Source: Sphingomonas sp. (GTDB lineage Bacteria > Pseudomonadota > Alphaproteobacteria > Sphingomonadales > Sphingomonadaceae). From it: a DNA stretch of 37,604 bases. Position 1 is the stretch's first letter, and each line of letters starts with the position of its first letter. The notes under the pieces were generated by a model. That model was not told where the DNA came from, ran no database searches, and saw nothing but the letters and a program-made list of their open reading frames with translations. The position numbers and the translations under genes were made by a program. Shown here one piece after another: positions 1-37,604 of this stretch. The stretch is taken from the NCBI GenBank assembly GCA_025356055.1, contig JANXUU010000078.1:1-37604 (forward strand), written 5' to 3'.

Positions 1-1
1 C

Positions 2-445
2 GGGGCGCATCCCGAGACCGGGGCGATGATCTCGGCCTCGATCGGGCGCTATGGCCCGTACCTGGTCCATGACGGCAAGTACGCCCGGCTGTCGTCGACC
101 GCCGAGGTGTTCGAGACCGGCATGAACGCGGCGGTGGCGAAGCTGGCCGACGCGGCGGCCGGGGGCGGTCGGCGGACCGGTGGGCGCGAGCCGCTCGCGG
201 TGCTGGGCGTGCATCCGGTGAGCGGCAAGGAGCTCAAGGTGATGGAAGGGCGCTTCGGGGCCTATGTCACTGACGGCGAGACCCATGCGACGCTGCCCAA
301 GAGCGCCGATCCCAAGGCGGTGACGCTCGACGAGGGTGTGGTGCTGGTCGACGAGAAGGCGGCGAAGGGACCGGCCAAGGGCAAGAAGAAGGTCGTCAAG
401 AAGAAGGCACCGGTGAAGAAGGTGGCGGCCAAGAAGAAGGCCTAG
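2..445 (+). CDS. topA: DNA topoisomerase I, C-terminal part (5' end outside window)
   Basis: This is the C-terminal 147 residues of type IA DNA topoisomerase I, which relaxes negative supercoils. The reading frame is open from base 2, so the gene starts outside the window. Two repeats of the sphingomonad/alphaproteobacterial TopA tail are seen, each with a core of the form GRYGPYL / GRFGAYV followed by a short beta-rich stretch ending in LP or LSS. The last 30 residues are a lysine/alanine tail with several KKK runs, which in this family is a flexible DNA-binding extension. The catalytic Toprim and tyrosine domains are not in the window. The stop TAG at 443-445 shares the tetranucleotide CTAG with the stop of the convergent gene on the other strand. 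Confidence 0.9.
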   Translation, partial: GAHPETGAMISASIGRYGPYLVHDGKYARLSSTAEVFETGMNAAVAKLADAAAGGGRRTGGREPLAVLGVHPVSGKELKVMEGRFGAYVTDGETHATLPKSADPKAVTLDEGVVLVDEKAAKGPAKGKKKVVKKKAPVKKVAAKKKA

Positions 446-1188
446 CCGCAGGCCCTGCACTCCGAATCCGCGGGCAGTCGCATCGTGCGCCACTCCAGTG
501 CCGCGCCGTCGAACAGGAACAGCTTCCCCGCGGCATCGGGCTCGATCCCGACGATCGCGCGGATGGCGACCAGCGCGGCGTGTTGCCCGACCGTTCCGAC
601 CAGCGCGCCCATGACGCCCTGCTCGGCGCAGGTGTCGCAGTCGTCGGCATCGAACGCATCGCCGACGAAGCAGCGGTAGCAGGGCGCTCCGGCAACATGG
701 CCCCGGAACAGGCCGATCTGTCCGTGGAATTGGGCGGCGGCGGCGGAGACCAGCGGGATGCCGAGGCGGACAGCGGTGTCGCTGACAATCAGGCGGGTGG
801 CGAAGTTGTCGGTGCCGTCGAGAATCAGGTCGTGGTCGGCGAGGAGGTCGGCAGCGTTGCTCGCATCGATCCGGCACGCGATGGGCAAGACCTCGACGAA
901 CGGATTGAGGGCATTGACGAATCTCGCCGCGAGCATCGCCTTGCCCTGGCCGATCTGATCACTTCGATAGAGCGGTTGGCGCTGGAGGTTGGAGAGGTCG
1001 ACGGTGTCTCCGTCGATAATGGTCAGCTTGCCGATGCCGGCCCCCGCCAGCGCCGGGATGACCGCCGAACCGATGCCGCCCGCGCCGACCACGGCGACGC
1101 GCGCCGCTTTCAGCCATTGCTGCCCCGCGCCGCCGACCTGCGGCAGAACGATGTGGCGGGCGTAGCGGTCCAGTTCCTCGTTAGTCAT
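442..1188 (-). CDS. moeB: HesA/MoeB/ThiF family sulfur-carrier adenylyltransferase
   Basis: This 248-residue protein belongs to the E1-like family that adenylates the C-terminal glycine of a sulfur carrier (MoaD or ThiS) for molybdopterin or thiamine synthesis. The nucleotide-binding glycine loop GAGGIGS is near residue 37, followed by a DGDTVDLSNLQRQ segment. Two zinc-type Cys pairs, CYRC and CRAC, are present, as is a TCAEQG cysteine loop. I chose the ATG at 1188 because the family N-terminus (LDRYARH) starts there; an upstream in-frame ATG at 1254 would run into dut. It lies 10 bases after dut and is probably the last gene of the ubiE-ubiB-coaBC-dut operon. MoeB versus ThiF cannot be separated without the partner gene. 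Confidence 0.85.
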   Translation of the reverse strand: MTNEELDRYARHIVLPQVGGAGQQWLKAARVAVVGAGGIGSAVIPALAGAGIGKLTIIDGDTVDLSNLQRQPLYRSDQIGQGKAMLAARFVNALNPFVEVLPIACRIDASNAADLLADHDLILDGTDNFATRLIVSDTAVRLGIPLVSAAAAQFHGQIGLFRGHVAGAPCYRCFVGDAFDADDCDTCAEQGVMGALVGTVGQHAALVAIRAIVGIEPDAAGKLFLFDGAALEWRTMRLPADSECRACG

Positions 1189-1198
1189 CGCGCGCCCG

Positions 1199-1636
1199 TC
1201 ATCGGCCTGTGCTGCCGAAGCCTCCGTGTCCGCGATCCGTGGCGTCGAGTTCATCGACCTCGTCGAACCCGGCCCGGGTCACGGCGGCGGGGACAAGCTG
1301 GGCGATCCGCTCACCGCGTCGCACCGGGAAGACCTCCGACCCGTGGTTGATCATCAGCACTTTCAACTCGCCGCGATAGTCGCTGTCGATCGTGCCGGGC
1401 GTGTTGGGAACGGTCACGCCATGTTTGAAGGCGAGGCCCGAGCGCGGGCGGACCTGGATCTCGAAGCCCTCGGGGATGGCAACCTTGAACCCGGTCGCGA
1501 CGGCATGGCGCTCACCTGGCGCGAGGTCGATGTACTCGGCTGCGACAACATCCATGCCCGCCGCGCCCGGTGTGGCGTAGGCGGGGAGGGGGAGGCCCTC
1601 GCCATGCGGCAGGCGGGCGATCTGAATGCGGATCAT
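1199..1636 (-). CDS. dut: dUTP diphosphatase
   Basis: This trimeric dUTPase hydrolyses dUTP to dUMP and pyrophosphate, which keeps uracil out of DNA and supplies dUMP for thymidylate synthesis. At 145 residues it has the normal length. All five family motifs are visible: PGAAGMD, RPRSGLA, the [13 protein letters not shown] uracil-binding hairpin, GERIAQLV and the glycine-rich C-terminal [11 protein letters not shown] arm that closes over the substrate. The start ATG at 1636 overlaps the coaBC stop as ATGA, so translation is probably coupled. A longer reading with 28 extra N-terminal residues is possible but lies wholly inside coaBC and does not resemble the family. The coaBC-dut pairing is common in proteobacteria. 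Confidence 0.96.
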
Positions 1637-2853
1637 GTCAGTTGCGTCTTTGCGTTCAGGGTTTGGACGATGCGGGCGATCAGCCGGGCGGCGACGGCTT
1701 CCTTGGTCGCGGCTTCCCATGGCTCGTTACCGGCGGCGGTGATGAGGTGGACCTGGTTGTAGCTGCTGCCCATCACGTCTCCCGAAACGTCGTTGGCGAC
1801 GATCCAGTCGGCGCCCTTGGCGGTACGCTTGGCGGCGGCGTTGGCGACGAGGTCGTTGGTTTCCGCGGCAAAGCCGATGAGCAGACGTGGCCGTTCGGGG
1901 GAAGCCGCGAGCGTGGCGAGAATATCGGGGTTGGCGGCGAAGGCGAGCGCGGGCGGGCCGTCGCCCTTCTTGAGCTTGATCGGTGAGGCGGCGACCTTCC
2001 AGTCGGCGACCGCCGCGACGAGGATCGCGACATCGGCGGGCAGTGCCGCCTCGACCGCCGCGGCCATCTGCTCGGCGGTCTCGACATCGATGCGGGCGAC
2101 GCCGCCGGGCGTTGGCAGCGCGACCGGCCCGGCGATCAGCGTCACGCGCGCTCCGGCCCGGGCGGCGGCGGCGGCGATGGCGAAACCCTGCTTGCCCGAG
2201 GAGCGATTGGCGATGACGCGGACGGGGTCGATCGGTTCGTGAGTTGGTCCGGCGGTGATCAGGATGTGGGTTCCCGCCAACGGGCCCGACAGCAGCGGTG
2301 TCGCGATTTCGCCCGACACGAGCGGGAAACTTTGTTCGATGAAACGGGCGATTTCGGTGGGCTCGGCCAGCCGCCCGGGGCCAAACTCACCGCACGCCAT
2401 CGCGCCGTCGTCGGGTTCGATCACCATGATCCCATCGGCCTTCAGCCGCGCCAGATTGCGCTGCGTCGCGGGGTGGAGCCACATGCGCACATTCATTGCC
2501 GGCGCGACGACGACCGGCTTGTCGGTCGCGAGGAGCAGGGTGGTGGCGAGGTCGTCGGCGATCCCGGCGGCCATCTTGGCCATGAGGTCGGCGGTCGCGG
2601 GGCAGACGAGGACAACATCGGCGGCGCGGCTGAGCTGGATATGCCCCATCTCGCGCTCGTCCTTCAAATCCCACAGCGAGGTGTAGACGGGGCTTTCGGC
2701 CAGCGCGGCCAACGTCATTGGCGTCACGAAATGCGCGCCGCCAGCCGTGAGCACCGGGGTCACGCTGTGCCCCGCCTTGCGGAACAGGCGGATCAACTCG
2801 CTCGCCTTGTAGGCGGCGATTCCGCCTCCGACGATGAGCAATATGCGAGCCAT
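1633..2853 (-). CDS. coaBC: Bifunctional phosphopantothenoylcysteine decarboxylase / phosphopantothenate-cysteine ligase
   Basis: This 406-residue fusion carries out two consecutive steps of coenzyme A synthesis: CTP-dependent joining of cysteine to 4'-phosphopantothenate (CoaB) and FMN-dependent decarboxylation (CoaC). The N-terminal CoaC half has the glycine-rich GGGIAAYK start, the PAMNVRMW substrate motif and the catalytic cysteine in [13 protein letters not shown]. The CoaB half begins near residue 195 with [11 protein letters not shown], followed by NRSSGKQG and AAVADWK. Full length and domain order are normal. It starts 4 bases after the ubiB stop and its own stop overlaps the dut start, consistent with one operon. 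Confidence 0.96.
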
Positions 2854-2857
2854 CGGC

Positions 2858-4390
2858 CTAGTGTAGCAGTAACATCGCCGCCGCGCCTACCGCCGCGGCG
2901 ACTGCGCCGACCAGCACAAAGCCGACGAACGGGGCGGACTTGATTGTCGCGTCGACGGCAAGCGGCGGGGGTGGAGGGGCGGCACCGCGGGGCGGGAAGG
3001 TCTCGTCGAGCCGCTTGATCAGTTCGGGGATGAGCTTGGCGGTGCGGACGAGGTCGACGATCGTATCGGCGACCTGCGCTTCGGGGCCGAGTTCGCCGCG
3101 CAACCACTCGCGCAGGAACGGCTCGGCCGCTTCCCACATGTTGATGTCGGGGTCGAGCGCGGTGGCAACGCCTTCTTCCATGACCATGGTCTTTTGCAAC
3201 AGCAGCAGATGCGGCTGGGTTTGCATGTCGAAATCGCGGGTGATCGAGAACAGGCTTTCAAGCATTCGCCCGACCGAGATCGACTTGACGGGGAGGCCGC
3301 GGATGGGTTCGCCGACCGCACGCAAGGCGGTCGCGAATTCAGCGACATTATGGTGTGAAGGAACGTATTGTGCCTCGAAATGAATTTCGGCGACGCGCTG
3401 ATAATTGCCGGTGATGAGGCCGTACAAGATTTCGGCGAGCCACATTCTGGCGCGCCGGTCGATGCGGCCCATTATGCCGAAATCGATCGCGGCGAGGCGG
3501 CCATCGGGGAGGGCGAACAGATTGCCCTGATGAAGATCGGCGTGGAAGAAGCCGTCGACCACCGCCTGGCGAAGGAAAGCGCGAATGAGGATCGCGGCGA
3601 GCGTTTTGAGGTCGTGGCCGGCGGCGATCAGCTCGTCGCGGCGCGTGAGCTTGATCCCGTCGATCCACTCGAGCGTCATCACGCGGCGGGCGGTGCGGCT
3701 CCAGTCAATTTCGGGGACATAGAAGCCTGGCTCGGCGACCATCGCTTCCTTAAGTTCGGAGGCGCTTGCAGCTTCGCGCTGGAGGTCGAGCTCGCGGCGG
3801 GTCCATTGCTTGAAATGGGCGACGACGAGGCGGGGCCGAAGGCGCTCGGCCTCGCCGCCGAGGAGTTCGACATGGCCAGCGGCCCACTCGTAAGTCTCAA
3901 GCGCACGGGCGAATTCATCTTCGATCCCGGGGCGCAGGACCTTGACCGCGACGGTGCGGCCTTCGGTGGTTACGGCCTTGTGGACCTGGGCGATCGACGC
4001 GGCGCCAACGGGCATTTCGTCGATCGACTGAAACAGGGTTTCGAGCGGGACACCGAGGCCTTTTTCGATTGCCTTGCGGATTTCGGCGAAGGCTACGGGG
4101 GGCAGCGAATCCTGGAGCTGGATGAGATTTTTTGCCGCGGTCTCACCGACCAGGTCGGGGCGCGTGGCGAGTGCCTGGCCGAGCTTGACCGCGGCGGGGC
4201 CGATTGCCTGGAGCGCGGCGGCATAGTCGGGCTCGGCAGGCTGGCGCAGGCCGAAGCGGGCAAGGCGGAGGAGGTGGCGGACGGGGGGCGGGGTGAGCGG
4301 ATCCCGCTCGATCCCTTGCAGCGCGCCGTGGCGGGCGAGCGTCCGGCCCCATTTGAGGAGGCGCCACAGGTGCGTGACCGAAGTGGTCAA
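2858..4390 (-). CDS. ubiB: Ubiquinone biosynthesis protein UbiB (ABC1/ADCK atypical kinase)
   Basis: This 510-residue member of the UbiB/ABC1/ADCK atypical kinase family is needed for ubiquinone synthesis; its direct action is thought to be as a small-molecule ATPase rather than a hydroxylase. The family-specific KxGQ motif is at residues 69-72 (KLGQ), an alanine-rich nucleotide loop (GAASIAQVHK) follows, then VAVKVLRP, HADLHQGN as catalytic loop and IDFG as the metal-binding DFG equivalent. The C-terminus ends in one or two hydrophobic helices expected to anchor it to the inner membrane. A proline-rich linker precedes the last helix. The ubiE stop overlaps its start codon as ATGA. Adjacent ubiE supports the ubiquinone role. 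Confidence 0.95.
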   Translation of the reverse strand: MTTSVTHLWRLLKWGRTLARHGALQGIERDPLTPPPVRHLLRLARFGLRQPAEPDYAAALQAIGPAAVKLGQALATRPDLVGETAAKNLIQLQDSLPPVAFAEIRKAIEKGLGVPLETLFQSIDEMPVGAASIAQVHKAVTTEGRTVAVKVLRPGIEDEFARALETYEWAAGHVELLGGEAERLRPRLVVAHFKQWTRRELDLQREAASASELKEAMVAEPGFYVPEIDWSRTARRVMTLEWIDGIKLTRRDELIAAGHDLKTLAAILIRAFLRQAVVDGFFHADLHQGNLFALPDGRLAAIDFGIMGRIDRRARMWLAEILYGLITGNYQRVAEIHFEAQYVPSHHNVAEFATALRAVGEPIRGLPVKSISVGRMLESLFSITRDFDMQTQPHLLLLQKTMVMEEGVATALDPDINMWEAAEPFLREWLRGELGPEAQVADTIVDLVRTAKLIPELIKRLDETFPPRGAAPPPPPLAVDATIKSAPFVGFVLVGAVAAAVGAAAMLLLH

Positions 4391-5118
4391 ATTTTCCAGC
4401 CGCTGTGGATTGCGACGAGTCCGCCGAGGATCGGTTCGACGCGCGTCTGCGAGAAACCCGCTTCGCCGATCATTCGTTCAAATTGCGGCATCTTGGGGAA
4501 TTTGCGGATCGATTCGACGAGGTAGCGGTAGCTGTCTTCGTCCTTGGCCACGGCCTTGCCGATCTTGGGGATCAGGCGGTCACCATATTTGTCGTAAAGC
4601 TCGCCGAAGCCGGGCCATTCGGTGGTCGAGAATTCAAGGACGAAGAAGCGTCCACCGAAGCGCAGCACGCGGTGGGCCTCGCGCAGCGCGGCGGGGATGT
4701 CGGTGACGTTCCTGATCCCGAATGCGATGGTGTAGGCGTCGAAGCTGGCGTCGGCGAAGCTTAGTGTTTCGGCATTTTCGCGCTGCCAAACGAGACCCTC
4801 GATGCGGCTTTTCTTCGCTCGGTCCATGCCAACGGCGAGCATGTCGGCATTGATGTCGCTGACGGTGACCTTGGCCCCGCGCTTGGCCATGCGGAAAGCG
4901 ATGTCGCCGGTGCCCCCGGCCATGTCGAGGATGTGCTCGCCGTCGCGCGGCTTCACTCTGGCGACGAAGCGGTCCTTCCACAAACGGTGCATGCCGCCCG
5001 ACATGAGGTCGTTCATCACGTCATAATTGCGCGCAACCGAGGTGAAGACCGATCCTACGCGGCGAGTCTTCTCCTCGGGGCTGACAAGGGCTTCGCCGAA
5101 ATTGACCGTCTTGCTCAT
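4387..5118 (-). CDS. ubiE: Demethylmenaquinone/2-methoxy-6-polyprenyl-benzoquinol methyltransferase
   Basis: This 243-residue class I SAM-dependent methyltransferase performs the C-methylation step of ubiquinone (and, where present, menaquinone) synthesis. The SAM-binding glycine motif DMAGGTGDIAF and the family signature around ARNYDVMNDLMSGGMHRLWKD are clear. I placed the start at 5118 (MSKTVNFG); a longer reading from 5244 would run across mutM. It is the first gene of the ubiE-ubiB-coaBC-dut-moeB operon and is divergent from mutM, with only 46 bases between the two start codons, so the promoters must be compact and may overlap. Confidence 0.95.
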   Translation of the reverse strand: MSKTVNFGEALVSPEEKTRRVGSVFTSVARNYDVMNDLMSGGMHRLWKDRFVARVKPRDGEHILDMAGGTGDIAFRMAKRGAKVTVSDINADMLAVGMDRAKKSRIEGLVWQRENAETLSFADASFDAYTIAFGIRNVTDIPAALREAHRVLRFGGRFFVLEFSTTEWPGFGELYDKYGDRLIPKIGKAVAKDEDSYRYLVESIRKFPKMPQFERMIGEAGFSQTRVEPILGGLVAIHSGWKI

Positions 5119-5164
5119 CGTTTGGCCTCTAGCGGGCCACGCGGTGCTTCGCCATAGCGTAGGC

Positions 5165-5977
5165 ATGCCGGAACTGCCCGAAGTCGAGACCACCGTTAGC
5201 GGGTTGAGAAAGGTACTGGAAGGCCGGCGGCTGACTGGCGTCATGCCGCGCCGCGCCGATTTGCGGCGAGCAATCCCCGAGGATTTGGGGCAGCGGCTGA
5301 CGGGAGCGCGGGTTACCGGGCTTGGGCGGCGGGCGAAATATGGGCTGATCGAGACCGATCGGGGCGATACTTTGGTGTTTCATCTTGGCATGTCGGGGCG
5401 GTGGCGGATCGATCCCGCGGAATTGGGCAAGCACGACCATCTCGTTCTCGAGACTGACGACGGACACCGGCTTTCGCTCAACGATCCGCGACGGTTCGGG
5501 TCGCTCGATCTGCTGCGGACCGACGCGATTGCCGAATGGCCGCCGTTCGTGGCGATCGGACCCGAGCCGCTGGGTGGGACGGTGACGGGCAAGTTGCTGA
5601 AGGAGCGATTCGCGGGGCGTAGCGCGGCGGTGAAATTACTGCTGCTCGACCAGCGAATCGTTGCGGGACTGGGCAACATCTATGTCTGCGAAGCGTTGTT
5701 CAGGGCGCAAATTGACCCTCGCAAAGCGGCGGGCAAAGTGTCGCGCAAGAAGCTCGATGCGCTGGCTGCGGCGATCCCGGCGGTACTGCTCGATGCGATT
5801 GCGGCGGGGGGATCGTCCCTGCGCGATTTTGCAGCGCCCGACGGGGAGCTCGGCTATTTTTTGAAATCGTTCGACGTCTATGCTCGCGAGGGCGAGCCGT
5901 GCGGGTGCGGAGACAAGGTCAAGCGGATCTTGCAAGGAGGTCGATCGACGTTCTACTGTTCCGCTTGCCAGCGCTAG
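5165..5977 (+). CDS. mutM: Formamidopyrimidine-DNA glycosylase
   Basis: This 270-residue base-excision repair enzyme removes 8-oxoguanine and formamidopyrimidines and nicks the abasic site. The mature N-terminus PELPEVET carries the catalytic Pro2 and Glu3, so the start at 5165 is certain; a longer frame from 5027 is not used. The lysine of RRAKYG, the helix-two-turn-helix VAGLGNIYVCEALF and the C-terminal zinc finger are present. In the finger, the first cysteine pair is spaced CxC (EPCGCG) instead of the CxxC of E. coli, and the second is CSAC. The gene is followed after one base by a promoter-like element for rpsT. Confidence 0.96.
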   Translation: MPELPEVETTVSGLRKVLEGRRLTGVMPRRADLRRAIPEDLGQRLTGARVTGLGRRAKYGLIETDRGDTLVFHLGMSGRWRIDPAELGKHDHLVLETDDGHRLSLNDPRRFGSLDLLRTDAIAEWPPFVAIGPEPLGGTVTGKLLKERFAGRSAAVKLLLLDQRIVAGLGNIYVCEALFRAQIDPRKAAGKVSRKKLDALAAAIPAVLLDAIAAGGSSLRDFAAPDGELGYFLKSFDVYAREGEPCGCGDKVKRILQGGRSTFYCSACQR

Positions 5978-6006
5978 TTGACGAATCCGGCTTGCCTGCG
6001 TAGGGC
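5978..6006 (+). promoter_or_regulatory. Predicted sigma-70 type promoter for rpsT
   Basis: A TTGACG -35 element (5978-5983) is separated by 17 bases from TAGGGC (6001-6006). The -35 begins directly after the mutM stop codon. Transcription would start near 6013, leaving a leader of about 65 bases before rpsT with a GAGG ribosome site at 6067-6070. A 7-base inverted repeat, GTAGGGC / GCCCTAC at 6000-6006 and 6024-6030, overlaps the -10 and might be an operator. Assigned by pattern only. Confidence 0.5.
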
Positions 6007-6077
6007 AAGGCTACGCCGGTGCGGCCCTACCGGGTTTCGCGCCGCTTTTTCATTCAACCAAGTTTGAGGTCCTTTCC

Positions 6078-6341
6078 ATGGCGAATACGCCGCAAGCCAA
6101 GAAGCGCATCCGTCGCAACGCCGCCCGCGCCGAAGTGAATGGCGCTCGCGTCAGCCGTATCCGCACCTTCATTAAGGCAGTCGAGGGCGCACTGGCCGCG
6201 GGCAACAAGGACGAGGCCGCGACTGCTCTCAAGCAGGCCCAGCCCGAACTGATGCGCGGAGTCGCTCGCGGAGTGATTCACAAGAACACAGCATCGAGGA
6301 AGTTCTCGCGGATGACGAAGCGCGTTTCTGCTCTCGGCTAG
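6078..6341 (+). CDS. rpsT: 30S ribosomal protein S20
   Basis: This 87-residue protein is the small-subunit primary rRNA-binding protein S20. The N-terminus [13 protein letters not shown] and the helical [16 protein letters not shown]-terminus are typical, and the length is right for the family. It has its own promoter-like element upstream and a strong hairpin terminator 33 bases after its stop, so it is probably monocistronic. The rpsT-dnaA adjacency is widespread in alphaproteobacteria. Confidence 0.97.
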
Positions 6342-6373
6342 GCTTTCGTGACACCAACGTCCCGGATCGAAAC

Positions 6374-6403
6374 GGACCGCCGGCGCAATCCGGCGGCCTT
6401 TTT
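6374..6403 (+). terminator. Rho-independent terminator of rpsT
   Basis: A GC stem CCGCCGG (6377-6383) / CCGGCGG (6390-6396) with a 6-base loop is extended by GG/CC around a one-base bulge and is followed by TTTTT at 6399-6403. Confidence 0.85.
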
Positions 6404-6683
6404 CGTTTCGTTTCAGAAATAAGTGAATGATTCCGGCGATTCGTTTTTCCAGAAATTTTGAGACGCACTAAAAACAGCAGTAAACTGCGGTTGACGAGCT
6501 TCTCTCTAACGATTCTCGTGTCAACCGTCTTTATTTCACTTGTGTGAAAAAACTCGCTTGAATGCCGGCGCCACTGCTCGCACACCCTTTCGACCGGGCG
6601 CGAATCTGCGCCAGGGGGCACAGAAGAAACTGAATGACCAGCGCCGCGAATCATATTCGGCGCGATCGTCAAACTGTGCCCGG
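6404..6683 (+). promoter_or_regulatory. dnaA upstream regulatory region with GANTC cluster and three inverted repeats
   Basis: This region between the rpsT terminator and dnaA holds no gene. Its first half is unusually AT-rich for the window. GANTC sites, the target of the alphaproteobacterial methyltransferase CcrM, start at 6429, 6438, 6511, 6602 and 6648, and continue at 6695, 6728 and 6774 into the beginning of the dnaA frame. Three inverted repeats follow one another: GCAGT-AA-ACTGC at 6477-6488, GGTTGAC / GTCAACC at 6489-6495 and 6520-6526 (with three further inner pairs), and TTTCAC-TTGT-GTGAAA at 6534-6549. I see no convincing -35/-10 pair and no good match to the TTATCCACA DnaA box, so I do not call an origin. 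Confidence 0.6.
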
Positions 6684-8105
6684 ATGACGGTGAGGACTCG
6701 GTCGGTGCAGCGTGTTGATGAAAGGTCGAATCATGCCCAGGAGGCACTGGCTGCGCCGCTCGAAGCCGCATGGGAATCGATCCGCCAGGGGCTTCGCCGC
6801 GATCTCGGTGCGCGCACCTTTGACGGCTGGCTGAAGCCGGCCGAAGTTGGTGCCTTCGATGCTGATTCGGGAGAGTTGTCGCTTCTCATGCCGAGTCAGT
6901 TCATGGCCGACTGGGTGCGCTCACATTTTGGCAATCGCTTGAATTTGGCCTGGCGCGCAACGTTGCCGCTGGTGCGCGAAGTGCGGATCGCCGCCGCCGC
7001 CGATGCGCCCAAGCCAGCGCCGCTGCTGGTGCTCGAGGAAATCCCCGAGCCGCCCGAACCGGTTCCGACGCGCGATCCCAACGCGCCGCATTTCGATCCG
7101 CGGTACCGGTTTGAGACGTTCATCGTCGGCAAGGCCAACGAGGTCGCCGCGAGTGCCGCCCGGACGCTGGCGAGCGCCGACAAGGTCGCGTTCAATCCGC
7201 TGTTCATTCATGGTGGCACCGGGCGCGGCAAAACCCATTTGCTTCACGCCATCGGACAAGCGTTCCTCGCAACTCATCCGGGCGCGAAGGTCGCCTCGAT
7301 GTCGGCCGAAAAGTTCATGGTCGAATTTGTCCGCGCAATTCGCGAGAATGACACAATCGGGTTTAAGGGGCGGCTGCGCTCTGCTGACCTGCTGCTGATC
7401 GACGACGTTCAGTTCATCGCTGGCAAGGATTCGACGCAGGAAGAATTTTTCCACACGATGAATGAGATCATCACCGCCGGGCGGCGGCTGGTAATCACGT
7501 CAGACCGCGCACCGCAGGACCTTGACGGAATTGCCCCGCGAATCCTGTCGCGGCTGTCGTGGGGGCTGGTCGCCGACATTAATCCAGCCGATTATGAGCT
7601 TCGCCTCAACATCATCGACGCGAAGCTTACCGACCTGCCGGGGGTCGAGATGTCACGCGCCGTCGTCGAATTCCTCGCGCGCCGGCTGACCGCTTCGATC
7701 CGCGAACTGGAGGGCGCGCTTAACCGCATTGCCGCATATGCTGTGATGACCGGGCGGACGATCGATGTCGCGTTCGTCGAGGAAGTGCTGGCGAACGTGC
7801 TTCGCGCCAATCAGCGACGCATTTCGATCGACGAGATCCAAACCCAGGTTGCCGAACATTATCGCATCCGCAAGGCCGAGATGACGTCGGCCCGACGAGC
7901 ACGCGATGTCGCCCGCCCACGGCAGGTGGCGATGTATCTGTCGAAACAGCTAACGCCCAAGTCGCTGCCCGACATCGGTCGGCGCTTTGGCGGGCGCGAT
8001 CACACGACGGTGATCCACGCGGTCAAGCAAATCGAGAAATTGCGCGCCTGCGATCCCGAGATCGACGCCGCGGTACGGCTGCTGACGAGGCAACTCGAGG
8101 GATAG
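6684..8105 (+). CDS. dnaA: Chromosomal replication initiator protein DnaA
   Basis: DnaA binds DnaA boxes at oriC, melts the origin and loads helicase. Domain I (about residues 25-90) interacts with partner proteins, a short proline-rich linker follows, and the AAA+ domain has Walker A GGTGRGKT at 177-184 and Walker B LLLIDD ending near 241. Domain IV ends with the DnaA signature helix-turn-helix GGRDHTTVIHAVKQIE. The predicted 473 residues are normal. The start is uncertain: ATG 6684 has a weak ribosome site, whereas GTG 6705 is preceded by GAGGA (6692-6696) at 8 bases, giving 466 residues. An upstream reading from 6540 passes through the regulatory inverted repeat and is unlikely. Confidence 0.96.
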   Translation: MTVRTRSVQRVDERSNHAQEALAAPLEAAWESIRQGLRRDLGARTFDGWLKPAEVGAFDADSGELSLLMPSQFMADWVRSHFGNRLNLAWRATLPLVREVRIAAAADAPKPAPLLVLEEIPEPPEPVPTRDPNAPHFDPRYRFETFIVGKANEVAASAARTLASADKVAFNPLFIHGGTGRGKTHLLHAIGQAFLATHPGAKVASMSAEKFMVEFVRAIRENDTIGFKGRLRSADLLLIDDVQFIAGKDSTQEEFFHTMNEIITAGRRLVITSDRAPQDLDGIAPRILSRLSWGLVADINPADYELRLNIIDAKLTDLPGVEMSRAVVEFLARRLTASIRELEGALNRIAAYAVMTGRTIDVAFVEEVLANVLRANQRRISIDEIQTQVAEHYRIRKAEMTSARRARDVARPRQVAMYLSKQLTPKSLPDIGRRFGGRDHTTVIHAVKQIEKLRACDPEIDAAVRLLTRQLEG

Positions 8106-8124
8106 GCTCCCACATTGCCGGACA

Positions 8125-8162
8125 TGAAAAGCCCGCTGGAAGCGATCCCGGCGGGCTTTTCA
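8125..8162. terminator. Bidirectional Rho-independent terminator
   Basis: A 12-base-pair stem TGAAAAGCCCGC / GCGGGCTTTTCA (8125-8136 and 8151-8162) encloses a 14-base loop. The A-run and T-run at the stem edges suit termination in both directions, between convergent dnaA and the lipoprotein gene at 8181. Confidence 0.85.
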
Positions 8163-8180
8163 GTGGCTCGTGCGAGTGCC

Positions 8181-8888
8181 CTAGTAGCGCCGCGCCGCGC
8201 GCGCAGCCGAAGGGACGGTAATCCTGACCGTCTCACCACTGCGCCCCGGGAAGCCGGTGAACATCGCCTCGACTAGGTTCGGCACGATCCGGCCGAGGTC
8301 GTCGTTCTGCGAGCGCGCCTTGGCGTGGCCCTCGAACACCGACTGGTTGTCGGCGTGTCGCCGGATGTCGACGTCGAGGTTGCTGCGATAGACGGTGTAG
8401 CTGGTGATGCCGCTATCGAATGGCGAGTAGAACGGATCGTCCCAGCCGTAATAGAAGGCGCTGCGGTAACCGCCGAACCGCGGGTAGTAATAGGGTCGCC
8501 CGAACGAACCGCCAAAGCCATAACCTAACCCGCCATAACCGCCATAGCCATTGCCGAAGCGGTTACCCGAAAACGGGTCGGACTGATATTCCGTCGTACC
8601 GCGGTCTACTGCATAGCCAACGTTTACAAGCAGGGTGGCGCCCTGAGGGGTCGTCGCCGGAACATAGCCCTGCGCCTGCATCGCCTGCGCGACATAGGCA
8701 CCGAAGCGCTGAAACTCGAGGCTGCCGTTGAGACGCGGGTCCATCGGAACGACAAAAAAGCTCTGCCCAGCAGGCGCGGGCATCATCTGGAAGCGCGACA
8801 CCTGGGCGGGGAAGCCGGTCTCGCAGGCCGAGAGGCCAAGGGTCGCCGCGCCTAACAACGCAACGGCGGCAAGTTTCATCTTACGCAT
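8181..8888 (-). CDS. DUF4136-like lipoprotein
   Basis: This 235-residue predicted lipoprotein has the N-terminus MRKMKLAAVALLGAA followed by the lipobox LSAC, so it is probably acylated at Cys21 and anchored to a membrane facing the periplasm. The body resembles DUF4136 proteins, whose function is unknown. A central glycine/tyrosine/phenylalanine-rich stretch (about residues 115-165) looks flexible and is followed by a beta-rich segment with YRSNLDVDIRR. The start ATG at 8888 has a GAGGGG ribosome site; an ATG three codons later is also possible. A longer frame from 8993 has no signal peptide at its start and is rejected. It follows trpS after about 100 bases and ends at a bidirectional terminator. 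Confidence 0.75.
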   Translation of the reverse strand: MRKMKLAAVALLGAATLGLSACETGFPAQVSRFQMMPAPAGQSFFVVPMDPRLNGSLEFQRFGAYVAQAMQAQGYVPATTPQGATLLVNVGYAVDRGTTEYQSDPFSGNRFGNGYGGYGGLGYGFGGSFGRPYYYPRFGGYRSAFYYGWDDPFYSPFDSGITSYTVYRSNLDVDIRRHADNQSVFEGHAKARSQNDDLGRIVPNLVEAMFTGFPGRSGETVRITVPSAARAARRY

Positions 8889-8989
8889 GAGTAGTAACCC
8901 CTCGAATCGGGAAAACAGCTTGTAGGAGAGCAGTATAACGCCTCCTTGCCTGAATAGTCGATGAAGCGAGCCGCAGAAGCGGCGAAGTG

Positions 8990-10021
8990 TCAATGACTTA
9001 GCCCAACCGCACTGTAGACAGCAGCGAGCGTTGGCGCGGCGAGGTCACGCGCGCGATCGGCGCCGCGGGCGAGGAAGGCGTCGATCGTGGGTTCGTCGCG
9101 GCGCAGATCCTCAAGCCGGGCGCGGATCGGTGAGACGGTGGCGATGACCGCATCGGCAAGCGCGGGCTTGAAGGCGCCGAATCCCTGGCCCGAAAAGCGC
9201 GCAAGAACCTGCCCGACGCTTTCGTCCAACAGCGCCCCCAGCAGGCCGACAAGGTTTTTCGCTTCGGGACGTCCGTCGAGCAGCGCCGGATCGTCGGGCA
9301 GCGGTTCGGGATCTGTCTTTGCCTTGCGGATTTTTTGCGCGATGGCGTCGTCGCTGTCGGTCAGATTGATACGGCTCTGTTCCGACGGATCGGACTTGGA
9401 CATCTTCGTCGAGCCATCGCGCAGGCTCATCACTCGAGCGGCAGTGCCGCCGCCAATGAACGGTTCGGGGGCGACGAACAATTTGGTGTCGAAGTCATTG
9501 TTGAACTTGATCGCGATGTCGCGCGCGAGCTCGATATGCTGTTTCTGGTCTTCGCCGACGGGGACGTGGGTCGCGCGATAGACCAGCACATCGGCGGCCT
9601 GGAGCACGGGGTAGGTGAACAGCCCGACGCTCGAACTTTCGCGGTTCTTACCCGACTTGTCCTTGAACTGGGTCATCCGGTTGAGCCAGCCCATCCGCGC
9701 AGTGCACATGAGGATCCAGGCGAGCTCGGGATGGGCGGGGACGGCGGACTGGGCGAACAGGGTGGACTTGGCGGGATCGATTCCGCTGGCGATCAGGGCC
9801 GCAGCCATTTGGCGGACATTGGCGCGCAAGGTGATGGGGTCGACATCGACGGTGAGAGCATGGAGATCGGCTAGGAAGAACAGGCATTCGGCTTCGTCCT
9901 GCATCCGCACCCAGCGCAGAATTGCGCCCAGGAGGTTGCCGAGGTGAAGGTCGCCGGTCGGCTGGATGCCTGATACGACTCGCATCGGCGGCTTTGAGGT
10001 GCCGACGTCAGGCGGGGTCAT
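8990..10021 (-). CDS. trpS: Tryptophanyl-tRNA synthetase
   Basis: This class I aminoacyl-tRNA synthetase charges tRNA-Trp. The 343 residues match the family. The HIGH-type motif is HLGN at 26-29 and the KMSKS loop is intact within [10 protein letters not shown]. The start ATG at 10021 has a good GAGGGGG ribosome site and overlaps the end of murJ by 14 bases; an internal ATG at 9985 ([11 protein letters not shown]) would also leave the catalytic core intact. Co-transcription with murJ is likely. Confidence 0.96.
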
Positions 10022-11615
10022 TGGGGACCCCCTCGACCATCGGCTTCTTGCTGCGGCGGAGCAGTTTGAGTTCGTCCTTGTCGATCCCGCCTATCACCCA
10101 GACGAGCGGAAAATAGACCAGCATTCCGCCGCCGACGATCGCGACGACTCCGGCCATCCGCTTTGTGACGGAGCCGGCGAACCAGGGTTCGAGCCCGGTC
10201 TTGATGGCCCAAAGTGCCGCCGCCATCGCCGCGGCGGCGATGAGCTGGCGCGTGATGCGCGAAGCGAGCCAGCCTTCAATGCGGAAATGCCCGCGGCGGT
10301 GGAGAATGACGTAGAGCATCACGCAGTTGAGCCACGAGCAGATCGCGATTGCAGCGGCAAGTCCGGCGATCCCGAACGGCGGGATCAGGACGAAGTTGAG
10401 CACGACGTTGGCGACGAGCACGATGATCGCGGTCTTGACCGGGGTTGCGGTGTCCTGGCGCGAGTAGAAGCCCGGAGTCAGCACTTTGACCAGCACGTAG
10501 GCGGGCAGGCCGAGGACGATGATGCCGAGCGTGGTCGCGGTGACCGCGGCGTCGGCAGCCGAGAATTTGCCGCCCGCGAACAGGGCAAGGACGAGCGGGT
10601 AGGCACTGATCGAGAGGGCGAGGGCGGCGGGGAGGCACAGGAACATCGCCAGCTCGGCCGCCTGGCCCTGGACCCGCGCCGCCTTGTCGGGCTCGCCCGC
10701 GCCGACGAAGCGGCTGACCTGGGGGAGGATGGCGGTGCCCAGTGCGGCGCCGATCACGCCCAGCGGAAGCTGGTTGAGGCGGTCGGCATAGTTGAAATAG
10801 CTCATCGATCCGGTGCCGATCCGGGTCAGGAAGAAAGTGTCGATGAACGCGCTGATCTGGTAAACGCCGGCGCCCAGTGTGGCCGGGACAACGACACGGA
10901 CGAACTGGCGGACCCCCGGCGTATAGCGCGGGCGGCGCAGCTTGAGCGAAATGCCGGCCTTCTTCGCCGAGAGCCACAAAAGCCCCATCTGGATGAAACC
11001 GCCGACTGTGACGGCGATGGCGAGCGCGGTCGCGGTGACTTCACCGCCGACGCGAACGAAGATCAGTGCGAACAGCATCGCCAGATTGAGGAGCGCAGGG
11101 GCAAAGGCGGCAGCGGTGAAGCGGGCAAGGCTGTTGAGGATGCCCGAGAACAGTGAAACGAGACTGATCAGGACGAGGTAGGGGAAGGTGATGCGGGTCA
11201 GGAACGTCGCGAGGGCAAGCTTCTCGCCATTATAGCCCGAGATTGCCGCAACGAACGCCGGCATGATGATCTCGAACACCAGGGTGAACATGACCAGCGT
11301 TGGCAGGAACACCGCCAGCACCTGCTCTGAAAATTTCTTGGCCGCTGCCTCGCCGCCCTCGCCGTGGAGGCGCTGGCTGAACAGAGGAACGAAGCCGGCA
11401 GAAAAAGCACCCTCGCCGAATAGTCGGCGGAAGGTGTTGGGCAGGCGGAAGGCAACGAAAAAGGCATCGGCCGCGACGCTTGCCCCCATGATGCGCGACA
11501 TCAGCATTTCGCGCGCGAAGCCGGCGACTCGGCTGACGAGGGTCAGCCCGCCGATCGTCCCGGTCGACTTGATCAGGCTCGCGCCGCCGCCCTTGTTCGT
11601 TCCTGCTTGCGCCAA
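10008..11615 (-). CDS. murJ: Lipid II flippase MurJ (MviN)
   Basis: This 535-residue MOP-superfamily membrane protein flips lipid II to the periplasmic side for peptidoglycan synthesis. The family N-terminal stretch [19 protein letters not shown] and the [15 protein letters not shown] segment are clear, and the hydrophobicity suits about 14 membrane helices along the whole length. The start appears to be TTG at 11615, three bases after the secB stop. The order secB-murJ-trpS on one strand with tiny gaps points to an operon. Confidence 0.95.
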
Positions 11616-11618
11616 GGA

Positions 11619-12164
11619 TCAAGCCTGGCCGAGGTCGGTCGGCTGGAAGCCCGGCGCCGGATCTGGCGCGGCGTGGCCGTTGGGTGCGGTCTCCGCATTG
11701 GCGGTTTCGACCTGCTGCATATAGGCGGCGGCGAAATCGATCGGATCAAGCAGCAGCGGCGGAAATCCGCTGTTCTGAACGGCATCGGCGACGATCTGGC
11801 GCGCGAACGGGAACAGCATGCGCGGCGCCTCGACCAACAGGAACGGCGCGAGCGATTCTTCTGGAAGGTTGCGGAAGGCAAAGATGCCGCCATAGGAAAG
11901 GTCGACGTGGAAATGGACGCCGTTGTCCGACTTGGCCGAAACTTCGATTTTCAGGACAACTTCGTGAACGTCGTCGGCGACCTTGTCGACGCCGATGTTG
12001 AACTGAACGTCGAGCTGGGGCTGTACGGCCCATTGATAGACCGCCGGCGCATTCGGGTTCTCGACCGACAGATCCTTGATATATTGCGCGATTGTCGCGG
12101 CCTGCGGCTGGGTTTCGTCGTCGCCGGTCGCGGCTGCGGAGGTCAGGTTCTGCTCGTCGGCCAT
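11619..12164 (-). CDS. secB: Protein-export chaperone SecB
   Basis: SecB is the tetrameric cytosolic chaperone that keeps preproteins unfolded and passes them to SecA. The sequence from about residue 25 (IAQYIKDLSVENPNAP) through DVQFNIGVDKV and the LLVEAPRMLFPFARQIV segment is typical. At 181 residues it is slightly longer than E. coli SecB, owing to an acidic/alanine N-terminal extension and a proline-rich tail, both common in alphaproteobacteria. It is divergent from the Tim44-like gene, with 181 bases between the start codons. Confidence 0.95.
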   Translation of the reverse strand: MADEQNLTSAAATGDDETQPQAATIAQYIKDLSVENPNAPAVYQWAVQPQLDVQFNIGVDKVADDVHEVVLKIEVSAKSDNGVHFHVDLSYGGIFAFRNLPEESLAPFLLVEAPRMLFPFARQIVADAVQNSGFPPLLLDPIDFAAAYMQQVETANAETAPNGHAAPDPAPGFQPTDLGQA

Positions 12165-12274
12165 GGTCGTCGCTGGTCCTTGTGGGGTGGGGCAGGGAGG
12201 TCTGCCGGATTAAGCAAGCGCGACTAGCAGCCACCATTATGGCGTGCAATGAGCGCCGCGCCGTGGCACCCTCT

Positions 12275-12303
12275 TTGAAACCGCGCGTTAAGGCGACTAT
12301 ATC
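12275..12303 (+). promoter_or_regulatory. Predicted sigma-70 type promoter for the Tim44-like/mltA/smr operon
   Basis: TTGAAA (12275-12280) and TATATC (12298-12303) are separated by exactly 17 bases. Transcription would start near 12310, about 36 bases before the TTG start codon of the next gene. Pattern-based only. Confidence 0.55.
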
Positions 12304-12345
12304 CATGATAGGCGGGGCCGACCCGTCGCTCGGTAGGAAGAACCA

Positions 12346-12996
12346 TTGACTGCCATCGTCATCCTCGCCCTCGTCGCCTTGTTCATCGGCCTGCGCCTCT
12401 ATGCGGTGCTCGGCGAGCGTACCGGGCATGAACAGCCGATCCTCAAGCCGGCCGATCCCGACGCTCGAGTCGAACCGCGCGCCGCTGCGGTCCCAACGCA
12501 GCCGACGAGTTCGCTCGACCCGGCAGGCATGGCATATCTACCGACCGCGGGACCGGGGGTACGCGCGCTGCTTGCCGCCGATTCGAGTTTCGATGTCGCT
12601 CGTTTCCTCGATGGGGCGAAGGCGGCGTACCGATTGGTGCTCGAAAGCTTTTGGAAGGGTGAGCTCGATTCGATCCGCCCGCATGTCGATGCGCAAATTC
12701 TCGATACGTTTACAGCCGCAGTCGAGGATCGGACGGCGCAGGGGCTCAAACTCGACAATCGCCTCGTAGCAATCGAGCAGGCGGTAATTTCGGAAGCTTC
12801 GCTTACGAAGACCGTCGCCGAAGTGACGGTGCGGTTCGAGGCCGACATCGCCGCAGTGACTCGCGATGCCGAAGGCGCCGTGGTTGCCGGGTCGATGTCC
12901 GACGCGGTCCAAACCCGCGATTTGTGGACCTTCCGCCGCGACCTTGCATCGCGTGATCCCAACTGGGTGCTGATCGAAACCGACGAGGACGAGTGA
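12346..12996 (+). CDS. Tim44-like domain membrane protein (TimA type)
   Basis: This 216-residue protein has an N-terminal hydrophobic helix (about residues 2-18, TAIVILALVALFIGLRL) that should anchor it to the inner membrane, a proline-rich linker and a C-terminal Tim44-like domain from about residue 75 (FDVARFLDGAKAAYRLVLESF). In alphaproteobacteria this family (TimA) is related to the mitochondrial import motor adaptor; its bacterial role is not settled. The start is TTG with AGGAAG six bases upstream. Its neighbours fit a cell-envelope context: secB is divergent and mltA follows with a GTGA overlap. Confidence 0.85.
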   Translation: MTAIVILALVALFIGLRLYAVLGERTGHEQPILKPADPDARVEPRAAAVPTQPTSSLDPAGMAYLPTAGPGVRALLAADSSFDVARFLDGAKAAYRLVLESFWKGELDSIRPHVDAQILDTFTAAVEDRTAQGLKLDNRLVAIEQAVISEASLTKTVAEVTVRFEADIAAVTRDAEGAVVAGSMSDAVQTRDLWTFRRDLASRDPNWVLIETDEDE

Positions 12997-14159
12997 TCTC
13001 GCGCGGATTCGCGCTCGGCACGTTGTTGTTCTTGGCCGGGTGTGCCCAGCGCACGCCGCCGGTGGCACCGGCCGCTCCTTCGCCACGGTCGGCGCCGCCT
13101 GTTCCGGTTGTAGTTCTCAGTAACGCATTGCTCTCCGGGGTGACGCTGGCTGAACCACGACCAGTTGATGAAGGCGCAGCAGCCATTGCGCTTTCAGCGT
13201 TCCGGACGAGTTGTCCGGTGCTCGTCAAGCGTGTTGACTCGTCCGGCCTGACCAAGCCCGACGACTGGATCGCCACCTGCGCTCAGGCTGAGGCCGTCGT
13301 TCCAGACGCAGCAGCGGGCTTCTTTCGCGATCAGTTCGAATGGGCTCGTGTAGGCGACGGCAAGGCATTTGCGACCGGCTATTACGAGCCCGAAATTGCG
13401 GGCGCGCGGATCCGCAAGCCTGGCTTCGAGACGCCGATTTACGCGCTTCCGGCCGACCTTGTTCGTTGTACGCGGCCTGACGGAACGCCGGGACGTGGGA
13501 GAGTTGATCCGGTCACTTTGGCGTGTCTGCCTTTTTTCACTCGCGCTGAAATCGAGGACGGAGCGCTTGCCGGGCGCGGGCTTGAGATTGCGTGGGCGGC
13601 CGATCCGGTCGCGCTGTTCTTCGTCGAGGTGCAGGGGTCGGGGCGTATAAGGCTCGCTGACGGTTCAATGATGCGGATCGGCTATGCCGGGCAGAACGGA
13701 TATCCCTATACCGCGATCGGGCGGCTACTGCGCGAGCGCGGGGTGCTTCCGCCGGGCGGGGCGACAATGCAGGGGATCGTTGCCTGGATCGCCGCGCACC
13801 CGAACGAGGGCAAGGCGCTGTTGCGCGAGAATGCGAGCTATGTGTTCTTCAGGGAGTTGACCGGAACAGGGCCTCTCGGCGCGCTCGCCGTTCCCGTCAC
13901 ACCCCACGCGAGCGTCGCCGCCGACCCGGCGTTCATTCCGCTCGGCGCGCCAGTTTTCCTTGCGCTGGACCGGCCTGAAGCGAGCGGGCTGTGGGTGGCG
14001 CAGGATACCGGCGGGGCGATCAAGGGGAGCAACCGCGTCGATACCTTCTGGGGCGCTGGGCCCGATGCCGAGCGGATCGCCGGGGGGATGGCGGCAAACG
14101 GGGCAGCATTGCTGTTGCTGCCCAAGGGAACGGTCGAGCGTGCGCACGCTGGGCGCTGA
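12993..14159 (+). CDS. mltA: Membrane-bound lytic murein transglycosylase A
   Basis: MltA cleaves the glycan strand of peptidoglycan between MurNAc and GlcNAc to give 1,6-anhydro ends. This 388-residue protein starts at GTG 12993, overlapping the previous stop codon. It has a lipoprotein signal with lipobox LAGC, which places it on the periplasmic face of a membrane, an MltA barrel domain, and a C-terminal 3D domain whose signature AQDTGGAIKGSNRVDTFWG is present with its aspartates. The length is normal. Its end overlaps the Smr-domain gene by 20 bases. Confidence 0.93.
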   Translation: MISRGFALGTLLFLAGCAQRTPPVAPAAPSPRSAPPVPVVVLSNALLSGVTLAEPRPVDEGAAAIALSAFRTSCPVLVKRVDSSGLTKPDDWIATCAQAEAVVPDAAAGFFRDQFEWARVGDGKAFATGYYEPEIAGARIRKPGFETPIYALPADLVRCTRPDGTPGRGRVDPVTLACLPFFTRAEIEDGALAGRGLEIAWAADPVALFFVEVQGSGRIRLADGSMMRIGYAGQNGYPYTAIGRLLRERGVLPPGGATMQGIVAWIAAHPNEGKALLRENASYVFFRELTGTGPLGALAVPVTPHASVAADPAFIPLGAPVFLALDRPEASGLWVAQDTGGAIKGSNRVDTFWGAGPDAERIAGGMAANGAALLLLPKGTVERAHAGR

Positions 14160-14679
14160 CGAGCGGGAGCTGTGGGACCGGGTGACGGCGACGATCCGGC
14201 CCTTGTCGCGCAAAGTCGTCGCTGCACCGGTACAACCCAGCCCTTCGATGCTCGTAGCGCAGCCCGCTCCCCTTCCGCCGCGCGCCAAGGGTCCGCCGCC
14301 TCGACGCAAGGCGTTACTTCCCGCTTCCCCGCCCCGCCCCGGGGCGACACTTGACGGCAGCTGGGACAAAAAGCTCGCAAAGGGAACTCTCGAGCCTGAC
14401 CAGATCCTCGACTTGCACGGTCATAACCTCGACGGCGCCTGGGCGGCGATCGACAGCGGGCTGGAGCGCGCGATTGCGAACGGCGACCGCGTACTGCTTC
14501 TGATCACCGGCCATGCCCGCGCAGGCGAGCCGCCAATCGTCCGCGGGCGGATCCGCGCGGCAGTACACGACTGGCTCGCCCACTCGCGTCATGCCCGCCA
14601 CATCGCCGCGGTCCGCGGGGCGCATCGGCGGCATGGAGGCGGGGGCAGCCTGTACCTCATTCTGCGCCGCCCGCGCTGA
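14140..14679 (+). CDS. Smr-domain protein (MutS2 C-terminal-like nuclease domain)
   Basis: This 179-residue protein has a proline/arginine-rich N-terminal half and a C-terminal Smr domain. The diagnostic segments are LDLHGHNLDGA near residue 87, LLITGHARAG and VRGAHRRHGGGGSLYLILRR, which replace the more common ITGKG and HGG forms. Smr domains bind or nick branched nucleic acids in studied proteins; the function of these stand-alone alphaproteobacterial ones is unclear. The start is GTG 14140 with AAGGGA upstream, inside the 3' end of mltA, indicating translational coupling. A longer reading from 13960 would lie fully inside mltA. Confidence 0.88.
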   Translation: MRTLGADERELWDRVTATIRPLSRKVVAAPVQPSPSMLVAQPAPLPPRAKGPPPRRKALLPASPPRPGATLDGSWDKKLAKGTLEPDQILDLHGHNLDGAWAAIDSGLERAIANGDRVLLLITGHARAGEPPIVRGRIRAAVHDWLAHSRHARHIAAVRGAHRRHGGGGSLYLILRRPR

Positions 14680-14706
14680 CGCTTTCTTAACCCCCTTTGC
14701 TTATTC

Positions 14707-16452
14707 GTGGGGTTGGAAGGACGAGTGCAAATCGGCATTCGCGGGCGAAACGGCATGAAGGATGGCGCCGCGTTAAAGACCAGCAACGCGCTTCTTTCGG
14801 GCGCGGCCGGTGGCGCGTCGTTTATCTTTTCGCTCACCGCCTTCCTCTACATCACCGAATTCAATCAGCAGATTGTGGCTTCGATCGTCGCCGGAGCCTT
14901 CTGCCTTCTTGTCAGCTATGTCGCTTCCGAGCGTCCCAACAGCGAAAGCGCTCGGGCGCTGGCCGCACTTGGCGACCGACTGCTTGCGGTCGAGAGCGGT
15001 GACCTTACCAGTCCAGCGCCCGAGATCGTCGTGCGCACGATGCCTGCGGTGGCGGCGGCGGTCGATAGCCTGTTCACCGAAGTCCGCTCGTCGATTGACA
15101 ATGCCCATGCGCTGGGGATGTACGACCCCGTCACCTCGCTGCCCAATCGCCTCCATTTTCGGGCCGAAGCCAACAAACTGCTCGGCGAGCGCGTGCGCGG
15201 ACCGGCTGGGCAGTCGCCCGCGGCAATGCTGTTCGTTGATCTCGATCGGTTCAAGGCGGTCAACGATAGCCTTGGCCACGCGCGTGGCGACCAGTTGCTG
15301 ATCATGGTCGCCAACCGGTTGCGCGTCGTTGTAACCGCCGAACTCGCCGAAGTTGCAGCGCGGCGGCCACTGGTAGCGCGGCTGGCGGGCGACGAATTCA
15401 CCCAGTTCTTCACGACGATCGCCTCGGCCGACGAGATCGAGCGCGTCGCACGGCGAATCGCACTCGCGATCAGTGAACCATTCGAGCTTCAGGGGCATAG
15501 CGTCGACATCGGCGCCTCGATCGGAATCGCGCTCAGCCCTGACCATGGCGTGAGCATCGAATCGCTGATGCGCGCTGCCGACATCGCGATGTATCGGGCG
15601 AAATCGCTCGGCGGCGGACAGCATTGCCTGTTTTCCGACGAATTGGCGCACGAGCACCAAGTCAAGGTCGACACCGAAAAGGCGCTGACCGAAGCGGTTC
15701 AGCGAGGCGAATTCCTGCTGGCGCTACAGCCGCAACTCAGCCTTCGCACCGGCGAAGTGACCGGCGCCGAAGCGCTGATCCGCTGGATCCACCCGCGAGA
15801 TGGGATGCGGATGCCCAATAGCTTTATTCCGGTTGCCGAGCAGACCGGGATTATCGGCGAGATCGGTGACTGGGTCATCGCCGAAGTCGCCTCGATGCTT
15901 GGCGCATGGCACCGCGAGGGCAATGCGCATCGGGTTGCGTTCAACGTGTCCCCGCGCCAACTCGACCGCGGCGATTTCTTCGGGCGGATGCGACAGGCGT
16001 TCGTCGACCAGGGTGTGCCGCTCTCGCTGATCGAGCTTGAGTTCACTGAATCGGCAGCGATGGAAGTCAGCGAGAATGTGCTGCGCGAAATCGCCGCGCT
16101 GAGGGCCGACGGAGCAAAGATCGCGATCGACGATTTTGGCACGGGCTATTCCAATCTCGCGCGGCTGCGTGCGATGCCGCTCGACCGGGTTAAGCTCGAC
16201 CCGTCGTTGATTGCCGACATCGAGACCGACGAAAAGGCGCGGGTCGTCGTCCAGGCGGTCGTCCAGCTGATTCACGGCGTTGGTTGCGAAATCGTGGCGG
16301 AGGCGGTCGAGACGGTGGCGCAGGCCGACATCCTGCGCGCGATGGGGTGCCAGACGGTGCAGGGCTATGTCTTCGCGCACCCGATGTTCGAGGATGAATA
16401 TCGCACCTGGACGCTCAATGCCGAGCGTAGCGGGGCCCGCAAGCGGGCGTGA
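14707..16452 (+). CDS. Membrane-bound GGDEF/EAL cyclic-di-GMP enzyme
   Basis: This 581-residue protein has two N-terminal membrane helices (about 28-48 and 55-72), no recognisable sensor domain, a GGDEF domain (about 135-300) and an EAL domain (about 320-570). The GGDEF signature is AGDEF at 217-221 and the metal-binding FVDLDRFKAVND is intact, so cyclase activity is possible. No RxxD inhibitory site is seen upstream of it. The EAL half has EAL at 345-347, the NVSPRQL, ELEFTES, IDDFGTGYSN and EAVET segments, so phosphodiesterase activity is likely. The start is uncertain: GTG 14707, GTG 14725 or ATG 14755, the last giving 565 residues with the same domains. Confidence 0.9.
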   Translation: MGLEGRVQIGIRGRNGMKDGAALKTSNALLSGAAGGASFIFSLTAFLYITEFNQQIVASIVAGAFCLLVSYVASERPNSESARALAALGDRLLAVESGDLTSPAPEIVVRTMPAVAAAVDSLFTEVRSSIDNAHALGMYDPVTSLPNRLHFRAEANKLLGERVRGPAGQSPAAMLFVDLDRFKAVNDSLGHARGDQLLIMVANRLRVVVTAELAEVAARRPLVARLAGDEFTQFFTTIASADEIERVARRIALAISEPFELQGHSVDIGASIGIALSPDHGVSIESLMRAADIAMYRAKSLGGGQHCLFSDELAHEHQVKVDTEKALTEAVQRGEFLLALQPQLSLRTGEVTGAEALIRWIHPRDGMRMPNSFIPVAEQTGIIGEIGDWVIAEVASMLGAWHREGNAHRVAFNVSPRQLDRGDFFGRMRQAFVDQGVPLSLIELEFTESAAMEVSENVLREIAALRADGAKIAIDDFGTGYSNLARLRAMPLDRVKLDPSLIADIETDEKARVVVQAVVQLIHGVGCEIVAEAVETVAQADILRAMGCQTVQGYVFAHPMFEDEYRTWTLNAERSGARKRA

Positions 16453-16464
16453 CTTGTAAGCGCT

Positions 16465-17592
16465 TTATGAAAACGCCTTGGCAATCACCCGTCCGTAAAT
16501 CCGCGAAAGCGCGTGAATATCTTCGATCGCCGCGCATTCGTCGAGCTTGTGCATCGTCGCGTTGGGTAGACCGAAATCGACCACCGGGCACAGCTTGATG
16601 AGGAAGCGGCCGTCCGAGGTGCCGCCGCCGGTCGAGAGTTCGGGCTCGATTCCGGTCTCTTCGCGGATGGCCGAAGCGACAAGGTCATAGAGCTTGCCCG
16701 GCGGGGTTAAGAATGCCTCGCCCGAAATTAGCGCGCGGACGGTCGAGCCCGGGGCCTCGCGGGTGGCCACCTCATTGACCATGCGGACAAGGTCACGGCC
16801 GTGCTGGATATTGTTGAAGCGGATGTTGAGCCGTGCTGTGGCGCCGCCAGGGATCACGTTGGGTGCACCGGGAGGGGCGCCGACGTCGGTGAATTCCAGC
16901 TTCGAAGGTGGAAAGGCGTCGTTGCCGTCGTCGAGGTGCACAGCATCGAGCGCCGCGACGAGGCGGGCGAGCGCGGGGATCGGGTTATTCGCCTTGTGCG
17001 GATAGGCGACATGGCCCTGCGTCCCGGGAACATCGATCCACATGTTGACCGATCCGCGCCGACCGATCTTGATCGTGTCGCCAAGGCGGGTTTCGCTTGT
17101 CGGTTCGCCGATGAGGATAAAGTCGGGGGCGAGCGCGCGCTCCTCGAGCCAGTCGATGATCGCGAGCATGCCGTGAAGCCCGGGGCCTTCCTCGTCGCCG
17201 GTGATGAGTAGCGAAAGGGTGCCTTTGTTCTGCGCGGGCGGGATCGCGGCGACGAAGGCGGCGATCGCGCTCTTCATGTCGTTTGCGCCGCGGCCGGTGA
17301 GCATGCCGTCTTCGATCCGGACGACGAACGGGTCACCCGTCCAGCCCTCGCCGGGCGGCACGACGTCGAGGTGGCCGGCAAAGCCGAAGTGGGGGGCACT
17401 AGTGCCGCGAATGGCGACGAGGTTCTCGACCGGGCCGTCCGGGGCATGGCCACGCGTGAAGCGGTGGATGGCAAAACCGAGCAGGACGAGCGCATCCTCA
17501 AGCACGTCGAACACCGCGCCGGTAGCGGGGGTGACGCTGGGCACCGCGATCAGCGCGGCGGCAAGCTCGACGGGATCGATCGGGTGCGTCAT
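16465..17592 (-). CDS. dapE: Succinyl-diaminopimelate desuccinylase
   Basis: DapE is the zinc M20-family hydrolase that removes succinate from N-succinyl-LL-diaminopimelate in lysine and peptidoglycan precursor synthesis. At 375 residues it has the normal length. Metal ligands are in FAGHLDVVPPG (His, then Asp in GRGANDMK) and the general base in TGDEEG. The IGEPTS segment and the C-terminal STGGGTSDGRF stretch are family specific. It is convergent with the GGDEF/EAL gene and divergent from the cupin gene, with only 26 bases between start codons. Confidence 0.95.
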   Translation of the reverse strand: MTHPIDPVELAAALIAVPSVTPATGAVFDVLEDALVLLGFAIHRFTRGHAPDGPVENLVAIRGTSAPHFGFAGHLDVVPPGEGWTGDPFVVRIEDGMLTGRGANDMKSAIAAFVAAIPPAQNKGTLSLLITGDEEGPGLHGMLAIIDWLEERALAPDFILIGEPTSETRLGDTIKIGRRGSVNMWIDVPGTQGHVAYPHKANNPIPALARLVAALDAVHLDDGNDAFPPSKLEFTDVGAPPGAPNVIPGGATARLNIRFNNIQHGRDLVRMVNEVATREAPGSTVRALISGEAFLTPPGKLYDLVASAIREETGIEPELSTGGGTSDGRFLIKLCPVVDFGLPNATMHKLDECAAIEDIHALSRIYGRVIAKAFS

Positions 17593-17618
17593 GGTTTGCG
17601 CCTAGCAAGGGGAGCGCC

Positions 17619-18083
17619 ATGCCGAAAGTCGAACTTGAGCAAATCGAGCAAAGCAACCGCACCGGCTATCCCGCGCCGTTCGATCAGCCCGTCGGCGGAC
17701 GATGGTATCGGCGACTTGCACCGAGCAGCGGCCTGACCGAATTCGCGGCGAGTTATGTCACGCTTCGGCCGGGTGCGTGGTCGAGCCAGCGCCACTGGCA
17801 CGAGGGCGAGGACGAGCTGATTATCATGCTGGCCGGGGAAGCAGTACTGATCGAGGATCAAGGGGAAACCGTGATGCGGGCGGGCGATGTCGCCGCCTTC
17901 CCCAAGGGGATGAGGAACGGCCATCATCTCGTCAATCGATCCGATGCCGATTGCCGCTTTGTCGCAGTTGGCGGGGGCGCGCAACTGGGGGGGAGCTATT
18001 CGGATATCGACATGGAATTCACCGCCGACGACCGGTACGTTCGGAAGGACGGCACCGATTACGCCGCCCAGCGCGCTGGCTAG
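17619..18083 (+). CDS. Cupin-domain protein
   Basis: This 154-residue small cupin is of unknown function. Motif 1 is seen as HWHEGEDELIIMLAGEA, offering two His and one Glu as metal ligands, and motif 2 as AGDVAAFPKGMRNGHHL with the final His. The remainder is a single beta-barrel without a further domain, so it may be an enzyme or a small-molecule-binding protein. The stop TAG shares the tetranucleotide CTAG at 18080-18083 with the stop of the convergent gene. Confidence 0.85.
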   Translation: MPKVELEQIEQSNRTGYPAPFDQPVGGRWYRRLAPSSGLTEFAASYVTLRPGAWSSQRHWHEGEDELIIMLAGEAVLIEDQGETVMRAGDVAAFPKGMRNGHHLVNRSDADCRFVAVGGGAQLGGSYSDIDMEFTADDRYVRKDGTDYAAQRAG

Positions 18084-18748
18084 ATGGCTGGAGCTGGTTC
18101 GAGCGCGTCGATAACCCACGGCTCGTCCTGGGCCTTTTCAATCCAGTCGACGACGTGAGGATGCTGGAGCACTGCGTCCATATAGGCCGCGGCGAAGGGT
18201 GGGACGGGAACCTTGTAGGTGACGAAACGAGTAACGACCGGGGCGTACATAATGTCGACCGCCCCCCAGTCGCCGAAAAGGTACTCGCCAAAGCCGCCGA
18301 AGCGCGCGCGGGCTTGCGCCCAGAGGGTGAGAATGCGGTCGATTTCGGCGCGGACCGGGTCGCTCAACGTGACGCCATCGATGATTCGGCGGCAGTTCAT
18401 AGGGAGATCACGGCGCAGGTTCGAAAAGCTCGAGTGCATCTCGGCGGCCATCGAGCGGGCCATGCCGCGCGCCGCCATGTCCTTGGGCCAGTAGAGGTCG
18501 CGGCTGGTCAGGTCGGCGCAATGTTCGATGATCGCGAGGCTGTCCCACACGACACAGTCGCCGTCCCACAGCACGGGGACCTTACCGCTCGACGGAGCGA
18601 ATTCATCGCCTTCGCGCGTTCGCTCCTACTCCTGGTCGTAGAGCGGGACCACCAGTTCCTCATACTCGAGGCCCGACTGGCGGACGGCGAGCCAGCCGCG
18701 CATCGACCAGCTGGAGTAAGCACGGTTGCCGATGACGAGCTTCATCAT
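18080..18748 (-). pseudogene. Glutathione S-transferase family gene interrupted by an in-frame amber codon
   Basis: Read through one stop codon, this is a complete 222-codon GST-like frame. It starts at ATG 18748 (tandem ATG at 18745) with AAGGAAG upstream. The N-terminal thioredoxin-like part has VIGNRAYSSWSMRGWL, then LVVPLYDQE, a TAG at 18628-18626, and continues in the same frame with ERTREGDEFAPSSGKVPVLWDGD and WDSLAIIEHCADL. The C-terminal helical domain is intact to the end. Only one base separates TAG from TGG (Trp), Gln or Lys codons. Without readthrough the product stops after about 40 residues. A downstream GTG at 18574 could give only a fragment lacking the active-site region. It follows engB by 13 bases. 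Confidence 0.8.
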
Positions 18749-18761
18749 GCCAAGCTCTTCC

Positions 18762-19394
18762 TTATGAACGCGCCGCCTCCAGCACGGTGGTGCGGAGTTC
18801 GGCGATCCCGACGCCGGTCTCGCTCGAGGTGGCGAACAGGGTCGGGTGCGCGGCGGGGTGCTTGGCGGCCTCAACGCGGGTGGCTTCGAGGGTCGCTTCG
18901 AGTTCGCTCGGCTTGATCTTGTCGCCCTTGGTGAGGACGATGTGGTAGGAGACGGCAGCGGCGTCTAGCATGCTCATCACGTCGCGATCGACGTCTTTCA
19001 GGCCATGGCGCGCGTCGACAAGGACAAGCGCGCGCTTGAGCACCTGGCGACCGCGAAGATAGTCGTTGATCAAGAAGCGCCACCGCTTGACGATGTCCCT
19101 GGGTGCCTCGGCAAAACCATAGCCGGGCATGTCGACGAGGCGCAGCACGATCGGCTGGCCAACGTCGAAGAAGTTGAGTTCCTGCGTTCGCCCCGGCGTG
19201 TTCGACGTGCGCGCAAGCTTGTGGCGGTTGGTCAGCGCGTTGAGCAGCGACGACTTGCCGACGTTCGAGCGACCGGCAAAGGCGATCTCGGGCACAGTCG
19301 GGTCGGGGAGGAACTGCAGGCCCGGGGCGGACTTGAGGAACTCGATCGGCCCGGCAAACAGCTTGCGCGCAACTTCGGGTAGATTTTCGTCCAT
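18762..19394 (-). CDS. engB: Ribosome biogenesis GTP-binding protein YihA/YsxC (EngB)
   Basis: This 210-residue TRAFAC GTPase acts in assembly of the large ribosomal subunit. The GTPase motifs are GRSNVGKS at 41-48, the TPGRTQ switch region, DMPG at 88-91, TKGDK and a final SSETG. The start ATG at 19394 overlaps the yidC stop by one base (TAATG); an upstream frame reaching 20417 is a shadow across yidC. Position after yidC is typical for alphaproteobacteria. Confidence 0.95.
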   Translation of the reverse strand: MDENLPEVARKLFAGPIEFLKSAPGLQFLPDPTVPEIAFAGRSNVGKSSLLNALTNRHKLARTSNTPGRTQELNFFDVGQPIVLRLVDMPGYGFAEAPRDIVKRWRFLINDYLRGRQVLKRALVLVDARHGLKDVDRDVMSMLDAAAVSYHIVLTKGDKIKPSELEATLEATRVEAAKHPAAHPTLFATSSETGVGIAELRTTVLEAARS

Positions 19395-21133
19395 TACTTC
19401 TTGGCCGGTTTCGCGTCGATGATCGTCGCCGATGCGACGATCGGGTGGGTGCGGTTGAAGAACGCCTGCTGAGCCAGGGTGAGCAAGTTGTTGGTTACCC
19501 AATAGAGCTGCAAACCGGCCGCAAACGGGGCCATGACGAAGACGAGGAACCACGGCATCAGCGACATGATCTGCTGCTGCGCGGGGTCGACCCCGGTCGC
19601 CGGATTCATTTTGATCGTCATGAACTGGGTCGCGCCGACGAGGATCGGCAGGATGCCGATGGCGAGCAAGTGCGGGGGCGTGAAGTGGAGCAGCCCGAAC
19701 AGGTTGACCGGGGACATCGGGTCGGGCGCGGAAAGATCGTGGATCCAGCCGAGGAACGGCTGGTGGCGCATTTCGACCGACACCATCAGCACCTTGTAGA
19801 GCGCGTAGAACACGGGAATCTGGAGGAAAATCGGCAGGCAACCCGCCGCCGGATTGATCTTCTCCTCCTTGTAGAGCTTCATCACTTCCTGCTGCTGGCG
19901 CGCCTTGTCGTCCTTGTAGCGCGCTTGAAGCGCTTTGAGCTTGGGCTGGACGCGGCGCATGCCGAGCGTCGACTGGAACTGGCGCTGGGCGATCGGGAAC
20001 ATCAGCGCGCGGACAATTAAGGTGAGGCAAATGATCGCGACGCCGAAGTTGCCGGTAACCGCGAACAGCCAGCGCAGGAGACCGAAGATCGGGCGCATGA
20101 ACCATTCGAACCAGCCCCAGTCGATCGACTTCGACAGCTTGGTGATGCCTTCGCCTTCGTAGCGGTCGAGAACGGCTTTTTCCTTGGCGCCAGCGAACAG
20201 ACGGGTCTGGGCGCGGACGGTCTGGCCCGGAGCGATGATTTGTGGCGCACCGGCATAGTCGGCTTGGTAGCCCCCGGCAGGTGTGCGGCGGAAGCTGGGG
20301 ACAAGATCGCCCGCAGGAGCGAGCGCGGTAAGCCAATATTTCTCGGTAAAGCCGACCCAGCCGGGGCCGGTGTCGCCGGTCTTGCCGTTTTGGCCCGCCT
20401 CGTCGAGGCTCGCCCATTTAAGCGAATAATTGGCCTTGCCGTCGATCACCGAAATCGGGCCGACGTGGTTGGTCCAGGTCGAAGGGTCGATCGACTGGTT
20501 GGCGCGGCTGACGAAGCCGTAGGTGCGCAGGGCGATGGGAGCGGCGTTCGTATTGGTGACGCGCTGGTCGACGGTGAAGAGGTAGCCGTCATCGACACTG
20601 ATGACCTGCTCATATTTAAGCCCGGTGGGGCTGGTCCAGCTGAGCGTCACCGGCTGGCCGGGCGAAAGGTGGCGCGAGGAGGCGGTCCATAGCGAGTCGG
20701 GCCCCGGGACCGCGACATTGTCGCCGAGCCAGCCGAAGCCGGCAAAATAGGCCCCCGGTGCGCCGGCGGGGGACAGCAGGCGGACGGGGGCGCTGTTGGG
20801 GGCGATCGATTCGCGCTGGCGGAGCAGGCGAAGGTCGTCGATCCGCGCGCCGGCGAGATTGATCGAGCCGAGCAGGGTCGGGGTTTCGATCTTGATCCGG
20901 GGAGAAGCGCGCAGCACGTCGGCGCGGACCATCAACGCGGCGGGGACACCGGCCGCGGGGGCTACCCCGGCGGGGCTCGCCTGTGGCTGAGGCAGGGCGT
21001 GGGTCTTGCCGTCGCGGACCTGCTGAGTCTGCGGGGCGGCGGTCGGCAACAACTTGGGGCCAAGGAAGGTCCAGCCGAGCAGCACCAGCGCGCTCAGGAA
21101 GATCGCGAGGATCATGTTGCGATTGTCGTTCAA
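19394..21133 (-). CDS. yidC: Membrane protein insertase YidC
   Basis: YidC inserts membrane proteins alone or with SecYEG. The 579 residues show the Gram-negative plan: an N-terminal membrane helix (MILAIFLSALVLLGWTF), a large periplasmic beta domain to about residue 340, and a C-terminal five-helix insertase core with FEWFMRPIFGLL, MFPIAQRQFQSTLGMRRVQPK and the KEEKINPAAGCLPIFLQ loop. The start is TTG 21133 with AAGGA upstream; ATG 21115 is an alternative. The tail is short with PAKK. It lies 10 bases after yidD. Confidence 0.96.
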   Translation of the reverse strand: MNDNRNMILAIFLSALVLLGWTFLGPKLLPTAAPQTQQVRDGKTHALPQPQASPAGVAPAAGVPAALMVRADVLRASPRIKIETPTLLGSINLAGARIDDLRLLRQRESIAPNSAPVRLLSPAGAPGAYFAGFGWLGDNVAVPGPDSLWTASSRHLSPGQPVTLSWTSPTGLKYEQVISVDDGYLFTVDQRVTNTNAAPIALRTYGFVSRANQSIDPSTWTNHVGPISVIDGKANYSLKWASLDEAGQNGKTGDTGPGWVGFTEKYWLTALAPAGDLVPSFRRTPAGGYQADYAGAPQIIAPGQTVRAQTRLFAGAKEKAVLDRYEGEGITKLSKSIDWGWFEWFMRPIFGLLRWLFAVTGNFGVAIICLTLIVRALMFPIAQRQFQSTLGMRRVQPKLKALQARYKDDKARQQQEVMKLYKEEKINPAAGCLPIFLQIPVFYALYKVLMVSVEMRHQPFLGWIHDLSAPDPMSPVNLFGLLHFTPPHLLAIGILPILVGATQFMTIKMNPATGVDPAQQQIMSLMPWFLVFVMAPFAAGLQLYWVTNNLLTLAQQAFFNRTHPIVASATIIDAKPAKK

Positions 21134-21143
21134 CTCTTGATCC

Positions 21144-21356
21144 TTACGGTACCGGGTCGTGACCCATGCCGCCCCACGGGTGGCAGCGGAAGATGCGTTT
21201 CAGGGCGAGCCAGCCGCCGCGAGCCGCGCCATAGCGCCGAAGTGCGGTGATCGCATAGGCCGAACAGCTTGGGCTGTAGCGGCATGACGGCGGCAGGATG
21301 CGCGACGGACCAAGCTGCCAGCCGCGCGCGATGAGGATAAGTGCCCGGGTAATCAC
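21144..21356 (-). CDS. yidD: Membrane protein insertion efficiency factor YidD
   Basis: This 70-residue small protein assists membrane protein insertion with YidC. The family hallmarks are the [13 protein letters not shown] cysteine region and the C-terminal [18 protein letters not shown]. The N-terminal half is amphipathic ([13 protein letters not shown]). The ATG overlaps the rnpA stop as ATGA. Position between rnpA and yidC is the classical order. Confidence 0.94.
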
Positions 21357-21817
21357 CGCGCGGCCTTGCGCAAAGCGCGGGCGAATTCATCGGACAAGGC
21401 GCTGAAATCGCGCTCTATTCCACCGGCGCGGCCAATCAGGACATGGTCGGCGCCCGGGATGCCGGCAAGTGGCAGGTGCGCGCGCGCGAGTTCGCGGAAG
21501 CGGCGCTTCATGCGGTTGCGGACAACGGCGTTGCCGATCTTCTTGGTCACGGTGTACCCGACGCGGATGGCGGCGTCGCCGTCCGCGCGGGGGCGGACCT
21601 GGAGAACGAAACCGGGCATGGGGTAGCGCTGGCCGCGATTGGCAGCGATGAAGTCCGCGCGACGCGTAAGGGTGGTTAGGCGCTGAGCTTCTTGCGGCCG
21701 CGGTTGCGACGCGCCGCCAGGATCTTGCGGCCGCCGACCGTCGCCGAGCGGGCGCGGAACCCGTGCCGCCGCTTGCGGACCAGATTGCTCGGCTGGAAAG
21801 TGCGCTTCATCGCTCAT
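21353..21817 (-). CDS. rnpA: Ribonuclease P protein component (start codon unresolved)
   Basis: RnpA is the protein subunit of RNase P, which trims tRNA 5' ends. The conserved part starts with [14 protein letters not shown] and includes [24 protein letters not shown], the RNR-type motif that binds RNA. The conserved N-terminus begins just after the rpmH stop codon, but there is no ATG, GTG or TTG in frame there. The nearest in-frame start upstream is ATG 21817, seven bases before the rpmH start, which gives a 154-residue protein whose first 47 codons overlap all of rpmH in another frame. The coordinates given use that ATG; the conserved domain occupies about 21353-21670. Confidence 0.8.
21676..21810 (-). 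CDS. rpmH: 50S ribosomal protein L34
   Basis: This 44-residue protein is the highly basic large-subunit protein L34. The translation starts [19 protein letters not shown] and ends [10 protein letters not shown], a complete and typical sequence. The start at 21810 has GAAGG eight bases upstream. It is first in the rpmH-rnpA-yidD-yidC-engB operon and overlaps an rnpA-frame reading that extends upstream. Confidence 0.96.
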
Positions 21818-21836
21818 GCCTTCAAAGTTCTAATGC

Positions 21837-21860
21837 AAAAGGGCCACCGCTGGGGTGGCC
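21837..21860 (-). terminator. Hairpin with short T-run upstream of rpmH
   Basis: On the minus strand, GGCCACC / GGTGGCC arms (21860-21854 and 21848-21842) with a 5-base loop are followed by CTTTT (21841-21837). It can terminate transcription from the PGPGW-type gene at 21898, but it also lies between a predicted rpmH promoter and the rpmH start, so it may be a leader hairpin. Confidence 0.55.
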
Positions 21861-21872
21861 TCCGTTGATGCG

Positions 21873-21901
21873 CCGATACTGACGGAAGGTGGCAAAGTCA
21901 A
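21873..21901 (-). promoter_or_regulatory. Predicted sigma-70 type promoter for the rpmH operon
   Basis: TTGACT (21901-21896) and TATCGG (21878-21873) are spaced by 17 bases on the minus strand. The -35 overlaps the stop codon of the upstream small membrane protein gene. Transcription would start near 21866, 56 bases before rpmH. Confidence 0.5.
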
Positions 21902-22221
21902 TCGCCGAGCGCTTGCGACTGACCGCTTTCGCGCGCTTTGCGAAGCTCCTCGCGGCGTCTGGCACTAGTCCGGCGAAGGCCCCAGTCGGACCAGGCGCCG
22001 AGTTTCGGCTGCCGGCGCTTGAAATGGACGTAGCGGCGCTTGGCCCAAATGCTGGTCTTGAGGACGAGCGCAAGCCCGGCGGCGAAGACGAAGATGCCGC
22101 CCGGACCGGGGATGATGCCGACCACCGGCGCGGCGACGATCAGGAGGACGCCGATTACGAACAGCAACATCTCAACCCAAGGGTGCTCGAGCCAGGTCTG
22201 CATTTGATCGCGCGTGAACAT
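21898..22221 (-). CDS. PGPGW-family small membrane protein
   Basis: This 107-residue protein has two adjacent hydrophobic segments, about residues 16-36 and 40-56, separated by a turn with IPGPGGIF, the mark of the putative transmembrane PGPGW family. After KTSIWAKRRYVHFKRR comes a basic cytosolic tail of about 45 residues with many Arg and Lys. Function is unknown for the family. The start ATG at 22221 is chosen because the conserved part begins shortly after; an upstream frame to 22851 is a comM shadow. It is divergent from comM with 135 bases between start codons, where no clear further element was seen. Confidence 0.75.
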   Translation of the reverse strand: MFTRDQMQTWLEHPWVEMLLFVIGVLLIVAAPVVGIIPGPGGIFVFAAGLALVLKTSIWAKRRYVHFKRRQPKLGAWSDWGLRRTSARRREELRKARESGQSQALGD

Positions 22222-22356
22222 GGGGTCGATGTGGGGCGGCACCGTATTCGCCGCAAGTCTTGTGCGGGTGAAAGCCCAGGCGTAGCGTGGCGCCGCCGAG
22301 ACAGGGGGCCGATTGGCATTCCAATATAGCGCATCCACAGCGGGAGTGTCCCGCTG

Positions 22357-23865
22357 ATGGTCGCGATCGTCTCCACCGTGGCCTATCTGGGGCTCGAGGC
22401 CCGCGCAGTCGAAGTGCAGGTCCAGCTGATCCCGGGCGCTGCGACGTTCACCGTCGTCGGGCTGGCCGACAAGGCAGTCGGGGAGAGCCGCGAGCGGGTG
22501 AGGGGGGCGCTGTCGGCAATCGGGTTGTCGATCCCGCCCAAGCGAATCGTCGCCAACCTGTCGCCGGCCGATTTGCCCAAGGAAGGGTCGCATTTCGACC
22601 TGCCGATCGCGCTCGCGTTGTTGGCGGCGATTGGGGTCGCGGACGCCGAGACGTTGAGCCATTATGTCATCGTCGGTGAGTTGGGGCTCGACGGGCGGAT
22701 CACCGCGTCGCCCGGCGTGCTGCTCGCGGCGCTGCACGCGTCGGCCCAGGGCAAGGGACTGATCTGTCCCGCCGCGCAGGGCTCGGAAGCTGCGTGGGCC
22801 GGGGATGTCGAGGTATTGGCGGCGAACAATTTGCTCGACTTGCTCGCGCATTTGCGGGGCACGTCGCTGTTACCGCCGCCGGTGCCGGGAGCGGTGGAGG
22901 AGCTTGGGCGTGGCCCCGACCTGGCGCAGGTCAAGGGGCAGGAGACCGCCAAGCGCGCGCTCGAGATTGCCGCCGCCGGGGCACATAATCTGCTGATGGT
23001 CGGGCCGCCGGGGGCGGGCAAGTCGCTGCTTGCGGCGTGCCTGCCGGGCATTTTGCCGCCGCTTGGCCCGTCCGAAGCGCTTGAAGTGTCGATGATCGCC
23101 AGCGTTGCGGGCGAACTCAGCGGCGGGCGATTGATCCGGGCGCGGCCATTCCGCGCACCGCATCATTCGGCGTCGATGCCGGCGTTGGTCGGCGGCGGGT
23201 TGAAGGTTCGGCCGGGAGAGATCAGTCTCGCGCACTTGGGTGTGCTGTTCCTCGACGAGCTGCCCGAATTCCAGCGGCCAGTGCTCGATTCGCTCCGCCA
23301 GCCGCTCGAGACGGGGACGGTCACCATCGCCCGTGCCAACACCCATGTGACCTTCCCGGCGCGGGTACAGCTGATCGCGGCGATGAACCCGTGTCGCTGT
23401 GGTCATCTCGGCGACCCGGCACTTGCCTGCAGCCGAGCGCCGCGCTGCGCCGCCGATTACCAGGCGCGGGTGTCGGGACCGATGCTCGACCGGATCGACC
23501 TCCATGTCGATGTGCAGGGGGTGAGCGCGGCCGACCTGACCTTGCCGCCCCCGGCGGAGGGCAGCGCGGTGGTCGCGGCGCGGGTCGCGGCGGTGCGCGA
23601 GGTGCAAGTGAAGCGCTATGCCGACCATGGCATCCGCACCAATGCCGAGGCCGACGGCGCACTGCTCGAGGCGGTGGCCACCCCCGACGAGCCGGGCCGC
23701 GCATTGCTGGCGAGCGCGGCGGCGGCGATGCGGCTGTCAGCGCGAAGCTATCACCGAATGCTCAAGGTCGCCCGGACTATCGCCGACCTTGCGGGCAGCG
23801 AGACGGTCGGCCGGATCCACGTCGCGGAAGCGCTGAGCTATCGGCGGCAGGCACCACGGAATTGA
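22357..23865 (+). CDS. comM: YifB/ComM family Mg-chelatase-like AAA+ ATPase
   Basis: This 502-residue protein of the YifB/ComM family is, in naturally competent bacteria, a hexameric helicase that promotes branch migration during transformation. The N-terminal domain (to about 170) is Lon-protease-like, with VVGLADKAVGESRERVRGA. The AAA+ part has Walker A GPPGAGKS at 216-223, Walker B LFLDELPEF and the cysteine-rich NPCRCGHLGDP stretch before the sensor region SGPMLDRIDLHVDV. The C-terminal lid SARSYHRMLKVARTIADLAG is typical. The stop codon overlaps the -35 of a probable tRNA-Leu promoter. Confidence 0.94.
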   Translation: MVAIVSTVAYLGLEARAVEVQVQLIPGAATFTVVGLADKAVGESRERVRGALSAIGLSIPPKRIVANLSPADLPKEGSHFDLPIALALLAAIGVADAETLSHYVIVGELGLDGRITASPGVLLAALHASAQGKGLICPAAQGSEAAWAGDVEVLAANNLLDLLAHLRGTSLLPPPVPGAVEELGRGPDLAQVKGQETAKRALEIAAAGAHNLLMVGPPGAGKSLLAACLPGILPPLGPSEALEVSMIASVAGELSGGRLIRARPFRAPHHSASMPALVGGGLKVRPGEISLAHLGVLFLDELPEFQRPVLDSLRQPLETGTVTIARANTHVTFPARVQLIAAMNPCRCGHLGDPALACSRAPRCAADYQARVSGPMLDRIDLHVDVQGVSAADLTLPPPAEGSAVVAARVAAVREVQVKRYADHGIRTNAEADGALLEAVATPDEPGRALLASAAAAMRLSARSYHRMLKVARTIADLAGSETVGRIHVAEALSYRRQAPRN

Positions 23866-23891
23866 CCCCGAGCGCCGGATCCGGCTAGGCA
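23862..23891 (+). promoter_or_regulatory. Predicted promoter for tRNA-Leu
   Basis: TTGACC (23862-23867) and TAGGCA (23886-23891) are spaced by 18 bases, ending 23 bases before the mature tRNA. The -35 contains the comM stop codon. Confidence 0.45.
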
Positions 23892-23914
23892 CCATTCGTG
23901 TCAAGCAGCGCAAT

Positions 23915-23999
23915 GCGGGTGTGGTGAAACTGGTAGACGCGCGGGACTCAAAATCCCGTTCCGCAAGGAGTGTCGGTTCGAGCCCGACCACCCGCACCA
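23915..23999 (+). tRNA. tRNA-Leu(CAA)
   Basis: The 85-base gene has the acceptor stem GCGGGTG / CACCCGC, the anticodon stem CGGGA / TCCCG around loop CTCAAAA (anticodon CAA, decoding UUG), a long variable arm typical of leucine tRNAs (GTTCCGCAAGGAGT region), the T-loop GGTTCGAGCC and an encoded 3' CCA. Confidence 0.96.
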
Positions 24000-24070
24000 T
24001 ATATTCTAGGCTTCGTTACGATTCGCGTCGGTAGTTTCGCCGTCGTTCCGCCAACGCAAATCGGGCGGGC

Positions 24071-26641
24071 CTAGAAGTTCACGCTTGCCTCGACTCCGAC
24101 CATGCGACGGTCGCCGGGAGAGATGAACGACCCCCCGAACTCGATCGCGGGGATCACCTCGTTGAGATATTTCTTGTTCAACAGGTTGCGGGCGAAAGCG
24201 GTCAGCTTCCAGTTCTGGCCCTCCAATCCGCCGCGCAGGTTGACGACGCCATATGCCTTGCGCCGCGCGATCGAGAAGTTGGCGGTGCCGAAGCTGGCGG
24301 GGAGGAAGTTGACCGCCGAGATCGGGATGAGCCCGCTGAACAGCGTCGGACGATCCTCGTCCTGGACGGTGTGGAACCAGGTCGGGCCGGTGACACGGTA
24401 GTCGCCGCGGACGAAGGCTTTGAGCCCCGCGCTCAACGGCGCCTCGCCCTGTGCGCCGAGGTTGATCGTGTAATCCGCGGTATAGGGCGACTTGTTGCCG
24501 ACGGTGTAGGGCCGCGAGCTGTTCTTCTTGATCTTGCTGTCGGTGACGTTGACCGCGCCGAACAGCGAGATGCCGCGCACCGGCTTGACCGTCAGATTGA
24601 ACTCGGCGCCCTTCACGTCGACCCGGTCGATGTTCGAGACGACGCGCAGCAGGCCGAAGCTGCCGACGAAGAATTCGAAGAACTGCATGTCGCGGATACG
24701 AGTGTAATAGCCGGCGATGTCAAAATTGATCACGCCGCCCGCCAGATTGCCCTTGATCCCCGCTTCGAACGCCGACGAGCGCTCCTTGCGATACTGGTCG
24801 TTGATGATGACGCCGGCGTTGATCGTGCCGGGGGTGACGCCATTGTTGAAATTGGCGTTGACGATCGCCGCCGAGCCCTGATTGTTGAACCCGCCCGATT
24901 TGAAGCCCACGCCCCAGTCGGCGTAGAGGTTGAGGTCGTGCGTCGGACGATAGCTTAGCGCCAGCTTTGGCTCGAGCTGGTTGAAAGTCGATTTCTTGTC
25001 GGTGATGGGTCCAAATGCTTGCCCTGGGTTGATCGGGCCTCCGGTGATCGGGTCGGTCGCGGTCGGGACGCGGCTCGAGACCTGGCGATGTTCGCTGTCA
25101 TAGCGCAGCGCGAGGCTGGCTTTAAGCTCATCGGTGAGGGCATAATCGGCCGAGCCGAACACCGCGTAGACGTTGGTTCTGAACTTGTCGGCGAAGAGCT
25201 GCGAGGTCGGGTTGGTGGTGCCTGGGGCATTGTAGAGGTTGTGAATTACCCCTTGGCCGAGATCGCCGCCGAGGCTGACGCCGACCAGCCGGTCGATGTG
25301 GAGATAATAAGCGCCAAGCTGCCAGTCGAACGGGCCCTTGGAGGTCGATGCGAAGCGGACCTCGCCGCTGAAGTCCTTTTGGTTGCGGACCTGATATTGG
25401 GTGCCGTCGCAGGTCGTCGGCGAATAGGGACCGAAGGTCGATCCGGTCGCCGGCGCAAACAGGAATGGGACCGGGATCGCGCCGATGAAGCCGGGCGGGT
25501 TGACCGGATAGCCGGTCAGCGCGGCGGTCGTGGCGAAGCACTTGTTCTGCACCGCAAGATTGGTCGCGTTGGCCGGTGCGCCCAAAGCCGGCGAAATGTA
25601 GCGCGCGAAATCGGCCGAGGTGCCGTCGGCGACGAGATCCTGCTTGATGTTGGAATAGAGCCCCCACGCGGTCATCTTCACCGCTCCGAGATCCTGCTCG
25701 AGCTTGAGCGACGTCTCGAACGTGCGCTGGTCGTTGGTCGGGCGGATATTGCCGTAGAATCGAAACGGGTGATCGTTCACGTCTTGGTTGAACGCCGGGT
25801 TGAATGCGGCGAATGCAGGCAGATGGAATGCCGCGTTGAACGCGATCGAGGCACCTGATAGTTTGGCGTAGCGCGCCTTCCAGTCGAGCATCGTTCCCGG
25901 CGCAAGCTGGGCGATGATCCGTCCGTCGATGCCATAGACTTTCTGGTCGTCGACGCTGTGCGGGTCGGCGAGGAAGATGTTGCGGTAAAAGCCGTCGGTT
26001 TTGCGATAATTGCCTGACAGGACAAAGCCGACCCCCGGGGAGATCGGGCCCGCGATATAGGCCGAGCCTTCGATCGTGTTGTGGCTGGCATAGCTGGCGC
26101 GCGCGCCGCCTTCGAGATGGTCGCGCGGTTTGAGCGTCGTGACGACGATCGCGCCCGCAGCGGCGTTGCGGCCGTAGATCGCGCCTTGCGGGCCCTTGAG
26201 GACTTCGATCTGGCGGAGCGTCCCCTGGTCCTGGTTCAATTGCGCGGTGTTGGTCTTGAGGATGCCGTCGACGACCAGCGCGACCGAACTTTCGGCGTCG
26301 CGCGCGCCGTTGATCCCGCGGATGTTGATCTGGGTATCGCCTGCCTCGGCGGTGCCGGTGACGATCGTCACGCCGGGGGTCAGCTGGATGAACTGGTCGG
26401 CGGTCTTGACCCCGGTCTTGGCAAGCGTGTCGGCAGTCAGCACGGTAACCGAGGCGGGGACGTCGAGCAATCGCTCGTTCTGGCGCCGCGCGGTGACGAT
26501 GATGTCGCCCGGCGGCGGCGCGTCGTTGACCGAGGTCCGTGCCGGATCGGGCAAGGGCTGGCCCGCCTGCCGGGCAGACGCGGGCGCAGTCAACAAGGCC
26601 GCGAGCGCACATCCGCTGGTCAGGATCGTCATCATCTTCAT
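24071..26641 (-). CDS. TonB-dependent outer-membrane receptor
   Basis: This 856-residue protein is a TonB-dependent transporter that takes a substrate across the outer membrane using energy from TonB-ExbBD. It has a signal peptide (about residues 1-23, cleavage near ASA), a TonB-box-like GDIIVTARR at 45-53, a plug domain (to about 170, with INIRGINGARD and VEVLKGPQGAIYGRNAAAGAI) and a beta-barrel ending in an aromatic Phe, VEASVNF. The substrate cannot be read from sequence; sphingomonads use such receptors for many non-iron compounds. It is separated from the SnoaL-like gene by 28 bases and has a strong GGGGGA ribosome site, so it is the last gene of the racemase-SnoaL-SnoaL-receptor operon. 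Confidence 0.93.
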   Translation of the reverse strand: MKMMTILTSGCALAALLTAPASARQAGQPLPDPARTSVNDAPPPGDIIVTARRQNERLLDVPASVTVLTADTLAKTGVKTADQFIQLTPGVTIVTGTAEAGDTQINIRGINGARDAESSVALVVDGILKTNTAQLNQDQGTLRQIEVLKGPQGAIYGRNAAAGAIVVTTLKPRDHLEGGARASYASHNTIEGSAYIAGPISPGVGFVLSGNYRKTDGFYRNIFLADPHSVDDQKVYGIDGRIIAQLAPGTMLDWKARYAKLSGASIAFNAAFHLPAFAAFNPAFNQDVNDHPFRFYGNIRPTNDQRTFETSLKLEQDLGAVKMTAWGLYSNIKQDLVADGTSADFARYISPALGAPANATNLAVQNKCFATTAALTGYPVNPPGFIGAIPVPFLFAPATGSTFGPYSPTTCDGTQYQVRNQKDFSGEVRFASTSKGPFDWQLGAYYLHIDRLVGVSLGGDLGQGVIHNLYNAPGTTNPTSQLFADKFRTNVYAVFGSADYALTDELKASLALRYDSEHRQVSSRVPTATDPITGGPINPGQAFGPITDKKSTFNQLEPKLALSYRPTHDLNLYADWGVGFKSGGFNNQGSAAIVNANFNNGVTPGTINAGVIINDQYRKERSSAFEAGIKGNLAGGVINFDIAGYYTRIRDMQFFEFFVGSFGLLRVVSNIDRVDVKGAEFNLTVKPVRGISLFGAVNVTDSKIKKNSSRPYTVGNKSPYTADYTINLGAQGEAPLSAGLKAFVRGDYRVTGPTWFHTVQDEDRPTLFSGLIPISAVNFLPASFGTANFSIARRKAYGVVNLRGGLEGQNWKLTAFARNLLNKKYLNEVIPAIEFGGSFISPGDRRMVGVEASVNF

Positions 26642-26669
26642 CGCAGTTCCCCCTAGATCTTGTCGAGCG

Positions 26670-27068
26670 TCAAACGAGCACGTTGGCTCCGCTCATGTAG
26701 ACATATGCTTCCTGAAACTTCCCGTCGCGAAAGCGCCAGAAATTGGTGTTGCTGAGCCGCGTCACCAACCCGTCGGCGGCGGTCAGTACAGCTTCGAAGC
26801 TGGCCGAGATGCGGCCGTTGGCCTCGTCGACGGTGCAGGTGAAATCGCGGTGGACGATTGTTTCAAACGCGCCGAAGAATTCCTCGAGCATCCGCCGGAT
26901 CGCGGGCTTGCCGGCGTGACGGGTGAAGCTGGTCTGGACGGTGAGCAGCGCCTCGTCGTGGAAGCAGGCGAGCGTTGCCACTAGGTCCTTCGCGTCGACG
27001 CTTCCGAAATAGGATTTCGTTGCAAACTCGATCAGCTCGGCGCGCGACAGCGTGGGCTCATATTGCAT
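26670..27068 (-). CDS. SnoaL/NTF2-like protein (second of a tandem pair)
   Basis: This 132-residue protein looks like a SnoaL/NTF2-like fold: an N-terminal helix (RAELIEFATKSYFGSVDAKD), FHDEALLTVQTSF, a helix with MLEEFFGAF and a four-stranded sheet ending in AYVYMSGANVLV. The fold serves small-molecule binding, isomerisation or hydration, but no catalytic residue can be named here. It resembles the upstream gene product, above all in the last strand (YVYMSGxN) and in the middle of the protein. The ATG shares a base with the upstream stop (TGATG), indicating translational coupling. A longer reading from 27380 is a shadow inside the neighbour. Confidence 0.78.
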   Translation of the reverse strand: MQYEPTLSRAELIEFATKSYFGSVDAKDLVATLACFHDEALLTVQTSFTRHAGKPAIRRMLEEFFGAFETIVHRDFTCTVDEANGRISASFEAVLTAADGLVTRLSNTNFWRFRDGKFQEAYVYMSGANVLV

Positions 27069-27499
27069 CACGCGTCTCCCGGCTGGAGGAGGTTGTCGCC
27101 GCTCATGTAGACGTAGACGCGGTAGAAGCGGTCGCCTTTCAGATAAAAGCGGTTGCAATTTTCGTAGCGCAGTTCGTCGCCGCCGTTGGGAGTTATCAGA
27201 ACGGTGAACTGGCTGTTGACCGAACTTGAATGCGGATCGGCAGTATGGACGAAATTGCCGTGCCAGATCGAAGAGAAGTCGGTGAACAGTTTCTCGAACA
27301 TTGCGCGGATGGCGGTGTCGCGGCCGGTGTGTACCGTGTTCGAGGTCACTTCGGTGAGGAGGGCATCCTCGGTGAAGCAATCCAGCACGTCGCTCAGCCG
27401 CTTGTTGTCAACGCCGTGGAAATAGCGTTTCGTCACGATGTCGATATAGAAGGGATAGGGCAGCGCCTGCTGTACGGCGCCCGCTTCGCTCCAGCTCAT
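27068..27499 (-). CDS. SnoaL/NTF2-like protein (first of a tandem pair)
   Basis: This 143-residue SnoaL-like protein has PFYIDIVTKRYFHGVDNKRLSDVLDCFTEDALLTE near the start and a sheet that ends RVYVYMSGDNLL. The layout matches the next gene, so the two look like paralogues and could form a heterodimer. The ATG overlaps the racemase-like stop as ATGA. Function is inferred only from context: an enzyme or binding protein of the catabolic cluster, for example an isomerase or dehydratase of an intermediate. Confidence 0.78.
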   Translation of the reverse strand: MSWSEAGAVQQALPYPFYIDIVTKRYFHGVDNKRLSDVLDCFTEDALLTEVTSNTVHTGRDTAIRAMFEKLFTDFSSIWHGNFVHTADPHSSSVNSQFTVLITPNGGDELRYENCNRFYLKGDRFYRVYVYMSGDNLLQPGDA

Positions 27500-28248
27500 G
27501 CCCAGCCCTTTCGAATATCGCCGTCCTTGGCCACTTCAGGAGCTGGAAACGCAATCTTGCTGTGCGTCAGCCCGCAGGTGAGCAGCAGCTCGAGTTGCTT
27601 GTAGGCGACCTGGCCCGGGTTGATGACCGGCACCGGTAAGACGCTCGCTAGATAGGCGGCGGACTGGTGCATGGTGGTCGAACCGAGCACGATGACGTCG
27701 GCGCCATCCTCCTCGATCGCCGCCTTGGCCTCTTCGCGCAGCTTCTCGAAGATCACCTCTTCCTTGCCGGCGAGCAAATCGGTGACATCGGGGCGGGTGT
27801 CGATCGACCGGAGCGAGGCGACGCGGTCCCACCAGCCATATTCGGTAAGAGTCTTCTCGTAGAGCGGGAACCATTCGTCCCACATGGTGAGGATGGTAAA
27901 GCGCTTGCCAAGCATCATCGCGGTAGCGAACGCGGCCTCGCCCGGGCCAACCACCGGGATCGATAGACGAGAGCGGAGCGCGCGGGGGCCGCTGTCGCTG
28001 ACCGTGTCGATGAGGACGCCGGCGTAGCCTTCTTCCTCGGCGGTGATTCCGGCCTGGAATACGGTCCAGTCCATCAGCAGCATGTCGTGATAGCTGTCGC
28101 CAAGAGCGGCGCCCCATTTGACCGCGGCGAATTCGGGCTTGAATCCTGGCGCTACGAACTCGGCAGGAAGCTGAAGCGCGCGATTGGCAACGCCCGCGTC
28201 ATCCATCGGAATCGGTACGATGACCTTGATGCGCCGCTCGGCAGCCAT
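27496..28248 (-). CDS. Asp/Glu/hydantoin racemase-superfamily protein lacking both catalytic cysteines
   Basis: This 250-residue protein has the two-fold alpha/beta architecture of hydantoin and Asp/Glu racemases. The anchors are KVIVPIPMDD at the start, IPVVGPGEAAF in the middle and ADVIVLGSTTM, then PVPVINPGQVAYKQLELLL. In racemases the two halves each carry a catalytic cysteine, after GYxxVxIAC and VLGC respectively. Here the aligned positions appear to be Thr82 (in VLIDTVSDSG) and Ser190 (in VLGSTTM); the only cysteine is Cys225. A normal two-base racemase mechanism is therefore unlikely, and it may be a lyase, hydrolase or binding protein. The start ATG 28248 has AGGAAG upstream; a longer frame to 28287 runs into the promoter. 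It is first of a four-gene operon. Confidence 0.8.
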   Translation of the reverse strand: MAAERRIKVIVPIPMDDAGVANRALQLPAEFVAPGFKPEFAAVKWGAALGDSYHDMLLMDWTVFQAGITAEEEGYAGVLIDTVSDSGPRALRSRLSIPVVGPGEAAFATAMMLGKRFTILTMWDEWFPLYEKTLTEYGWWDRVASLRSIDTRPDVTDLLAGKEEVIFEKLREEAKAAIEEDGADVIVLGSTTMHQSAAYLASVLPVPVINPGQVAYKQLELLLTCGLTHSKIAFPAPEVAKDGDIRKGWA

Positions 28249-28271
28249 GCTCGACTTCCTTTCGTTCAATC

Positions 28272-28300
28272 CCGATATTGTATACAAAACTGGGAGTCAA
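28272..28300 (-). promoter_or_regulatory. Promoter of the racemase-SnoaL-receptor operon with TTGTATACAA operator in its spacer
   Basis: On the minus strand TTGACT (28300-28295) and TATCGG (28277-28272) are 17 bases apart. The perfect 10-base palindrome TTGTATACAA occupies 28278-28287 inside the spacer, adjoining the -10. Such palindromes are typical sites of GntR/FCD regulators, and the GntR gene starts 43 bases away on the other strand. Binding here should block RNA polymerase. The predicted transcript would start near 28265, with a 16-base leader holding AGGAAG. Confidence 0.7.
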
Positions 28301-28330
28301 GCAGTTGCGTCGCTGCGGGAACCCGGCTAA

Positions 28331-28999
28331 ATGCATGTCATGTCGCGCGCATCCGACCGGGCCTATGCCGAAATCAGGGGCCTGATCCTGTCGGGCGATG
28401 CGCCGCCGGGCGCGCAGCTGAAGGAAGAGCAGCTTGCGGATATCTGCGGGGTCTCACGAACTCCCGTGCGCGATGCGCTGCGCCGGCTTGAGGCCGAGCT
28501 ATTTGTCGTCAGATCCGATTCGCAGCGCGCCTTCGTCGCTCAGTGGAGCAGCGAGGATCTGTCCGAAATGTTCACCTTGCGCGGGATGCTCGAGGGTCAC
28601 GCGGCGGCACGGGCGGCGCGACGGTTCACGGCGGAGGGGCTGAGCGCGCTCAGGGCCTGCAACGCGCGGATCGAGCAGGCGGTTGTCAGCAGTGAGCAGG
28701 ACATCGCCGACTTCCTTGAGCATAATCGCGAGTTCCACCGGCTGATCGTCGAGGCGGCGCAGTCCAAATATCTTGAGTCGAGCCTGGCAATGCTGGTCGA
28801 GCAACCCATCGTCCGCCGCACCGCGATGCACTATGGCCCTGCCCAGATGGTGCAGTCGGTGCGCGAGCATCAGGAGTTGATCCAGGCCTTTGCGGAGCGC
28901 GACCCGGACTGGGCGCGGGCAGTGATGACAGCGCACATCCGCCGTGCCTTTCACGCCTTCGCCAAGACCGCAAAGCGGGTCAGTGACGAAGTGAGTTGA
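28331..28999 (+). CDS. GntR-family (FCD/FadR-type) transcriptional regulator
   Basis: This 222-residue regulator has an N-terminal winged helix (about residues 5-75; SDRAYAEIRGLILSG, LADICGVSRTPVRDALRRLE) and a C-terminal all-helical FCD domain. The FCD metal-site histidines are seen in EFHRLI, REHQELI and TAHIRRAF. These regulators are commonly repressors released by a carboxylic-acid-type ligand. The start is ATG 28331 or ATG 28340. Two copies of the palindrome TTGTATACAA, in front of the two arms of the cluster, are its likely operators, so it probably controls itself and both operons. Its end overlaps the convergent isochorismatase-like gene by 20 bases. Confidence 0.92.
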   Translation: MHVMSRASDRAYAEIRGLILSGDAPPGAQLKEEQLADICGVSRTPVRDALRRLEAELFVVRSDSQRAFVAQWSSEDLSEMFTLRGMLEGHAAARAARRFTAEGLSALRACNARIEQAVVSSEQDIADFLEHNREFHRLIVEAAQSKYLESSLAMLVEQPIVRRTAMHYGPAQMVQSVREHQELIQAFAERDPDWARAVMTAHIRRAFHAFAKTAKRVSDEVS

Positions 29000-29615
29000 G
29001 GTAGGCGATCATCGCGTCGCATTCGACCACTTCGGCATATTTGGCCTGAAGGTCGAACAAATTGCCCTCGTGCACCGCCGGGTCACGATCGGCCGAGGCG
29101 TCGCGGACGACGAACGGCGCGAAACCCTCGCACAGCGCATCGAGCGCAGTTGCGCGGACGCAGCCAGATGTAGTCAGCCCGGCGACAAGGATAGTGTCGA
29201 TTTCGCGGGCTCGCAACGTATCGCCAAGGCCGGTCCCGAAAAAGGCGCTGGGGTATTGCTTGGTGACGACGAGGTCATCCGCCGCGGGTGAGAGTTCAGC
29301 CGTAAAATCACCAAACGGATTGCCGCGATCGAACGCTTTCAGCGCGGGCGCCTTGCGGTAGAAATGGCCGCCGTCGCGGTGCGGGTCGCCGGCGACATAT
29401 TCGACCCGGGTAAAGACCACCGGCGCCGACACGCTGCGCGCCGCCGCGGCGAGCCGCATAGCCTTGTCGCGAGCCATCTCCGGTCGAGCATAGAGACCGC
29501 AGGCCGGATCGAAATAGGCACGCGCAAAATCGACCAGGATTAGCGCCGGATGTGCACCTGGCGAGAGGCGACCGTTGAAACCGGCATGCGCATAATCATC
29601 GTTGATATCCGTCAT
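28980..29615 (-). CDS. Isochorismatase-family cysteine amidohydrolase (N-carbamoylsarcosine amidase-like)
   Basis: This 211-residue cysteine hydrolase belongs to the isochorismatase superfamily. The Asp-Lys-Cys triad is intact: Asp29 in ILVDFARAYF, Lys119 in VTKQYPS and Cys152 in GLTTSGCVRATALDA. The TTSGCVRAT loop resembles N-carbamoylsarcosine and maleamate amidases more than isochorismatases, so cleavage of a carbamoyl or amide group of a pathway intermediate is likely. It is read toward the GntR gene, overlapping it by 20 bases, and is divergent from the lyase operon with 61 bases between start codons; that gap holds the second TTGTATACAA palindrome. The precise substrate is unknown. Confidence 0.85.
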   Translation of the reverse strand: MTDINDDYAHAGFNGRLSPGAHPALILVDFARAYFDPACGLYARPEMARDKAMRLAAAARSVSAPVVFTRVEYVAGDPHRDGGHFYRKAPALKAFDRGNPFGDFTAELSPAADDLVVTKQYPSAFFGTGLGDTLRAREIDTILVAGLTTSGCVRATALDALCEGFAPFVVRDASADRDPAVHEGNLFDLQAKYAEVVECDAMIAYLNSLRH

Positions 29616-29660
29616 TCGCCTGATCTTTCCTTATATGGCGGCTATACAATCCCCGACGAC

Positions 29661-29674
29661 GTTTGTATACAAAC
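29661..29674. promoter_or_regulatory. 14-base palindromic operator before the lyase-hyuAB operon
   Basis: GTTTGTATACAAAC is a perfect palindrome. Its core TTGTATACAA is identical to the site at 28278-28287. It ends two bases before the lyase ATG. A weaker copy, CTATACAA at 29642-29649, lies about 23 bases away centre to centre, near two helical turns. Predicted GntR site; it could control both divergent transcripts. Confidence 0.7.
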
Positions 29675-29676
29675 CT

Positions 29677-30609
29677 ATGGACTCAATCGATTTGATAGAG
29701 GTCTCTCCTCGCGACGGGCTGCAGAATGAGTCCCGCGCCGTGTCGACCGCCGACAAGCTGTTGCTGATCGAGCGGCTGGTGGCGATCGGGGCCAGGCGCA
29801 TCGAAGTGACGAGCTTCATCAATTCGCGCCGTGTGCCGCAGATGGCCGATGCCGACGCGGTCGCCGCAGCGCTGCCCGATGCGCCCGGAGTCAGTTTTAT
29901 CGGCCTATGCCTCAATGAACGGGGCGTCGAACGCGCCATCGCGAGCTCACAGGGCGCGCGCGGGATTGACGAGGTCGGCTGCGTCATGGTCGCGACTGAC
30001 GCGTTCGGGATCGCCAACCAGGGTCAGACCGTGCCTCAGGGACTTATCGCCAACCGCGCGATGATCGCCGCCGCCAATGCCGCCGGCCGCGATGCGCAAG
30101 TGACCATTGCGGGCAGCTTCGGTTGTCCATTCGAAGGGCCGGTCGATCCCGACCGCGTGCTTGGCATTGCCGAGGAACTGGCGGCGTTCGGCGCTCGCGA
30201 GATCGGATTTGCCGACACCATCGGTGTTGCCGTGCCGCGTCAGGTTGGCGCACTGATCGAACAGGCGCGGCGGCGGCTGGGCAACGAGTTTCCGATCCGC
30301 GTCCACCTCCACGACACGCGCGGGATGGCACCGGCCAATGCCTGGGCGGCTTACGAAGCGGGCTGCCGGATCTTCGACAGTGCGCTGGGCGGGCTGGGCG
30401 GCTGTCCGTTCGCGCCCGGCGCGGCGGGCAATCTCGCGACCGAGGAATTGGTCTATATGTTCGAGCGCGCCGGAATCGCGACGGGAATTGCCCTTGAGGA
30501 CGCGCTCGCCGCCAATCGCTGGCTGGCCGCGGTAATGGGCAAGGCATTGCCGAGCCGGGTCGGTCGCGCCGGGAATTTCACGACACAAAAACAGCGGGAG
30601 AGCGCATGA
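29677..30609 (+). CDS. HMG-CoA lyase-like enzyme (HMGL family)
   Basis: This 310-residue TIM-barrel lyase of the HMGL family cleaves 3-hydroxy-3-methylglutaryl-CoA or related 3-hydroxyacyl-CoAs by retro-aldol reaction. The catalytic set of HMG-CoA lyase is present: Arg12-Asp13 (SPRDGLQNE), Glu43 (RIEVTSF), metal ligands His200 and His202 (VHLHDTRG) and the active-site Cys233 in GLGGCPFAPGAAGN. The length is typical. In HMGCL a TPN-type loop follows strand 3; here it reads CLNERG, so the substrate may differ. ATG 29677 fits the family N-terminus; an ATG at 29635 would place the operator inside the coding region. No Shine-Dalgarno site precedes it. The stop overlaps the hyuA start. Confidence 0.9.
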   Translation: MDSIDLIEVSPRDGLQNESRAVSTADKLLLIERLVAIGARRIEVTSFINSRRVPQMADADAVAAALPDAPGVSFIGLCLNERGVERAIASSQGARGIDEVGCVMVATDAFGIANQGQTVPQGLIANRAMIAAANAAGRDAQVTIAGSFGCPFEGPVDPDRVLGIAEELAAFGAREIGFADTIGVAVPRQVGALIEQARRRLGNEFPIRVHLHDTRGMAPANAWAAYEAGCRIFDSALGGLGGCPFAPGAAGNLATEELVYMFERAGIATGIALEDALAANRWLAAVMGKALPSRVGRAGNFTTQKQRESA

Positions 30610-32648
30610 GCTATCGTCTTGGAGTCGATGTCGGGGGGACGTTCACCGACCTTCTGGTGATCGACGACGCCACCGGCCGCACCTGGCGCGACAAGGTGCC
30701 ATCGACGCCGCATGATCCATCCGAGGCGGTCATCACCGGCGCGAAGGCGGTATGCGCGGCGGCGGGGATCGGGCCGGGCGAATTGTCGCTGTTCCTCCAC
30801 GGTACGACGGTCGCGACCAATGCCGTGCTCGAGCACAAGATTGCGCGGGTCGGGCTGATCGTGACCGAGGGCTATCGCCATATATTGCAGATCGCGCGCA
30901 GCCTGGTACCGGGCGGACTCGCGGCGTGGATTATCTGGCCCAAGCCCGAACCGATGGCGCCGCTGGAGGCGACGATCGAGGCACCGGGCCGGATCGGGGC
31001 GGACGGCGAAATCGTGCGTGAGCTCGACGAGGTCGCGCTGCGGGTGAATATCCGCCGACTGGCCGAGGAGAAGGTCGAGGCGGTCACCGTCTGCCTGATC
31101 AATTCGTATCTCAACCCGGTCCACGAGCGGCGCGTGGCGGAGATTGTCGCCGAGGAACTGCCCGGCGTCCCGGTCAGCATTTCGGCGGACATCCTGCCCG
31201 AGATGCAGGAATATGAGCGCGCACTGACGACCGTCGCCAACAGCGCGGTGCGGCCGACGGTGTCGCGCTATGTCGGCAACCTGATGCGCGACTTGGCCGA
31301 GTGGGGGAGCGAGGCGAAACTGTCGCTGCTGCGTTCGGACGGCGGGCTGATGTCGGCCGAGAAGAGCCGCACGGCGCCGGTCAATCTGCTGATGTCGGGG
31401 CCAGCAGGCGGGGTCGCGGGCGCGGTGTGGATTGCGGGCAATTCGGGGCACGCCAATGTGCTTACCCTCGACATGGGCGGCACTTCGACCGACGTTGCGC
31501 TGATCGAGGATTTCCGGCCGCGACTGCGGCGCGAGACGAGCGTCGGGCATCTGACGGTGCGCGCTTCGTCGCTCGACGTGAAGACGGTCGGCGCGGGCGG
31601 CGGATCGATCGCCAGCGTGCCCGAACTGACCAAGGCGCTGCGCGTCGGGCCGCAGTCGGCGGGCGCGGTGCCGGGGCCGGCCGCTTATGGGCGCGGCGGC
31701 GAATTGCCGACCGTGACCGATGCCAATGTGGTGCTCGGTTTCCTTCCGGAGAATTTGCTCGGCGGAAGTTTCAAGCTCGACCGCGAGGCGTCCAAGCGCG
31801 CGGTCCAGACGGTGGCCGATGCGCTCGGCCTGTCGCTGATGGAAGCCGCGGCGGGGATCGTTGCGATCGTCAACGAAACGATGTTCGGTGCGCTGCGGCT
31901 GGTGTCGGTCCAGCAGGGCTATGACCCGCGCGATTTCGCGCTGATGGCGTTTGGCGGGGCGGGTCCGCTGCACGGCAATGCGATGGGCGTGCTGATGGGC
32001 AGCTGGCCGGTGATCATCCCGCCCTCTCCCGGCGTGCTGTGTGCCTACGGCGATGCGACGACGCGATTGAGGGTCGATGCGCAGCGCAGCTTCAATCGCC
32101 TCGTCACTCACACCGATGACGCCGAAGTGCGCGGAGTGATCGCCGAGGTCAGCGAGCAGGTCGCCGCCGAACTCGAGGCCGAGGGGGTCGCGCGCGACGA
32201 CCAGGAATTGATGGTCGAGATCGACATCCGCTATGCGGGGCAAGCCTTCGAAGTGCCGCTGTCGGTGCCGCTCGGGACGAGCATCGCCGGGCTGGTCGAG
32301 CGGTTCGACACCGAGCACAAAAGATTGTTCACCTTCAATCTTCCGGTGCCGCAAGAGCTGGTCAACATCCGCGTCGTCGCACTGGGCACCAAGGCCAATG
32401 TCAGCGCGCAGGCGATCGCGCGCGGCGACGGCGATCCGGCGGCGGCGCGACTTTACGATCAGGAGGTGTGGATGGACGGGCGGACGCAGTCGGCGACCAT
32501 CTATGACCGCTCGAAACTGCGCGCCGGGGACAAGGTGCGCGGACCGGCGGTGGTAACCGAGATGGATGCCACGACACTGATCCTGTCGGGTCACATCGCC
32601 GAGGTCGACACGACCGGCAACATCCTGATCAACCCGGAGGCCCGCTAG
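30606..32648 (+). CDS. hyuA: HyuA subunit of a hydantoinase/oxoprolinase/carboxylase (ATP-binding)
   Basis: This 680-residue protein is the ATP-dependent A subunit of the family of N-methylhydantoinase, 5-oxoprolinase, acetone and acetophenone carboxylase. It activates a carbonyl or carboxyl group by phosphorylation for the partner HyuB. The actin-like ATP site is seen as DVGGTFTD at 8-15, HGTTVATNAVLE, the SGPAGGV and DMGGTSTDVAL region, and GAGGGSI. The length is normal. The start overlaps the lyase stop as ATGA and the stop directly abuts the HyuB ATG, so expression is tightly coupled. The specific reaction, hydrolysis of an imide or lactam or carboxylation of a ketone, cannot be decided from sequence. 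Confidence 0.92.
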   Translation: MSYRLGVDVGGTFTDLLVIDDATGRTWRDKVPSTPHDPSEAVITGAKAVCAAAGIGPGELSLFLHGTTVATNAVLEHKIARVGLIVTEGYRHILQIARSLVPGGLAAWIIWPKPEPMAPLEATIEAPGRIGADGEIVRELDEVALRVNIRRLAEEKVEAVTVCLINSYLNPVHERRVAEIVAEELPGVPVSISADILPEMQEYERALTTVANSAVRPTVSRYVGNLMRDLAEWGSEAKLSLLRSDGGLMSAEKSRTAPVNLLMSGPAGGVAGAVWIAGNSGHANVLTLDMGGTSTDVALIEDFRPRLRRETSVGHLTVRASSLDVKTVGAGGGSIASVPELTKALRVGPQSAGAVPGPAAYGRGGELPTVTDANVVLGFLPENLLGGSFKLDREASKRAVQTVADALGLSLMEAAAGIVAIVNETMFGALRLVSVQQGYDPRDFALMAFGGAGPLHGNAMGVLMGSWPVIIPPSPGVLCAYGDATTRLRVDAQRSFNRLVTHTDDAEVRGVIAEVSEQVAAELEAEGVARDDQELMVEIDIRYAGQAFEVPLSVPLGTSIAGLVERFDTEHKRLFTFNLPVPQELVNIRVVALGTKANVSAQAIARGDGDPAAARLYDQEVWMDGRTQSATIYDRSKLRAGDKVRGPAVVTEMDATTLILSGHIAEVDTTGNILINPEAR

Positions 32649-34520
32649 ATGCCCGCTCAGATCATCCAGGCCAATTTGACTCCGTTCTCACCGGTCGAGA
32701 TCGACCCGGTCACGCTCGACATCATCGAAAATGCGCTGCGCAATGCGCGGATCGAGATGGACGCGACGCTGGTCCGTACCGCCATGTCGCCGGGTATCCG
32801 CGAGCAAGGCGATGCCTTCCCGCTGATCGCCGACCCCGACGGCAAGATGATCGTCGGCCAGTTCGGCAGCTTCATCGACGGATTTTTGCGCGGCTTCGAC
32901 GGGACGATCGAGGAGGGCGACATGATCCTCCTCAGCGATCCCTACAGCTGCGAGGGCGCGGTCAGCCATTCAAATGACTGGCTGGTGCTGTTGCCGGTCT
33001 ATCGCGAGGGACGGCTGGTGGCGTGGACTGCGATGTTCGGTCACCAGTCCGACATCGGCGGCAAGGTCGCCGGGTCGATGCCGATCGACGCGCGCTCGAT
33101 CTTCGAGGAGGGGGTGCGGATCCCGCCGGTCAAGATCTACGCCAAGGGCGAGTATAACGAGGATTTGATCAAGCTGGTGATGCACCAGACGCGCAAGCCC
33201 GACTGGTGCGCGGCCGATTTGAACGCGCTGATCGCGTCGTGCCGGGTGGCGGCGCGGCGGGTCGAGGAGATGTGTCGGCGGTTCGGCGATGACGTCTATG
33301 TCTCGGCGACCACTGCGCTGCTGGCGCGCAACCACCGCGCGATGAAGTCGCTGATTGAAAGCTCGGTCGGGATCGATAAGGTGACGTTCGAGGATTATAT
33401 CTGCGACGACGGGGTCGGCTACGGGCCGTACAAGATCAAGTGCACGATGTGGCGCGAGGGCGAGAAGGTCATCCTCGACTTCGCCGGGACCGACCCGCAG
33501 TCCGACGCGTCGATCAACTTCTACCTCAACGAGAACATGTTCAAAATGTTCTTCGGCATCTACATGATCATGGTTTTTGATCCGCAGATCATGTTCAACG
33601 ACGGTTTCTATGACCTGATCGACGTGCGGATTCCCGAAGGCTCGCTGCTGAAACCGCGCTATCCCGCGGCGCTGTCGGGACGGACCCATGCGCTCGGGCG
33701 GATCTTCGATATCTTGGGCGGATTGCTCGGCCAGCGGACGCCAGAGTTCCTGTGCGCGGCGGGCTTCTCGTCGTCGCCGCACCTGATGTATTCGGGGCGC
33801 GACGATCAGGGCGAGTGGTTCCAGCTGTTCCAGATCGGCTTCGGCGGGATCCCCGGCAAGCCGTTCGGCGACGGGCCCGACGGGCATTCGCTATGGCCCG
33901 GCTTCACCAACGTGCCGAACGAATTTCTCGAGCGCTATTTCCCGCTCAGAATCGAACGATACGAGGCGATTGCGGACTCGGGCGGAGCGGGGAAATTTCG
34001 CGGCGGCAACGGCATTTTGATGAGTTACCGCTTCCTTGCGGCGGGGACCGTGTCGATCCATGACGACCGCTGGTTCACTTACCCATGGGGGGTCAACGGT
34101 GGCCGCCCTGGAGCGCGGGCGCGGAAAATCCACGAAACCGCCGATGGCAAGCAGACGATCGTCGCCAACAAGCTCGACAGCTTGGCGGTGGAGGCTGGCG
34201 ACTTGCTCCACTTCATCACCTGGGGCGGCGGCGGATGGGGCGACCCGCTCGAGCGTGATCCGGCGCTGGTGGCAAAGGAAGTACGTCAGGGGCTGGTCAC
34301 TGCCGAAGGGGCAAAAGCCTATGGCGTCGTGATCGCCGCCAACGGATCGGTCGACGAGGCCGCAACCGTAAAACTGCGCGACGAGATGCGTGGGGCTGGC
34401 ACATCGGGCGAGCTGTTCGACCGTGGCGGAACGATCGACGAATTGCGCGCGCGATGCGAGGCCGAGACCGGACTTGCCCCACCTCGACCGCCAGTTTGGC
34501 ATCAGGCCGTAGCCGCCTGA
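32649..34520 (+). CDS. hyuB: HyuB subunit of a hydantoinase/oxoprolinase/carboxylase
   Basis: This 623-residue B subunit carries the reaction centre of the HyuAB enzyme. Conserved stretches are DPVTLDIIENALRNAR, SDPYSCEGAVSHSNDW, FGHQSDIGGKVAGSMP and DFAGTDPQS. In place of the common DPYxGGTHLPD the loop is longer by three residues, yet keeps HxxD (His107, Asp110), which bind a metal in structurally studied members; His122 and Asp125 (GHQSDIGG) are also kept. At 623 residues it is larger than most HyuB proteins (about 520-590), in part through a C-terminal extension after the WGGGGWGDPLERD signature. It starts immediately after the HyuA stop with GGAGG ahead, and ends in a TGATG overlap with the CoA-transferase. 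Confidence 0.92.
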   Translation: MPAQIIQANLTPFSPVEIDPVTLDIIENALRNARIEMDATLVRTAMSPGIREQGDAFPLIADPDGKMIVGQFGSFIDGFLRGFDGTIEEGDMILLSDPYSCEGAVSHSNDWLVLLPVYREGRLVAWTAMFGHQSDIGGKVAGSMPIDARSIFEEGVRIPPVKIYAKGEYNEDLIKLVMHQTRKPDWCAADLNALIASCRVAARRVEEMCRRFGDDVYVSATTALLARNHRAMKSLIESSVGIDKVTFEDYICDDGVGYGPYKIKCTMWREGEKVILDFAGTDPQSDASINFYLNENMFKMFFGIYMIMVFDPQIMFNDGFYDLIDVRIPEGSLLKPRYPAALSGRTHALGRIFDILGGLLGQRTPEFLCAAGFSSSPHLMYSGRDDQGEWFQLFQIGFGGIPGKPFGDGPDGHSLWPGFTNVPNEFLERYFPLRIERYEAIADSGGAGKFRGGNGILMSYRFLAAGTVSIHDDRWFTYPWGVNGGRPGARARKIHETADGKQTIVANKLDSLAVEAGDLLHFITWGGGGWGDPLERDPALVAKEVRQGLVTAEGAKAYGVVIAANGSVDEAATVKLRDEMRGAGTSGELFDRGGTIDELRARCEAETGLAPPRPPVWHQAVAA

Positions 34521-35722
34521 TGCCCGGTGGAGGGGGGCAAACGGGCGCGCTCGACGGTATCCGCGTGATCGAGATGGGCCAACTGATCGCCGGGCCGTTC
34601 TGCGGCCAGTTGCTCGGCGACATGGGGGCCGAGGTGATCAAGATCGAGCCACCGGGGAAAGGCGACCCGATGCGCGACTGGGGCCGCGGTGAATATCGCC
34701 TGTGGTGGGAAGTCGTCGCGCGTAACAAGAAGAGCGTCAGCGCGAACCTGCGGGTTCCCGAGGGGCAGGAACTGGCGCGACGGCTGATCGCGACTGCCGA
34801 CATCTTGATCGAGAATTTCCGCCCCGGCACACTCGAGAAATGGGGCCTTTCGCCCGAAACGCTCCACGCTGAGAATCCCGGTCTGATTATCGTTCGAGTA
34901 TCGGGCTATGGCCAGACCGGCCCTTATTCCGACCGCGCCGGGTTCGGCGGGATCGGCGAGGCGATGGGCGGATGGCGCAACATCGTCGGCGATCCCGACC
35001 GCCCACCGAGCCGGATGGGCGTGTCGATCGGTGACAGTCTGGCGGCGACCTATGGTTGCATGGGGGCGCTCGCCGCGCTCCACCACCGCGACAAGACCGG
35101 CGAGGGGCAAGTTGTCGACAGCGCACTCTACGAAGCGGTGCTGCAGGTGATGGAAAGTCTCGTTCCCGACTACAGCATCATGGGCTATGTTCGCGAGCGG
35201 TCCGGCTCGGTGCTTCCGGGAATTGCGCCGTCGAACGTCTATCGCTGCCGAGACGGAGATTATCTGATCGGCGCCAATCAGGACAGTGTGTTCGGGCGGC
35301 TGTGCGTGGCGATGGGTAAGCCCGAATTGGCGAACGACCCGCGCTATGTTGATCACATTGCGCGCGGACAGCACCAGATCGAGCTCGACCAGCGAATCGA
35401 AGCATGGACCCTGACGCTGCCGGTGGTCGAGGTTGAGCAGCTGATGATCGAACACGGCATCCCCGCGGGCCGCGTCTATACCCCCGCCGACATGCTCGCC
35501 GACCCTCATTTTCAGGCGCGCGAGGCGATCGTCGACGTGCCCCATCCCAAATGGGACAAGCTCAAGATGCAGAGCGTCTTCCCGCGGCTGTCGAAAACGC
35601 CCGGTGGAATCAGGTCGGTGGCGCCTCAAACCGTCGGCGAAGACAATGGCGAGATCTACGGAAGCATGCTTGGTTTGGGCCAGGAGCGGCGCGACGAGCT
35701 GGCGGAGCGTGGCGTTATCTAG
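34520..35722 (+). CDS. CaiB/BaiF family (family III) CoA-transferase
   Basis: This 400-residue protein transfers CoA from a donor acyl-CoA to a carboxylic acid, with the catalytic aspartate forming a mixed anhydride. The N-terminal LLGDMGAEVIKIEPPGKGDP, NFRPGTLEKWGL and GYGQTGPYSDRAGFG signatures are present, and the catalytic residue is probably Asp172 in SIGDSLAA. The length is typical. It would activate a product of HyuAB or of the amidase for cleavage by the HMGL-like enzyme, which needs a CoA thioester; this is inference from operon order. The ATG overlaps the hyuB stop codon, and the start at 34454 of a longer frame lies inside hyuB. Confidence 0.92.
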   Translation: MPGGGGQTGALDGIRVIEMGQLIAGPFCGQLLGDMGAEVIKIEPPGKGDPMRDWGRGEYRLWWEVVARNKKSVSANLRVPEGQELARRLIATADILIENFRPGTLEKWGLSPETLHAENPGLIIVRVSGYGQTGPYSDRAGFGGIGEAMGGWRNIVGDPDRPPSRMGVSIGDSLAATYGCMGALAALHHRDKTGEGQVVDSALYEAVLQVMESLVPDYSIMGYVRERSGSVLPGIAPSNVYRCRDGDYLIGANQDSVFGRLCVAMGKPELANDPRYVDHIARGQHQIELDQRIEAWTLTLPVVEVEQLMIEHGIPAGRVYTPADMLADPHFQAREAIVDVPHPKWDKLKMQSVFPRLSKTPGGIRSVAPQTVGEDNGEIYGSMLGLGQERRDELAERGVI

Positions 35723-35783
35723 CGACTGATCGGTTCAGGTGCCTGACTACAAGATTGTCGCTTCCAACCCAGCCTTACGCCTG

Positions 35784-35833
35784 GCGGGACTTCCGCTGGA
35801 TTTCCGGCGGGGCTGGAACAGGTGAAGTCCCGC
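35784..35833. repeat. 10-base inverted repeat before the AI-2E-type gene
   Basis: GCGGGACTTC (35784-35793) and GAAGTCCCGC (35824-35833) are exact complements around a 30-base loop. The right arm ends four bases before the ATG at 35838 and holds its only purine-rich ribosome-site candidate. No T-run follows, so it is unlikely to be a terminator. It lies in the 115-base gap between the CoA-transferase and the next gene. Confidence 0.6.
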
Positions 35834-35837
35834 ACCT

Positions 35838-37052
35838 ATGGTCGGCTCTATGGACTCGCCGCGCTCCTCTTCCCCCACCCCCTCCACGGCACCGTTGCCG
35901 ACACCCGCGCAGGTTGCCGGCGAGGCGCAGGACCTCGAGCATGTCGCGCTCAAGCGGGTACGACTGCTCGCTTCGCTGACGCTGATTGCGGGAATCGGGC
36001 TGATCCTGGCGATCCCGTTTGCGTTGAAGGGCGGAGCGGAATTCTTCCTGCCGGTGACGGCCGCACTGGTCATCGCCGTTGCGCTGGTGCCGCTGCTCGA
36101 ATGGTTCGAGCGGCGCGGAGTACCCTCGAAGCTCGCCGCGACGCTGTGCGTCCTGCTATTTCTCGGGGTTGCGATCTTTGCGTTGGGGTCGATCGTGCTT
36201 CCGGCGATGGATTGGGTACGACGTATTCCGCAGCGCATCGAGCAGGTGCGACACTCACTCGACCCGTTCATCAGCCTCTACAAGTCGCTCCAGCACTGGA
36301 TCGACAATACCACCGCGCAGATCGCCACCGCGCCGGCGAAGTCGGTACGCACGGTACGGCTCGAATCGACCAGTAGCTTCGTCGACACGATCACGACGCA
36401 GGCGCCGTATCTGCTGATCCAAACCTTTTTCGCGTTGCTGGTGATCTTCTTCTTCCTTGCCGGCTGGACCGGAATGCGCAAGCGCACGATCGTCAGTCGG
36501 GGGAGCTTTGCTGGCGCGCTGACGACCGCGCGGGTAATCCAGCAAGTGGTCGAGGCGACGTCGACCTATCTTGGCACAATCACGCTGATCAACATCGCCA
36601 TGGGGGCCATCACCGCGACGTTTCTGTGGTTGCTGGGGATGGACTCGCCGATGATGTGGGGAGGCATCGTCGCAGTGCTGAATTATATCCCCTATTTGGG
36701 GCCGATTGCGAGCGTGGTGCTGCTCGCATTCGGGGGGCTGATGACCTTTCCCGACGTCTGGCACGCGCTGCTTCCGCCGGCGATCTTCCTTGGCATGCAC
36801 TTGGTCGAGGCAAACGTATTCACGCCGTCGCTGGTCGGGCGCAAGCTGGAGATCAACCCGCTGCTGATCCTTGTTTCGCTAAGCTTCTGGGCGTGGGTGT
36901 GGGGGACGACGGGGGCTCTGCTGGCAATACCACTGCTGATCATCATCAAGACAATTTTCGCGGCGGCCGGGATGCCCGATATCGCCGGCTTCCTGTTCGA
37001 GGACGGAGTATTGACCCATGTCGGCGACGACGAGCAAATCGAGAATGAATAG
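35838..37052 (+). CDS. AI-2E transporter-family (DUF20) membrane protein
   Basis: This 404-residue inner-membrane protein belongs to the AI-2E transporter/DUF20 family, whose members include exporters of autoinducer-2 and Na+/H+ antiporter-like proteins. A Ser/Pro-rich N-terminus of about 30 residues precedes two hydrophobic helices (42-60 and 68-86), a periplasmic loop with IPQRIEQVRH, and a C-terminal block of helices with the family segment LNYIPYLGPIASVV and HLVEANVFTPSLVGRKLEINP. The length is normal. Start ATG 35838, with ATG 35850 as an alternative. No functional link to the cluster before it is visible. Confidence 0.88.
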   Translation: MVGSMDSPRSSSPTPSTAPLPTPAQVAGEAQDLEHVALKRVRLLASLTLIAGIGLILAIPFALKGGAEFFLPVTAALVIAVALVPLLEWFERRGVPSKLAATLCVLLFLGVAIFALGSIVLPAMDWVRRIPQRIEQVRHSLDPFISLYKSLQHWIDNTTAQIATAPAKSVRTVRLESTSSFVDTITTQAPYLLIQTFFALLVIFFFLAGWTGMRKRTIVSRGSFAGALTTARVIQQVVEATSTYLGTITLINIAMGAITATFLWLLGMDSPMMWGGIVAVLNYIPYLGPIASVVLLAFGGLMTFPDVWHALLPPAIFLGMHLVEANVFTPSLVGRKLEINPLLILVSLSFWAWVWGTTGALLAIPLLIIIKTIFAAAGMPDIAGFLFEDGVLTHVGDDEQIENE

Positions 37053-37077
37053 GTCGCCGAAGCGGGGGCGCGTCGTG

Positions 37078-37106
37078 TTGACAGGGCAGGGGGGCTCCCC
37101 TAGTTG
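37078..37106 (+). promoter_or_regulatory. Predicted promoter for tRNA-Asp
   Basis: A consensus TTGACA (37078-37083) and TAGTTG (37101-37106) are spaced by 17 bases; transcription would start near 37113, 24 bases before the tRNA. Confidence 0.6.
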
Positions 37107-37136
37107 CCCGCCACCGGAACCGGTCGAGATCAGTTC

Positions 37137-37213
<77 letters not shown>

Positions 37214-37304
37214 TTGCGTCAGGCACGTGATCCTTCCCGCGCGATCAGCATCGTGAGACGCCCGCCTTGCGCTTGTCGACACAGGCGCTAGCACTCGTCG
37301 CCCG

Positions 37305-37604
37305 ATGCGTGGCCCGCCAACGTCCTTTGCCGAGCTTGGCCTGTCGCCCGATGCGGATCGCGGCGCGGTCGATCGCGCCTATCGCGCGCTGATGAAACTC
37401 CATCATCCCGATCTGGGCGGGGATCCGGCGCGGGCGGCGGCGATCAATCTCGCTTATGCCGAAATCACCCGGCCGACGGCTGTGGCCCGGGTGCTCGCAG
37501 CGCCCGATCTGGCCACGGCAATCTATGAGCGTCGCCTCGCCGAGCGGCGCGCGGCCGCGACCCGGCGCAGCGGTCGACGCCGTTGGCCATGGTTGCTGTT
37601 GCTG
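37305..37604 (+). CDS. J-domain protein, N-terminal part (3' end outside window)
   Basis: The frame is open to the window edge and encodes at least 100 residues. The first 60 form a J domain: FAELGLSPDADRGAVDRAYRALMKLHHPDLGGDP with the HPD tripeptide that stimulates DnaK-type ATPases. A basic stretch RRSGRRR is followed by WPWLLLL, the start of a probable membrane helix, so it may be a membrane-anchored small J-domain protein. No glycine/phenylalanine linker or zinc finger of DnaJ is seen in the visible part. The start ATG 37305 lies 91 bases after tRNA-Asp. Confidence 0.85.
   Translation, partial: MRGPPTSFAELGLSPDADRGAVDRAYRALMKLHHPDLGGDPARAAAINLAYAEITRPTAVARVLAAPDLATAIYERRLAERRAAATRRSGRRRWPWLLLL

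Follow-up and report, generated by a model that had tools for sequence, protein, structure and literature searches.

A putative GntR-controlled catabolic regulon for cyclic amide breakdown, inherited as a block in sphingomonads

A stretch of 37,604 nucleotides from Sphingomonas sp. (hereafter the window) carries ten genes at positions 24071 to 35722, raising the question of whether they serve a single catabolic pathway and, if so, which ring compound that pathway would open. We propose, with a probability of roughly 55%, that they constitute a single GntR-controlled catabolic regulon for the breakdown of a cyclic amide, for which the most likely substrate class is a cyclic imide or lactam that is converted to a dicarboxylic half-amide. 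No paper on this gene combination was found in the literature searched.

Results and Discussion

Layout and shared operators

As judged from sequence comparison, the ten genes form four divergent transcription units (TBDR-SnoaL2-SnoaL1-RAC; GntR/FCD; ISO; HMGL-HyuA-HyuB-CaiB), share two identical operators and are inherited as a block (Table 1). In the first unit, RAC overlaps SnoaL1 by 4 nt, SnoaL1 overlaps SnoaL2 by 1 nt (TGATG) and a 28-nt gap precedes TBDR; in the last, HMGL overlaps HyuA by 4 nt (ATGA), HyuA and HyuB abut, and HyuB overlaps CaiB by 1 nt (TGATG). The convergent GntR and ISO genes share 20 nt at their 3' ends. An earlier sequence-only reading of this DNA had described gene pairs within operons as overlapping or nearly so, which these junctions bear out, and its genes and strands agree with the re-read sequence. 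Its gene families also stood, except that its "amidase" is corrected here to an isochorismatase-fold cysteine hydrolase, and its title omitted the cysteine-free RAC.

Table 1. Genes and operator copies of the block, with positions in the window.
Feature	Position	Strand	Evidence
TBDR, TonB-dependent receptor (uptake)	24071..26641	-	Pfam TonB barrel 2e-32, Plug 1.5e-19
SnoaL2, SnoaL/NTF2-fold protein 2	26670..27068	-	Pfam SnoaL_2 2.8e-09
SnoaL1, SnoaL/NTF2-fold protein 1	27068..27499	-	Pfam SnoaL_2 2e-07
RAC, Asp/Glu/hydantoin-racemase-fold protein	27496..28248	-	Pfam Asp_Glu_race PF01177 3.5e-28 (ORF 27496-28287)
Operator palindrome TTGTATACAA, RAC/GntR divergent gap	28278..28287	.	exact copy
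GntR/FCD transcription regulator, presumed operator reader	28331..28999	+	Pfam FCD 4.3e-26, GntR 3.6e-16
ISO, isochorismatase-fold cysteine hydrolase	28980..29615	-	Pfam 2.5e-34; PDB 26st 8e-36
Operator palindrome TTGTATACAA, ISO/HMGL divergent gap	29663..29672	.	exact copy
HMGL, HMG-CoA-lyase-like enzyme	29677..30609	+	NCBIfam PRK05692 278 bits (cut-off 246)
HyuA, ATP-binding subunit	30606..32648	+	Pfam Hydantoinase_A 5.7e-85; PDB 7hk5 9.2e-135
HyuB, presumed metal-binding subunit	32649..34520	+	Pfam Hydantoinase_B 1.2e-147
CaiB, CaiB/BaiF class III CoA-transferase	34520..35722	+	Pfam CoA_transf_3 1.4e-127

The proposal of two operons and two single genes with shared palindromes proved right beyond chance: at up to one mismatch, TTGTATACAA has two copies against 0.07 expected, and none of 100 shuffles held two. 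One further exact copy exists in the 2.52-Mb genome assembly, in an intergenic position with the end of a GMP-synthase gene on one side and a small ORF of the minus strand on the other. Among named loci, 74 of 80 have the core TGTATACA in the 400 bp upstream of RAC and 65 of 72 have it in the 400 bp upstream of HMGL, and in a comparison run over 114 overlapping loci this core ranked first among 64 palindromes of the same composition (216 copies, the next having 138, 127 and 92). The GntR/FCD protein presumably reads this operator, a link drawn from position and conservation.

Conservation of the block

A lack of cluster conservation in relatives had been set beforehand as one outcome that would refute the reading, but the cluster is conserved: all ten genes occur together in 43 of the 58 named loci of at least 20 kb, the sample used for all linkage counts. 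TBDR, both SnoaL genes and GntR/FCD are linked in 58/58, HyuA, HyuB and CaiB in 57/58 each, HMGL in 55/58 and ISO in 44/58, with ISO missing from the stretch in 14 loci and HMGL in three. The three ISO-less genomes that were checked have a relative (49-53%) elsewhere in the genome, and in genome G254 this relative adjoins a second HyuB copy, which it may serve; the operator core was not found in the short stretches examined for the displaced ISO and HyuB genes. Gene order is shuffled between relatives and gene content is mostly kept. In 24 of 30 other genomes of the genus, the genes that flank the block lie on one contig only 208 to 6371 bp apart, compared with 11,976 bp in the source genome, which leaves too little room for the block at that site. 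In genome G208 the cluster lies ~370 kb from this site. Conserved content, a conserved operator and absence between close neighbors uphold the earlier claim of one regulon.

It is highly improbable that two unrelated catabolic arms are neighbors here by accident. Such an arrangement would fit loci where the HyuAB core is found without RAC-SnoaL, and genomes in which RAC lies ~16 kb from HyuB (G058) or on a separate contig (G023), but every one of the 41 genomes whose RAC reaches 68% identity also carries this HyuB (at 59% identity in one), against 131 of the 396 Sphingomonadales genomes sampled, and in most loci the operator is common to the two arms. A seven-gene core with this operator exists without RAC-SnoaL: all seven genes are present in 24 of 40 RAC-less loci, and the operator precedes HMGL in 32 of 36. 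This core is the wider unit, to which RAC and the SnoaL pair are an addition, and therefore the eight families named earlier as the set are not a minimal one.

HyuAB as an ATP-dependent hydrolase

The best solved relative of HyuA is an N-methylhydantoinase (PDB 7hk5), and all 34 sequences carry the phosphate motifs DVGGTFTD and LD(V/M)GGTSTD and the adenosine motif GA(V/L)PGP, which match the DxGGTxTD, DxGGT and GxxPGP motifs of ATP-dependent HyuAB hydrolases as defined in PMC8453981. HyuB has REQGD and FGHQ(S/T)D in 34/34 sequences each and the stretch DPY..SH..D in the 26 sequences listed (of 34); by motif, its conserved Asp and His residues look like the metal site of CapB and may be counterparts of the CapB ligands D41, H99, D101 and H124.

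These features also bear on ketone carboxylation, in which HyuAB would act like acetone or acetophenone carboxylase and CaiB and HMGL would process a beta-keto or hydroxy acid. HyuAB is homologous to these carboxylases (acetophenone carboxylase gamma, 1.7e-85), and MMPL/DUF1302 genes, which accompany the uptake of hydrophobic compounds, adjoin the set at loci L172 and L208. HyuA is nevertheless closer to hydrolases, scoring 513 bits for caprolactamase alpha against 293 for acetophenone carboxylase gamma, both below cut-off; a third (gamma or epsilon) carboxylase subunit was not found by Pfam among the ten genes; and ISO would be left unexplained. Moreover, the position of CapA Asp302, counted from the P2 motif, is Asp in 34/34 HyuA sequences and not the Lys reported for the acetophenone carboxylase alpha' subunit (PMC8453981). 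Carboxylation, an option in the sequence-only reading, is therefore disfavored, and we regard it as improbable.

Downstream enzymes and outside relatives

The nearest solved sequence to ISO is N-carbamoylsarcosine amidohydrolase (PDB 26st). In ISO the Cys motif is present in 30/30 sequences, the Lys motif in the 23 listed and the Asp motif in the 15 listed (each of 30); Asp, Lys and Cys make up the catalytic triad of the N-carbamoylsarcosine/maleamate amidohydrolase clade. HMGL scores above the HMG-CoA lyase cut-off and has the metal and Cys motifs (RDG in 33/33, LGGCPFAP in the 25 listed of 33), although at least 11 of the 33 sequences have His-x-His-Asn in place of His-x-His-Asp. CaiB has the class III CoA-transferase fold and, in 34/34 sequences, the SIGD Asp, presumably the family's functional Asp; its best NCBIfam scores are for succinate-glutarate and mesaconate CoA-transferases, both below equivalog cut-off, from which we would guess a dicarboxylate-type enzyme. 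Both the HMGL and CaiB specificities are guesses from family scores.

We compared 40 loci of HyuAB relatives outside Sphingomonadales with 20 control loci. ISO together with a lyase is kept in 18/40, ISO in 27/40, an HMGL or PEPM-type lyase in 20/40 (PEPM-type in 8/40), CaiB in 17/40 and LeuC in 8/40, against 0/20 controls in every case. Plasmids of Acidiphilium multivorum JZ-6 and Geobacillus Y412MC52 carry the same five enzyme families (HyuA, HyuB, ISO, CaiB, HMGL) side by side and add isopropylmalate-dehydratase-like LeuCD on the same stretch; RAC, SnoaL and TBDR are missing from the stretches shown, and the plasmid records assign these genes no function. ISO is absent from 13 of the 40 loci, and on pJE1 and pTomTYG65b the partners of HyuAB are different ones, with ISO, HMGL and CaiB all missing from the stretches shown; therefore, HyuAB by itself leaves the pathway unfixed.

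RAC and the choice of ring

RAC has the racemase fold (PF01177; predicted model pLDDT 84.2, best Foldseek matches allantoin racemases at TMq 0.79-0.81) and lacks the two catalytic cysteines. Aligned to 3qvj, their positions are Thr82 and Ser190, and both cysteines are lost in 41/41 sequences (window plus 40 relatives), with Ser at the second position and, at the first, Thr or in two distant relatives Ser. Simple racemization by RAC is therefore unlikely.

This loss counts against a ureide or hydantoin route, in which HyuAB would open a 5-substituted hydantoin to an N-carbamoyl compound, ISO would decarbamoylate that product, RAC would act at the stereocenter of the ring and CaiB and HMGL would finish the carbon skeleton. 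The nearest solved relatives of HyuA and ISO suit such a route, as do the allantoin and hydantoin racemases related to RAC by fold, and the FAD-dependent oxidoreductases accompanying some relatives (loci L158, L162, L163 and L166) could be amino-acid oxidases; a ureide ring retains some likelihood because carbamoyl groups, too, are substrates of ISO relatives. The ten genes, however, include no amino-acid oxidase or transaminase; the flanking gene families, identified in part, recur in no more than 5 of 40 loci, and a hydantoin route does not obviously require a CoA-transferase and lyase, so that we consider it rather unlikely.

Known systems share parts of the block. CapAB caprolactamase, 5-oxoprolinase and N-methylhydantoinase resemble its HyuAB in ATP motifs, and CapAB in two-subunit layout, but the block scores below the caprolactamase cut-offs and its partners are ISO, CaiB and HMGL. 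HyuC is an M20-type N-carbamoyl-amino-acid amidohydrolase, and the hydantoin operon of Pseudomonas NS671 includes a racemase, as the block includes a racemase-fold gene. This ATP-dependent operon, hyuABC (PMC8453981), also has HyuA and HyuB in common with the block, which for its part has no HyuC-like carbamoylase and a cysteine-free RAC, and adds ISO, CaiB, HMGL, the SnoaL pair and TBDR. No HyuC-type M20 gene is among the ten, the M20 peptidase of the window (16465-17592) lying outside the block. The creatinine route runs via N-methylhydantoin and shares HyuAB and an N-carbamoylsarcosine-amidohydrolase-like enzyme with the block, but the ten genes include no creatinine deaminase or sarcosine oxidase, and CaiB and HMGL, not known to belong to that route, are extra. 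In the anaerobic indoleacetate cluster a CaiB-type CoA-transferase follows IaaCE, and a mutase and a decarboxylase are also present; proposed lactam opening and then a CoA-transferase is the likeness, whereas the block has ISO and HMGL without mutase or decarboxylase. IaaCE is of the HyuAB type, with ATP-dependent lactam opening proposed in PMC8453981.

In the preferred cyclic amide regulon, GntR would repress the two divergent promoters and release them once bound by an inducer, and TBDR would import a ring compound that contains nitrogen. A preparatory step (isomerization, hydration or ring activation), which some relatives lack, may be added by RAC with the SnoaL pair before HyuAB would open the cyclic amide or imide uphill by ATP-driven hydrolysis. 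ISO would then hydrolyze the half-amide (or a carbamoyl group) and free ammonia, CaiB would move CoA from succinyl-CoA or similar onto the dicarboxylate, and HMGL would cleave a 3-hydroxyacyl-CoA by a retro-Claisen reaction to acetyl-CoA and a keto acid. This order of steps, as given earlier, would fit the active-site motifs as well as the genes that accompany HyuAB elsewhere.

As a speculative and somewhat doubtful extension, RAC and the SnoaL pair could form a new enzyme, a racemase fold with Thr82/Ser190 for cysteines, that readies the ring for HyuAB in an undescribed route for a cyclic imide with uphill hydrolysis. A candidate imide would be an alkylated maleimide derived from the breakdown of tetrapyrroles, because the TBDR type suits large substrates, a re-closing ring would call for ATP, and LeuCD (8/40) or PEPM-type lyases (8/40) are partners of HyuAB in part of the outside loci. 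LeuCD hydrates dimethylmaleate, and PEPM-type lyases cleave dimethylmalate.

Conclusion

With HyuB in 131/396 genomes and the seven-gene core in 24/40 RAC-less loci, a common nutrient probably lies behind the block. The regulon offers a handle for a reporter screen, with a defined operator and a candidate regulator, together with a cysteine-free protein of the racemase fold and four enzymes that can be assayed.

Gene content and operators of the cluster

The cluster consists of two operons and two single genes, and all ten genes lie where the sequence-only reading had placed them, with tight junctions within each operon. The leftward operon is headed by RAC, a gene of the Asp/Glu/hydantoin-racemase fold missing from that reading's title, followed by two SnoaL genes (SnoaL1 and SnoaL2) and a TonB-dependent receptor (TBDR). 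The other operon encodes an HMG-CoA-lyase-like protein (HMGL), the hydantoinase/oxoprolinase subunits HyuA and HyuB, and a class III CoA-transferase (CaiB), and the single genes encode a GntR/FCD regulator (GntR) and ISO. ISO had been read as an amidase; its fold is that of an isochorismatase-type cysteine hydrolase.

Each divergent gene pair, RAC/GntR and ISO/HMGL, contains one exact copy of the palindrome TTGTATACAA. At no more than one mismatch, 0.07 copies were expected from shuffles, and none of 100 shuffles gave two. One further exact copy exists in the genome assembly (G000), intergenic on contig 80, where a GMP-synthase gene ends just before it and a small open reading frame on the minus strand lies ~16 bp further on; this copy may be the site of another regulator, or a third target. 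By eye, the small reading frame itself is ribbon-helix-helix antitoxin-like.

Coordinates of the cluster, its flanking genes and related features
Feature	Stretch	Position
Mg-chelatase gene	window	22357
Ten-gene cluster	window	24071-35722
TTGTATACAA, RAC/GntR	window	28278
TTGTATACAA, ISO/HMGL	window	29663
AI-2E transporter gene	window	35838
Third exact TTGTATACAA	L077 (G000 contig 80)	7434-7443
RAC, SnoaL1, SnoaL2 of a control region	L226 (G795)	7305-8903

Conservation and mobility in Sphingomonadales

Searching 396 genomes of the order, we found a RAC match in 57, with identity of at least 68% in 41 including the window's own and a next best of at most 53%. For 36 of the other 40, the surroundings of RAC (20 kb at most) contain the remaining cluster genes in varied order: ISO takes several alternative positions, CaiB follows HyuB or diverges from HMGL, TBDR stands on either side of RAC, and the HyuAB arm is missing from a few stretches (L065, L075, and L076). 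A second scan named 80 loci, the best 80 of 228, all titled as sphingomonads save two titled only Alphaproteobacteria (the family membership of some genera is our assumption). Among the 58 named loci of at least 20 kb, TBDR, SnoaL1, SnoaL2, RAC, and GntR were each present in all, HyuA, HyuB, and CaiB in 57, HMGL in 55, and ISO in 44, with all ten genes together in 43 (a gene was counted as present in these sphingomonad loci when tblastn matched 30% or more of the query with an identity of 40% or higher). Three genomes with ISO-less loci that were checked carry a 49-53% ISO relative elsewhere, that of G254 adjoining a second HyuB copy; among the ISO-less genomes, G388 and G1119 yielded the same places and were counted as one.

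The flanking AI-2E transporter and Mg-chelatase genes were neither of them found in 40 related stretches, and are therefore neighbors of the cluster, not members. In 24 of 30 other genomes of the genus, a single contig carries both, separated by 208-6371 bp (median ~1.9 kb); in the window, the separation is 11,976 bp. In G208, the sole other genus member with RAC in the 396-genome search, only 1.7 kb separates these neighbors, and the cluster lies ~370 kb from them. Given the close flanking neighbors in relatives and the distant cluster of G208, the block was gained or lost as a unit, RAC having been tested in only part of the 30 comparison genomes.

Several loci carry further neighbors. Parasphingorhabdus-type loci (L040, L044, L073, L074, and L098) have, in part, a second pair of HMGL (37-38%) and CaiB (28-29%) genes and, in part, an FAD-binding dehydrogenase, to which L098 adds an MFS transporter and an NmrA-like gene. 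Immediately beyond TBDR in Erythrobacter/Porphyrobacter-type loci (L052, L055, L057, L058, L059, and L062; the Pfam search covered L052 and L059), five loci carry an NMT1-like gene and four carry a DUF1989 gene. We rejected a link to urea or guanidine through these two genes, which we took as local synteny in at most five loci.

A shared operator and a nested seven-gene core

The operator core TGTATACA precedes RAC by no more than 400 bp in 74 of 80 loci; the same holds for HMGL in 65 of 72. The core has 216 copies over 114 overlapping loci, 211 of them between core cluster genes, whereas 63 other palindromes of equal composition reach at most 138 copies each in the same loci, which are not independent because two locus sets were pooled and their genomes overlap. 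The recurrence of the core before both RAC and HMGL in most loci supports a single regulator for both arms, which would bind at these sites. No operator core was found around ISO (L237-L239) or HyuB (L234-L236) genes, all of them displaced from the cluster except those of L234 and L237; this argues against full regulon control of the displaced genes.

A HyuB of this type (E<=1e-250) was found in 131 of the 396 genomes, among them all 41 with RAC at 68% or above (identity 59% in one, at least 72% in the others). The other 90 genomes have this HyuB but lack a RAC at that identity, and from 40 of them we chose 40 loci. Two of these 40 genomes (G054 and G179) have a 48-53% RAC relative elsewhere. 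HMGL and CaiB were each found in 36 of these loci, TBDR in 32, and GntR and ISO in 30 each (tblastn E<=1e-8 over 30%, as for the loci outside the order and the controls below); all seven core genes occurred in 24, and RAC or SnoaL in none. The operator core lies upstream of HMGL in 32 of the 36, and L240-L242 keep the window's gene order minus RAC-SnoaL1-SnoaL2. Because loci without RAC retain the rest of the cluster and its operator, the core is seven genes, to which RAC-SnoaL1-SnoaL2 is an addition.

HyuB relatives outside the order

Outside Sphingomonadales, we compared 40 loci with HyuB relatives of 54-76% identity, covering 41 of 49 HyuB places (the eight omitted by choice were five partial hits, one second copy, and two others). 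ISO was present in 27, CaiB in 17, LeuC in 8, and RAC in 5; HMGL occurred in 15, a PEPM-type lyase in 8, one or the other lyase in 20, and ISO together with a lyase in 18. ISO, HMGL, PEPM, CaiB, and LeuC were all absent from 20 control regions, which we picked from contigs belonging to these genomes; two of the regions had their own HyuAB. RAC was likewise absent from the controls except in L226, which has RAC and both SnoaL genes; this region shares a contig with the HyuAB-PEPM-LeuCD-ISO set of its genome (L193), and a PhzF-like fragment adjoins its RAC-SnoaL genes.

Plasmids of Acidiphilium and Geobacillus carry ISO, HyuA, HyuB, CaiB, HMGL, and LeuCD within one stretch, and on a Neorhizobium plasmid a RAC relative and HyuAB-family genes (30-36% identity) are accompanied by genes for a cysteine hydrolase, a PEPM-type lyase, and an MmgE/PrpD protein. 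What recurs in these loci is the opening of a ring, hydrolysis of an amide, (de)hydration, and C-C cleavage, either as CoA ester or as free acid. On pJE1 and pTomTYG65b, HyuAB is instead accompanied by redox enzymes and succinate-semialdehyde dehydrogenase, which, with neither lyase in half of the 40 loci, argues against a fixed pathway.

Rhizobial and Tistrella plasmids (L162, L163, L168, and L169) have two adjacent racemase-fold genes accompanied by FAD oxidoreductase, PEPM-type lyase, and MmgE/PrpD-type matches. Gene pairs like Acidiphilium annotated polysaccharide deacetylases (L166, L168, L169, L170, L270, L271, and L277) repeatedly occur in the vicinity of HyuAB, of RAC, or of a second ISO-like gene; one of the L166 genes matched Pfam Polysacc_deac_1, and no Pfam family matched a stretch of the first such gene in L270. 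Polysaccharide-deacetylase-like proteins include cyclic-imide hydrolases and allantoinases. In L172 and L208, HyuAB-ISO with RAC and SnoaL2 adjoin DUF1302, MMPL, and BNR-type genes, a set that goes with hydrophobic-compound uptake; L172 also has DUF1329.

Enzyme motifs and the proposed route

The ATP motifs described for caprolactamase in PMC8453981 are kept in 34 of 34 HyuA sequences, and HyuB has conserved Asp and His motifs resembling the CapB metal site. The lysine position of acetophenone carboxylase is Asp in this HyuA, which scores 513 bits against the NCBIfam caprolactamase alpha model versus 293 for acetophenone carboxylase gamma, both under cut-off. Among solved sequences, ISO is nearest to 26st, an N-carbamoylsarcosine amidohydrolase, and 3ot4, a putative isochorismatase.

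The RAC model (pLDDT 84.2, pTM 0.84) shares its fold with allantoin/hydantoin racemases. In alignment with these enzymes, Thr82 and Ser190 replace the cysteines of 3qvj, and neither catalytic place holds a cysteine in the window's RAC or 40 related sequences. SnoaL1 and SnoaL2 have a common conserved C-terminal pattern, seen by eye, and are probably paralogues. We also considered RAC as IifA of the indole pathway, a cofactor-independent oxygenase according to PMC6221969 and PMC10934121. The Acinetobacter baumannii locus L232 has SDR, monooxygenase, flavin reductase, and AraC relatives, and tblastn with RAC and three ~50% relatives gave nothing at E<=1e-4 in L232 or Alloyangia L233. On the assumption that L232 represents the iif genes, we rejected this identity for want of a RAC match there. 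Relatives of RAC at ~50% lie near 9.6-10.5 kb in L069, L071, and L072 beside styrene/indole-monooxygenase-like and AMP-ligase genes, with Rieske oxygenase genes also nearby in L069 and L071.

We propose that GntR would repress the cluster and TBDR take up the substrate, a cyclic amide or imide that HyuAB would open at the expense of ATP; ISO would then hydrolyze the half-amide, CaiB transfer CoA, and HMGL cleave the product, with RAC-SnoaL contributing one extra putative step. We found no description of this gene combination in the literature searched, which covers subscription journals poorly; the N-methylpyrrolidone cluster, considered as the nearest described case, was set aside, the search having found no paper on it. 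The logic of the sequence-only reading was largely right. Our analysis demonstrates the unit, its operator, its nesting, and its intact motifs: the cluster is a real, conserved catabolic regulon, located at differing chromosomal sites and built from known enzyme families.
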